A stretch of 64,000 bases of DNA, from contig CAJQUW010005729.1 in the NCBI GenBank assembly GCA_907163375.1, positions 62,001 through 126,000 of the forward strand. The letters run 5' to 3'. The notes under the pieces are model-generated. The model did not search any database, was not told the origin of the DNA, and saw only the letters and a list, made by a program, of their open reading frames with translations. The DNA is from Prostheceraeus crozeri. Its lineage: Eukaryota; Platyhelminthes; Polycladida; Euryleptidae. Below are positions 1-64,000 of this stretch, one piece after another; the stretch's first letter is position 1; each line of letters starts with the position of its first letter. Both the position numbers and the translations under genes were made by a program.

Positions 1-197
1 ACACATTTGGCTATGCTCCAAAAAATCGAGATTTGACACTCCGTGAGGAAATATAAAAATAACTAAGACAGACGAGAAGATGCATTACGTCTAACTACCA
101 TGAAGGTTTGAATAGCATTATCCCACAGGAAGCTCACGGTTAGCGGTCGGTAACTTTGCAACAAGGTGTCGGTCGTGGAGTACTACTGTTGGCCAAG

Positions 198-390
198 GTG
201 CTACTTAGTAAGTGGACAAAAAGGAATTCCTAATACCTTGCAGAGATATGAAAAAGCCGTGCGTCACTTACGGATTGCTGTAAATTCCATCAAGGTGCTT
301 CGATAGCCACGATTCTTTCAGATTCTAAGAGTTCAGATCATTGCAAGTTTTTCTCAATAATGTTGGCCTTCCGATCATTATTAAAAAAAT
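198..390 (-). repeat. M1 MITE fragment, first of two direct copies
   Basis: This stretch matches part of the M1 family seen complete at 53732-54251 and 60490-60992, including the segment that ends in the motif CCGATCATTATTA. Neither terminal CACAGAATT end is present, so it is an internal fragment. It is almost identical to 1052-1245, about 854 bp downstream in the same orientation, which suggests a recent local duplication rather than two insertions. Strand is given relative to the 53732 copy. Confidence 0.75.
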
Positions 391-587
391 GAAGTAAATT
401 AAAGAAACGCAGGAGGCCACAAAGAAAAAAATGTCAATCGCTTTGATGCGCCACAATTCCCGAGCACTTCTATCTTTGAATATAGAGGAGATTGGCAGGC
501 ATGAACTGGTTCTCGCTGGGGCACCACGTTACTTTGATTCTTACATAGGTTTAGTGAAAACATTTTCCAGCAGGAAGCCCACTATAA

Positions 588-886
588 ATTTTTGCAGCAA
601 ATAAAATAGCAAAATGACCACTTTTCATCGCAAATTGTACTTAAATAATTTTGAATTCAAACCAAGTCCTTTCTGCAGGAACAACCTACCGTCATCAGGG
701 AAATTTTTAGCTTGATAATTTTAAATATCTTTTGTAGAAATTTATATGCATGTACCCTTCAGTTAGATTGTTTCCTTGATGACGGTAGGTTGTTCCTACA
801 GAAAGGCCTTTGTTTGCATTCAAAATTATTTAAGTACAATTTGCGATGAAAAGTGGTCATCTTGCTATTTTATTTGCTACAAAAAC
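588..886. repeat. Foldback repeat with about 110-bp arms
   Basis: The arms lie at about 588-698 and 778-886 and are close reverse complements around a roughly 80-bp centre. A landmark is GAACAACCTACCGTCATCA in the left arm and its complement TGATGACGGTAGGTTGTTC in the right. The 12-bp sequence ACATAGGTTTAG occurs as a direct repeat near both outer edges, at about 543 and 884, and may be a target duplication. A 64-codon ORF inside it is a by-product of the repeat. Confidence 0.7.
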
Positions 887-1051
887 ATAGGTTTAGGTAT
901 AGCATTTGTTATTTCAGGATTTATGTCTAGAAAGAGGCAGCATTTTTTAAAAGAAATTAGTTGTTTGTAAGAAATCCAACAATGTGTATAATTTCTGATT
1001 ATAAAATATCATGTAGTATTGTATATTATTGTGCAACAAAAAAATTGAAGA

Positions 1052-1245
1052 AGGTGCTACTTAGTAAGTGGACAAAAAGGAATTCCTAATACCTTGCAGA
1101 GATATGAAAAAGCCGTGCGTCACTTACGGATTGCTGTAAATTCCATCAAGGTGCTTCGATAGCCACGATTCCTTCAGATTCTAAGAGTTCAGATCACTGC
1201 AAGTTTTTCTCAATAATGTTGGCCCTTCCGATCATTATTAAAGAA
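1052..1245 (-). repeat. M1 MITE fragment, second direct copy
   Basis: Near-identical copy of 198-390. Here the homology to complete M1 continues slightly further, through the segment resembling GCAGGCGCACGAAAA that precedes the family's central region. The stretch 1246-2170 after it holds no gene or repeat that I can recognise. Confidence 0.75.
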
Positions 1246-2173
1246 AACAGCAGGCGCACGAAAATTGGTTCACCTGATGATTTCATCATCCTCTTCTCAG
1301 CATTCCTCGCTGAATGAAACTAGACAGCGATGTGTGACCAAAGTGATACTACAACACGCACGCCACTCACTCATTGGCTGTTGTCGAAAAGCCTGCTGAC
1401 ATCTTAGTGTTTGAGAGAGTGCGTGTCATTTCCAATAGTGATATTCCTGTAGTATGCGATATACGACTCTTCCTTCCTTACATGTAGAGAATGAAGACTG
1501 AACAAGCAAGTTGTCTAAATCTGGCGATCGATGATATTCACTCACTCGCTCATTTCTCCATGTTAGCCCAATTTTACCTCGGCTATTTTGACTTCTGAAA
1601 ATCCGGGGATTCCTGGAACTTTCCCCTCTGATATTGATGTTCCTATGGTTCAATCGCTCCCACAGTTCAAATCGGTGTCAATTGGTGTCAGTTTTAACAA
1701 CTCAGTCATCTTGTTACTATTGACAGCAGTTCACAATTCAAATTCCATTTTTATTGAAAATATGGATTATTTGAGTATCTTTTGGAAAATGATGGTAGAT
1801 GGCTTTGATGAACGTCATGCTTTGGCAATTATCGCATGGAAATGTCTAAAGACAATATTGGGAGAATGTTTGATTGCATTGAGGTTGTCAAGATAGAAAC
1901 AGTCTACGCATAAGCAAGCGCAATAAATGCTGTGTTCCTGGATATGTTGCTAGCATCTCATGTGAGTCGGGAACATCGCCACAGATAACGTTTCACAGGT
2001 TTCTAAAATCAAATACAGAACTATTATAGAGGTGGATTAGATTATAAACCTCGAAAGTGCTTTGCAAAGCAATGAGAGCAACAACTTCAGATATTGGTGT
2101 GAGCATTTTGAGAAACAGGATTTTGTCAATTTTTCTTGTGATACAAATCAGGAACGCGGAGTCGGAGTCCCGG

Positions 2174-2226
2174 AGTCCTATCATTTTTGCCGGAGTCGGA
2201 GTTCTATGAAATGATAGGACTCCGGC
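2174..2226. repeat. GGAGTC-rich hairpin
   Basis: GGAGTCCTATCATTT at the left pairs with AAATGATAGGACTCC at the right. The loop carries further GGAGTC units. A diverged partner with the same ATGATAGGACTCC sequence and CGGAGTC units lies at about 2838-2913, so this is a small dispersed repeat. The 600 bp between the two show no convincing gene. Confidence 0.6.
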
Positions 2227-2837
2227 CTATAACTAGACCAGAAACATAATACAAACAAATTATTTGTCCTCGTGCATCTCTGTCACTGTCTTGATATCAA
2301 CTTTCTCCATCAAACAAGAGTACAGAAACAGTGCTGCATGCACCGCTTGTAATAGTTGAGCGGATGAACCGTGATAGTGAAAAAAGGATTATCTTTTCAC
2401 TCACACAAATACACACGATTGTCGTAGCATGGATCACACCTACGCACCAAAGGTCACATCAGAAACAAAAGTAAAATATTACTTTGTTTGAGAACAGTAC
2501 TTCTTACGCTAACGTCAATCGTGTGCGATGGCTCCTCCAAATCGCATATTGAAATCGAACGTGTACTCACATTTTCTGGAGAAGCATGGGGGACTTTCCT
2601 GCCCGGTAACACATTTTCCTGCATCAGGTAACACATCAGCAAGATGGGAGAATCCGGATCGTATGCACCCAACCTAAAGCAACTTAAATGTGGTGTATAG
2701 TTGATAAACTTTTATTGAAAATGATTGATAATTGCTACAGCAGTGATCACTAAAAAGGGTTCAAGTGAGCCTATAATGATCCATAATGTAGGTTACCAGT
2801 TTTTTTAAAAAACTAGTCTTCAATACTTGCCACCCAG

Positions 2838-2913
2838 AGTCGGAGTCGGAATCCTTTCAAAATTAGTCCTATCAATCCCCATAGTCGGAGTCCTTTCAAA
2901 ATGATAGGACTCC
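2838..2913. repeat. Second GGAGTC-rich hairpin
   Basis: Contains AGTCGGAGTCGGAATCCTTT, AGTCCTATCAAT and AAATGATAGGACTCCG, the same building blocks as 2174-2226 in a looser arrangement. No gene is evident between here and 3138. Confidence 0.5.
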
Positions 2914-3137
2914 GCATTCATGATACAAATAAATCGAGAAAACTGAATCATAACCTTGTAACAGCAGATTATGCAAAACCGCATTGCCTTCCATCGTCTA
3001 AAGTGATCTAACATACGTGGCTCTCAATATCCCACAAGAAGATTGTCTGCATTGAAAATTATCATAAAGGAACTATCAAGAAAATGGAACTGATGAACAC
3101 GGAAGTTTTGCCACAAGATACTCTGTTTGTGAATAAA

Positions 3138-3248
3138 GGAATTATAGCTATCTGTCGAGGGCATAAATTGGAAGATATCTTATCCTAGGGTGGACAGTGC
3201 ACGAGGATATCTTCGAATTTATGCCCGACGACAGATAGCTATAATTTC
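3138..3248. repeat. Variable-arm hairpin with GGGCA/TGCCC shoulders
   Basis: The left arm 3138-3185 (AATTATAGCTATCTGTCG, GGGCATAAATT, GAAGATATC) folds onto the right arm 3203-3247 (GATATCTTCGAATTTATGCC, CGACAGATAGCTATAATT). Pairing is nearly complete over more than 40 bp. It sits directly left of a repeat unit (3255-3535) whose second copy at 25320 has a different hairpin in the same place. Confidence 0.75.
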
Positions 3249-3254
3249 TATTCA

Positions 3255-3535
3255 TGCCTGAACCATGGACTCTTAGATATTGGCCATCATTATAGCGACG
3301 TCATGACTGAACTAACATGGATTAAAAAAACATTTTTATGACGTAGTCCATAGATGTCGATGAACGAGTAATAGCACTGAAATTATTGTTTGAAATAAAT
3401 ATATATGAAAACAGAGGGCATAAATGGGAAGCTGTAGCTACATTGAAAATACATTGAAATTGGCGAGCATAAATTGGAAATTTCCGATTTATTCCTGACA
3501 ACTTTGATAGAATGCTATGATGTGAGGCATGAATG
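3255..3535 (+). repeat. Dispersed repeat, copy 1
   Basis: Shares a long collinear match with 25320-25605. Landmarks are CATGCCTGAACC, GACGTAGTCCATAGATGTCG, ATGAACGAGTAATAGCA, and GGCGAGCATAAATT corresponding to GGCGGGCATTTATG. No coding capacity is visible. The unit ends near a GATGAATG-type boundary that also precedes the MITE at 3608. Confidence 0.75.
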
Positions 3536-3607
3536 AAGATATATTACCTTTCAAATGACAGCCTACGCACTGACAATTTAGACTAATCATTTGAAAGGTA
3601 ATATATG
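3536..3607. repeat. Short hairpin beside a MITE
   Basis: ATATTACCTTTCAAATGA at the left pairs with TCATTTGAAAGGTAATATAT at the right. A sequence equal to the left arm precedes the related MITE at 41693, but there the right arm is missing. Confidence 0.65.
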
Positions 3608-3967
3608 CATTGTTACTGAACTAAAAATCTATGACATCAAAAATCCAAGATTTTGATCTGCAAAAGACTCAAATCTATGATAATTTTCTACATAGCCCAT
3701 GCAGCTCAGAACATTGAAATATGTCAAGCTTGAGATATCTACGAGTCCAAATTGTGAACCATAGGAATCATCTCAATGTCATTTTCACTGGGAATGCGAA
3801 GATGGATGGTGAAATGCTCCTACCTCAATGGTATTGCATGACAAATTAGACGGCCTGAATCATGCAATTAAGGTCGTCTAATTTGGAATTGGAGATATAT
3901 GAACGACTTTCATAGAAAAATGACATGTGAAATATCGGCTGACAACCCTACTTACTCAGTAACAATG
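3608..3967 (+). mobile_element. MITE with TIR CATTGTTACTGA, copy 1
   Basis: Begins CATTGTTACTGA and ends CTCAGTAACAATG, so the ends are inverted. Its 360 bp are collinear with 41693-42054. Inside, AAATTAGACGGCCTGAAT and its partner near GGTCGTCTAATTTGG form a second inverted repeat. No clear target duplication flanks it. No protein is encoded. Between 3968 and 5532 I see no gene and no well-defined repeat apart from a short match (about 4010-4100) to 9122-9160. Confidence 0.7.
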
Positions 3968-6876
3968 ACAAATAATTGCCTCAAATCTATCCGTTATTTA
4001 TGAGATTTGACACCAGTAATGTCGTTTTGTCATATAACTCAAAATTTCCTCCCATGCATCCAATGCAAAATGACATCAGTAATGATGGAAATAAACATCA
4101 CAGGTGACTTCATCTTCTATCTATAAATAGATATCTAAAAATAATGTACAATTGTCAAAGAATACAAAGAAATCATCAATTTCATATACTACATGTGAGA
4201 ATCTTATGTTCTTGCACTAACACACTGTATTTGTTCTGAATCTGTTTTCGTTTCATCATTATCATTTATTCTTGCAAATAAAATGTGGAAGTGTCTTTGA
4301 TGAAACATTTGAGATCGATAGGGAATGCCTTTTTTTATATATTTCCTTTCAAACTATCCAGTATTGGTTCTTCATTATAACTTTGACTCGTCTACAAGCT
4401 GTAGGAAGTAATAAAACCGAATTGCGATGTAATGATCTTATTTAATTTTTATAACAAAAATTTTTCGGCTCACACGCCCTTATCAATGTTATAACATATC
4501 TGGATATAAATAAATATATACAGATAAACACAAATTTCAAAAATTATAGGTAGGTCTATTACTCTACCGTAGTATGATTCCATAGGAATCTGAGTGGCGG
4601 CATTGCACTATGAAACATAGCGCCATAATCAAATACCATAACCAAAGGACCATAATCAAATAATAAATACTGGATACATAATGTCTCGTGGCACAATCTG
4701 GCAAATATTGCCTCTTATCCTTCAAACTATGAATTGCATGAAGTTTCTTTCTGATAAAAATGTTGGTTAGTTTCAGGAATCATGCACTCGTATAAATGAT
4801 AATGCTCGTCATGCCCTTCATAGTGCATTTCCTCTGTTCTACATTAAAATCTGGCATTCATTCTGTAAAATCTAGTATTTGCAATATTTAAAATATTTGG
4901 TCAGGTGAACACAGTCTCACGCTACTAATCATATCAAATTATAGAGAGAGATGTTGTCAATAGATGGCAACAGAATATACTCGTATGTCGGAAGAGCGTG
5001 GCCAAGAGATATTGACGACAAAACCATTGAATGCATTTGTTCATTGCTCGAATTAATAGTTCTGTAAAGATTGCACAATCTAGGATTTGAAATGATAGAA
5101 AAGTTCGATGACAAGCTCTTTTTGAAGTGAGAGAGTCCATGAAATGTTGGAAATGGATTCTCGTTATGTCATGATTGGAGCGAAAATAGTGGACAATTTC
5201 AAAGCATCTACGCCCAGTTCCTCGTGCGAATGTAATTTTGTATTGCTCAGAGGATAAAAACAACGATGCTGCTATCTTGGACATTTCAATAAATTATCAT
5301 TACGTCTATAGATCAACTGACTACATATTGATTTCCACATTGTGAGAATGTGCTCTGATTTGTTAATAAATTGTTCAGAAAAAATCTATTGCTCTGACTG
5401 CGTCAGTGAGCTGAGATGGCTGTTTATGAAATGGCCTATTGAACTGGAGTCTGAGATTCGCCCTCGATATCGAATCGGACATTGATATCTTAAAGAAACC
5501 TGTCTTTGTAAATCAGTGATTTCAGACACCAGCATAGAAGTAGATAATAATAGATAATATAGGTTTTCCGACATTAATGTAGAAATATGCAGATCAAATG
5601 TAGACATATGCAGCATGAAATGTGGAAGCATAGAAATGGATGTGATCAAATGTAGAAATATGCATATCAAGTGTAGCTGCTCATCAATAAATTGTACAGA
5701 TTAATCATCAATCACTATAGAGACTATCACTTAGGATGATGATGACAGATTCGAGTGTCATTCAAGGTACCTTTCTTTTATAATTATTTACCCGTCATAC
5801 CATTTCATATGGCTTCTCTAATATAGCTCATGCATCGTGCTAACCAAGTCGAGAATTGAAAAGAGAAAACAAATTGATGAATTTAATTCAAACAATGTTT
5901 AAGCTAAAATATGTATTAACTCCTCTGTTGCCATTTGTGGTTAATGGACCATGACATTTGGGGTTGTGGAAGTAGGAGTCCAAGCCAGGGGAAATCAATT
6001 ATTCGATGATGTCATTTGTACGGCAGTGGAGATTATCGAAGATATAACAAGCTCACATTTGAACAGATAAAGTCTGAGCTATGATTGCGCGAATCCCTTC
6101 AATCTCACATCTCCATTTTCTAGTTATGCCGTTTTCTTGTGACAGGTTTGGCTCTTTGTGCCGTGTGACCGCCGGATTTGACTTTGATGATTTTGACTAA
6201 TGTGATGGAGCCGAAATCGCATTGAAAGCGACGAAGCAACGAAGGCAATGAGAGAAAGAGCACTGCAGACTAGTTGCTCAAAATTGAAGCGACCCTCTCG
6301 CTGTGTTTTGAGGAGATCTTGAAGGAGACTCAATGCTAGGCCTAGAATGAGCTGGAGCATCATCAAAAATAAAATGAGCTTCAATGCCGGGGAGAAAGTT
6401 AGGTACTGGTGGTACAAGAACCCAGTTTGTGGCGACACCGCAGTGATGTTTGGCCCCTGCTTTCAGCCACCAAACGAGCAGTGTACAGTCCTGGCCATAA
6501 GAAACCGACCACTATGGTTTTCGTATGTATTATTAACCTTAATGTAAATGTACTTCAAATTATTGATTACAAATCAATGAAAATTAAAAACAATTGTGTA
6601 AATAAAATCTCTAATCTCATATAAAAAAAAGATGAAAAAAGCAGTTAATTTGTTTGTCTCCATTAGCTTGCATGCTGCTACTGCTGCTGGGCATAGAGTG
6701 TAGATTGTCCAATGAATGGGCTGGTCATTCTTAGTAACCATATACTTCTGTGATGCTTTTCAGATCTTGCAGTGATGTTCTGCAAGTGCTGTTTGTTGTT
6801 TCTTCTGCTAAAACCCAACAATTCTAAATAGGTTTAATTCGGCGATCGGGTTAATCATGGAGAATAACACATTGAT

Positions 6877-7146
6877 TTAGTTATGCTCCCAGTCTTTCAC
6901 AATCTTCGCAGTCTTCAAAGATATCGGTCCCTCGAATCGACATCCACGAACGATCTCAAGACTATCCTCAAGATTTGTACGATGAATGCTGAGTTGACAG
7001 TCCTTCCTCGTGAACAAGTTGAACAACTCCGCCACGGCCAGAAGCCCCAATTGATACCCCAAGTCTTGAGATTTTTTGGCCACTTCTTTTGCTTTTGTGT
7101 AGCGTGGATTAACCCTGATTTGGTCCTCTCGGCATCTTCCGCTCAT
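6877..7146 (-). CDS. Hypothetical ORF inside M3
   Basis: An 89-codon ORF from ATG to TAA with protein-like composition: mixed charge, spaced hydrophobics, and no low complexity. It reads RVNPRYTKAKEVAKK near the start and ends KIVKDWEHN. It lies inside the 3.6-kb M3 element and is absent from the shorter M3 copy at 18949. I do not recognise the family. Upstream on the same strand are splice-like signals: a CTTTCTGCAG acceptor near 7230 and GTAAGTAA at about 7180-7187, around a 30-nt open stretch. The ORF may therefore be one exon of a larger, degenerate transposon gene. It could also be chance. The opposite strand is also open here, which weakens the case. Confidence 0.3.
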   Translation of the reverse strand: MSGRCREDQIRVNPRYTKAKEVAKKSQDLGYQLGLLAVAELFNLFTRKDCQLSIHRTNLEDSLEIVRGCRFEGPISLKTAKIVKDWEHN

Positions 7147-8004
7147 ACCTGGATTTGAACCACCTATTTTTTGGATTAAAAAAAAATTACTTACTCCATT
7201 GACTGTCCATTCAGAACTTTTTTCCTGCAGAAAGTGATACGCACGCCACGTTTTTACTTGACGTGGTTTTTACAAGAGCTGATTTACGCCGATCGAAGAA
7301 TTTCGCAGCAACGACGTGGCACCGACCGTTCGACTACTAAACGTAGAAACCGGCGTAGTTATGCAGTGTTCACTACATAGTTGCAGTGGGTTGCGTACAT
7401 GCAGATCCTGTAATCAATCAGTCAGTTTGTGAACCCTGCAACTCCTGGTCGAACCACGATCTGTACGACTTCGTAGAACCGTTGATTGCGAACTTTCGTA
7501 TGACAGTGTTTGTACTTGTTTAATTTGAATCAAATTTGAATTTGTCTTTCACTATGTCTTGGCGCAAAATAATGTGATATATTACCTCCGTCAAACCGTC
7601 GTTTGAAGCATACTGAAAAAATGACCTAAATTCACTTTGAGTCATATTTATGACTATGAAACGCTCCTATGCACTGATTGCTGTATACGACGGAATAAAA
7701 GCAGCGTACTAAGTACCTGCGTGCAGCTCCGTAATAATGATACATCAATAAATTGTACTAGCGCTGCAGCAAATAATAGACAATACACACCAATGGGCCA
7801 CTCAGCAGGCGAATATAAGACTATCTACAAATGTGTTATCACTCTGAGCCTGGGGCCGTCGCCCGATTAAACCCTATCGGTCGCCATGGGGTTATATGAA
7901 ACAAAGGTGTGAAGAAACAACCACGTTTCACTGCAGAAACTGGAGAGTCATCATTAAGTAAGTGTATCTAAATATGACACCAGCCAACTCATCACAATTG
8001 GTAA

Positions 8005-8258
8005 CATAGAAAAATAAACTGTTTATCTGAAGTTCGCTAGAATAAATTGACACTCAAAGCGGCACATCCAGGGAACTAAGTTGGGCATGAATTGAAGATT
8101 AAATTAAAACGAATTACTCATTACTGATTTCTAACCCTATTATACAACGTTGGCAGTGCATCTAAGTGAAAATGCGAACCGATTTATGTGGCCGTTATGG
8201 GCATTGCATGAAGCTTAATTTCCATTCTGAGGTTTTATTGTATTGTTGTCTATTTTGT
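8005..8258 (+). mobile_element. M2 MITE, decayed copy nested in M3
   Basis: Collinear with the 256-bp M2 copies at 38081 and 41046: CATAGA, AATAAACTGTTTATCTGAAG, GTTGGCAGTGCATCTAAGTG, GCATTGCATGAAGCTTAATT. The left end is intact. The right end is mutated (TATTTTGTG instead of ATTTCTATG) and no target duplication can be read, so this is an older insertion. Confidence 0.75.
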
Positions 8259-9234
8259 GCCTGGTGCACCAGACGCCAGACGCAGTGCTGAAAGATAATG
8301 ACAACATTGAAAATATTTTGCCTTTTCATTTTCTCTTTTTGCTTATAGAATTAATTTATATTCCTACACATTGTTTTTAATTAATTTTGATTTTGTAATC
8401 ATAATTGTGAATAAGATTATATTAAGGTTAAATAAACATATAAAAACCATAGTGTGTATTTATTTATGCCAAGACGTATATACGTGCTCTCCCCAACGTA
8501 CTGCTTGTTTGTATGCAAATCAAAGCCAGCTTCAATATACAATTATTGAAGAAATAGAAATCTCCACTGCCGTACAAATGACATCATCGAATAATTGATT
8601 TCCCCTGGCTTGGACTCCTACTTCCACAACCCCAAATGTTATGGTCCATTACCCACAAATGGCAACAGAGGAGTGAATACATGTTTTAGCTTAAACATTG
8701 TTTGAATTAAATTCATCAATTTGTTTTCTCTTTTCAATTCTCGACTTGGTTAGCACGATGCATGAGCTACATTAGAGAAGCCATATGAAATGGTATGAGG
8801 GGTAAATAATTATGAAAGAAAGGTACCTTGAATGACACTCGAATCTGTCATCATCATCCTAAGTGATAGTCTCTATAGTGATTGATGATCAATCTGTACA
8901 ATATATTGATGAGCAGCTACATTTGATCTGCATATTTCTACATTTGATCACATCCATTTCTATGCTTCCACATTTCATGCTGCATATGTCTACATTTGAT
9001 CTGAAAATGATATTTCATTTACAAAAGCTGATATCTAATTTGCATATTCTACATTTGAGCTGCATATTTCTACATTAATGTCGGAAAGCCTATGGTAGGA
9101 CTTTCTATGGTGTTGTTAATTTCTATGGACACCAGTAATGATGGAAATAGACATCTCATAATAAATGAGTCACAAAACTTTAAGTACACACAAGTGAGGA
9201 TATTTTCTACCCTCACATATTGATATCTCTGGCG

Positions 9235-9447
9235 CTAGGCATCCGTGGATCTGGCTTTTTGTCTCTGTACTAGCATCGTCGTATCACTCGCAACATCGCT
9301 GTATCCTTCAAATTGTATTAATTCGGGTTTTTTGGCTCTGTGTTGAGGTTTTGGTGATCTCCGTTCACTTCGGTCAATTTCATCGCTAATCGATTCCAAC
9401 GTCTTGGATTTCCGCTGTGTCTCTCGTCGTTCTATATTTAGATCCAT
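9235..9447 (-). CDS. Hypothetical 70-aa ORF, possible exon or remnant
   Basis: ATG to TAG, 70 codons, strongly hydrophilic and charged, starting MDLNIERRETQRKSK and containing SDEIDRSERRSPKPQHRAKK. The composition resembles the disordered N-terminus of a nucleic-acid-binding or retroelement protein rather than random translation. No domain is recognisable, and nothing in the same frame continues it past the stop. It lies between M3 and the start of LINE-B, in sequence that could instead be LINE-B leader (about 9450-9788). Confidence 0.25.
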   Translation of the reverse strand: MDLNIERRETQRKSKTLESISDEIDRSERRSPKPQHRAKKPELIQFEGYSDVASDTTMLVQRQKARSTDA

Positions 9448-9788
9448 ATCAAGTTATACCATCTAGTGTTCTTCACAGAGGCTTATCTCTGTCATTGATC
9501 TACGTGTGGTGACTTGCCTGTCTGTAGGTGCTAGTATTGTCAGCACTAAAATCAGCTGTTCAGAAAGAAGCTCTCTAAAGGCAGCCTCGCGCAAATTTTC
9601 ATGATTATCGATTTTTGATCACGTGTCGATATCGTCATTCCTACGCAGGACGTTAAACCCGATTAATAACTAGTGAAACTTCACGTCTGGTACAGCTGTT
9701 TGCATAAGGATACTAGAAGGTCTGGCCAAGGTTTCGTGGTCGAATCCCTTGTTGAACGTTCTACTCCATTTTGCTACATTTGTTTTCT

Positions 9789-10541
9789 ATGATGGCTAGT
9801 CGAAATGGTCGAGATATCCTGAATATAACAGAACAAGAACTTTTATCGAGAAAGAACTCTATTAATAGACAAGAATTAGTTGATGCCTTGATTTTGCTTA
9901 AGAGGAAAAATCCCATTGATATCGAAGAAGTTACACAAGCTTTAGAAAGGACTTTGAATGAGCGTCTTGACCCTTTCCTAGAAAGACTGAACCAAATCAC
10001 TTCCACCATCTCTGAAATAAAATCAAGTCATGAATCCTTAAAGACTGAATTTGAAAATTTCAAAAGCCTGAATAACAGCAACATGACTAATTTGATGCAA
10101 GAAATGGAAATGAGAATGGACAGGCAGAATAACATAATTATCACCGGTATTGCAGAACCTGAAGAAGGAAGTATTGAGATAAGAGCGAATCAAGATAAGG
10201 AAGCATGTGAAAGACTGATTGAATGCCTTGATGTATCGCCAGAGGAAATTGCCAGAGTATATCGCATAGGAAAATCTGGTAGAGCAAAGAAAAGTATGAT
10301 AAAAATGACGCTAAAATCAATTAATGCGAAGAAAGAAGTTCCGAGGAAATCACGAAATTTACGGAGGTATCCACACTACAATGGCGTTTATATTAATCCT
10401 GACAGAACTCCTGTTCAACAGCAGCTACATTTCATGCTAAGGAAAGAACTCAAAGAACGCAAAGAAAAGGGTGAAAAAGTTGTAATCTACAAAAATCAAG
10501 TAGTGGAAAAATCGGAAGAAAATTTTCACAGCGGTTTTTAA
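9789..10541 (+). CDS. LINE-B ORF1 protein (L1-ORF1-like, intact)
   Basis: RNA-binding chaperone type protein of a non-LTR retrotransposon, about 250 aa, with no internal stop. The first ATG of the frame is at 9789 with a second directly after it, and I take 9789 as the start. Residues about 45-110 are a heptad-rich coiled coil (ERLDPFLERLNQITSTISEI onwards). It is followed by an RRM-like core opening with RQNNIIITGIAEPEE, and a C-terminal basic segment with LRKELKERKEKGEKVVIYKN. The layout coiled coil, RRM, C-terminal domain is that of L1-type ORF1 proteins, also found in some CR1/L2-group elements. ORF1 of LINE-A (11403-12160) has the same order, with the matching VVIYK motif. The ORF2 that follows is truncated. 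Confidence 0.8.
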   Translation: MMASRNGRDILNITEQELLSRKNSINRQELVDALILLKRKNPIDIEEVTQALERTLNERLDPFLERLNQITSTISEIKSSHESLKTEFENFKSLNNSNMTNLMQEMEMRMDRQNNIIITGIAEPEEGSIEIRANQDKEACERLIECLDVSPEEIARVYRIGKSGRAKKSMIKMTLKSINAKKEVPRKSRNLRRYPHYNGVYINPDRTPVQQQLHFMLRKELKERKEKGEKVVIYKNQVVEKSEENFHSGF

Positions 10542-10850
10542 ATTCGTGTTCTTCTTACAATCGGTTTCCTTCGATAGCTCTGACGAATATTAGATCCCTG
10601 CGTCGAAATTTTGATGAACTCAATACTTTTCTGTCTGCTTTTCTTCCTCAATTGTCACCATCTGCGACACCTGGCTAACATCTGAAGTAGAATCTTCTCT
10701 TATTCACATTCCGAACTATTCTTGCTTTCGTCAAGACCGCGCTGACGGCCGTCGAGGTGGAGGAGTCTGTGCATATGTAGACAACAATTTTGGAGCAGCT
10801 GAGTTGACTACTCGCGATCGTCCAGATTGCTGTGAATCTTTATCAGATGC
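10542..10850 (+). pseudogene. LINE-B ORF2, truncated endonuclease start
   Basis: Just after the ORF1 stop, the sequence encodes the start of an apurinic-type endonuclease domain across frames: FPSIALTNIRSLRRNFDEL, then HIPNYSCFRQ and RRGGGVCAYV. These match YPSILLTNARS and RSGGGVCAYV in LINE-A ORF2. At least one frameshift and one stop interrupt it, and homology to the domain fades between about 10800 and 10870. LINE-B is therefore a 5' fragment cut by the arrival of LINE-A. Confidence 0.7.
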
Positions 10851-11402
10851 TTTCAGCAGCAGCAACCGCGTCTCTCTCGCTCTCTCTCTCGTTGGTTTTC
10901 TGCAAGTGGTGGTATTTTTGGTCCTTGCTGGCTGGTTTCGGAGCCTCCTCGCTGAAGTTTGGTATCGTCGTACTCGTCGCGTTGTTCTGCATCTTTTGGT
11001 TTTCGTTTCTCCTGGATTCATCCACACAGTGATTCTCTATATCCATCAGTTTTGCGTCGTCTGCGCATGCGCATATCTCATGCCATCGCTTTAGCGCCTA
11101 CACTTCGTATTCTACACGTCTTTCCTTCGTCTCCAACTGATCGTGATATCGATTTTGGTGGCCAGTGCAAAGTGCTGTGTTTGCCGTGACTCACATTGTC
11201 ACATTGTAACATTTCGGAAATTCATTCAGCTATCACAGGAGAAGAGCTATCAAAATTTCTCAGATTTCCGTTGAATAACATCAAAATACGTCGAAGTGTT
11301 TCGTTGCTGTGGTGGTGTATATGAACAGTGCCAAACCCTGACGCTTAGAGGTCCAGGTTCTAGTCTTATACGAAACGTTTTGTTCTTATAATTTTGCATG
11401 CC
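10851..11402 (+). mobile_element. Probable LINE-A 5' leader
   Basis: The stretch between the broken LINE-B endonuclease and LINE-A ORF1 is noticeably richer in CG dinucleotides and pyrimidines (TCTCTCTCGCTCTCTCTC near 10870) than its surroundings. This is what a LINE 5' untranslated region with an internal promoter often looks like. ORFs in it on both strands are low in complexity and are not believed. The exact left edge of LINE-A is not defined. Confidence 0.45.
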
Positions 11403-12160
11403 ATGAACAACGACAAAAGACAAACCAGATCAAATTCAGCGATGAGTTTGTCCTCTGGTAATGTTTCCCTCGAGGGAATTCGACTTATTGTTGACGAATC
11501 GAAGCATGAAGTTTTGGAGTCCATACAATCGGTTCGTAAGGAGTTCGAGCAACTACGCGGTGACCTTCGGTCCCTTAGTGATCGGATCACAAAAATTGAA
11601 GGAACAATTGCAAATTCTCAATCTGTGCAAGAGCACCATCAGAACGAGATCGTCGAATTGAAGTCAGCAGTTGAGGTTCTTCAGTCTTCAAGTGTTAATA
11701 GCAACATAAATGACATTTCGAAGAAATGGAGGGTCGTGAAAAACGACGGAACAACGTTATGGTATTTGGTGTGCCCGAAAAATTGGAAGGTAGTTTACAA
11801 GACCACAAGAACGATGACAAGGCTGATCTCAAGACTATTCTACATTGTGTCGGTGTTAGCGAGACCGAAGTGTTTAATGTGCAACGCTGTGGAAAATTCA
11901 ATCAAAAGAAGTCAAGGCCGATAAAAGTGACATTGCAAGACAGACATTTTAGATTGAAGTTTCTGCAAAAAGTCAAGGATCTGAGGACCAATGTTCAGTT
12001 TCGTGAAATTTATGTAACCGATGACTTAACTAGGTACCAGCGGCACCAGAGGTACTTACTTCGACAAGAATTGCGACGTCAACGGGCTGGAGGAGCTGAT
12101 GTGGTTATTTACAAAGGTAGAATTCACACAAAGGAATCTTTGAAAAATTTTCCAGTTTGA
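11403..12160 (+). pseudogene. LINE-A ORF1, one frameshift
   Basis: L1-ORF1-like nucleic-acid-binding protein of the nearly complete LINE-A. The ATG at 11403 opens a basic N-terminus, followed by a coiled coil (SIQSVRKEFEQLRGDLRSL and onwards). Near 11725 the reading frame shifts by one base: the first part ends around DISKK, and the RRM-like part resumes in the next frame as RRNNVMVFGVPEK and runs to the TGA at 12158-12160. The C-terminal GGADVVIYKGR matches VVIYKN in LINE-B ORF1. The stop overlaps the start of the ORF2 open frame (TTTGATT). This suggests ORF2 is translated by reinitiation or another linked mechanism, because no ATG begins ORF2 there. Confidence 0.8.
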
Positions 12161-14763
12161 TTTTATCAAGAGACTGTGTTGAATATCCATCAATTCTTCT
12201 CACGAATGCTCGTTCCATTTATTACAAATTAGACGATCTTCGCATCCTCATTCAAAATTTATCTCCAGATTTTGTTGGTGTTACTGAGTCATGGTTGAAC
12301 AACGATATATCCAGCGATCTTCTCATGATACAAGATTATATCCTTTTCCAAGCTGACAGACTCAATAGATCTGGAGGAGGTGTTTGCGCCTACGTTCGTC
12401 GGTTCTTCAAACCTGTTGCGATCCTTCAAAATATCATAATTGACAGTATCGAGTATCTGTTTATTCGACTACCTACAGTTAATTTAGTTCTATGTTGTCT
12501 ATACATTCCTCCGAATTTATCGGCATTGCTTCACAGAGACATACTTGAGAAATTGATTTTTGCATTTGATTCCATTCTTGACGATTTCCCCGATAGCAAA
12601 TTTTTGTTTTGTGGTGACTTTAATGATTTTAATACTAATTCATTTCACGCCAACTTCTGCTGTGTAAACAAAGTCGTCTCTCCAACAAGAGGAAATTCTG
12701 TTCTCGATCAGATCTGGATCTCCGAGGACTTGCAAGAGAATTACCCTTCCGTTGCTGAAATTGGTCCACCTATATCAACATCAGACCATAACTGTGTCCT
12801 ATTATATCCATCCAATGTAAAAAATAAAGACATCGTTTCTACGAAAACAGTGTTTGACTACAGGCGGGCGCATATCCGTAACTTTCAGTCCGCTTTGGCC
12901 TCATCAGGATTTGATAATGTGTATAACTCCAGGCATGTGGATGATAAATGTAGTGCATTCCATGAGTCTTTTTACTACGCATTCACGGTAATTCCACAAG
13001 AAGAAATACAAATCAGCAAACAGGACAAACCTTGGATCACTCCCCTTTTGAAGAAGCTTATCAATGATAGATGGAAGGCATACAGAGCCAAGAACTTGCC
13101 AGTCTATAACCATTTGAAAACCAAAGTGCAGTCTGAAATATACAACGCTGAGTTGTTATTGAGCAAAAAGGCAATAGATAAAGACGCAAATGTATGGAAT
13201 GTGGTCAAGGAATTTCAAGGCAAGAAAGTAACTTCTTCTATTCTTCCAAATGACGATTCTGAGAAAGTGGAGTTCCTGCATGAGCTGACGGAGGTGTTTA
13301 AGTCAAACTTCAATCCCTTTAACGATGCCACACTAATTGAATTGCGTAATGAGAATTGGGAGATAAAAATTGAACCCGCAGACGTATATCAACTTCTAAG
13401 AAGCCTCAAATTCAAGCAATCTACAGGTTCTGACAATATCCCTGCGCGATTGTTGTTTGAAAGTGCGGACATTATTTGCTCACCTTTAGCTGATATTTTT
13501 CGATGCTCAATAACATCAAGAGCTTTCCCTACATTGTGGAAGAATGCGGTTGTTCGTCCCATCCCTAAGAAATCCACTCCAATGATAAATGACTTTCGGC
13601 AAATCTCCTTGCTGCCTATTGTTGCTAAAGTATTTGAAAAACTAATTTTGAATTCAATGAAAAGCACGTTCTTGAGATTTTTTGGCAATAATCAGCACGC
13701 CTACCGTCCATTACCATCGACTACTAGTGCGCTAATAGACATACACAATAGTATAACAGCCTTCATGGAAGACCCGAGCAATATTGGTGTAAGGTTGACA
13801 TGCCTTGATTTTTCTAAGGCTTTCGACAGACTACAGTTCAATCGACTAATTAATATCCTCTCTTATTAATATCGACTTGGTTTTCTCTTGTGGCTGAAGT
13901 CCTACTTAGAGGGTCGGTGTATGAGAGTCAGTGTGGATGGTGAAATTGGTCCCCTAGTGCATATACCGTCAGGCGTTCCTCAGGGCTCGGTATTTGGCCC
14001 CTTTATGTTTTCATTATTCATAGCCACACTAGAAGTTGAAGGACAAAACGTCAAACTGGTAAAGTACGCAGACGATCTTACTCTCATCGAGTCTTGTACC
14101 AGAGCAAATCCAGAACAGAAGAATATATCTACTATCATTGGTTGGAGTGATGAGAACATGATGCAACTAAATCGCGAGAAGTGTCAGCAAATTGTTATAC
14201 AACGCTCAAGGAGCTCTAGTACAGTAATCAAATACGACAATATCGAAGTCACATCGTCAGTCAACATCCTTGGTGTAATAGTGAGTAACGACTTGAAATG
14301 GAATAAACATTTTTATCGTGTATTGCTATCTGCTTCTCGACGACTCCATCTTCTACGTGCTCTGAAGCTCTTTGTTAAAAAGAAGCAGCTGTTAGAAGTT
14401 TTCAATGGTTCCATTATGTCTGTTCTCACGTATGTGTCACCACTGTTTTGTACTTTACCAACATCGATAGAACATAAGATTGAAAGAATTGTAAAACGTG
14501 CACATTGTATTATTTGCTGCGATCCATCATGTACATGTTCGCTGCTACCTAACTTTTACAACTTCCGTAACAAACTGGCGCGCAACTTCTTTTATAGTTG
14601 TAAATCCTTATTGCACGCACTGAACTATTGTGTTCCACCTGTTTTGCCACGTAGTGGAAAATATTTCTTGCCTCACTTCTCTACGAACAGAAGGCAGAAT
14701 TCATTTTTCCCTTGGATGAGCATCAAACTCAATGGTGAATACTGCGATCTCAATCAATCATAA
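12157..14763 (+). pseudogene. LINE-A ORF2, endonuclease-reverse transcriptase, one stop
   Basis: About 868 codons in one frame with a single stop (TAA, 13867-13869). The endonuclease domain is at about residues 8-220, with SPDFVGVTESW, RSGGGVCAYV, the metal-site GDFNDF and TSDHN near its end. The reverse transcriptase follows, with GSDNIPARLL, FRQISLLPIVAKVFEKL, LDFSKAFD, SGVPQGSVFGP and the catalytic KYADDL, then a C-terminal connection region. The order and motifs fit CR1/L2/Jockey-group non-LTR elements. The enzyme nicks DNA and copies its own RNA onto the nick. The stop falls between the AFDRL motif and WLKSYLEG, and apart from it the frame is intact, so the copy is young. The 3' region to 14925 ends in an (ATT)n tail. 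The clade assignment is from motifs only. Confidence 0.88.
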
Positions 14764-14925
14764 TGATCTCGTCCTTTTATGAGCTTTGAGAACTTGACCG
14801 CCCATTTTGAGCACTATGTGAATCATTTTAATTTCTGTTTGAAACGTATAAACTTTGTCTAACTTGAATTTGTGATTTCCATTTCTTGAGAATATACGCC
14901 TTATTATTAATATTATTATTATTAT
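14764..14925 (+). repeat. LINE-A 3' UTR and (ATT)n tail
   Basis: A short untranslated region ending in TTATTATTAATATTATTATT up to 14925. LINE-C (tail 18895-18915) and LINE-D (57148-57164) end in the same kind of ATT repeat. This microsatellite-type tail instead of poly(A) is typical of CR1/L2-group elements. LINE-C begins at the next base. Confidence 0.75.
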
Positions 14926-17900
14926 GGCTCCAAATTACTCTTATATGTACCCCTGGCCTCTCACGACCACAGTTATTTTCAATAACAGAATATATCGTCG
15001 AAAACGCCGATGAAAATAAGTCTACAATGACAAATGGTAGAATGATAATTGTTGGTGACTTAAATGCCCCACCTACTCAGGAGATTGAAACGATTTTGGA
15101 TATGAAACAGTTGGTGAAGACTCCAACAAGAAGTTTAAACATCTTAGATAAGATTATTATTGATTCTGACCTAGAAGATACGTTTGACAGTCCAATTACT
15201 GCTCCACCGATTGCCAAGACAGATCATCTGGGGCCTGTTTCATAAAAAAAAATCAGTTTATATATATCAGTTTTTTTATGTGTGAAAAATTTTTGCGTTT
15301 TTTCATAAAATAAAAAAAAAGCAGGATTTAAATCAATGAGATTGAAAAAAGCATCGAATTAAACAGCGTTTCACAAAACCAAATATTAAGCAGTGATATA
15401 TATCACCACCACACAAACTTAATTAAAATAATTTTTTGAGTCTGGAAAAGAATTGCGTGCGTTCACAAAGAAGTAGCGCGCGCGCGAAAAAAAAAAATTG
15501 AAAATTTCAAGATAGAAAATGTGAAAATTCTATCAACATCTTGGGGTGAATAATCTGTGGATGACGATCGAGAAAGTTAAAAGTAAAATAAAAATAAATA
15601 ATCGGAGAAATGATTGCAAAAAAAAAAAAAAACTTTTTTTTTTTTTTTTTTTTTAAAGTAACAAACTATTTGTCAGAATGGTCAATTTGGATACTGTTAA
15701 ATTAAAAATTAATTCTTCCTTTGAAAATTGGCATTGTGACGATAAAAAATCGGTAAAACAGCAAAATTATAAAGTTGCTTTGGTTGATTTTTTTTCTTTC
15801 GTTATAATGAGGTACGGCGTCATGAAATCATTTCAATATTAAAAGTCATGAAAGGTTTTGACTTTTAAAACATTTATGACAAAAAAAAAAAAAATTCAAA
15901 AAAAATTCCTTGGTCCTCAAAATTGACTTCTCTAATTATTATTTCAATGTACTCAAAAAATTAGAATTATTACATCAATTTAGAGTGGAAACTAGAGTTT
16001 ATTAATTATTTGGATTAATCCAGGTTTATTATTAGCAAGTGTGGAAACAAAAGAAGCAGAAGAACATGAAAATATTACTCAGAAAGATGTAAATGGTCAG
16101 CAACAGAAATTTCATTCATGAAGTGAAAAATGAATTTCATGAATCATAAAACATGATTTTTAATCAATCATAAAAATATGAAAAATGAAAAATTTCACAA
16201 AAATATGATTCATGCCGAGATATGAATTTTCTAAAATAATGCCTTGTTTTTCATTTAATTTTCCTAATTGCAATTTATTACATTTTCTTGTCGATGCTTG
16301 TTAATTCCGCTCAGTTGCGATGCTTTTCCAACTTGTTTCATACTTCTTTTTGCGATGATTCATGTTTATTAAATTTTCAAATAAATATATAGTTTTTTTT
16401 TAACCAAAGCTCCCCCTAATTTTGGAATTGGGAGGAAAAAAAAAATGCATTTAAAAAAACTTTTTTTTTTTTAAAAAAAAACTCTTTTTTAAGTCGACAC
16501 TCTTTTTTTAAAAATTATTTCTACCTACGAATTTTTATTTTTATTGAATAAAAATTATTTGAACACGTTCCCAAAAATTATTTTATTTATTTCACTTTAT
16601 AAAATATTTATTTTTTTATTTATTTTATCACTATTGTTTTGATCTAATGTATTCACATAATCTTTCATCAGTTATGAAATTTATATCAATCTTAATTTTA
16701 TGAAAGAGTGCTTTAGTCTTTCTTTAATAAAATTAATTTTTATAATCACGCAATTTTAAATTTTTTTTTTAAATTTTATTAACTTTTGAAGTTTTTATTA
16801 TTAGATATTTCTGCTGATTAATTTGAAACAGGCCCCTGACCATTTTATTGAAACCAAATTACCAGGGACGATCACAGATTAAACGATTTGTCAAAGTATT
16901 TGACTACAGAGAGTCTTGCGTTAATGCATTCCTGAACCAACTGAATACTTTTCCTTGGCATCGAATGTATGGGAGTGATATGCCTTTGGATGATAAATGC
17001 TACATGCTTGAGAATAACATCAAGGAAGCGATGGAAGTTTTTCCTTTTTCGTATGTTCCTATATGCGAATCTGATAAACCTTGGATGACACCGAAAATCA
17101 AGTCTATGATAAACAATAAGTTCGCCTCATTTAGATGTGGAAATTTTGAAATTTACAGCCACTATAAACGGAAACTGAAAGATGAAATAATAATTACAAA
17201 GAAGAATTGGGTGGAAAGAATCAAAACGACTCCTAACAGTATATGGAAAGTGGTGAAAGGAATTAATGAACCAGACAAACGAGGTTCCTTGTGTCTGATG
17301 AAGTTAATTAATCAATTTCCAAGTCCTATCGATGCTGCGAATGCCATCAATGACTATTTCTCCGAAGTTTGTTCATGTACATCAAATCTCAATCAAGATT
17401 TCGACAATCCATCTCAAGAAAGTTGGATAGTGAATGTCGACGTTCGGGCAGTTAATGAACTTTTGCGTGATTTAAACACCCGTAAATCTCCTGGAAGTGA
17501 TGGTATAAGTTCATATATCCTAAAGATCAGCCGAGATGTCATTGATAGGCCTTTGACACATATAATAGCAATGTCCATCAATCAACAGAGAACTCCAATA
17601 CCATGGAAAACGGCAAACATTGTCCCAATTCCCAAGACAAACCATCCCCGTATTAATAACTTGCGCCCAATATCCTTGTTACCAATAATGGCGAAAATTC
17701 TCGAGAAAGTGGTATTGTCCTCAATGAAAGAAGGACTTTTGAAATTGTATGGTAACTCACAATATGGGTTCCGTCCTGGAAGTTCAACTCTCATAGCTCA
17801 AATATCAATGCATGAGTACATAACTATCTCACTCGACGATCCTACAGTCAAAGGAATTTTCATTTTGTCTTTTGATTTGAGTCGTGCATTTGATCGAATT

Positions 17901-18806
17901 CCGCATGAAGGTCTCATCCGACAATTATCGATCGCTAAACTGCCGAATGGTTTCATCAAATGGTGTAAGGACTATTTTTCAAATAGATTTCAACGCGTAC
18001 GTCTGCCTGATGGCACTCTAAGTTTGAATAATTCAGTTGCATCTGGAGTCGCTCAGGGATTGGTTCTATCTCCTTAATTCTTCTGTGTGTATATAAGTTC
18101 ACTCAACAAACTATTACCATCATCCGAAATATACAAATATGCCGATGATGTTGTTATAATCTCCAAGTTTTCAGACTCTGATGACATCGATATAAGTGTC
18201 AATACCGAAGTACGCAATGTTCGTGAGTGGTGTGACAAAAATGGACTGATCTTTAATGACAATAAAACCAAGCTTATGCTTATCGGATCTAACAAGTATA
18301 GACGCTTACCTATAACATCTATCCCCATTCTTGGTGTATTTTTCGACAAAATTGCAAAATGGAAGTCTCATATCAACTACATAGCAAAGAGAGCATCACA
18401 GCGCATACACCTGCTCAAGACTGTTCGTAAGATTCCTTCGATACGCAAGCAGGATCTCATTCAGATTTATACGCAAATGATTCTTGGTGTGATTGAGTAT
18501 AATTGCCCGCTGATGGTCGGAATGACAGCTTCATCTTCGACAATATTGGAGAAAATACGGAAACGATGCCATCGAATAATATGTGGTACCACCTGTAAAC
18601 GCGAATGCCTACCCAGTTTAGAAGAAAGAAGACCGCAAAAGGCCTTAAAAGTGTTTCGCTCTACGCTAGTGCAAGGACATATGCTCAACAAATTTGCTCC
18701 ACGCCGATTGACTTATTCAGGGAAATTTGCTGTACCACTCTCCCGAACTAAACGTCGGTCTCTTTCGTTCTTCCCCTTTTGTATAAAGTTGTTTAATGCA
18801 ACGTAA
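14926..18806 (+). pseudogene. LINE-C ORF2, 5'-truncated and split by a transposon
   Basis: The second LINE of this family, truncated at its 5' end inside the endonuclease domain and starting exactly where the LINE-A ATT tail stops. The left part (14926-15230) carries IIVGDLNAPPTQ, LNILDKIIID and AKTDH. The right part (16836-18806) carries KPWMTPKIK, KSPGSDGISSYILK, LRPISLLPIMAKILEKV, FDLSRAFDRIPH, SGVAQG and KYADDVV. A 1605-bp element (15231-16835) separates them. Apart from the duplicated CTG, the frame continues across it. One in-frame stop lies at 18075-18077, between the VAQG motif and FCVYISSLN. The protein resembles LINE-A ORF2 throughout but is clearly diverged, so it belongs to a sister subfamily. 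The 3' UTR and (ATT)n tail run to about 18915. Confidence 0.85.
15231..16835. mobile_element. Harbinger-like element, copy 1, inside LINE-C
   Basis: Starts GGGCCTGTTTCATAA and ends TTTGAAACAGGCCC. CTG is present on both sides (15228-15230 and 16836-16838). Removing the element and one CTG leaves the LINE-C endonuclease frame continuous, so the boundaries are firm. Copy 2 at 38696-40504 has the same ends, the same CTG flanks and a collinear interior (for example CAAACTATTTGTCAGAATGG). PIF/Harbinger elements make 3-bp duplications, but usually TWA, so the superfamily is inferred. No transposase is encoded. This copy is full of long A and T runs that copy 2 lacks. Confidence 0.85.
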
Positions 18807-18948
18807 TTACTTTGTCACCAATTTGATTTCCTCAATGTATAGAATACTATGAATGTTTCTTGCACTGCATGATTATCATTCAAAATATAAACGATTTATT
18901 ATTATTATTATTATAAATAATATGATTATTGTATCGATATGACATCAG

Positions 18949-20518
18949 CATAGAAGTGGATAATAGTATAGGTTTTCCGACATTAATGTAGAAATATGCA
19001 AATTAGATATCACCTTTTGCAAATGAAATATTATTTTCAGATCAAATGTAGAAATATGCAGATCAAATGTAGCTGCTCATCAATAAATTGTACAGATTAA
19101 TCATCAATCACTATAGAGACTATCATTTAGGATGATGATGACAGATTCGAGTGTCATTCAAGGTACCTTTCTTTCATAATTATTTACCCCTCATACCATT
19201 TCATAAGACTTCTCTAATATAGCTCATGCATCGTGCTAACCAAGTCGAGAATTGAAAAGATAAAACAAATTGATGAATTTGATGCAAACAATGTTTAAAC
19301 TAAAACATGTATTAACTCCTCTGTTGCCATTTGTGGGCTTGAAGATGCCCCACTGAAAGAAATTCCACACACGTCCAGATGAATGTCACGATTGTGCTGA
19401 GTGGTTGCTTCAAGAATAAGCGAACTTTCGACTGGTGTTGATGAAGCTGACTTTGATTTGTATACAAAACAAGAAGCACGTCGGGGAAAGCACGTACACG
19501 CTCGCTGTTCGGGTGGTGGATGAAAGCCAAACATCACTGCGTTGTCGCCACAAACTGTGTTCTTGTACCACCTGTACCTAACTTTGTCTCCGGCAATGAA
19601 GCTCATTTTAGCTTTGAAAGTACTCCGGCTCATTCTAGGCCTAGCATTGAGTCTCCTTCAGGATCTCTTCAAAACACAGCGAGAGGGTCGCTTCAATTTT
19701 GAGCAACTAGTCTGCAGTGCTCTTTCTCTCATTGCCTTCGTTGCTTCGTCGCTTTCAAGACGATTTCGGCTCCATTACAGATCATCACATTAGTCAAAAC
19801 CATCAAAGTCAAATCCGGCGGTCACACGGCCCAAATAGCCACACCTGTCACAAGAAAACTGCATAACTAGAAAATGGAGATGTGAGATTGAAGGGATTCG
19901 CGCAATCATAGCTCAGACTTTATCTGTTCAAATGTGAATTTGTTATATCTTCGATAATCTCCATTGCCGTACACTGAATGACATCATCGAATAATTGATT
20001 TCCCCTGGCTTGGACTCCTACTTCCACAACCCCAAATGTCATGGTCCATTACCCACAAATGGCAACAGAGGAGTTAATACATGTTTTAGTTTAAACATTG
20101 TTTGAATTAAATTCATCAATTTGTTTTATCTTTTCAATTCTCGACTTGGTTAGCACGATGCATGAGCTACATTAGAGAAGTCTTATGAAATGGTATGACG
20201 GGTAAATAATTATGAAAGGTACCTTGAATGACACTCGAATCTGTCATCATCATCCTAAGTGATCGTCTCTATAGTGATTGATGATTAATCTGTACAATTT
20301 ATTGATGAGCAGCTACATTTGATCTGCATATTTCTACATTTGATCACATCCATTTCTATGCTTCCACATTTCATACTGCATATGTCTACATTTGATCTGA
20401 AAATAATATTTCATTTGCAAAAGGTGATATCTAATTTGCATGTTCTACATTTGATCTGCATATTTCTACATTAATGTCGGAAAGCCTATACACGTTTATG
20501 GTGTTGTTAATTTCTATG
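18949..20518. mobile_element. M3 long-TIR element, shorter copy
   Basis: Inverted arms at about 18949-19337 and 19960-20518 match the arms of the 3.6-kb M3 at 5533-9127. The ends are CATAGAAGTGGATAATAG and GTGTTGTTAATTTCTATG. The 1570-bp element keeps about 600 bp of interior, whose pieces match both inner flanks of the longer copy. The left flank GACATCAG resembles the GACACCAG duplication of the long copy, but no matching right flank is found. TATTGTATCGATATGACA left of the element recurs inverted at about 20561-20583, so the outer flanks are themselves an inverted repeat. Confidence 0.8.
19520..19702 (+). other. M3 interior segment shared with the long copy
   Basis: About 180 bp here are the reverse complement of about 6300-6450 in the long M3. 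On the plus strand a short ORF contains HHCVVATNC. On the minus strand, the frame with KVRYRWYKN and VCGDNAVMFG stays open in both copies with only a few amino-acid changes. Which frame, if any, was ever coding cannot be decided from two copies. A THAP-type zinc finger was considered and rejected. Confidence 0.35.
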
Positions 20519-20969
20519 ACACGCATCGCTGACGCACACTCATCGATATGGCAACATTTCTGGTGTCATATCGATACAATAGTCTTATATTAACTATTTT
20601 CTATGCAACACTATTCAATCAACTTGAATTGCTTTTTTTTCTACAGTGGGAAAATCGAATATCCAAAAATCAAGATTGACAGCTATTATGCTTATTATCA
20701 GTTTACAAAATAAAGTTTGGAGAACCCACGGATGGCACCTGCTCAAGAGAATGTTGATTGAAATCCAAAAAAACGAATCAAAATACATACTCCATAGCGA
20801 GAGATTCTGTTATTTTTACACAACCACAACAAGAAATCCTTTCATTTACTTATACTCGGCAGAATACAGTAATACAGCCTTTACGTAAGTCAATATTAAT
20901 AAGCGGAGGATGTTCTCATGTAGCACATACCAAATCGATGATGCGAAAGTGATTTCACCAAATTAATGA

Positions 20970-21306
20970 AAATTTCAGTTCACCATTTTATGGTTGGACA
21001 TTGTCATCATACAGCTTGTAATAAGATCACATACCATCCACCAATTATTCAAGCTGCTTGGATATGGAGATGAAAAACTAAACATTCAGTCCACTTTCTC
21101 ATTTGCTCTCTCCCAAGCATGATGCTTTGACTGTAGTCTTAATATCGCAAAATATGCATGCATGAAGAAATCAGAGAAATCATGTAAAATAAGACAAAAG
21201 GATGGTTGAACCAGATCGGCAACAATTTCATTTCACCATTCTTGTATTTGATTTGATATTATCTTCTATATGTGAACGTCAACATACCATCCACCAATTA
21301 TTCAAA
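20970..21306. repeat. Degenerate tandem duplication, 254-bp spacing
   Basis: ATACCATCCACCAATTATTC occurs at about 21030 and again at about 21283. Each is preceded by a TTTCA(G/T)TTCACCATT motif, so two diverged units lie in tandem. The second unit runs into the stop-codon region of the small minus-strand ORF at 21302-21445. Between 20519 and 20970 I see no gene. Confidence 0.55.
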
Positions 21307-21445
21307 CAACAGTACCACCTCTAGAATTAGGCACACAAATAACTTCCCCATTACGTGTCTTGCAAGGAAGTGAACGTGATGATGCAAAAGATGCATATAG
21401 AAATATGAGGAAAATTAAATAGACGACTCTGAAAAGCTTATACAT
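21302..21445 (-). CDS. Small secreted-peptide-like ORF
   Basis: A 47-codon ORF on the minus strand from an ATG in a good animal context (CACAACATGT) to TGA. Residues 1-20 are a strong signal peptide: basic MYKLFR, then a hydrophobic VVYLIFLIFLYASFASS stretch with a likely cleavage site near ASFASS. The predicted mature part is about 24 residues, basic, with two cysteines eight residues apart (PCKTRNGEVIC) that could form one disulfide loop. Just upstream on the same strand, TCTCAATCTCTATTTCAG looks like a 3' splice acceptor, and GTATATAC at about 21565 could be a TATA-like box. Role unknown: a peptide hormone, an antimicrobial peptide or another secreted factor are all possible. It could also be a chance ORF. 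Confidence 0.4.
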   Translation of the reverse strand: MYKLFRVVYLIFLIFLYASFASSRSLPCKTRNGEVICVPNSRGGTVV

Positions 21446-22531
21446 GTTGTGCGCTCGACGACAAGAAAACACTGAAATAGAGATTGAGAAAGTTTCGATC
21501 TGATTGCCTGCAAGCACGTTATATCCGAGAAAGAAACCAGGATTAGTCGTTGATGTCTGCAATGTATATACAGAAGTAGATGTACGTTTTTCTCGTCATT
21601 CATTATAGATATTGATTAATGGAGTAAGCTAGCTGCCGATAAGACGAAAATTCATGAAATGGTCATAACTAAGAGCTGATTGTATCTTTAAAGACAGCTA
21701 GGAAGTGCAGGAGAAATAAGAATTGAGTCATCCGCATGGAAAAAATGAATCTTTCTGTGCATTGGACAAACATTTTGCATCTACATTAAGAATATTGCAT
21801 TCAAAGGTTCAGGAGTATTTTGTGCTCGTTCAATGTTTCTATCATGATTTGAATTTGCTGAACTTTTATTTTATACACGCCTTACTTCTTTCGCCCTTCC
21901 TTGTCTTCTAGCTTTGTTTTCTAGAAATTTGTATTGATGTTTTTGAATAAGGTTTAGCGATAAATGAATAAAAAGCCATTTTTGAGATTTAAAACAAGAA
22001 CAAAGTTTTGTTATTTGTATTAATTTTTTAGCTCCAACATTTTAAATTGTATATTTTCAATTCGACAACCTATTAGATGAATCTGTTGTTAGAAATCTGC
22101 TTTGATGTGCAAGATATAGCACTTTTAATGTCGATGCCATGCTTCCCGTAAGATAATAATTTGCAACTTTACATGAAACTTGAATGAGAGGACATCAACT
22201 GTAATGATTGGCAGTTTTTAATAATATATATCCGCCTCTCTAGCAAGGCATGGATAAGCTGCATGTGCTGATCTCATAGATGTCGCAGATTACTTTTTGG
22301 TATCGACGTTGCACTTTATTGACGTTTCACCGAAGTCTGGAGGAGCACAAATGATATTGTAGTGAATGCTATGCGGCATTATTTCATTGATGCCGCCCCA
22401 GAGACGGCAACAATCTTCGTTGTTGCCGCCTTCTAAATTAAAGACCACTATCTATGTATGTAGCCAAAAACTTCCACAGACTTCTACATGTGCATGAATC
22501 ACAGCACGCATTCACTACAATATATGCCCAC

Positions 22532-23050
22532 CACAGAATTAGACAGGTCGTCTCTTCTGTTTGATTAGAAAGGAAACATTGGAACATGTAACGATAATGA
22601 AATGGCACAATCTGCTGACATAATACCATAGAAATCGAACAATGAGCAGCCAGTTCAACATTAAACACGCCAAATTGTGCAAAGTTTCAGTGACTGTTAT
22701 CAATCGGATCACACAGCAAAGAGACAGAGTCGATGTCAAGTTCTACAGAGAAGTTTGTGAACGGTTTTTTGTGCGCCTGCTAACTTTTTTTAAAATGATC
22801 GAAGGACCCAACATTATCGAGAAAACTTTTGCGTAATGATCTGAATTCTTCGAATCTGAAGGAGTCGTGGCGATCGGAGCATTATGAAGGAATTCAGAGC
22901 AATCCGCAAGCGACGCACGACTATATTTCCTATCTCTGCAAGGTATTAAAAATTTCTTTTTGCCCACTTATTAAGTTCCTGCATGTGCCATCTGTTTGAA
23001 TCAGTTTGCACTTCTATCAAAGTGATATGATTAAACAATCCAATTCTGTG
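22532..23050 (+). mobile_element. M1 MITE, 519 bp
   Basis: Starts CACAGAATTAGACAGG and ends CAATCCAATTCTGTG, with inverted ends, and is collinear over its full length with 53732-54251. No protein is encoded; short ORFs on both strands are shared by all copies and show no conserved reading frame. No target duplication is recognisable here. The stretch 21450-22531 before it, and 23051-23759 after it, contain no gene that I can support. Confidence 0.85.
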
Positions 23051-23759
23051 AGTATACCTTTTTGCCACAGCTGTTGTCTCAACCAGCATAGTTGTTGGCA
23101 GTCTTTAAGTATCATCTTTAAATCAACATAATGGCTATTGGCGGACCAGTCATAGTTATTGACACATCTATTCACAACATTCTAAAATCGGCATTTCTGT
23201 TGTCAAAACCAGCACAGTTGTTGGCAGTAGTTCAGATATCTTCACTTGAAATGATGGATATCATGATAATCAAAAAAAGATTGGGAATCATAGGCCTAAT
23301 GCAGGGCATTCTATTCAGGTAATTTTGTGTAATGCATGTAAGAGTTGATCGTCATTGTAACTTAGAAAACAACTTAATCGCCAAGTTAATTGTTAACTTG
23401 CAATTCATGCTTAGTTTTCCAAACAGGACGGTTTTTTTATCTACTTTGGTGTATATGAATTATCAAGGTAGCATTTTAATTTTTCACGTTCATTAAGCGT
23501 TTCCATCCATATACCGAAGAAAATATGATGGATCATTTTTGCTTCATTTTGTAAATTCCACTTTCAGGGATGACGAAAAGTAGATGCACGTGCATGAGGT
23601 GTTTTCAAAAAGAGTTTATCATACATTTCAATGCTAATAGCAAATGGCTTCGAAGTAAGTTTCCATTCCACAAAACACTATATGAGACAAGACTGATTAT
23701 GATTCGGATTACTCTCTTTTAATTTGACTCAAATACAGTTGAAATTGTAGGGTGACATT

Positions 23760-24408
23760 GAGCAAAACAGAATTAGGAAAGAGATCGGACCATTTTCAAC
23801 TCAATATGAAATTGCCATAGCAGAATCCAAAAGCTAGTCAAAAAAGACAAATCAAAACAAAAAGAAGAAAACATTGAAGAATTCAATAATATGCCACCAC
23901 ATGCGCTGCACCATGCTGCCTTGAAGAAGCTAAAAGCGAAGCCAAAATTCATCAGCTGGGGCATAAGAGATGACCATGGTAATATCCTAACCAATAAAGA
24001 GGACATTCTCGAACGTTGGCCAAAGTTCTAGGCCTACGAAGACCTTTATAAAGACAAAGTCAATCCAATACATGTTCAAGATTCGCCGTGCGATGACATC
24101 AAACCCGCCTTATGGTGCGAAATCACCTCAGCGATTAGCAAAATGAGGAACGGGAAAAGTCCTGGCATTGACAGTATCTATTCTGAATTCCTGAAAGCTA
24201 GCGGCGAACCAATAGTCAATGCCCTGTTGGTTATTCAATGCTATCCTCTCAACAGGCAAACCTTCAAAGAGGCTCTCATAGTTGCCATTTACAAAAAGAA
24301 CATCAGACTAGACTGCAGCAATTGTCGCCCGATAAGCCTTTTAAGTCATGTACACAAGTTGTTCATGAAAGTCATGCCCCACGTCCTTAACAAAAAAACG
24401 CATTTTTA
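23760..24408 (+). pseudogene. Non-LTR reverse transcriptase fragment
   Basis: A piece of a retrotransposon polymerase. Across a stop near 24029 the frame encodes a linker region (ALHHAALKKLKAKPKFISWG), then RNGKSPGIDSIYSEFLKASG and CSNCRPISLLSHVHKLFMKV. These are the fingers-region blocks of non-LTR reverse transcriptases. The catalytic YADD block and everything after about 24408 are missing or scrambled. The wording of SPGID and RPISLLSHV differs from LINE-A and LINE-C, so this is another family, perhaps RTE-like. That clade call is tentative. Confidence 0.7.
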
Positions 24409-24937
24409 GCAATGGAAATTATCTGTGAAAGCGTCATAAAGTTCACCCACGAAAGGATGATCACGATAAGCAAATTCGTTTTCCTTGATGTAATAATGAA
24501 CTCAACGTTCCAGCACGATGAAAAATCCATTGCCATGCATGCTCTAGCAAAAATATGACAACCAATCCAATAGGAGAATGCATTTATAGGCGTCAGTTTA
24601 AGTAACTAAGCAGGAAAGACACTCAAAAGAAGCGAAGATTTCAACCTCATTGACAGTTTACCTGGCCCACTCTCAGCCCTGCTTTTCAAACGCATTGTAC
24701 AAATTTTTTTATAGTCCAGCTTCACTGTATCAGATAGTCTCGATTATAGAGACGAATTTTCTACAGCGAATTATTCATTGACAACAAGTATGCTGGTTGT
24801 GCCAACAACTATGCCAGTTTTGAAGGCTTAGAATTCTCTCTTTGTCAAATGAATGCTATGACGTGCAAATATTTCCATTAGATATAAGAATGACGCAGTG
24901 ATCATAGAGCTTGTAGAAATCTTGTATTGCCAACAAC

Positions 24938-25193
24938 CATAGAAATCGACAACAATAAAACCTCTAGAACGGAGGTTCAGCTTCATGCAATACACAATAG
25001 TGGCACATAAATCGCACGCATTTTCACTTAGATACACCTGTCAACGGCTGTATCATAGGGTTAGAGTCAGTCACATGTGTAAATCTGAGCTTTTCATTGG
25101 TCATTCATGCCCCAACTTAGTTCCCCCGGATGTGCCGCGACCTTGAGTCAATTTCCTTTCTAGTCAACTTCAGATAAACAATCTATTTCTATG
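24938..25193 (-). mobile_element. M2 MITE with perfect 8-bp TSD
   Basis: A 256-bp element flanked by CCAACAAC at 24930-24937 and 25194-25201. The ends are CATAGAAATCGACAAC and AATCTATTTCTATG. It has the same length as the copies at 38081 and 41046 and runs in the opposite orientation. Subterminal sequences TCTAGAACGG and CTTTCTAGTC form a second, inner inverted repeat. No coding capacity. Confidence 0.9.
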
Positions 25194-25235
25194 CCAACAA
25201 CTGTGCCGGTTGAGACAACAACTATGACAAAAGGT

Positions 25236-25315
25236 ATAATCATGCCTAGCTTTTTCAAGCATCAATGATCCTCGGCTGTACGACTCATTGATGCTTTCAA
25301 AATCTAGGCATGATT
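25236..25315. repeat. Variable-arm hairpin
   Basis: AATCATGCCTAG, then CAAGCATCAATGA at the left, pairs with TCATTGATGCTT, then CTAGGCATGATT at the right, around a GC-rich loop TCCTCGGCTGTACGAC. The arms have no resemblance to those of the hairpin at 3138, although both precede a copy of the same repeat. Confidence 0.75.
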
Positions 25316-25319
25316 GATA

Positions 25320-25605
25320 TATTCTAGGAGTCCATGCCTGAACCAGGGATGTCTATGAAACATAGAAAGTGTTTTTCGCACCTTCATGCATCCCTGCCTG
25401 AACTGTCATGGATTAAAAGATACTTGTGACGTAGTCCATAGATGTCGATGAACGAGTAATAGCATTGAAATGATCATGTTTGAAATAGACATGAAAATGG
25501 ATGGCTTAAATGGGAAGGTGTAGCTCCATTGAAAATATATATATGAAATTGGCGGGCATTTATGCCCGGTAACCTTGATGGAATGCTATGATGCGAAGCC
25601 ATGAA
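25320..25605 (+). repeat. Dispersed repeat, copy 2
   Basis: Collinear with 3255-3535. Starts near CATGCCTGAACCAGGG and contains GACGTAGTCCATAGATGTCG and GGCGGGCATTTATGCCCGG, itself a small perfect hairpin where copy 1 has a diverged version. No coding capacity. Confidence 0.75.
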
Positions 25606-25942
25606 TTCTCATTCTGATTTGAAAACATATGAAACGCCCGACCATTTAAATTGTGTGAAATGAAAGTTTGGAAATTTGGAGAAGCATGAAATGAAAGTTT
25701 TTGCCACTTTTCATGAGTCGTACTGAATGCCATATTCCGGCAATTGTGAAATCCTCTACCTTTACTGATTATCTTCGCTTTAGTGCAATGATCGATTAAA
25801 TGAAACTGCATTCATTTGGACAAGAAATATATGTACAACTGTACACTGTTCAACACAATTTCCCTGTTTTCGCAAATTGATAATTTGCTCATGTCATAAA
25901 ATCATCACTCTCGAGATTTAGCGTGAAACAAGGTCCTTGACT

Positions 25943-26975
25943 ATGCCAAGTAAAATGCCATTTACAGAGACTGTGCCTGCGATCGTTTCTGATTCGTCAA
26001 ACAAGGATGCAATGATAAAATATTCGCAAGCTGCTGAATTGTCACCCGAAGAAAGATGAGCCATTTCATGCATTGAGAGATTCATTAAAGATATATATAA
26101 ATTAGTATTTGGAGGTGGAAAGTTCCATGCGATGAAGATGCTGGATCGACGCCGGATCTCTCCATGGGTCTATATAGCACGGGCTATCTCTGGATTCCTT
26201 GTGAAATCGTTGAGAAATTATTTCCAAGATGACATTTACGTTGGATCCTACCACAAATGTTACTACAGATGATTTGCAGAAACTGTTCTTGATAACTTCA
26301 CGGCTTCATCATGCAGCTGAGGTGATTAGTGCTGCCTGCGTAGTGCATGATATCCCGGTGATTTGCAACGTTGTTTTGCCTTTTTTGTCCAAATCATGAT
26401 AATTTCAAGACCGGCAATTCATTTTCAAGAACTTCACTGATTCTGATATATTTGATCCTGTCCACAACTTTAGAAACATTAACAATAATTGGACATCCAA
26501 AACTGTGTTTGAATTTTCAAGCTCTCAAAATCCAAATGTGACTGATTAATGCAGCTGATATTTCCAATGCTCGCAAGCGGTTTGCTAAAGAGTCCGCACT
26601 CGCTGTCAGAATTTCATATAAACTGAATCACCGAGTATTAGAAACACGAAATATCCCCTGCAGCCCCAGTATTTGATGAGTCCAACATTACTGCGCCGCA
26701 GCAGTACGATTTGACAGAAGGATTCATTAGAGCTAATCAACATGGCATTGACCATATGGAATACAATGCCATCTTTAAGAGCGAAGATAATCAACTTCTA
26801 GAAGCGACATTCAGGCAAAGTACAAGATTGCAGCTTTAGCGAACTTGGCAGCTATTGATGGATTGCTTCTCAAGAGATGCCTTGCTGTGTTCCTGTGTTG
26901 AATAGCCGCCAACTTGCATGCTTTGAAAAGAAATGGATAATGAGAACTGAGAGAAATTCGGGTCCACATAAATAA
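25943..26975 (+). pseudogene. Decayed intronless ORF of unknown family
   Basis: About 1030 bp in which protein-like translation runs almost without a gap but jumps between frames. The ATG is at 25943. The first frame is open to a TGA at 26057-26059 and continues past it. Near 26215-26230 the coding sense moves to a second frame (segment with RLHHAAEVISAACVV), broken by two stops at 26397-26402. Later segments carry FTDSDIFDPVHNF, RKRFAKESALAVRISYKL, FIRANQHGIDHMEYNAIF and YKIAALANLAAIDGLL, each after a further frameshift, ending at a TAA at 26973-26975. At least five frameshifts and several stops show it is dead. No splice sites are needed, so it derives from an intronless source such as a retrocopy, a mobile element or an old viral insertion. 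I do not recognise the family. Confidence 0.6.
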
Positions 26976-27009
26976 TATTCATAATCGTCTGGAAATTAAA
27001 TCATGATAA

Positions 27010-27112
27010 TAAAAAGAGTGCACATTTTTCTAATATAAATATATAACGCAGTATAAATATCAATAATATTTATTACTATGTATATTAATATATAAATATT
27101 AATAAATAAAAA
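27010..27112. repeat. AT-rich low-complexity tract
   Basis: Almost pure A and T with repeated ATATAAATAT and AATATTAATA units. The surrounding 26976-27650 contains no gene that I can support. Confidence 0.6.
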
Positions 27113-27650
27113 GAACGCAGGCCGTTTGCACAACCCGAACGAAAGCATCATGATGAAAAAGAGCTTTACTAGCTATGGTAAAGAGAATGCGGCAAATGAT
27201 GTGTGCGGTACTTGCTTCTACATGAATATGACAATTTATCAGATATTTCATGCATTTATTTTTGTTACTGACGTCTTTCAACGCATGCAAATTGTAAATC
27301 GTGAAATTGTCGCAAAATCTTATCTAATCAGCAGATAATTGAATGAAGAAAATCATCAATATGCAAACAAATTGCGATTTGTACTGCTTGAGAAGTCCGA
27401 TGTGTTGCAGCGTCATTAGTTTCCGGCTAGTGTCTGCCTTGCCGCAGTTGTCCATGTTTTTCACCATGGAGGAGATTTATTTGTAGCTCAGGTGATCTTC
27501 TATTTTGCAGTTGTGTTTGTATTTTACCACTTCATTTATTATTCATAACATCAAAGTGGCTTAATTACACTGATAAATTGTGATCCTCATGCGACAGTTG
27601 ATGTGAAGATGCGGAGACGAACAGAAAAAAGAAACATTGTCCATAAATAA

Positions 27651-28020
27651 TTAGTTAGATGATGAGCTTGTAAATGAACCTACACATAAATCCGACACTC
27701 CATAGTAAAAAGGACTAGAGCGAACATGTACATTGAAAGCAATATTTAGTCGTGGACATTGGTTGTCATGACGACGGCACAAATGCCTTGGTAGTGTACT
27801 TTGCAAAGATTCCCGGTTATCCAATTTCTCTATAGAAGAAAGATAAAGAGAGCGAAAATTTTCAAATTTAATTCTTACATAAGGTCGCATAAAGCATATG
27901 GCATTTGATAAAATGTGACCAATGGCTTCTGAAACTGTTTCTAAGCTATCGACAGGCAGAATTTCATTGTCTAATCGGTTTGTCATAGACTCATAACGCT
28001 CCATTTCTGCCCCAGATTGC
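27651..28020 (-). CDS. Possible terminal exon, unknown protein
   Basis: On the minus strand an open frame of about 123 codons follows a 3' splice-like sequence, CTTCTGTCTAAATGCAG, and ends at a TAA (27651-27653). The first 70 residues are protein-like and mostly helical in composition (GAEMERYESMTNRLDNEILP, then SEAIGHILSNAICFMRPYV). The last part is serine-rich. About 55 bp upstream, GGTAAGTTGAC would be a matching donor for a very short intron. No domain is recognised and no polyadenylation signal is clear. It may be a real exon, a decayed gene or a chance ORF. Confidence 0.3.
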
Positions 28021-28387
28021 TGCATTTAGACAGAAGTTCATGACTTGGGTAGGAAGCATTCTTTGTCAACTTACCCGAACGTTCTTTATCTGCGAGTATG
28101 TGTTCTGTTTTCTATTTTAGTTGTAGCTAACTTCATGATTGACTTTCTGTTGCTATTGCTATGATAGAGAGATGGACTTCTCTGACAGAAGTTACAACAT
28201 AAGTTTTTACCTAGCTTGCTTAATTATGTAGTTGTCATGACACCCACTGTTCGGAAATCCTGGATGCACCTATAATTAAAGCGAAGATGCTGTTCCACTT
28301 TTAAATCGGGTTTTCAATGAAACTCTATTGAATTCTAATCTTGAATTAGCTTCGGGTAATCAAAACCTGGAAACTTTCATTCGATAG

Positions 28388-28675
28388 CTCTTCACTTCAG
28401 ACTCCTAATGCATGTATCACTGTACTTGGCATCGTCTTTAATGAAAAGTTTACTTGGAATACTCATGTACAGACCATGTGTAAGAGGGCATCTTCCAAAA
28501 TGTTCGTCTTGCGCCAACTGCACGATTTTCTGGATTAGGAGAAATGTCTTAGTTCGCTGGGTGAGCCTGAGGAGCATGCCGATGTGGCTTCATTGTATGC
28601 TGACTTGAACGTTGGCCTATCAGAAAAAAATCGACAAGATTCATTCTATTATCTGCAGATAATAATAATTCATTC
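28388..28675 (+). pseudogene. LINE-E fragment, C-terminal end of an ORF2
   Basis: The frame encodes VLGIVFNEKFTWNTHVQTM followed by CKRASSKMFVLRQL. This corresponds to ILGVIVSNDLKWNKHF and RRLHLLRAL downstream of the catalytic motif in LINE-A. One stop follows (near FLD). The stretch ends near an AATAATAAT tract that may be a decayed tail. It is a 5'-truncated LINE copy of the same group. Confidence 0.7.
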
Positions 28676-29694
28676 AAATGACTGTAGTAGCTAAAGCTTA
28701 TTTCTTAACATTCTTAACATGGATTTCAATAGGGCCTACTTTAAAACAAGCCTTCGCAAAGTAATTTTGATGATAGTGAATGTCCTATAATTCCAGTCGA
28801 TGACTTATTTGCATGATAAATTATGATATTAGGCCTATCACCTCTTCTTTCGATCCGTGTTATCGCGTTGCGTACTTGTATATCTCATCTGCCAAATCTC
28901 GTTCATTGTACATAACCATTTTATCACTCATATCATCATGAATGCTTCATCGTGTTCCAAATTGGAAATAAAGGTTTTGATTTTTGACTATTATAATGAT
29001 GTCCCATTTGTGCCTCTCTCATGTCATAGGAAGATCATCGCTCATCGCCTTTTTTAGACGTTAATTTACGACGCCACTCAACCACTCCACATCTTGAGTT
29101 TCCTATTGAAACATTCGCGGTCAAACTTCAACTTCCAATTTCAAAAATTCCTCTACGATCAAGAAAATTTATCATTTCTATGTCGAAATTATTTAATAAA
29201 CGTTTGTTACTTTTTTCTCCACGCTTGACTTTCCAGACTTCTTGTGCTCTTCTTAAATGTTGAGAACAGTGTCTTATGTTCATCACTTCTACATGCATGT
29301 TGCGTTTCTTTGTTAGCCCCACTATTTCCATCATTGGGGCCACCAGCATCTTGAAAAATAGTCATCATTATTACTAACTAGCCCAATTCTGCAAGACATT
29401 CGGCAGGGAATTATTAAATCAAACATAGTGTAGAAAAAATCCAGTTTGGTATGCTTGTGTTCTTCTTTTAAATGACTATGGATATGTGTTTGTCTGTGTC
29501 TAGGTGCAAATGCAAAGATTGGTGGAAAAGATGATCTCTCTCTTTCTGTCGCTTGATGTTCGCGTTTTTTATTCCTTTACACCACAGCAAGTTCAGTTAC
29601 TGAGTCAAGACGCAAACAAGCGCACGAATTTCGATTTTAATAAGTATTTTTATATTTCACAGTTCCATAATCTCTATGATAACTGCTTCCATAA

Positions 29695-30692
29695 TGTAGC
29701 ATTATATGATGGATTTTTAGGGCAGTAATATCAGACATAGACGAGGCTGCGTTAGCAGCCAAGACTGTCTGATATTTCTGCCCGCAAAATCCATGATGCA
29801 GTGCTATTGTATGTAGCTCTTGAGAAGTCTATGAATATTGCAATTCTTGATCACTTTTGATCACAGATAATGGAGAGATGAAGAATAATGAAGTCTTTGA
29901 TTGACTTTTATTGAAGTCTATGAAAGTTTGCTCTCTCAATAGATGGTAATTCATGAAAAGTTTGAAAGTCTATGAATGTTTGCAATGTGGATAGATTTGA
30001 AATTCAGATTTCTATCTAAAAATTTGAAATATCAGTTTACCAATTCATTCATTAAGGGATTCTCAAGCTGGAGTCACAGACGACGGTTTATGGCTATCTG
30101 GTGCGTTGAGAATTCTATGTGAAATTGGCGGGCATATAGTGATGCATTGTATTTCACTCTCGATGGCTTTGGAAGTCACAGAAATGATTGAAATGAGTTT
30201 GAAATGCATTATTGTCCGGTATTGGAGGGTATATAATGCACCATTAAACGCCCGCCAATTTCACATAGAATTCTCAACGCACCAGATAGCCATGAACTGT
30301 CGTCCGTCACTCCAGCTTGAAAATCCCTTAATGAATGAATTAGTGAATTGATATTTCAAATCATTTTTAGATAGAAATCTGAATTTCAAATCTATCCACA
30401 TTGCAAACATTCATAGACTTTCAAACTTTTCATGAATTACCATCTATTGAGAGAGCAAACTTTCATAGACTTCAATAAAAGTCAATCAAAGACTTCATTA
30501 TTCTTCATCTCTCCATTATCTGTGATCAAAAGTGATCAATAATTGCAATATTCATAGACTTCTCAAGAGCTACATACAATAGCACTGCATCATGGATTTT
30601 GCGGGCAGAAATATCAGACAGTCTTGGCTGCTAACGCAGCCTCGTCTATGTCTGATACTACTGCCCTAAAAATCCATGATATAATGCTACAT
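29695..30692. repeat. One-kilobase composite palindrome
   Basis: The arms, about 29695-30133 and 30249-30692, are near-perfect inverted copies of about 440 bp around a 115-bp centre. Each arm contains its own hairpin. The left one (29699-29803) is TGATGGATTTTTAGGGCAG, TATCAGACA, loop CGAGGCTGCGTTAGCAGCC, then TGTCTGATA and CTGCCCGCAAAATCCATGAT. The centre is also self-complementary at its edges (GAAATTGGCGGGCAT and ATGCCC-like partner GCCCGCCAATTTC). No protein is encoded. Such similarity between arms implies recent formation or ongoing correction. Confidence 0.85.
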
Positions 30693-31039
30693 TATGCCGG
30701 GCAATAATGCATTTCAAACTCATTTCAATCATTTCTGTGACCTCCAAAGCCATCGAGAGTGAAATACAATAAAATTTCTGCTTTTATTTAAAAAATGCTT
30801 GGATTTCAAGGAGTGCAATAAACCGTCTTCTTTCCACTCCTTCATTGAAATACATTAGCACATAGAAATTTTCTCATCCTCTAAGTCGGTAAATTCTACA
30901 TGGAAATCTCAAGAAATGCCGTTGATATCTGCAATTCCATAACAAATAGAGGAAGATTTTTAACAGCATAAAATTCATGTAAGAATTCAATGGAATCATT
31001 GTGGTCATAGATATCTGCGGATCCTGTGAAATATATACG

Positions 31040-31370
31040 ATGAGTATCTGGTGCGTTGAGAATTCTATGTGAAATTTGCTGACATATAGTGGTGTATTGT
31101 ATTTCACTCTCTATGGTTTTGGAGGTCACAGAAATGATTGAAATGAGTTTGAAATGCATTATTACCCGGCATTGGAGGGTATATAATGCACCATTATATG
31201 CCCGCCAATTTCACATAGAATTCTCAACGCACCAGATAGCCATGAACCGTCGTCCGTCACTCCAGCTAGAGAACCCATTAATGAATGAATTGGTAAACTG
31301 ATATTTCAAATCATTTTTAGATAGAAATCTGAATTCAAATCTATTCACATTTGCAAACATTCATAGATTA
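31040..31370 (+). repeat. Partial copy of the palindrome centre and right arm
   Basis: Direct repeat of about 30097-30410: CTGGTGCGTTGAGAATTCTA, GAAATGCATTATTACCCGGC, TATATGCCCGCCAATTTCAC and onwards to AAACATTCATAGA. The spacing from the first copy is about 960 bp. From 31380 to about 32420 there is no gene or repeat that I can support. Confidence 0.8.
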
Positions 31371-32419
31371 ATAGTGAAATATAAAGTTAGTTGTGCAACT
31401 CGTGCGAAGATATCGGTCTTAATTGCATTATTCTCGATCGTACATAAGCATGTTGATCTCGAAAAATGCAATGAAGATGAATTATTTGCACTTGTTGGAA
31501 ATAACTATTCCCTTCATCCTTTCCTATATTCATAGATATCCTCGTGTGAATCTATTTTGAATCCATCTTATCTTCTCCATCATTGTCTTAATCAAGACAT
31601 CTTGTAATCAGTTTGAGGCACAGGTGATTTCCGTGCTCGATCTTTGCAAATCCACGATTGAGTGGACGTTGAAAATAATTCTATTGAATGTTTTCCGCAG
31701 TCGCCTGAATGATAATATGGAATGGCAGGAATTTTAATTCGAGACACTAAATATTTCCATCCATCCAAGTCATCAGGAAGAGAAAACATTTCTACAAGCG
31801 ATGAAGATGTTTCGCCTGCCGTGAACAAAGTATGACTGGAACATGAAGAAATATGTTATCGCTGCATATTTCGAAAGTGACAGAGATGTTGAAATTTTGT
31901 ATTGTGTTGTACATTGTCAATTACTTTCTTACACATTGAAAGATCCATCGGATGAGAGGCTCATGAATGATTTATAAATTTCATGTCAAATTCCATTAAT
32001 TCCATCTTGTTGAATTTACGACCCGGAGTACGTTGAAATATTTGACCAATTTAATTATGCATATAAGCAAGCACAAGTCATTTGGGGTTTCGTTTCAATG
32101 TCTCTGAATAAACATGAAATTCCCCTTAGGTAATATTTGTCGCAACATTGCATCCTTGAATAACAGTTTGAACTGTGATCTAACGGATTCGCAAAGAATT
32201 TCACCACCTTTGAGTGAGGGATGTGGATGGGGGATGAGGGACCTAAAATATGATGATATCCGCAAACTGCGTTTGAAAAAGGATTTTGAAAGGAATTGTC
32301 TTGAAATCTGCTTAGGCATACTGTAATGGGCTGAGTATTAACTTGTATTGCTTTCTGTATGTTGATGCCACACCGTGTCTGATGGATATGGTTATATTCA
32401 GGTTAAAATATATGATCTC

Positions 32420-33345
32420 TTAATTAAGCGGAAATTAAGCTGATTATCAAGGGAAATTCATGAACCGCATTATAATGGAAGTCTTCATGGCAAAGTTGAG
32501 ATCTTATCGTGCTTCTTGACTGAAATTTCAAGCTTTTAATTCAATTTTCATCGGCATGAGTTAATGATTCACTAAATGTGAGCCTCATTTCTTGTCTGAA
32601 ATATGTGAACAGTGATGTGGAGCTATTTGCATCTTTTAAACTATGCCATTTAGCATAGAAATGAAACTAATTAGCTAAGAGAATGAAAGTGGAGTTGTCA
32701 ATTTCGCATTTTGAAATATGTATTTCTATGAAAAACTTGCCTCAATAGATAGTCCTTTTACACATTGTTAATTTGACCTGTTAATTTGCCCGCCAATCAT
32801 AGAGATAAAAGTGGCATAGTTTAAAACGGTTAAAGGAGGATTCAATGATATTTACTGAGATATCTCGATTGACATCTTGTTAAAATCCCTAGGGAATTTT
32901 AACAAGATATCGACCTCATTATTTCAGTAAATATCAATGAATCCTCCTTTAACCATTACTTAAAATTAATTATGATCATCTTTTTTGACTATAATATTTT
33001 GCTCTTTCAGTGATAGGTAGCTTGTGATATGATCTTCTGTGAGAATAGTGTTCTTTAGTTAGAATATATCTTCTGAGAATACTCGTCGTAAGGCTGAGCA
33101 TTGAAATATTAGTATTTTATTCAGCAAACATTAGCAAATATTACTTCTCTGAGTCATGACACGGAGGAGTTTTAAAATACTATTATTCCTTTTGTGTTGC
33201 TGTCATGATCGGTCAATTCCGTGGCAATTTCCTCAAAACTGCAACAATTTGCTTATCTCAGATTTCAGTACTGGGTCTCAACTCGAGTTCATTTAATAAA
33301 ATCGAAACTGAGTCGCTACATCGCCTAATATACCTGTTCGATGCC
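32420..33345 (-). mobile_element. M4 element, truncated, with hairpin insertion
   Basis: On the minus strand it matches the M4 copy at 39411-40249: AATGAACTCGAG, a ATTTCAAGT-like block, CATTATAATGG with ATGAAGACTTCC-like flank, and AATTTCCGCTTAAT. The M4 left end (here at about 33345) is mutated. The right end is missing. A hairpin (32828-32954) and some other sequence interrupt the middle. An 83-codon plus-strand ORF at 33205 crosses the M4 edge and is not believed. Confidence 0.65.
32828..32954. repeat. Perfect-looking hairpin with 63-bp arms
   Basis: GGTTAAAGGAGGATTCAATG, ATATTTACTGA and TTGTTAAAATCCC at the left pair with GGGAATTTTAACAAGATATC, TCAGTAAATAT and AATCCTCCTTTAACC at the right. 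The axis is CCCTAGGG, so there is practically no loop. A few mismatches lie in the middle of the stem. It sits inside M4 sequence. Confidence 0.8.
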
Positions 33346-34281
33346 GTGACCCTAAATCACTGTCATTCATGCGACATAGCACTCGAAATAGACGGAAACA
33401 GATACATGGTGGAAATCGAATATGCTGATTTTGTCGTTTTTTTTAAACCGAGGTAATCATTTGCAACGCAGATTTCTTATTTTCTATTTCCGGTCAGAAA
33501 AACAGGTAAGAGCAAATCGTAACTCTGAGTATTGAAGGTTCTTGCTCTCTAATTTGATTAATTTAATTTTCTTGGTCTATATCATATGTTACCGGGTCTC
33601 AACTCAAATTCATTTTAAAAAATCGAAACTGTATACACATTGGAGCCAGTTCATATGGGGAATTGAAACGTCTGTGTGAAGATAGAGGAAATGGAAGAAA
33701 ATTGAGACGAACCCTTGAACAATGACTTTGCAACTCTTTTCACATACATTCTTGTAATTTCGGGCCCTAATTAACTGTCCAATGATGTTTTCGATCGCTG
33801 GCTAACGTGAAGCTCAATGCGTCTAGGAATTTCATCAGTTCCCCAATACCGGGGGATTGGTTTAATGCTAGCGTTTTTTGAATGTCTAAAACTGAAGTAT
33901 TACGAAGCTGACGTTTTAAAACGTGGAATATTATTCGTTCATCAGGAAGTCGTACCCAAAACCACATAATCGCGCTGACGTGGAATTACCCTTTCTTAGT
34001 TGAGAAAAGCTGATTCGTCGCAGAGCAACAGCGTCAAAACCAAAAGCACAGAAAAATATCAGTTACAACTCATAAATAATCAAAAAACAAATCCGGCTCA
34101 GCTCACAAAACTAAGACAAATAACCATCTTGTCAACTATTCCAAAAGTTCTCGAATGATTTATGGTCCGGAAATTGAGCGATCTTTTGTAGAAAATCAGC
34201 ATGGCATCAGGAAAAAAACATTTTTTGATAAAAATATTTTTTTCGAAAAGTATTGGCCTTTTTGTCAATATTATTGTATAT

Positions 34282-34676
34282 ACACTAGGTGACATGCCAC
34301 GCGTAATTACGGAACACCCCAACCATCCCTGGTTAAGGACATTCTATTCTTCTACCCGCGCACATGCGCGCTGCACTAAGAGTCAGAAATCACTTGATCT
34401 GATGCAGTTAAAACATGGGGAATGTTTATGAATACGCGCGGGCGAGCGTTTATAGTTTGCGCGTCGTCTACGGTTGTCTGCGTTGCCGCTTGAACCACGG
34501 ATGAACCGCTAATCATGTTCTGTCTTCACTGAGCATGAAATTGAGGTCCTATCACATTGTTTAGCCTCTGATACATGCAGACACATGAGATGGAAAGTCT
34601 TTATAACAGGACTGCCGACATATGTTTAGGGTCATGTGTAATTACGTGTAATTGAGCGTGGCATCTCACCTAGTGT
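34282..34676. mobile_element. MITE with TIR ACACTAGGTGA
   Basis: Left end ACACTAGGTGACATGCCACG and right end CGTGGCATCTCACCTAGTGT are inverted over about 20 bp with one difference, and an inner TAATTACG is also mirrored. The length is about 395 bp. No clear target duplication is seen, so the superfamily is open. The interior contains a CG-rich stretch (CCGCGCACATGCGCGC) but no coding frame. The flanks 33350-34281 and 34677-35430 hold no gene that I can support. Confidence 0.65.
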
Positions 34677-35429
34677 TGTAGTCTACGAATTTTTTGCTTA
34701 CTTGATGAAAAGATTGTGTCGATTTTATTGCTTTTATGCAGTCAAATTTGGAAACATGAATTTTTTATTTGAAGTGTGGGAATTAAGAAGGACAAAAATG
34801 CAAGCTATAAATGAACAAATTCCAATAATAATAGCTGCTTAATTCAGTGAAGCATTTTCTATTATGTGAGGCACCTGATTTTCTCAATTTAGCAAGTACG
34901 AAAGCTTTCAAATGACAAGCATTCTATTGAAATAATAATTTGATTCATATTTTAACTAATGCTTTGATAATGCATTTTATTTTTGATTTTTGCATTTTTT
35001 TTAATTCAAAATAAAAAAGTTGAAGACTTTTGGGGCACCCGGTAGAAGTGTTTCCATTCACTACCAATTCTTCTACAATGCCAGTTTCAAATTCGCTGCT
35101 ATTTGTGTACCTGAAACGAAAAAGCAGCCTACTTGGATAGTTGTTTTAGATAGTTGTTATTACTTTCATGCCATTGTTGACCGTTTTTGTCAATGCCAGC
35201 TTATGAACTCTGCACATTTGGTGACATTTTCGGATGGCATCTTTTTGACATAATATTTGCTGTTTTTGAAAATACTTCGAAGTTAGTTAAATGTGGCAAA
35301 GTTAGTATACTAGACTCGGCGAATAGATGTGAGTTCTATGCAAGTTTTGTTGTTAGCTTCGCTGATCACCTGCACTCAAGCAGGTGAAGAATGCTCTTCA
35401 AAATTATTTCATTTGCTTTGTAATGATAT

Positions 35430-36998
35430 GGAAGTGTTGAATCGCTCATGGAATGACCATCACTGGCAGAAAGTCTTGTGGACCGATGAATCGAGATTCA
35501 CTCTGGATTTCAATGACGGTCGTGTCAGAGTGCATCGTCTTCCAGGTGAACGCTTTGCCCCATGCTGTATTAATCCTCAGAGACCTGAAGGGGGTCCAGT
35601 GGACCCCGGGGCCACATTTTTCTATTTCATTTTTTACGCTGACGATATGTCAACCACTCAAGCCCATACAAAATCATCATTTCTGACAGTGAATCTGCAT
35701 GTGTTATTTCATTTCAATTGAATCAGTAGAAGTATGCCAGATAGGTCAAGGGGGTCCACTGGACCCCCCCCTCAGGTGTCAAAGGGTGCAGAAATTCCAT
35801 CACAAAATTTTTGTAATTAGATGAAAAATGATTTCGAACATGTCCACGATGGTGTATAAAGAGTGAAAGTCATTTATTCATTGTTTGCATCATGCTCGTA
35901 GATGTGCAATGTGTTGGAAGATCGCAAAATGTGAATATTTTGCTTTCGCACATGATCTCGCGTGACTGGTTGGCCTATATGAACAACTCGACATAAATCG
36001 ATGTCCGAAATGAAAGCTATCATTATATTCATAGTTGAGCACCAAAAACTGATTGATGACAAACTTTTCACAGCAGTAATGATAAGTTTGAGATCTCCAC
36101 AGCTGTTTTTGGTTCTAGAAGCACAGCAATTTTGACTCATTTTAGGTCTATTTCTGATAGCTTTGGATAAATTTGAAGGAATGTACAAATGGAAAGGATT
36201 AGCTGCATGAATTAAATCAATTTCATCAAAATCAACTATCTGAGGCTTTATGGTGACACAAAATATCGTAAAGCCGCCTCCTAGTACAAATGATGCTGTA
36301 CTAAATGTGGTTGACTTACAAAAACACCATATTTTCGCACGTGTTTACTAAGAAGGCTGAAAGTCACTCAAGGGATTCGTTATACCGACCTGCTACACGC
36401 AAACATCATTGTTTTACTTAAAATCAACTTTCCTAATGTTTTGATATCGATTTAAGCAGGTAAACTAAAAATATGTTAAAGGGGTCCACTGGACCCTCAG
36501 GTCTCAGAGGGTGTGAAAAAGCTCAAGTCTCTGAGGGTTAAAGAACACGACAGATATGGTGGTGGAAGTGTTATGCTGTGGGGTGGCAATTGGCATGGCG
36601 GACGAACGACAGCAGTCATCATCAAAGGCACGTTGACTGGAGAGAGGTATCTCAATGAAATTGTGCTTCCTGTTGTTGCCCCAGTGGTCAGGGTGGAGGA
36701 TCTCATCTTCCAAGACGACAACGCAAGACCACATCACTCCTCGGCTGTCATTGCCACTGCTAGGAGATTGAACATTCAAACCCTTGACTGGCCTGCACAC
36801 TCACCTGACTTGTCACCCATTGAACAAGTCTGGGACGAGCTTGGGCGGCGAGTGAGAGACGGCTATTCACTTCCACCAGTGTCCCTAAAGATTCTCTCTG
36901 AAAGACTGACAGAGCAGTGGCTTCTCCTTGAAACACCCGTCATTCAGAAACTTTGTGAATCCATGCCATCTCGGATTACTGAATGTATTGGATACTAG
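35430..36998 (+). pseudogene. Tc1 transposase, 5'-truncated, interrupted
   Basis: DD34E transposase of a Tc1 element, which cuts and pastes DNA at TA sites. The N-terminal DNA-binding part is missing. The catalytic core is present in two pieces. Piece 1 (35430-35573) has WQKVLWTDESRFTL with the first Asp and GERFAPCC. Piece 2 (36538-36998) has KEHDRYGGGSVMLWGG, FQDDNARPH with the second Asp, and HSPDLSPIEQVWDELGRR with the Glu. There are 34 residues between the second Asp and the Glu. A 964-bp element with TTAA on both sides (35574-36537) splits the pieces, and without it the frame is continuous. The frame ends at TAG 36996-36998. The catalytic core shows no other break, so the insertion was probably recent relative to 5' loss. 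Confidence 0.9.
35574..36537. mobile_element. piggyBac-like non-autonomous element
   Basis: Flanked by TTAA at 35570-35573 and 36538-36541, the target duplicated by piggyBac elements. The inverted ends are TCCTCAGAGACCTGA and TCAAGTCTCTGAGGG. The palindrome GGGTCCAGTGGACCC, or its variant with ACT in the centre, occurs near the left end (35597), near 35752 and near the right end (36481). No transposase is encoded, and ORFs on either strand look like chance. The host Tc1 frame is restored when the element and one TTAA are left out. Confidence 0.85.
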
Positions 36999-37594
36999 AG
37001 GGAGGCACACGCGCTACTAAAGCTGAATCTGCTACATGTGTTGTTTTTCTGTGCTAGCGACTTGATGGAGATTGTGACTAAATTATCAAGGTATCATACA
37101 TACATGTATATATACCACTCAAAAATGAAAGAAGTTAAAGAAGTAAATGTTTCAAATATTTTGTCAATGAGCATATAAGGTGTGACTAAAAATTATTGAG
37201 ACTTTTATGAGAGAAGATGAAATAATATATCTATGGTCTGAAATTTGATGTGTCGTGGTAAAGTAGCGTTTTAGCAATTATCTGACAAAAGTTTGAGTCT
37301 CTCCGATTACAATATTACATGATTATCGCTGATTATCATAGATATGCAAACGTTCGTACAACGATGCAGGAAGGACTTGGTACTTTCCACATAGAGAGAA
37401 CATTTCATTCTTACCAAAAACTTCAGTCTGCCTCCCATTGGATTTACGAGTGCTTTTTTTGTTCTGTCTGACAAGAAGAGGAACTAGGAAGAACTCGGCA
37501 GACACGCAGATTCTTAATGTTCACAATGCGTGCTGCATGCTGTGATAGTTTCATTTTCGGCCTCGTGTTGGCGGCTGATCAAGATCGTTTTATC

Positions 37595-38479
37595 CACAGA
37601 ATTAGATTGTTTAATCGCATCACTTTGCTAGAAGTGCAAACTGATTCAAACAGATGGCACATGCAGGAACTTAATAAGTGAGCAAAAAGAAATTTTTAAT
37701 ACCTTACAGAAATAGGAAAAATAGTCGTGCGTCGTTTGCGGATTGCTCTGAATTCCTTCCGATCCAATGAATTCAATGAATTCCTCCGATCGCAATGATT
37801 CCTTCAGATTCGAAGAATTCAGATCATTGCGCAAAGGTTTTCTCGATCATGTTGGGCCCTCCGATTATTTCAAAAAAAGTTAGCAGGCGCATGAAAAAAC
37901 GTTCACAAACTTCTCTGTAGAACTTGACATCGTCTGTCTCTTTGCTGTGTGATCCGGTTGATAACAGTCACTGAAGCTTTGCAAAATTTGGCGTATTTAG
38001 TGTTGAACTGGCTGCTCATTGTTCGATTGCTATGGCATTTAGTCAGCAGATTGTGCCATTTCATTAACGTTACATGTTCCCATAGAAATAAACTGTTTAT
38101 CTTAAGTTCGCTAGAATGGAAATTGACTCAAGGTCGCGGCACATTCGGGGGAACTAAGTTGGGGCATGAAGAACCAACTAAAAGCTTCGATTTACTCATG
38201 TGACTGATTCTAACCCAATGATACAGACGTTGGCAGGTGCATCTAAGTAAAAATGCGTGCGATTTATATGCCGTTATTGTGCATTGCATGAAGATTAAAT
38301 TCCATTCTAGTGGTTTTATTGTTGTCAATTTCTATGCATGTTCCAATGTTTCCCTTCTAGTCAAATGGAAGAAGAGACGACCTGTCTAATTCTGTGATCG
38401 TGCCATTTCATTTACGTTACATGTTCCAATGCGTCACTTCTAGTTAAACAGAAGAAGAGACGACCTGTTTAATTCTGTG
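37595..38479 (-). mobile_element. M1 MITE, 885 bp, with nested M2 and tandem end
   Basis: Flanked by a perfect GTTTTATC at 37587-37594 and 38480-38487. The ends are CACAGAATTAGATTG and GTTTAATTCTGTG. It is longer than other M1 copies for two reasons: an M2 element with its own duplication sits inside (38081-38336), and the last 80-100 bp with AATTCTGTG are present twice in tandem (ends at 38396 and 38479). The flanking repeat proves that the outer end is the one used for insertion. The region 36999-37586 before it holds no gene. Confidence 0.9.
38081..38336 (+). mobile_element. M2 MITE nested in M1, perfect TSD
   Basis: A 256-bp element with CATGTTCC on both sides (38073-38080 and 38337-38344). 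The uninterrupted M1 sequence TTACATGTTCCAATG is seen in other copies, so the empty site is known. Ends are CATAGAAATAAACTG and GTTGTCAATTTCTATG. Confidence 0.92.
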
Positions 38480-38695
38480 GTTTTATCACAAATCTAATCA
38501 AATATATATTATTTTTACATAGCTTCTATATGACATCTCATTATATGTCGTTACATGAATCAAATTTGGGATCAAAATTGTATAGGATGTCCCGAAGTCA
38601 ATAAACGCTCGAAATGCGATTTTACAATATTTTGCAGTCCCAATCTGTTGAAAATAAAATTCAATTTTTCACTGGTTACAATTACACAACACCTG

Positions 38696-40504
38696 GGGCC
38701 TGTTTCATAATATAAATCAGTGCTTTATATCAGTGTGGAAAATTTTCTGCGTTTCATAAAATAAATATAAAGCAGTGACATAAAAAAGTGATTGAAAGCA
38801 GTCGAAATTAACAGCGTTTCACGAAACCAAATATTAAGCAGTGATTTATATCAGTCCCACACTGCTTAAAATCAGTATTTTAAGCAGTCTGGAAAATAAT
38901 TGCGCTTCACAAAGAAGTATCAGTAGCGCGCGAAAATTGAAAATATGGAAATTCACTGATAGAAATGTGAAAATATCAACATCTTGAGGTTGATAAATCT
39001 GTGAATGATCATCGAGAAAGTTATAGAAACTTAAAATATCGGAGAAATGATTGCAAATACAACTTAAAAATGGGAAAACGGCTTTTGATTTTCAATTTTA
39101 CTGTCAGTAACAAACTATTTGTCAGAATGGTAAATTTGGATACTGTTTATTGAAAAATTGATCCTTTGAAAAGTGGCAATGCTGTGACGATAAAACGTCC
39201 GGTAACAGCAAAATTATAAAGGGTTGCTTTGAGGGCTTCGATTTCTTTCGTGTAATGAGGTACGGCATGTCATGAAATCATTTCAATATTAAAAGACGTT
39301 GAGGTATTGACTTTTACATACATCGATGACAGCTAGAAAAAAAGATTTTCAAATATTCCACCATTTGCCTTAGATTGACTTCTCTAATTATTATTTCAAT
39401 TACTGTCAAACATAGAGTAGGTATATTAGGTAGAGTGGAAACTCCGCATTTATTAAATCCCCAATGTATATACACTTTCGATTATTATTAAATGAACTCG
39501 AGGTGAATACAGTTGGAATTGTCTCCAAATGTGAGATATGCGCATTTGTGCAGTTTGAAGAAATTACAACGGAATTGACTGATTATGACAGCATAAAGCA
39601 GATGGAAATGAGATTATTTTACAGATTGTCCGTGTCATGACAGCCTCGGATCGGTAATGTTTGTTAAATTAGCAACTCGATGACCCTATTGCTTTCATGC
39701 TTAACCACAAGAGAATCTTTTTAAGCGCGATCTTATCTCAAGCAGCTGGTAGAGCAAAATAACAGAATCAAAGACAATGATTTTCATTAACTTTGAAAGA
39801 TGTAAATGGGTGCACATCACTATTCAGATTCAAGAAGTGAAACATGAATTTACTCAATCATAAATTCATGCCGATGAACATTGAATCAAAAATATGAAAT
39901 TTCAGCCACGACAGCAGAATAAAATCTCAACTTTTTATAAAGACTTCCATTATAATGCCGTTCATTACATTTTCTTGATCATCAGCACAATTTCCGCTTA
40001 GTTGCGATGCTTGTTAGCGAATATTCATTCCTTTTGATATCCAACTTGTTTCAACTGTTGATATTCAACGGGGAGTCATGTCGGTAGTAATTAAATTGGC
40101 AAATATAGAGGTTTTTCAAAGCTGCTCAAATAATGTTTTGGACCGCAGGCACGTAATCTCCGAAAAAAACTGAATCTTTTCATATAAAAATTTTCACTGT
40201 ATACAGATACTTTTTTAAGTCAACACTCTACCTACATATTTACTCTATGCTGTCAAAAATTATTTTATTTACGAAGAATTATCCAAAATTGTTTTAATCA
40301 CTCAATCACACTGATATATATCAGTGTTTTCATCAGTCCGAAATCTTTATGAAACGCTATATGTATCACTGATTAATTTAGACTGCTTAATCTTCAGTCG
40401 GAAAATTAATTTTTATGAAACGCAATTTAAAGCAGTGCTTTATATTTCACTGCTGAAATTGTTACTGATACATATCAGACTGCTTAATTTTATGAAACAG
40501 GCCC
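38696..40504. mobile_element. Harbinger-like element, copy 2
   Basis: An 1809-bp element starting GGGCCTGTTTCATAA and ending TTATGAAACAGGCCC, with CTG on both sides (38693-38695, 40505-40507). Near each end are many copies of short motifs, TATATCAGTG and TTAAGCAGT, in both orientations, which is how transposase-binding sites are often arranged. An M4 element with its own target duplication lies inside (39411-40249). No transposase is encoded. Confidence 0.88.
39411..40249 (+). mobile_element. M4 element, complete, 8-bp TSD
   Basis: An 839-bp element with CTGTCAAA on both sides (39403-39410 and 40250-40257). The inverted ends are CATAGAGTAGGTATATTAGG with TAGAGTGG, and CACTCTACCTACATATTTAC followed by TCTATG. 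It is the only full M4 in the window and defines the family. Remnants are at 32420-33345, 48291-48990, 51706-51796 and 54471-54920. No coding capacity. The 8-bp duplication fits hAT or P-type transposition. Confidence 0.9.
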
Positions 40505-41045
40505 CTGATTAAGCAAATATTTATGTAATCACGGAAGTAAACATAACAGTTGCATGGCAGGCGTCAAGCGTTAACAAATTTTGTCAGCATGTGGCTCAGG
40601 AAATTTGCGATTGAAGAAATATCTGAAGTTTTGAATGTTCGCTTCATTTACGCACTTGAGGTATGAAAGATAGCTGTGCAGTGAATGTGGATATATTTGT
40701 GATTGATTCATTGATTGGCAACAGCTCGGCAGGTTTTCACTGTCATTGTACACTACAATGCCTGGATTGATTAAAAAAGTGAAGTTATCGCTATGAAATA
40801 TCCGTGAGAATGACATTTACTGAATGGTAGAATGGGAATAAGAGATAATCTTGCGAAAGGATTGTTGACATATTGAGAAAAATGTTAAATGTACTTTTAT
40901 CGTGGTCGCGGAAACGTCTTCATAAAAGAAAAATTGGAAGATGATAAAATTGATTTTGTTATTTCCTAAAACAGACCATTTCTAGTGGACGTAAGCAGTG
41001 AGGAGGAGGAGGCGGTTTGGCAAATGTAGACAAGTGTGTGGGAGA

Positions 41046-41301
41046 CATAGAAATAAACTGTTTATCTGAAGTTGACTAGAATGGAAATTGACTCAAGGTC
41101 GCGGCACATTCGGGGGAACTAAGTTGGGGCATGAAGAACCAACTAAAAGCTTAGATTTACTCATGTGACTGATTCTAACCCAATGATACAGACGTTGGCA
41201 GGTGCATCTAAGTGAAAATGCGTGCGATTTATGTGCCGTTATTGTGCATTGCATGAAGCTTAATTTCCATTCTAGAGGTTTTATTGTTGTCAATTTCTAT
41301 G
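41046..41301 (+). mobile_element. M2 MITE, 256 bp
   Basis: Flanks GTGGGAGA (41038-41045) and GTGCGAGA (41302-41309) match at 7 of 8 positions. The interior is almost identical to the copy at 38081, including TTGACTCAAGGTCGCGGCAC and GTTGGGGCATGAAGAACC. Ends are CATAGAAATAAACTG and GTTGTCAATTTCTATG. Confidence 0.9.
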
Positions 41302-41463
41302 GTGCGAGAAGTCAAGTGCGGATGTCTCCGCAAACACTGTGATTCATACCATGCTCTGAGATAGGCACGATCCGTTATCAAAAGTTGCTGCATTTCTGTA
41401 GTAGACTCCTATCCATTATTTGATGATAAGTCGTGTAGCAACAATAGGATCTTTACGAGGATG

Positions 41464-41606
41464 CGCTTTAGGAAGCAATGTTCGTGAGTATGGCAATGTT
41501 GACACGATGTCTATATGACATTGTCTTCGCTCGTTCTACATTTGCAATGAGTATACACGAGTACTACTAACATTGCTATACTCACGAACATTGCTTCCAA
41601 AAGCGC
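41464..41606. repeat. Variable-arm hairpin
   Basis: CGCTTTAGGAAGCAATG, then TTCGTGAGTATGGCAATGTT at the left pairs with AACATTGCTATACTCACGAA, then CATTGCTTCCAAAAGCG at the right, giving about 36-bp arms. A GATGTCTATAT at about 41507 is mirrored just outside the right arm as ATATAGACATCGCG. It precedes the repeat that leads into the MITE at 41693. Confidence 0.75.
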
Positions 41607-41692
41607 AATGTTGAATATAGACATCGCGCTTAGCTATAGGAATGAAGATATATTACCTTTCAAATGACAGCCTAAATCGTCGGCGCGTAGCG

Positions 41693-42054
41693 CATTGTTA
41701 CTGAACCTAAAGTCTATGACATCAAGAATCCAACATTTTTATCTGTAAAAGACTCAAATCTATGACAATTTTCTTCATAGCCCATTCTTCATAGCCCAGA
41801 ATGTTAAAGTATGTCAAGCTTGAGATATCTACGAATCCAAATTACAGGTCATAGGAATCAATCAATGTCATTTTCATTGAGAACGCGAAGATGGATGGTG
41901 AAATGCTCCTACCTCAATGGTATTACATGGCAAATTAGACGACCTGAATCATGCAATTAGGGTCGTCTAATTTGGAATTGGAGATATATGAACGACTTTC
42001 ATAGAAAAATGACGCGAAATATCGGCTGACAACCCTACTTACTCAGTAACAATG
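41693..42054 (+). mobile_element. MITE with TIR CATTGTTACTGA, copy 2
   Basis: Starts CATTGTTACTGAACC and ends TACTCAGTAACAATG, collinear with 3608-3967. The left outer flank (GAAGATATATTACCTTTC) also matches copy 1, but the right flanks differ, so the true unit may be larger on the left. Confidence 0.7.
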
Positions 42055-42240
42055 TTATTAAGAAATCATAAAATTGAATCAAGCCATAGATTTACAGAGA
42101 TATCTAGCCAAGGTATCCGTGAAATGAACATCTTTGGCATATGAATGCAATTTATCAGCGACATTTATTTAAAAGTGATGCTAAAATAGTAATGTTAAAT
42201 ATCTGATGTTAAACGGTTTCAATTCACTCACTGCTAAAAT

Positions 42241-43333
42241 CAGTGGCGTCTTCTCCGTACCTGCGAGGCCTTCGGCGCATCCTCAAAAAATAATTTTCCA
42301 ACTATTATGAAAATGAAAAGTGTCATCATTCATTTAAATTCGATAGCTTCTCGTGATAGCTGTGCACAGCTTTCCGTCTCAAAGTCAGACGCTCAACCTC
42401 ATTGAACAGTTTTGCAGCACGTGCTCGAATCACAGCTGTTTTCTTCGAACAGTTAGACACACAAGCTAGTCGTGTGTTCAGATGGAGCATTGATGTTTAA
42501 ACAGAGCGAAAGAAAGTTGTGTGTGTGAGGCAGTAAGCGCACGCGCCCGCGTAAATATTGGCTTCTCCGATATACATGATGTTTTGCCTTCTCCAATTTT
42601 TCCAATAAAATTCTACGCGATTCTTGATCAAGGCGCGGTATCTAGATATAGTAAGGGAAGCGCAACCCAATTGTTCCTGGATTCACTTTATGTCAGAGAG
42701 GCCACTACGTCAGCAGTAGCAGATGGCTGACGTTCAGAGAAGACTGCGATCAGATGATGAGCGTTCTCCAATGAATGCAGAGTAATGCATCTGACTCGAA
42801 TACCCAGATTCGGTAGAATTCCATAATTTGTTTTTACGTGATTGATGTGACACTATGTTTAGTACTGCAGATGAGATCATAAACACGCCTTTCGTCCGAA
42901 GGGAATATACTGAAAAGATGACAGTCGTCAAGCAAGGTAGGCCAACACCTGATGTAAAAATTTAAAGTACTCACAGAGAAAGAAATAAGAAATACACAAC
43001 ACATTTTAATGCATCAAAATTTCAAACATGTGAGTGGCTGACCGGCCGTGAGAAACGCAAGGAACTGTTGACCTTGCCTCTTTTTTCTCGAGAAAATGTG
43101 GTCTGGACAGAGAGGGGATATAGTTATCTCAGCTCCTTGAGTAAGGCGGTTAAGAGACATGAGCAATCACTTCTCATGTGCACATTCACTTGGCCTTAAA
43201 AAATGTTCGGGAAATTGTTATTAAAAATTCAACTTTTATGAAAATTAATGTTGTAATATAAAAGTGTCTGGTATAGAAATAGTATTCCAATGCCGAGTGA
43301 AGGCCTATGGTCTGGGCGCATGGGACGCCACTG
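42241..43333. mobile_element. hAT-like non-autonomous element, perfect TSD
   Basis: A 1093-bp element with GCTAAAAT on both sides (42233-42240 and 43334-43341). The ends are CAGTGGCGTC and GACGCCACTG, the CAG..CTG type common in hAT elements. A second mirrored block, CGAGGCCTTCGGC against GCCGAGTGAAGGCC, lies just inside. Interior ORFs (for example 42521-42730) are short and show no transposase motifs. Confidence 0.9.
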
Positions 43334-43660
43334 GCTAAAATCTATGTCAACTATTTAACATAGAAAATGTCAATTTTTCAATTACATTGACTAGATATAG
43401 ACATATTCAACATTATCAAACTCCCTTCCTATCTCCACTATGTTGAACTATGCGTTCTACATTTTCTAATGTAGAACGGAATTTCTATGAATCAAAATAC
43501 ATGTAATCCAATGGGCTACCGTGCTACATTTTTTTACCCTACAATGCACCCAAATTGCAAGTAAGCTTAGATGATGTCTTGGGTATAGATAATAAGGCTA
43601 CACCTCATGCAAATGCCAGTTAAATATCGGTTCACTTGAAATTCAAATGAAGGAAATGCA

Positions 43661-43707
43661 CATAGAAGTAGATAATAGTACTTTCTATGGTATTGTTAAT
43701 TTCTATG
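43661..43707. mobile_element. M3 mini-element of 47 bp, perfect TSD
   Basis: Only the two element tips remain: CATAGAAGTAGATAATAGTA, then CTTTCTATGG and TATTGTTAATTTCTATG. GAAATGCA flanks both sides (43653-43660 and 43708-43715). The tips are the same as in the 3.6-kb M3. Confidence 0.88.
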
Positions 43708-43828
43708 GAAATGCATGACATCAATATTGGATAGGCTATCTACTAGGACCACGTTTGTGTTCTTAGCAGATTGTCTATATCGTCACTGGTCCATAGAGTT
43801 CATTGACATTTCTTGATCGTTTGATAAT

Positions 43829-43933
43829 AGTGATATAACTACTCCATCTGTACTACCATAGAAAGATGTAGCACTCGGCTTCGCCTCGTGCTACATTTTC
43901 TGTGGTAGTACAGATGTCGTAGTTATATCACTA
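43829..43933. repeat. Variable-arm hairpin with CTCGGC..CTCG loop
   Basis: TAGTGATATAACTACTCCAT, CTGTACTACCATAGAAA and GATGTAGCAC at the left pair with GTGCTACATTTTCTGTGG, TAGTACAGATG and GTAGTTATATCACTA at the right, 45-bp arms with few mismatches. The loop is CTCGGCTTCGCCTCG, whose complement reads CGAGGCGAAGCCGAG, the same core as the loop at 29740 (CGAGGCTGC..GCAGCC). Confidence 0.85.
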
Positions 43934-43947
43934 TAATATAACATTAA

Positions 43948-44036
43948 CATGGATTTTTGAGGGCAACAATGTAGGACATTTGAGGGCACGCAAGCGCCTG
44001 AACATGTCCTACATTGTTGCCCGAAAAAAGCTATGT
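43948..44036. repeat. Adjacent hairpin with GGGCA/TGCCC shoulders
   Basis: ACATGGATTTTTGAGGGCAA, then CAATGTAGGACAT at the left pairs with ATGTCCTACATTG, then TTGCCCGAAAAAAGCTATGT at the right. The loop is GAGGGCACGCAAGCGCCTGAA-like and GC-rich. It lies only 14 bp from the preceding hairpin. The outer motif ATGGATTTTT.GGGCA also occurs in the hairpin at 29699, though the inner arms are unrelated. Confidence 0.85.
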
Positions 44037-44856
44037 CAATACTATTGTGCGTAATTGAAATGAACTGGACAGCAATGCTATGAATAGACATGTACATGTA
44101 GATATACGCTGATTGAGATTTCAAAAATGTCTTTCACATGCATAGATAGAGAAATCATCATTACGGGATACATTGAACCATAGCTCAATTACGCACAATA
44201 ATTGATGCACAGTAATGTCATTGCAATAAATTCAAATATTCAATTACTCCGTAGAAATCTATCGACACATAGAAATGAAAATAATACAAACAGAGACATG
44301 AACAATGAAATGTTCTTTTATACTGCGAGGGCTTTCCAATCCCTATGGAGCAGCGGGTAAATTCTTTCTTCTGTTTTTATTCTTGAAGGGACTTTGGCAA
44401 TTGCAATTTGCTTCATGTTTATATCTGCATGATCTGCAGTACGTCATAGTTTCAAACATATCACCGATTAACAATTTTTTCACGAGAACGATTACTGCAA
44501 TACATTCACGGCTGTGCTACAGTGTTATTATTCAGGCTACCAAAAAAACGTGCAAAGCAGCTTCCCCAAATTAACCTGCACGCCGACACGTGTAAAAATT
44601 TGCAGATTATGAATTATTACCAGGGGCCTAGCCAGAGGAATGGCAACCCTCGCCTAATCGGAACGCCGTCAAACGCAAATGTATCATGCTCGGCGCACAG
44701 ATTTTCTTTTGTAGCTAATCATCTTGCTACTTCAGATGTTTCTGAATTTTAGTTTTAAATTTTGTTTTAAAGAAAACCCAAGCAAAACGTTGTGTTTCTT
44801 GATAGCCGTCTATAGTATTAGAACCTTTCGTCCCTGCAGGCGAAGGTCATACTCAC

Positions 44857-44920
44857 AATAATAAGTAAAGACATAAAAAATGAAGGGGTTTCCATTGACG
44901 CAATCCGTCGTCATCATCAT
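44857..44920 (-). CDS. Candidate first coding exon
   Basis: On the minus strand ATGATGATGACGACGG opens a frame of 21 codons (MMMTTDCVNG, then a hydrophobic NPFIFYVFTYY). It reaches a full-consensus splice donor GTGAGTAT at 44849-44856. A promoter-like block lies directly upstream (44925-45060). A short N-terminus turning hydrophobic could be the start of a signal anchor. If the donor is not used, the frame stops at 44810. The downstream exons cannot be found by eye in 42-44.8 kb, so the gene may continue outside what I can recognise or be a relic. Confidence 0.35.
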
Positions 44921-44924
44921 TGTA

Positions 44925-45060
44925 CCAACGTCACAGGGATGGATTCGTCTGTCGCTGTCACGTGACACGATAGGAGAGATGTGGAAAGATCCGCCTCCCA
45001 TTGGCTTGCGTGATTGGCCAAGCGCGCGCAATGTGCAAGGAAAGTTGCATTAGGGAACAC
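44925..45060 (-). promoter_or_regulatory. Promoter-like block: two CCAAT boxes, E-box, CRE-like site
   Basis: Within 136 bp, on the minus strand: CCAAT at 45013-45017 (in TTGGCCAATCACG), a second CCAAT joined to a GC box at 44991-45004 (CCAATGGGAGGCGG), the palindromic E-box GTCACGTGAC at 44957-44966, and TGACGT at 44928-44933. The block is far richer in G+C and CG than its surroundings (GCGCGCGC near 45021). These are known binding-site types for NF-Y, Sp-type, bHLH-zip and CREB-type factors. The site calls are by consensus only. Confidence 0.4.
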
Positions 45061-45826
45061 ACAAGCTGTCGCTGTCACATTGAAGACTGAACATCTGCTA
45101 AGTGAGCATCTTTGACTCAATGTTTCTTCGTGACAAATTCATCAAGCAGAAATGTTATTCACACCGTTCAACTCCTCACGATCTACATTGACTGACTGTG
45201 GACGCTCAATGCGGTGTCAATGGTGTAGTTCGTCAGAATCCAGGTTTGAATTCGCATTACGTTCAAAGGAAAATTGATCTTTCTGCCCCACGAGACTAGT
45301 TCTAGCCGTGACCATCAGCATTCAAAAAATGTCATCTCTGGACTAAACAACGCAGACAAAGCAGTGACCAACATATATTGCACGCTACTCAAATGATATC
45401 AGATCGCTCTACTTGTAACTTAGAAAATGAAACCCCATAATCGAAGTAACAAATAGATAATAAATAAACAAACATTGAATTATTGCATAGGACTGAGAAA
45501 AATCCTACATAATGTTTTGAATGTCGGAAATTATCAAATGCTGACGCTATATTAGATATCAGCTATATAACGAAATATAAATTAGTTCTCATGCGATGAT
45601 GAAAATCATCCCAGCAGTCATTTATAACAGAATATAATGCTTACTAATTTAAATTATTAATTTTAGTATATCCTGATGAGGACTGATGGCGTTCTAAATC
45701 CGCAAGTGTGTACAAATGCAAAGCTGTTGTAACAATTGGATTGAGCATTTCTTAAAGTAACTTAATAGAGCTTTCTCGTGGCAGCGAATTAAAATTGATC
45801 AACTTTGCTCCAAAATACGGTTAAAA

Positions 45827-46012
45827 ATGGAAATCTTGAGACTTGTAATACTACTCATTCTCACTGTTAGTATACTACTTCACAGATTCCAAACACTACT
45901 GCGTACATGTTCAAAACAGATATCTAAAATACTGTATCGACAACAGATGAGAAAATTAAAAATAGATATTATAAAACAACAGGAGACCGATGGACAAAAA
46001 ATGGAAAAGTGA
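45827..46012 (+). CDS. Small membrane-anchored ORF, doubtful
   Basis: 61 codons from ATG to TGA. Residues about 4-19 (LRLVILLILTVSILLH) form a hydrophobic segment flanked by charge; the rest is a basic, helical tail. No homology is recognised, no splice or promoter signals stand out, and the surrounding 45130-48290 shows no other gene. Chance is the simpler explanation. Confidence 0.15.
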   Translation: MEILRLVILLILTVSILLHRFQTLLRTCSKQISKILYRQQMRKLKIDIIKQQETDGQKMEK

Positions 46013-48290
46013 AGCTAAATGATAGAACTACTACACAGTTTACAAGTGAACTTATGCTACATTAGAGCAGAGACTACACATGGTGGACGAACGGAAGGTG
46101 GATAATGGAGGTACTGCAATGACACTTTATCACTCCGTAAACTATGGAACTATACACACATGAACTTTCTGTACATTCGTTGATATTGAAGATGTATGTT
46201 ATTCAGGTTGAAACCTAGCACAAATTAAAGCTTTGAAAATTTGGACATCAAGAGGGAGGGGCAAGACACGCTGACAAAGAGCGGGGTTGCATTGCTTGAT
46301 AAAGCTGTGTGGTGACAGCTTAATGCCAAGTTATGGAATCATTTGAATAGACTTCTTTCCATGAGTGTCGATAGCGCGGAGCCCTCTTCAATGGACTTTG
46401 CGTGTCGTTTATCGAGATGAGCAACTTAATTTCGACATTCTTGCTGCACATTTAGAGGACACAAAGACACATGAAGAAGCACCATCAACACATCACATGT
46501 CGGACAGGGCTGAGACAAACAAGCTTAGTACTCACTTATTATGCTGCCTAAATAAAGAAAATTGCGGTCTGTTACATCTTTTACAGCAATTATAATTCAT
46601 CGATAATTATATGCGAGTGTAATCATGTTGTAAAATAGCAAAATTGTGACTTTGATCATGGGCCTACACGCAAGCGTCCGAGAGAGAAAGGAATACATTT
46701 CATAAATCAGGTTTAACTACAAGTTAGATTGTTATGTAGGTTATAAAGTAATGAGTACTCGTTTGCAAGTTATGAGTGTTAATAATATTATGACACATTT
46801 GCAACCCTGTATTCGGAAACTAAAACAAGGTCACTTGTCATTGAAAGCCTATGACTATTCCTGTAAAGGAAATTATGCAACATGGGAACGTAGCCTGACA
46901 CTTAATGATCCATGAATTGACAAATTTTGTGCATGCATGGATAATGGTTGATAGCATGAAATGAAATAATACATGTGTTTCTTTGGCAGCATATCTTTGA
47001 TAATTGGATTACCTTAAATCAAGTAAATATCGAATCTCTGAGAGAGCCTACACCGTTCGACTTTCAATAAAATCCACAGTTTGGATTTGGTTTCTGACTT
47101 TTGCCACCGAGCACAACTAATTAGGTTCGATTTCAAATGTCTGCAATGATTATATTTTAAATAATATGGACCATGTGTTTATTTTTCTTTGAGAATTAGT
47201 TGCGTTGAATTTCAATTATGTATGTGACGAAATGTAATGTCTCAAGCGAATGAAATAATGAGCAAAAATAAACAAATGACAAGAATTTATCGAAGAAACG
47301 ATGCAACCTTAATAACTTTGCAGGGTGACGCATTTTATCTCAAAAGTTGATGTAGGAAGACAATACTGCTTCTGACAAAGATAAAATTATTTCACACAAT
47401 CTTCGTTTTGAGTAATAGATCTCCCTGGAACCATTGATTCAATGTTGCATATTCGTGCTGAAATGCGACGAACAAGCTACTAATCATTTTCTTTTAGTTA
47501 GGCTATCAATGTTGCCTTGTCATCTTTGATTTTCCCTTTGCCTTTCATTTAGCACATCAGCCCTGTGATTAAGTCTCGTCTTGAAACATATGTAGGCTTA
47601 TGTTCTCTATCAGTAGGTCTTTCTGACGTGTTCAAAATTAGGCTCTTGTCACTATACAATGATTTACAATGAGAATACATGTAATGAAAGCCTGATAGCT
47701 TTTATCCATCATTCTTTGTCATTTTAGAAAGCTTTCTAAGCAATTTAGGGAACCTGGACTATTTACATTAATGCTATGAGAATTTGATGAAACTACATTT
47801 TACGTAGGTTTTAAACAGCATTTCTGGAAAGTATATTGATAGACTGAATTCATGTAGAACATCTTTTTCTACAAAATAGTGATTCTCAGTATCTCGACTA
47901 TTTCTGTAGTTTCCATTTGTCACTTTTCAACTTTTATGTTGGGCACATATTGTGTTGACAAGGCCACACAAGCGAAAAGGACGGCACACATTTATCAAAG
48001 GGCAGCTTCTCATTAAGATCTGTTTCTACAACTTAAATAACTTAATGAAAGCTAAAATCTGATTCAAATTGTTGATAGAATGCACATGGAAGTGAAAGCT
48101 GACGAACGTTTATTCTCTCATTCACCCACTGCGCGTAAACTTTCATAAGAGCAGGGAATGCTTTCCGAAAGCCGGTCGAAATTTATGTATTGTTGCAAAA
48201 TTATTCCAACTGAAGTGCACATTCTATGTATAGCCTACATTGCACATCATGAAGCTATCGTTAATTAGTTTATAAAATCACCACATTTGC

Positions 48291-48990
48291 CATAGAGTAA
48301 GTATATTAGGTAGAGTGGTAACTCCGCATGAATCCGCAATGTGTACACATTTTCGAATTTATTAAATGAACTCGACGTGAATACCATTGGGTATTGATAC
48401 TACATGTATATGTGAGGTATGCAAATTTTTGCAGTTTTGAAGAAATTGCCACGGAATTGACTGATCATGATTGCAATGCATAAGGAATGATGGTGTTTCA
48501 CAGATTCTCAGTGTCATGACAGCCTTGGAGATTTAATGTTTGTTAAATTAGCAATTCGATAGGTTCTTATTGCTTTCATGCTCAACCTTAAGAGAATCTT
48601 CTTAAGCGTGATCATATCACAGGCAACCTGCCATTGGCAGAGAAAAATCGCATAATAAAAGACAATGATTTCAATTAACTTTGAAGATGTAAATGGGTCC
48701 ATATCACTATTCAGATTCAATAAATGAAACATGAATTTAGTGAATCATAAAATCATGCCGATGAAAATTGAATTATAAACTTGAAATTTCAGCCAAGAAA
48801 GCACGAATAAAATCGCGACTTTTTCATGAAGACTTCCATTATAATGCCGTTCATTAGATTTTCTTGATCATCAGCATAATTTCCGCTTAGTTGCGATGCT
48901 TGTTAGCAGATATTTATTTCTTTTTGTATCCAACTTATTCCTTGCTACATATAAAGTGGTGTCATGTCGGTAGTATATAAACTTGCAAAA
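48291..48990 (+). mobile_element. M4 element, right end missing
   Basis: Left end CATAGAGTAAGTATATTAGG matches the complete M4 at 39411. The body follows it closely (GATCATGATTGCAATGCA, CATTATAATGCCGTTCATTA, AATTTCCGCTTAGTTGCGAT) up to GTGTCATGTCGGTAGTA. The right terminal inverted repeat is absent. From 48991 to 49983 no gene is visible. Confidence 0.8.
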
Positions 48991-49983
48991 TTTTGACTTT
49001 TTGCAAAACTGCTCAAATTCTGTGCATCGCAAGGATAAGACATTGTAATATATGCTTCTTCAACACTGCTGTGTCTGGTTCATGTAAATTCAATGGGATG
49101 CAGGCTGAAGTTTCAGGTTAAAACAAAATCTTCTATGTCTTCTCTGATTAAGTGGCGGTACTTATGGGTATTGTTTGTACCACGTTTTCAAATTTGTCTA
49201 AAATCCGCAAAATTGAATCAACCGTCACAAAACTTCACAAACACGTATTTGAGTATATTTTCTACCCACATACAAAAATTTATGCAAATCCGACAAGTAC
49301 TTTTTGAATTAGAACCGACAACTTGAAGTGTTGCGATGTCAACAGCTTGATCTGACTTTGTCTGTTAGACGCATTATTATTGTTCGGGTGTGCAATGTTC
49401 TCTTTCTGTCTCTCTTATCACTTCAACAGTTGTTGAGACATGATTTTGTTGACCTACTGCTATCTGCTCAGATGATGAGGTCAGGCAAAGTCAGATCAAA
49501 TTGCAAACATCTCTACACTTCACGTCATCGTCTATAATTCAGGAAGTACTTGTCCGATTTGCATAAAACTTTGCATGTGAGTAGACAATATGCTCACTTG
49601 CGTATCTCTGAAGTTTTGTGATGATTGATTCATTTCTACGGATAGGGGGAGATAGCCCATAACTACCTAAGTGACAATTACTAAGTCTATGATATGTCTT
49701 CAAGTCATTTCCTATCATGTGCATCTTGCATTATCATGTTTCTGATCGTCGATGTATGCGAGAGTCTGGTGAAATGTGGATCAAATTGCTCAAAAAGCGT
49801 GTGTTTGCCGACATCGGGAGGCTTGCCAAATCTGAATGTATTTAGCTTCTTAAACAGGTGTTCCAGAACATGACAAGAACTGACTTAGACATATTTTCTC
49901 TCGACTGCCTGAACATAGTTTTATTATTTGATATCAATGAATTGGCTGAGATAGACAATAAGTATATTATTTTTATCACATCA

Positions 49984-50143
49984 CAACAGATGTTACCACC
50001 ACCAGACATGTTTCGGCCTGTTGGGTCTCATCAGTCGTGGGTAGGTTTGAACCAGCGACGTTGGAGCTAGAGGACGTGCAAGCATATCCTATAACCACAA
50101 GGCCACCGGACCATCTGTTGAGAGCGCGAATTAGCCTGGAAGG
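49984..50143 (-). mobile_element. tRNA-derived SINE, copy 1
   Basis: On the minus strand an A-box-like TGGCCTTGTGG (50095-50105) lies about 40 bp before a B-box GGTTCAAACCT (50043-50053), the internal promoter layout of RNA polymerase III. The region continues with a non-tRNA body. CAACAGATG and CATCTGTTG bound it as inverted repeats. A proper T stem cannot be formed, so it is not a working tRNA gene. Confidence 0.7.
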
Positions 50144-50340
50144 CATTGCTTTAACACAGGCACGTGGAGGGCCTAAACAAAATGAATAACTAATGCTTAT
50201 TTATACTCAGATCGCACAGAAGCACATTAAGCGAATGCGTTTCTTCTATGTGATTACGTTTTATTTATCTCACTTCTCATTCCTGTGTGCAGAGTGTCAA
50301 GAAAAACGCAAAGTGTTCCTATTTTAAATGTCTTTCATTA

Positions 50341-50400
50341 GACCCGAATAAGGATTGAACTCAAGTCTGTCGGACGCGGACCACAAGGCCACTGCGCACA
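50341..50400 (-). repeat. tRNA-like pol III promoter fragment
   Basis: Minus strand: TGGCCTTGTGG followed by GAGTTCAATCCTT, an A box and B box pair like that of the neighbouring SINE, but with a different middle (TCCGCGTCCGACAGAC). Probably a related SINE head or a tRNA pseudogene. Confidence 0.5.
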
Positions 50401-50482
50401 GAATTTCAATAACAAATTTCTTGATCTAACTTAAAGGTAATCAATTTATCAAGAAACGCAGTAAAAATATAACATATATATA

Positions 50483-50830
50483 CAGGGTGTGTCAAAGAAA
50501 ACGCAAAAGTGTACATGCATACAAATTCAGTTCAAGGTAAGTAAACAATTCTGTTTCTGTCTTCCAAATGACGACCAGCATCAGCTAAACATTTTCGCAG
50601 TCTTGAAGGCACTGATTGACATACCCTCTGACACAAATGATTTCCTATTGACCTTAATCCATTTTGATTGCAGCCATCAAATCTTCGATAATTGAGATTT
50701 TCTGCTGTACACCACATCCTTTAACACTCCCCAAAGAAGATAATCTGCTGGCACAAGATCAGGCGAGCGCGGTGACCAGTCGATCAAACCACACAGTTCA
50801 ACCCACTGAGCTTAGCAATAACCCAGTCTC
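50483..50830 (-). pseudogene. mariner-like transposase C-terminal remnant
   Basis: The minus strand encodes DWSPRSPDLVPADYLLWG, the block holding the last catalytic acidic residue of mariner-type DDE/D transposases, followed by VLKDVVY. After a frameshift it continues with a second stretch (LCQRVCQSVPSRLRKCLADA) typical of the family's C-terminus. The end of the element is marked by TACAGGGTGTGTCAAAGAAA at 50481, a mariner-type TIR beginning at TA. The N-terminal two thirds are absent. The spacing of Asp pairs cannot be judged. Confidence 0.7.
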
Positions 50831-50884
50831 CAACAATCACTGCGAATGAGATGTCGCTACGACGTACTGTAAAGTGGGGCTTTC

Positions 50885-50946
50885 AATCCCGGGATCCCAG
50901 GATTGTCGCATTTTTAACGGGCTTTTGTCACCGGGATCCTGGGATT
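50885..50946. repeat. CCCGGGATCCCAGGATT palindrome pair
   Basis: ATCCCGGGATCCCAGGATT and CACCGGGATCCTGGGATTC lie 25 bp apart and are inverted variants of each other built on GGATCC. They look like an element terminus with a doubled palindrome. A partner end was not found. Confidence 0.45.
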
Positions 50947-51237
50947 CGTAGTTTAGGCAGTTAGGCTGTATGAAATTGGAGTAACCCCTACTCAATGGCA
51001 GTAACAATGCTCATCAAGAACGCCTGTGTCATCTATGGTGTGTGCTGTACAGATGCAATGCAATGCATGATATGTGAATGTTATGAACGCGCTGCAAGAA
51101 CTAAATATAGACTTCCAACGATCAGCTTAACAACAGACACCTGCAAACTCGAGACAGAGCTATTCCCATATAGAACTGCATAGAATAACATGCTTGTTAA
51201 GACAAGTAACCTGGAAATTGATAAATTCATCAAATCT

Positions 51238-51389
51238 CAACAGATGTTACCACCACCAGACATGTTTTTAGCCTCATCAGTCGTGGGTAGGTTTGAACCA
51301 GCGACGTTGGAGCTAGAGGACGTGCAAGCATACCCTCTAACCACAAGGCCACCGGACCATCTGTTGAGAGCGCGAATTAGCCAGGAAGG
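51238..51389 (-). mobile_element. tRNA-derived SINE, copy 2
   Basis: Nearly identical to 49984-50143, in the same orientation, 1.25 kb away. A box TGGCCTTGTGG followed by TTAGAGGGTATG, B box GGTTCAAACCT at 51289-51299, bounded by CAACAGATG and CATCTGTTG. The internal gap GTTGGG-TCT of copy 1 is shortened here. Confidence 0.7.
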
Positions 51390-51705
51390 TCGATCTGAGT
51401 ATAAGCAAGCATTAGTTATTTATTTTGATGAAAAAGCGGAGGCTGTCTCGGTTTTTCAAGTATTCGAACAGCTATCTGTTCAGTATCAGGTTTGCCGCTG
51501 AACATTAGCAATATGATGACTGCACATTGATTTGACTGCAACCAGAAAGGAGTGTTATTAACATTAACCTAAATGGAATCTTGAACTCATTTTATTTCAA
51601 CAGTGCTGTGAGCTTAAATGTTTTAGGTGCTCTCTATTCCATCTAGAAGTTTAAGCACAAATATAAGCATTCATATTTATGGTAACAATACCCAACTGTA
51701 TCCCT

Positions 51706-51796
51706 CTCGAGTTCATTTAATAAAATCGAAACTCTGTACAGATTTGGGATTTAATAAATGCGGAGTTACCACTCTACCTAATATACCTACTCTATG
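51706..51796 (-). repeat. M4 left-end fragment
   Basis: On the minus strand it starts CATAGAGTAGGTATATTAGG and continues through CTCCGCATTTATTAA to AATGAACTCGAG, the first 90 bp of M4. Nothing beyond it matches. Confidence 0.75.
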
Positions 51797-51839
51797 CTTT
51801 GAACCATGGACACAGCATGTTGATTGGAATTGAATTCTT

Positions 51840-52045
51840 CAGGAAGGGCATCGATAGGTGAAAACAAAATCAAAAGCTCTCTTTTAGCTAATAGCCAAGA
51901 TCCTATAAGAATTCGTCAGGGAAATGCTAATATCGTGAAGAATCGTTATGCGGTTATGGCTGAATTCGGCGGAGCGGAGAATAATGCAGAGAATGCAGAC
52001 CAAGAAAACGAGGAAGAACGCAGAAAAACGCATATTTTGAGATAA
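51840..52045 (+). pseudogene. Unidentified coding remnant, part 1
   Basis: A hydrophilic, protein-like frame: RASIGENKIKSSLLANSQD, NIVKNRYAVMAEFGGAEN, then an acidic NAENADQENEEERRK, to a TGA. No domain is recognised. It may belong with 52135-52590. A tail rich in acidic residues is common in nuclear and retroelement proteins, which is not enough to assign it. Confidence 0.3.
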
Positions 52046-52134
52046 TTGGTTCACAATAATACAATCATGTTATATTTTCCTCTATTTTGCATTCTATGTC
52101 AATCATGCGATCAGACCTCAACTATTTTTTTATC

Positions 52135-52590
52135 GCACAGGAGCTGCGTCACATGCGACAGTTAAGGATCGACCAGCAAAAATTCTGGTGGATGATATTT
52201 ATTGTTTGGTCGACTTCAACAGTATCCTATGAAAGTGGACTGCGCTTCAGAAAAGGCAAGTTTATTTTTGTGATGACAAGCGCCCAGTCTGTGTTGACTT
52301 TGCAAAGAAAACATTATTGCCGTCAAGCATTGTGACACTTTGGAGAGCCGTTCGCAGCCGACTTCACAATATATCCGCGGCAGAAGTGCTTCCACTTCAA
52401 TTGCCTGTTAATTATGCCGATGTCGATCGGTCTTCCAGTAGTGTACGTAATGCAGACACATGCAGATGACAAGTTTTAGAGGACGAAAACTTGAAGGACA
52501 TGTTGAAAGCGACATTTAAAAATCTTCAGTATTTAGATACATGCAATTATAGTACTTGCAGTAACATTTCTGTTTTTTTGTAAAGGCGAG
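52135..52590 (+). pseudogene. Unidentified coding remnant, part 2
   Basis: Protein-like sequence follows a strong acceptor-like TTTTTTTATCGCACAG. It reads AKILVDDIYCLVDFNSI to a stop, resumes in another frame with QVYFCDDKRPVCVDFAKKTL and TLWRAVRSRLHNISAAEVLP, crosses a TGA and continues with ENLKDMLKATFKNLQYLDT. So there is one frameshift and one or two stops. The family is not recognised. Together with 51840-52045 it could be a dead gene or an old mobile element. The stretch 52600-53730 is without a recognisable gene. Confidence 0.35.
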
Positions 52591-53731
52591 CACTACTGCG
52601 TACCGGTAGTTCATAATAACTTCAATAATAAAGTCCTTAGGATTAACTTGATAATAGACACGTAGAGAATTGTATCAGTGACAGTTACAACAAAATAGGT
52701 TGTATATATGCTAGGTAGTGATGAATAGTTGTATCGCACAGAACGCAGAGTTTACAAAACTTAAGACGCAGAAAACAGAAACGTCAAGCAAGGAATTCAA
52801 GGGTCTTTACTAATAAGGCATTCACACACCAGGGAAACTAAAAGGAAAGTACACAAATTGCCTCACATCAAATGATTAATTGTTGAGAGATGATTGCACT
52901 GTAATTTCCTTCTTCGGTCGTCATTTTTGCAATCACATTAGGGCTTTCATCATTGGAATTATTTTAGATTATCCTGAAATGCAAGGGATGCTAATGAGAG
53001 ACTTCACTTTTCGGTCCGATGAACTCTCTTGGTGAAAATGTTTTTAGATTCTACAAATAATATTTAGACATTATTTAAGTGCAGATTAAGTTATGAAGAA
53101 ACATCACAGACCTCAATATATGATGTTTAATGTTGAAATGAAGAACAAATACTACACTTCGTGACAAACAGCGCATTGAATGCAATTGTACTGTCAACAT
53201 TTGAGTTCACGAATGTTGTCATCACGTACAAAATATTCAGACTAAGTGGTGTTACAATGGAAATCCCTTGTGGATGTGCTTCTATGTAACAATATAAAGC
53301 TGACATAAGAAACCACACAGTCGAATGCGTGTGAATTTTGGTCGTCTTAAACTTGAATGTTGACATTTGGTCGATCAGAAAAAGTTCATCGGTTTAAAGT
53401 AATCATAGATCATTCTTTGCTAACATTATGCATCTGTTAAGACCAATGACTTCAAATAGTGACTGTGGCTATTGGTTGATAGCTTTTAAGATTAGATATT
53501 AGAGCCAATTATGCAACAGAGATTTTATTTACAAGATAAATGATTTTAAATTCATTTTGGGAATATTCAGTCATGATGCACGGATGATGACTTTTTCCTT
53601 ATTACATGTCCTTTTAAAAATGAACAGCAAACTTTCAAGCGACGTCTTCCGCATGCATTCCATGTGCCCAACAGGGTCTACACTGGCTGCGGCTGCGTAA
53701 CCGACCGGTTAAGGCTCGCAGCTGGTGAGCA

Positions 53732-54251
53732 CACAGAATTAGAAAGGTCGTCTCTTCTTCCGTTTGACTAGAAGGGAAACATCGGAACATGTAATGTTAA
53801 TGAAATGGCACAATCTCCTGACTAAATACCATAGCAATCGAACAATGAGCAGCCAGTTCAACATTAAACACGCCAAATTGTGCGAAGTTTCAGTGACTGT
53901 TATCAATCGGATCACACAGCAAAGAGACACAGACGATGTCAAGGTCTACAGAGAAGTTTGTGAACGTTTTTTGTGCGCCTGCTAACTTTTTTAAAATGAT
54001 CGAAGGACCCAACATTATCGAGAAAACTTTTGCGCAATGATCTGAATTCTTCGAATCTGAAGGAATCGTAGCGATCGGAGCATTTTGAAGGAATTCAGAA
54101 CAATCCGCAAGCGACGCACGACTATTTTTCCTATCTCTGTAAGGTATTAAAAATTTCTTTTTGCCCAATTATTGAGTTCCTGCATGTGCCATCTGTTTGA
54201 ATCAGTTTGCACTTCTAGCAAAGTGATACGATTAAACAATCTAATTCTGTG
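53732..54251 (+). mobile_element. M1 MITE, 520 bp
   Basis: Flanked by GGTGAGCA (53724-53731) and GGTCAGCA (54252-54259), 7 of 8 identical. Ends CACAGAATTAGAAAGG and CTAATTCTGTG. Collinear with 22532-23050. Overlapping ORFs on both strands are family sequence, not genes. Confidence 0.9.
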
Positions 54252-54470
54252 GGTCAGCATGTTCGAATGGTGGTATCAGCTTTTACTAACTCAGTGTCAC
54301 TCAGTTGCTATAAATAGCAGCAAACGATTTGAATTCCATACTTACTTAAAAAAATCATTTTTGAGCGTTTGTTGGAAACGTTTGTTGGATTTTGAGAAAT
54401 GATTCATCACATGAAACCATGTTAAGACAATGTTAGAGGCATGTTTTTGGTTGCACGGAGCATAGAGCAA

Positions 54471-54920
54471 GTGTACTAGGTAGAGTAGAAACTCAGCATT
54501 TATTAACTCCCCAATGTGTGCACAGTTTCGATTTTATTAAATGAACTCGAGGTGAGCACAGTTAGGTATTGATACCAAATGTGAGATAAGTACATCTATG
54601 CAGTTTTGAAGAAATTGCTTCGGAATTTACTGATCATGATAGCAATGCAGAAAGAGGAATAGTATTTTACAAATCCTCCGTGATATGATAGCCTTGGAGA
54701 GGTAATGTTTGTTAAATTAGCAATTTGATGCTAATTTCGGGTAATTCGGTCACTGCTCATTCTTATTAATCTAATAATATCTAATTCTCAAGCGTGATCA
54801 TGTTACAAACTACCTTCCACAGAAAGAGCAAACTATCATAATCAAAGACAGTGATAATAAAATGTTCTGCAATATTCAGATCCAAGAAATTAAACATTTA
54901 TTTAGTGCTAAAAAGTCACT
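54471..54920 (+). mobile_element. M4 element, diverged, right end missing
   Basis: Starts CATAGAGCAAGTGTACTAGG, continues through TTTTATTAAATGAACTCGAG and a GATCATGATAGCAATGCAG block, and fades around the GATCCAAGAAATTAAACAT segment. More mutated than 48291. Between 54921 and 56041 no gene is visible. Confidence 0.7.
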
Positions 54921-56144
54921 TAACGAGTCAACTCCATAAAATGGCTGTGAAATACATGCACTATAAATTACCGGAATACGTGCATACAGCCAAAAGGTTA
55001 TCACATTGGAATGTTTGGACTATATTGTGATTGTTGAAAGCACACGTTTAAAAAAATATTTACAATTCGAACAATTTTTGCTCATTCGAGTGAAAGTAAT
55101 TCCAAATTTGATCAAGATTTAATAAATTTAATGATTTCCACTGTGAATGTAATCTGCTTTGATTGATTTGACTGTAAATTGAGTAAAGTCTAATCCTACG
55201 TTCCATCTACTGAAGCGCGAACGATGGATTCAAGTTTTCAAAAGCTTCCATAAAGAGTGATTACTAGTCATTTGCAGTTCATTTTGTCCCATGAGTTTTA
55301 CAATCTGCTTTGTCGTCGAGTCATATGAGGCTATTGAAAACAACATACGTCACTTCTCACATTCAATTTTATGAAAGCAATCTGAGCTTTGATTTTATAT
55401 CTGGTGAATTTGATTTCCTGTAAGATAAGAAGGTGCGTAATTAACAAATGTCGAGGTGAAATAAATCTTCCTTGCAACAGAGTCTTGTTTATGTATGTAA
55501 AACATGAATTTATAAATTCGTGTCGGCTGACTTTTGAATTTGATAAGGGTACGATAGATAACGATTAAAGCTTTGCTGTGACCAGACTTGAAAGACCACG
55601 GGCAGGCCTCGGCTTCAGAGTTTTTTATCAAAATCGATCCGAAGTCCACAGTGGTGGAGACAGTTTGCACCTTCTTCAATGGTCACGCCGACAGCATTAA
55701 TTGAATGCAGATAACGGCAAAAGTCATCTCTAGGTGATATCGACGGCATATTATCCTATTTCATCATTGACAGAATGGCAGCAGCTGGGATGCATTCCAA
55801 AGATGTTGAGGATGCAAGGAACAATAAATGCTGATTTGATTACGAAGTAGAATCCAAATCATGCGGTTATTGCGATGAAAATCATGTGGTCTGTTGATTT
55901 CATTTGAAATCATTTGATTTTTTCTCATTTAAAGTGGGTGAAAATCTCGCAAAAATAGAATTGAAGGCGAGGTCAAGTGCAGTCGTTTCGTGTTGAGAGT
56001 TAAAGTTATAATTATGAGTCACGCCCGGCATAAGACGACTACCGCATTTTCTCGAATACAACTCGCGGACCATACGATTTATTTAGGGATTCAGGTGCGG
56101 GTTCTATTCGAGAGCGGGTTGAATCACAATTTCCCTTTTAGTGT

Positions 56145-56630
56145 GTGGGAGTGATAAAAGATTTCTCTTTTGGAACTCATTCAAGTGCCATATTTCTGAT
56201 GAAGCGAAGTCGGCATTTGCCCGCCGAAACACCGTCATGGGAGTCATTCCTGCAGGATGTACTTCAGCCTGTTGATGTCTCGATGAATAAAATCGTAAAA
56301 GAAGGATATCGCGAACGCTATGATAAATGGTTTTCTGAAGGAGTTTACGAATTTAAGAAAGGTGACTCAATCAAAGCACCAGCACTTAAGTTGCAAATGA
56401 CATGGGTTCTTGAAGCATGGAATAGTGCATCTTCTGAAAGAGCAAGAGTTTTCAGAAATGTGGCATCACAAGCGATGATCTCAGTCAGATTCACTGTTTG
56501 AAATTCGGCCAACCAGCCGAGGACGCAATGGAAGTCCTCTGTCGAGGCGAAGAATATCAGAAACAGGAATCGGAAATCGAAGGAAAAGAGGACTATGACA
56601 GCGAAGATGGAACAGTAGTTGAATGAGAAC
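56145..56630 (+). pseudogene. pogo/Tigger-type transposase, C-terminal part
   Basis: The frame contains LQPVDVSMNKIVKEGYRERY, corresponding to the QPLDVSVNKP block just after the last catalytic Asp of pogo-family DDE transposases, then KAPALKLQMTWVLEAWNSAS, matching the following helical region. Near 56480 the sense shifts frame and runs on as an acidic tail ending GTVVE and a TGA at about 56623. The DNA-binding and most of the catalytic region are missing. It is surrounded by intact element ends. Confidence 0.75.
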
Positions 56631-56689
56631 GAGCTATCCGCTGTCATTGGTTGATTTGACAGCTTATTGTTAATGACAATTGTTTTGCT

Positions 56690-57165
56690 TACCGTATACC
56701 GTTTACTCAATGAAACATGTTTCGTCTAATCCCAAAATTATGTGTATGGTGTACTGTGCTCTAATTCGCTCAGTATTGACATATGCGTACCCTGTCTGGT
56801 GTAACATTAGCGATTCACGTTTTTATCGACTCACTCAGCTGGAAAAGAGATTGAGTAAGATATTCAATTTTACATGCTCTACTGACATAAACACCTTTTG
56901 TGACAACTCAGCGACCACATTGGCTTTAAAAGCCAAAGGAAGTGATCATCCTCTCAATTTTATTTTTGACAAGGCGGCCATGAGACATAGTACAAGACTC
57001 CAAAAGTCACATCGACGTGTGACAGCGAAAACTGTCCGTTCATTTATTAAGTATGCATGACCCTTTTTTTTATTATGTTTTGTGATGAACTGATGATTTT
57101 GTAACGCAACTTCTGAGTCTGCTGTAAGAAGTTCGAATAAAGCTACGATTATTATTATTATTATA
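56690..57165 (+). pseudogene. LINE-D, 3' end with ATT tail
   Basis: A 5'-truncated LINE. It encodes the last about 115 residues of an ORF2 (CALIRSVLTYAYPVWCNI, then LTQLEKRLSKIFNF), the region downstream of the reverse transcriptase, comparable with LTYVSPLFCTL and IERIVKRAH in LINE-A. The ORF ends at a TGA (57058-57060), followed by a UTR and an (ATT)n tail (57148-57164). It was inserted within the pogo-like element. Confidence 0.8.
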
Positions 57166-57843
57166 CTTATTTTATCAATTTCTTTGATAAGCGCCCTTTT
57201 TCCATCTGATCATTTTACAATGTAATTTTCCAAGAAGAATAAATATACCTATTCCTTAAACAAACAATCTTATTTTAAGACCATGATGACCAAATACACA
57301 ACTTATATACTATATAGCCTAATTTATAAAACCAAGTCAATGCGAGCAGCAAAAAGTCGCTATACTTACATGTAGTCACATTGTTATGATGGTGCTTGCA
57401 AAAGAATGATTTTTTTCGTGGTTGAGGTGCGGGTTCTATTCGAGGGAGGGTTGTTTTGAGAAAATACGGTATTTCAGATGAAGCGGGATCCCTGATGGAC
57501 TTTCGCTTTACGGGCTCTAGGACGAAAGTAATGAATTTGAACAGCCTGAACTCAATGCAATTTGCATGTGTAGCTCACTTGGAAAACAGAAAAGTAATGA
57601 CGATTGAAGACCGACTTTCATCACGAAGGAAGCCCATGTGACCTGCGAGTGTCTAGCTCAATGCACAGTAATCAAACTATTGCTTTCTTTGCAATTGTTC
57701 ATGATACTACTATACTTAGTCACTGTTTAAGGAAAGCATGTTGACTACTATGCTTTATATGATAGTTCAAGGATAGCTTCTACAGAGGCTTCATAACTTT
57801 TTGTAACTAAAATTCACATGTGAAAAAAAATAATAACTCGCTA

Positions 57844-58380
57844 TTACAAACAATTCTTGAAATTACATGACCAGGTATATTGTATGACGTAAATTAAATT
57901 GTTAGATAAACAGTTCATGTTAATTCTTATTTTAAACTCTTTGGTTATGTTTCTTTCTTTATATGTAAATTTTATACCTTCAATTATATAATCGCAGCAC
58001 GAACACCTTGCGTCGCCACATTTTTTCACTCCAGTAATTGTTTTTCGATTGTTTTTCCGAATTATTTGCAGGAGTGCTGGTGGTTGTCTATAGGTTGGTC
58101 TTAATCGATAGTTAGAAAATGTTTTTGTTAAAATCAAGGTGATATTATGGTCTTCTTTATTTACCTTTGAAATAGCATCATCTATCAATTTTTCTGGATA
58201 TCCAAGTTGACTTAATCTTACTTTCATTTCGCTATGACGAACTTTTCGGATCTCGATATCAGATACAATTCGACTTATGCGTCTTGCGAGGACATAAGAA
58301 ATGCTTCGGATGATATGTTTGGGGTGGGCAGAATCAAATGATACATAATTAAATACATCAGTTGGCTTGTAGTAAATCAC
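57844..58380 (-). pseudogene. Penelope-like element, C-terminal region
   Basis: A 178-codon frame on the minus strand starting at YYKPTDVFNYVSFDSAHPKH, the block that in Penelope-like elements closes the reverse transcriptase region. It continues with SYVLARRISRIVSD, a helical linker with LGYPEKLIDDAI, TYRQPPALLQIIRKNNR, the cysteine group CGDARCSCC, and NCLSNNLIYVIQY, where the GIY-YIG nuclease domain begins. The nuclease itself is cut off by a frameshift and stop. Upstream RT motifs are missing. Such elements retrotranspose using the GIY-YIG nuclease instead of an apurinic-type one. An adjoining 65-codon minus-strand ORF (58415-58612) may be a decayed continuation upstream. Confidence 0.75.
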
Positions 58381-58406
58381 TTTTTGGTTAATATCAATGC
58401 AATCTC

Positions 58407-58598
58407 AGCGAGCGTTACCATATTAAATGATCTCTGTACACAAGTGTAGAGATAGTATGAACTTGATATTTTATATACCTATTAGGTCGATGTCGTAATA
58501 CGTCAAACTGTATCTTCAGAATATTCAAAAAGGATATCATATCATAGAGAATGTTGGTTTTCGATCGAGTTTTGCTATCAAATGTAGCGAGCGTTACC
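58407..58598. repeat. Direct repeat AGCGAGCGTTACC, 179 bp apart
   Basis: AGCGAGCGTTACC occurs at 58407-58419 and 58586-58598. The segment between separates the Penelope-like frame from its expected upstream part. This could be the target duplication of a small insertion or part of the element's own terminal repeat. Confidence 0.5.
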
Positions 58599-58631
58599 GT
58601 GGTTTGGCCCATATATCTTGTTCAGGGTAGC

Positions 58632-58700
58632 CATAAAAGTAGATAATAGTACACTCTATGGTATTTCTATGGACTTTCTACGGTATTGTTAATTTCTCTG
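58632..58700. mobile_element. M3 mini-element of 69 bp
   Basis: CATAAAAGTAGATAATAGTA at the left and TATTGTTAATTTCTCTG at the right, flanked by AGGGTAGC (58624-58631) and AGGGTAGA (58701-58708), 7 of 8 identical. Same type as 43661-43707, with about 22 bp more in the middle. Between 58709 and 59447 no gene is visible. Confidence 0.8.
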
Positions 58701-59447
58701 AGGGTAGACATAGAATCATTTGCTTTTCGGTGTCACTGAAATATCACATTCAGCAATTTGAGTAATTTCAACGATTAAAATGCAATTCTATAGCAGACAG
58801 CAGTTGGTGGTTGGCTTACGATATTCAACATAAGCAAACAGACTTTTGTAAAATGCACTCTATTTGCAATTACAAATGACATTCAGAGAATTGTAGACCT
58901 AATTATTCACATTTACAAATTAATCAATATTTTTTCAATTACTTGTTAACTCAAGCTTTGATTCTAATGCAATTCTGAACATCTTTTATGCGTTTGAAGC
59001 TATTAAACTATTATCTTAAACTTTTCTATAGCACTTTGATCTCATTGAGCATTCTAACATATGTATGTATAGCTATCAGATTTTAACCACACCAAGTTTT
59101 TCAATTCATATAAGGACAGAAGTTAATATTTTTGCTTTGTTTATCACACTTATTAATCCTTCGAACTTTGAATCTAAAAACAAATTGAAAAATGATTAAC
59201 AAAAGCAATTCATAGTCAAAGAATGGCTAGGATATTGTCATCAAGATTTTCCACAATTAGTTCTTGAAGAAAATGAATATTTTCTTAAAAAATTTTTGAA
59301 GTTAAAAATTACTGTCCTCGAGTCGACTCGTCAGCAAAATGACAAGGCAAAAGCAGTTGTTCAAGTGGTGCAAATCAATTTACGATGCCAATTGAATGAT
59401 AAAAAATAAAGTATTACAATCACAGCACACGTGAATGCGTGAGGGAT

Positions 59448-59640
59448 GGAGAGAGAGAGAGAGAGGACAGAGAGAGACGGGGGAGAGAGATGAGAAGAGG
59501 AAGCTTGTTCCCCTGTGCTTCGCGCACTGTGGCTCCGATCAAGAACAAACAATTCGAGGAGACTCCGGAGTTTCGAGAGACCTCCTCCGTCCTCGAAAAT
59601 TTTATTTGTGTGAGAGAGATAGAGAGAGGAATATAATACG
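59448..59640. repeat. GA-rich tract
   Basis: Purine-rich strand with runs of GAGA and a longer region with gagagag units up to GAGAGAGATAGAGAGAGG. ORFs here on both strands are low in complexity and not believed. The rest of 59641-60489 shows no gene. Confidence 0.7.
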
Positions 59641-60489
59641 AATAATACGAGAATAATTTGTCATACGCCCAACAACAGCTACTCGCCGTAGTACAGAATG
59701 TACTCAAAATACCGTCGCCTTGCTGTAGACGGAAAAATCCGCATGAGTTCATATTCAATTATCATGCATGGAATCCTTTGACAAATATTTGACTCTCATT
59801 TTCCATTCGAATAATAGAGCCATTCAAATACATCCGATGACGTGATAAATACAAGAATGTTATTTTCATTCGATAAATTCAATGATCGGTGTTTTGTCTG
59901 TGATGAACAGGTGAAATGATTGATAATTGATTAAATACGTCTGTCCATTCTACGTCTGTCTCCTTGGCAAACAGATTTCAATGGTTCCGGGTAGGTTCTA
60001 ATTATCTCTCGTGATTACATTCTACAGAAACCTATTTTGCAAAGTGTCAGATCAATGTTTTTTATTCAGCATCGGCAAACATCAAACATTTTTCTTCTGT
60101 GATGTGAAATTACTAGATCAATAGAATCAATGAAAACCAAATTATTTTGTTTCCGTTCCTGGCAGTGAACGACCTTCGTTGCAAAATTCATTTGGCTTAC
60201 CTTCAAGTGGAGAAATCAATCAGTTGTATCGATGTCTGTCATGATATATCCAATTATCGTGGACATTCAACAACGTAATGAAAGATATTTTCCCTTCTTC
60301 ATATAAATTGCAAATTCAATTCCTCTGTCTGCCTCATAGTCGATGTTTTGTAATTGTCTGCTCAAAGATCAAGCTAAAAAGTGTTGTGAAGTTAACACTT
60401 TCACTGTCGGGGCAAAATCCTGAGTCGCGCCAAAGGGAGGTACTGCATCATATCAATTGAAAATACCCCCAAATGAAGTATTTGGACCA

Positions 60490-60992
60490 CAGAATTAGAA
60501 TTAGATTGTTTAAGCGCATCACTTTGCAAGAAGTGCAAGCAGATTCAAAACGATGGCACATGCAGGAACTTTTTGCAGAAATTTTCAATGCCTTACGGAG
60601 ATAGAAAAAATAGTCGTGCTCCGCTTGCGGATTGCTGTTAATTCCTTAAAGATGATAGGATCGCCACGATTCCATCAGATTCGAGGAATTCAGATTATTG
60701 CGCTAAAGTTCTCTCGATAATGTTGGTCCTTCCGATCATTATAAAAAAACATTGCAGGCGAACGAAGAAAACGTTCACAAAATTTCCTGTGGAACTTGAC
60801 ATCGACTGTGTCTCTTTGATATGTGATCCGGTTGACCTCGCACAATTTGGCGTGTTTAATGTTGAACTGGATGCTTATTGTTCGATTGTGATGGCATTAT
60901 GTCAGCAAATTGTGCCATTTCATAGGCATTACATGCTCCAATGCTTCGTTTCTAGTCAAACAGAATAAGAGATGACCTATCTAAGCTCTGTG
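60490..60992 (-). mobile_element. M1 MITE, 503 bp, perfect TSD
   Basis: Flanked by ATTTGGAC at 60482-60489 and 60993-61000. Ends CACAGAATTAGAATTAG and AGCTCTGTG. Collinear with the reverse complement of 53732-54251. From 61001 to 61990 nothing is recognised; the 69-codon ORF at 61478 lacks support. Confidence 0.9.
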
Positions 60993-61974
60993 ATTTGGAC
61001 TAACTAATGACGAAATCGAATTGTTTGTTAAAATGATAAGGGTGGGAGTTAAGTTCACATTGGATATGGAAGTGAGCCACTCTTCATTGCCAATAACGAG
61101 TCGACTCGATTTGATTAATCACGTCTAATTTCTGATTAATTCTATCTGTATGGAAATTGAAGGATTTAATATTGTGCTTCGAGCATCATTATCAATTACC
61201 AACTTTCTTCAAGCGCTTTCCAAGGCCACGGTAGTCAGAATCAACCGGTCATCACATCAAATTGCTTCCGATATTAACTCATTGGTGAAAGATTTATCTA
61301 CAGGTGTTGTCGCTGCATTCTAACGTCACCAATATAACAGATATATTCCGCATGCCAATTCCAACATATTGCATATACTTTCCATATGGGGAGCCCAACT
61401 TGCTGATCTTGCAAGCAGAATAAAAAATCCGTTTTTAATCCGGAAGACTTTTTCGACCATCATCGGAATGGCATGACTTGCAGACACTGTGTGACATCAA
61501 TTCATGTTCAGTTTTCGAAGGACATGCTGGACTGAGGCACGGCGAAATTCACTTTACAATGTGGACCAACAGCCTATCAGCATCAAAATGTTTGGAGTTT
61601 AACTTGGAAGAGACGTGGAGACTTTGGGAGGAATATAACAGGAAAATACGAACTTTCTCGCGCTCGGTTACAAGACATTACTGCTGAAGGTTGATCTAGA
61701 CATCACCAAATTGATGCTGTGTGATCATCTGCACCAGAAAGACTTCGCCATGATTATTATCGTTTGAGTGAAGAATTGGAAGTAGTCTTGCTTCTCCGTT
61801 CAGTCGCTGTTCTTTTCATCTGCTTTCTTGGATTTTGAGATCCTCTGCTTTGCATGTAAATAACACTTTCATCCTCAAATGCAATCATTGCAATGTTGAC
61901 AATGGCTATAAGGATGTGTTATTGTCTTCAAAATGAGACCTTACTTGTTAATTTCTGTTGGATAATTGGAAAGT

Positions 61975-62022
61975 TGAGCTACTTTAAAATTTAGTCACTT
62001 TTTTATGCCACACCCTGTACAT
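61975..62022 (-). repeat. mariner-type terminal repeat, solo
   Basis: On the minus strand TACAGGGTGTGGCATAAAAA, starting at TA, resembles the mariner end at 50481 (TACAGGGTGTGTCAAAGAAA). No partner end or transposase is nearby. Confidence 0.4.
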
Positions 62023-62247
62023 GCATGTCAATAATCGACAATGTGTTCCACCTGTATCACTCAGTTTAATTCGCACAAATTTGATGCATCATAATTCTGA
62101 TGATTCTAGTCGGCAACGTGCAGCTTTTAAACAAGGTTGTCTGTAACTGACGTGCTTAATCGTGCAAATGAGAAAGTCGCACGACTTAAATTGAATGTAA
62201 TCTGCCAACATGCGTGAAAATGTTTGATCTATTTAATCAAAAGATCA

Positions 62248-62330
62248 GTAATGATAAAATGATATCATTTTATTCTGAGGAAAAACGATATCATTTTATT
62301 TTTGAAAAATGACTTAAAATGATATCATCA
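62248..62330. repeat. ATGATATCAT palindrome cluster 1
   Basis: AAAATGATATCATTTT, a perfect 16-bp palindrome, is followed within 80 bp by ACGATATCATTTTA and AAAATGATATCATC. A second cluster with variants lies at 62925-63012. No gene is visible in 62331-62924. Confidence 0.65.
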
Positions 62331-62924
62331 AAAATTTTTGTTCCGTAATATTTTCTAATCATAGATTCTTTGCATTTTGCATTGAAGCATTTTGTATTGT
62401 CTTTCGTTTGGTCTACCCATGTCCTTCCCCACTGGTTGATTCATGTAGCGAAAAGCAACAGGCTATTGTCTGTCAGTCTGTCTATCACGCATTGTCAAAC
62501 AACTCATTTATAACACTGTCTTGATGTTTTTGAAGTCTTGACTGTAATCTCAATATCTTTAGCCTTTTTTCGTACTTAAGATGCTGTTGGCCTAACCAAC
62601 TGCATATTGTAGGCGTATTTGTAATTCGAGTGTATAAAGCTTAAATCAAAACTTGTGATGTCTAATGTATAGGCCATAGGCTCTACCTAAATTTTGATAT
62701 GTGAGAAGCTTTGTATGACTAAACTGCTTTCTTCGGCCTGCCATTATTTGGAATATATCGATGCTGCATGCAATCTAATTTCAATTTCATTGCTAAGAGC
62801 TGTAAAAGTAGCATGGCAGCAGTGTAAATCGAAAAATTCGCATGACTAGATCTACGTGTATTTACGGTGCAGGCCTACGTATATTTCACTAAAAATGGTA
62901 AATTTTCATTATAAAGAGAAGTGA

Positions 62925-63012
62925 TATAAAATGACATCATTTTACATCATTTTATAAAATTCGTAGAATGATATCATTTTATATCACTTTAAAAATAAAA
63001 TGATGTCATTGG
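62925..63012. repeat. ATGATATCAT palindrome cluster 2
   Basis: AAAATGACATCATTTT, then CATCATTTTATAAAAT, GAATGATATCATTTTA and AAAATGATGTCATT in under 90 bp. The sites are palindromes or near-palindromes, and TATATCACTT mirrors AAGTGATATA around the cluster. From 63013 to the window end I see no gene. Confidence 0.65.
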
Positions 63013-64000
63013 CAATCATAGATTTAATCTAATTAATGTGGTGGATCAATTTTCCCTTACTAAGTTTGCATGATGGAAAGAGGTCTAAGAATTGAATTAA
63101 GATTCTAACGTCCAAGGACATTCATCAAACAAAATGAATTGCGTATGGCAACATGTGCACACAGATTCAGCAATTCAATCTCGTTAATCAATTTTCACGC
63201 AGTTGTCTGTCGGTTCAGTCGTCTGAATTTGTCAATAACTTTATTCTAACTCAATTTTATCCATTTATATTCAGTGGCTTAGATTGTACATCTGGATTTG
63301 AAGCCACTAAACAGACCACACAATGAACATTTGGGTAAACTCGACTACTTCAGTAGCACACATAATTCAGAGATTCTTTAAATCGAAGAATTTTGCAGTT
63401 ATATGAGTTTGACAAGCTGGTCGCTATTTAATGTCAGCTACTAATGTCAGAATACCTCACGTTACTCACACCCGTGAAGTCATTGATTTTTTAGTTTATT
63501 GTTTGATAACGCAATTCGTTAATGACCATCAAAATGTGGTGCGAATCTGCAGTTTTGTGCATAATATCCTCAAATTCATTCCAATAAAAGAAGGAGAGGA
63601 CTGAATTATTTCAACAATGAAAGCAAATACACTTATTTGCATGTCGTTGATAAACGTCAATTATCAGGTTAAAATCGTTGTCATTGAAATGTAATAGACT
63701 ACAATTGAAAGAGTCTTGGCTAATATCTGATGCATGCATTTTTTCAAGGGACCAATCCTCCATGCCAGGGTTCAAGTAAGACTTCACAGCGTTGCTGTAG
63801 TGTCACTCAGTGACAGATCAAGTCTATTCTAAATCCAACGTGACTAACTTTGGCGAAATTTGATGATTTTGAAAAACTTGAAAAATGTGGGGGAGGAGGA
63901 ATAGAAGTACCGAAAATCGAAAACATGACAAAACTTTACAGAATACGAACAATGAATAAGTAAATTGAAGACACAGAAAGATGCATATACACTGCACACA

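Follow-up and report, generated by a model that had tools for sequence, protein, structure and literature searches.

The question raised by this locus is how hairpins could have a loop and shoulders in common while their arms, still paired, are unrelated in sequence. The earlier note had described such a class in the stretch of 64,000 nucleotides analysed here (the window). The hairpins that it named were found, with the loop letters and the GGGCA and TGCCC shoulders as described. Sixteen hairpins scored at least 30, and none of 10 Markov shuffles gave more than one such hairpin; the window hairpins thus exceed chance expectation. The following features were distinguished:

29690 to 29813, forward strand: terminal hairpin H (29699 in the earlier note), of a repeat family with matching arms
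29742 to 29760, forward strand: H loop, CGAGGCTGCGTTAGCAGCC, tip GTTA, present at 146 genomic places
30573 to 30696, reverse strand: second H hairpin, inverted, with 2 differences from the first
29690 to 30696, no strand assigned: near-palindrome of 1,007 bp, bounded on both sides by an H hairpin, its arms matching at 91%
43411 to 43937, reverse strand: J element, approximately 527 bp in this copy, boundaries as in the family; far end near 43411, ATTATCAAAC at 43412, hairpin-end motif at 43913 to 43933
43824 to 43937, reverse strand: J terminal hairpin (43829 in the earlier note), arms of approximately 45 bp
43874 to 43888, reverse strand: J loop, CGAGGCGAAGCCGAG, with a GGC-GAA-GCC tip and a tandem G.A mismatch (454 places in the genome)
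43933 to 44055, forward strand: hairpin K (43948 in the earlier note), a diverged homologue of H, adjoining the J terminus
3130 to 3254, no strand assigned: hairpin at 3138, with no detectable relation to H, K or J
41462 to 41607, no strand assigned: hairpin perhaps weakly related to J, its score being reached by 8 of 5,000 random stretches
25552 to 25567, no strand assigned: mini-hairpin, equal to the palindrome at 3457 minus its centre

H and K, whose arms were previously regarded as unrelated, were alignable over their full length with a score of 71, compared with a maximum of 43.5 among 5,000 random stretches of the window. The loop core attributed to both H and J was not significant on the window data (shuffle p of 0.11 for the hairpin at 29699 and 0.08 for its inverted copy; 91 pairs). 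The shoulders carried no signal either, with 27 and 25 occurrences in the window against approximately 47 expected from base composition (calculated by hand), and the mini-hairpin at 25553 turned out to be a shortened copy of another repeat, at 3414 to 3534. The relation between J and the hairpin at 41462 was too weak to be retained. Because H and J are separate families and K a diverged relative of H, the "unrelated arms" of the window came from comparing different families or old relatives. Rfam and tRNA scans gave no match. Non-LTR reverse transcriptases were present in the window, the best-scoring named relatives being Branchiostoma and Asterias proteins (28-29% identity); a second protein search gave no match.

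Genome-wide (2.05 Gb), both loops were strongly enriched over their reversed controls: the H loop was found at 146 places against 0, and the exact 15-nt J loop at 454 against 2. Both arms matched in 60 of the 82 H loop loci examined, and H and J were each found to consist of copies of a repeat family with matching arms, the outcome that the earlier note had named as refuting its proposal. Elsewhere in the genome, a class with many arms and one loop does exist. Among the 77 J loop loci examined, the loop was carried by five arm families (J/J', V, Q, U, and L231) without detectable arm similarity, except for one possible link between Q and J', whose left arms gave an alignment score reached by 0 of 300 shuffles. 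The H loop was found on two arm families. Thus, some families with differing stems have one unusual hairpin tip in common. Since loci were chosen by exact loop match, the constancy of the loop within a family is no measure of its conservation.

In J (37 copies), Q (7), and V (6), the conserved unit had the hairpin as its outer end, and the H hairpin, as judged by eye, likewise stood at the outer end of a longer repeat. J is a young family of approximately 551 bp, most copies spanning about -50 to +501 from the loop, with a stem-loop at a single terminus. Inverted repeats of 11 bp were subterminal, with TATTATCAAAC following the hairpin and GTTTGATAATA at the far end; the inner repeat lay approximately 110 bp from the hairpin end. 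None of 15 element ends, two tandem junctions among them, showed a target duplication of at least 4 bp at the boundaries as seen, and at any offset tried a duplication was present at no more than one end. With regard to the insertion at TT or T-rich sites expected of Helentrons, HINEs, and Helitron2, a T lay beyond the far end in 10 of the 15, and an A at position -4 of the hairpin end in all 15. Head-to-tail J junctions, one in L263 and three in L284, were precise; J loops were spaced 546-547 bp apart on three contigs (C1193, C1928, and C2254), and an H tandem in L137 was spaced at 466 bp.

Canonical Helitrons have a 5' TC and a 3' CTRR, with a 3' hairpin approximately 11 nt inside the end, and make no target duplication. 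J resembles them in its hairpin and in the absence of target duplication, whereas it lacks the TC and CTRR ends and its hairpin is itself the terminus. Helentrons, HINEs, DINE-1, and Helitron2 are described in excerpts of two reports as carrying inverted repeats in subterminal position and a single terminal stem-loop, and as often being mistaken for MITEs (PMC4067079, PMC5148889). J has the same arrangement and MITE-like look and, like Helentrons, HINEs, and Helitron2, no target-site duplication. The 5' hairpins of Fusarium FoHeli1 and FoHeli2 have C-GAA-G tips, as in J. However, the arms of J (45 bp) and Q (approximately 65 bp) are long compared with the short palindromes given for Helentrons and HINEs in these excerpts (5-10 bp in mite HINEs), and the inner repeat of J lies farther from the hairpin end than the 38-60 bp given there. 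The J tip includes GCGAAGC, and d(GCGAAGC) is described as an extraordinarily stable DNA mini-hairpin (PMC10527192, PMC4686876). It is known as a chemical motif, and we propose that it may also serve as a common transposon end.

On balance, we favour the explanation that these hairpins form the ends of short, non-autonomous mobile repeats and are kept by their fold, with Helitron-like rolling-circle movement as the likeliest mode and arms kept paired by compensation and occasional template switching. Across families, the conserved part would be the folded form, a C-GAA-G or C-GNNA-G tip over a tandem G.A mismatch, in which CGAG faces CGAG, in many cases joined by another tandem G.A loop within the stem; arm pairing would be kept and arm letters left free. 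The hairpin may act as an end or stop signal in rolling-circle transposition. From these sequence patterns we infer that movement is by rolling circle, that the folded strand is what is recognised, and which process lay behind most of the paired changes.

Consistent with compensation, consensus arms of J and J' differed at 7 columns changed in both arms, with 3 mismatches kept, 5 other columns, and 0 of the cross pattern; one cross-pattern column was seen, in 1 of 5 J' copies. Tandem G.A mismatches were retained in J and J' despite changes in the flanking pairs, and tandem G.A loops recurred among the hairpins. Such divergence with compensation would also fit conventional MITEs that move by cut-and-paste and have terminal inverted repeats that are long and imperfect; their loops would come from one old ancestor, and their arms would have diverged past recognition. 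The homology of H and K despite differing inner arms agrees with this, as does the Q and J' score, since more time could erase such similarity. We nevertheless consider it unlikely, as J has neither terminal inverted repeats at both ends nor a target-site duplication at its 15 examined ends, its hairpin stands at one end with the unit extending on the other side, and it forms head-to-tail tandems.

The earlier note had proposed that one arm is rewritten from the other, for example by snap-back synthesis or hairpin-templated repair, and knew of no named family with this property. If rewriting by snap-back or template switching were the main force, no function of the folded strand would be needed. 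Template switching between inverted repeats is the established name of such a process, and the literature describes single events that homogenise arms, invert loops, and yield near-perfect stems (PMC8604942, PMC8794818, PMC7954356). Palindromes are also on record from mitochondrial genes of nematomorphs (PMC6649704). In a few copies, one strand of the stem seems to have been re-copied from the other. In L210, a fully rewritten H copy, the right arm was the complement of the left over 53 uninterrupted pairs; these extended across the loop flank, which is normally mismatched, and across a change private to that copy. A second case lies in the window:

3531 to 3967, forward strand: repeat copy with a hairpin (3539 to 3606) at its end, of which 3563 to 3606 is a reverse-complement copy (86%) of 41648 to 41690 in its paralogue
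41640 to 42054, forward strand: this paralogue, which lacks the right arm and has its loop in inverted orientation

The difference between them fits one reverse-complement copy with return, as in a template switch, in either direction (187 under the four-point model against 94 under the collinear one; the highest value from 60 shuffled inserts was 127, on a coarser grid). Both cases resemble template-switch mutations. The paired changes between J and J' likewise support rewriting of one arm from the other. In addition, 4 of 60 intact H copies had a right arm of the left type at all three diagnostic mismatches, which could reflect descent from a single event or an older state kept. H and K inner arms were alike at 25 of 26 positions within copies and at 16 of 26 between them; MAFFT gave 3 paired, 4 side, and 1 cross change in the outer arms and 4, 0, and 0 in the inner, but with two extra gaps placed by hand the outer arms gave 0 paired and 4 side, and the inner-outer contrast was set aside as alignment-dependent. 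As a rule for all hairpins, rewriting does not hold: the three mismatches were unchanged in 44 of the 60 H copies, and outside them 111 arm changes were one-sided and 2 shared. The family of the 30022/31040 palindrome showed no homogenisation (10/7/3 pattern), and mismatches in 14 hairpins gave no gradient toward the loop (24/325 outer, 37/325 inner). The J and J' G.A mismatches also outlasted changes in their flanking pairs, and template switching accounts for the likeness of arms but not for one loop on differing arms. Rewriting as the main force thus appears improbable, and template switching is best read as a minor process. An RNA function of the fold in place of one as single-stranded DNA, such as a SINE-like 3' stem-loop read by reverse transcriptase, is also compatible with the one-ended hairpin, paired changes, and recurrent G.A loops, and non-LTR reverse transcriptases do occur in the window, but it is very improbable given the absence of target duplication, J far ends without a poly-A tail (those printed, by eye), and exact head-to-tail junctions.

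For Helentrons, HINEs, and Helitron2, a Rep/Helicase partner with the same ends would be expected. In favour of the rolling-circle explanation, the Helitron Rep domain PF14214 had 51 matches in the genome, five within open frames longer than 1,000 aa, and was found in 0 of 14 control genomes. One Rep-domain family (two copies, 99% alike) was followed to its end, where the hairpin differed from that of J, being short (GGAC-GAA-GTCC), with the same C-GAA-G tip. No autonomous partner of J with the same ends was found, this one family having been followed among the 51 matches; L236 and L302, considered as partners, were both copies of one longer repeat region. In viral contigs, the J loop with any base at the GNA position was found in at least 120 stretches. 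Three or more complementary flanking bases were present at 14 of 123 usable occurrences among the matches listed, compared with 98 of 5,000 re-paired controls (approximately six times commoner); the longest pairing run among those matches was 5, and no long arms were present. The J loop with its flanks was found once and the exact H loop 0 times in viral contigs, and two matches to the H/K shoulder pattern there were regarded as chance. A longer loop pattern was found in 10 stretches of GTDB genomes and 1 of viral contigs (13 occurrences), with no long arms by eye.

Differing stems under one tip, together with a few re-copied stems, suggest that what counts is the folded shape. It is conceivable, though doubtful, that animals harbour a rolling-circle-like superfamily set by the shape of a terminal hairpin (C-GNA-G or C-GNNA-G tip with tandem G.A modules) instead of by sequence, in which new families would be new self-copied arms under an old tip, generated by snap-back synthesis from that stable tip. 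A wider, unsettled question is how the ends of transposons can change in sequence and still keep the enzyme that works on them. Here, hundreds of copies place one exact tip on several arm families, which offers nature's own test of what that enzyme recognises, and individual copies, L210 among them, resemble arm rewriting caught mid-act.

All five hairpins described for the window in the earlier note (3138, 25553, 29699, 43829, and 43948) were found and matched their description. Sixteen hairpins in the window scored at least 30, against 0 or 1 per shuffle in 10 first-order Markov shuffles. The mini-hairpin at 25553 was a palindrome with its centre missing.

Hairpins H, K, and J and the J element in the window.
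29690-29813: hairpin H (29699), 19-nt loop
43933-44055: hairpin K (43948)
43824-43937, minus strand: hairpin J (43829), 15-nt loop with a GGC-GAA-GCC tip
about 43411-43937, minus strand: J element, whose hairpin abuts K

The note had proposed a class of hairpins with a conserved loop and shoulders but unrelated arms. Within the window, unrelated arms were not borne out for H and K, which aligned over their full length with a score of 71 (random maximum 43.5 in 5,000 random stretches), and the likeness between the H and J loops was not significant on window data. H and J were ordinary copies of repeat families and K was a relative of H, whereas a shared loop on arms of no detectable likeness was found elsewhere in the genome. 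A second, inverted copy of H (30573-30696), belonging to a 1,007-bp near-palindrome, differed from the first at 2 positions. The window also contained broken non-LTR reverse transcriptase genes (12157-14763 and 16848-18806), a DDE transposase fragment (PF13358; 36513-36998), and two copies, 90% alike, of a repeat tRNA-like by eye, which carry a 37-bp segment in opposite orientations (50178-50214 and 51391-51427).

The 15-nt loop of J was present at 454 places genome-wide and its reversed control at 2; 77 of the 454 places were examined in all. Of the initial 50 occurrences examined, 42 had one or both arms scoring as J, with half-copies counted; among them was L257, which coincides with L275, a copy of the J relative J'. 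Complete lists were read for loops with a preceding C, G, or T (9 places; control 2) and for those with a preceding A that itself follows A, G, or T (24 places; control 0). Sorted by hand, the arms at the 77 examined places comprised J with J' and four further families.

Further arm families bearing the J loop.
V: 7 places
Q: 13 places, six broken
U: 4 places, one half
L231: one place

The left arms of J and J' were related (0/300 shuffles), and pairwise comparison of the left arms of J, V, Q, U, and L231 revealed no likeness beyond shuffles (lowest 22/300, V against L231). Among 28 pairs, Q reached 0/300 with J' and 11/300 with H; since the former value was 0/300, a distant kinship of Q and J', counter to a reading of separate families, is possible from the arm sequences.

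In the 2.05-Gb assembly containing the window, the 19-nt loop of H was present at 146 places (reversed control 0). Both arms of the H family were identified by alignment score at 60 of the 82 places read (80 from the genome and two in the window); the remaining 22, which were inspected less closely, included several half-copies. At four of these 22 (L143, L153, L165, and L198), the H loop was carried on other arms, referred to as W, with only moderate pairing. All eight consensus or example hairpins folded, W being the weakest.

The exact tip identity of J, V, Q, U, and L231 follows from the search by exact loop. In predicted folds, from which symmetric or near-symmetric internal loops were read by hand, GA opposite GA was found in J (1), J' (2), V (1), and U (one of two); the internal loops of Q and L231 also had GA on both strands, and that of H had TA opposite GC. 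Unusual stability is a property of tandem G.A pairs and of tips of the C-GNA-G or C-GNNA-G type. GCGAAGC is named an extraordinarily stable hairpin in the part of the literature consulted. The C-G(N)NA-G form, found in 40 of 2,645 small tri- and tetraloop tips in the window, was present in H, J, and, in one of two predicted folds, K; because H and K are homologous, these represent two independent cases. In the literature searched, no earlier description was found of different terminal arms bearing the same exact tip.

The flank of the outer arm was unique and the opposite side conserved in J (37 copies), Q (7), and V (6). Most J copies extended from approximately 50 bp before the loop to approximately 501 bp after it, a few being shorter, and the copy pairs listed were 99.1-99.8% identical. 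Inner inverted repeats of J were located directly inside the hairpin (TATTATCAAAC) and at the far end (GTTTGATAATA). No target duplication of at least 4 bp was detected, with boundaries as seen, in 15 J element ends with both flanks, of which two were tandem junctions and two (L223 and L246) shared one target repeat. The latter copies were at the same position of seemingly one host repeat, which could yield an empty site. J was arranged head-to-tail in L263 and three times in L284, one junction having an extra base; J loops were spaced 546-547 bp on contigs C1193, C1928, and C2254, and H was in tandem at 466 bp in L137. Tandem arrays are a sign of rolling-circle movement. In L226, a loopless K-like hairpin (~1970-2130) was directly past the far end of a J element, whereas K in the window is at the hairpin end. 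Half-hairpins ending at most 1 base from the loop edge were found for J (L236, L244, L292, and L302) and Q (L287, L294, L298, and L300). As L236, L292, and L302 shared a common continuing sequence, as did L287 and L294, there were fewer events than copies; these recurrent half-hairpins could stem from breakage at the tips of hairpins.

J has its terminal stem-loop on one side only, together with inner inverted repeats. This is the layout of Helentrons and HINEs in the consulted part of their description (PMC4067079), and a similar layout appears in the corresponding part for Helitron2 (PMC5148889). The Helitron Rep domain had 51 genome matches, five within open frames longer than 1,000 aa. Two copies of one Rep-domain family, read to their common 3' end, were 99.3% identical over 2.9 kb and ended in a short GGAC-GAA-GTCC hairpin, unlike that of J. 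Because of this different hairpin, we only infer that the elements are mobilised in a Helitron-like manner. On contig C998 (158128-191624), thirteen Rep-domain remnants were in tandem, spaced about 2.7-3.0 kb.

The further proposal, that one arm is rewritten from the other, was supported for a minority of copies but not for 44 of 60 H copies, which kept the family state at three positions that tell the left from the right arm. The right arm was fully of the left type in 4/60 (L174, L206, L208, and L210), and 12/60 had single or mixed diagnostic changes. Beyond these positions, 111 changes were in one arm and 2 were shared (L178 and L210), compared with 0.5 expected by chance in a hand estimate. 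L210, the clearest case, formed 53 pairs without a break; these took in the normally mismatched loop flank as well as a private change, and the only two bases left unpaired were close to the outer end. Snap-back synthesis would give this pattern. In a comparison of J with the five-copy J' consensus, both arms had changed in 7 columns, 3 columns had a mismatch retained on the two sides, 5 were of other kinds, and none had the cross pattern; against single J' copies, paired changes numbered 5 to 8 each, with one cross column, in L229 alone. Between H and K, the outer arms matched at 23/26 (left) and 23/31 (right) positions and the inner arms at 8/13 on either side, while pairing within H and K was 12/13 and 13/13 in the inner arms and 20/29 and 17/27 in the outer arms. 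Such a contrast would be expected if the inner stem had been rewritten, but it is based on 13 pairs and the choice of alignment. Published work establishes, in the parts consulted, that template switching takes place between inverted repeats (PMC8604942, PMC8794818, and PMC7954356). In the window, a single four-point template switch explains the repeat at 3531 from the copy at 41640. It scored 187, against 94 for the collinear model and at most 127 for 60 shuffled inserts, which were searched on a coarser grid; either copy may be ancestral.

The best account is that the hairpins form the ends of elements that are non-autonomous and probably Helitron-like. Arm rewriting happens in a minority of copies, and at the element ends the hairpin shape would be maintained with the arm sequence free.
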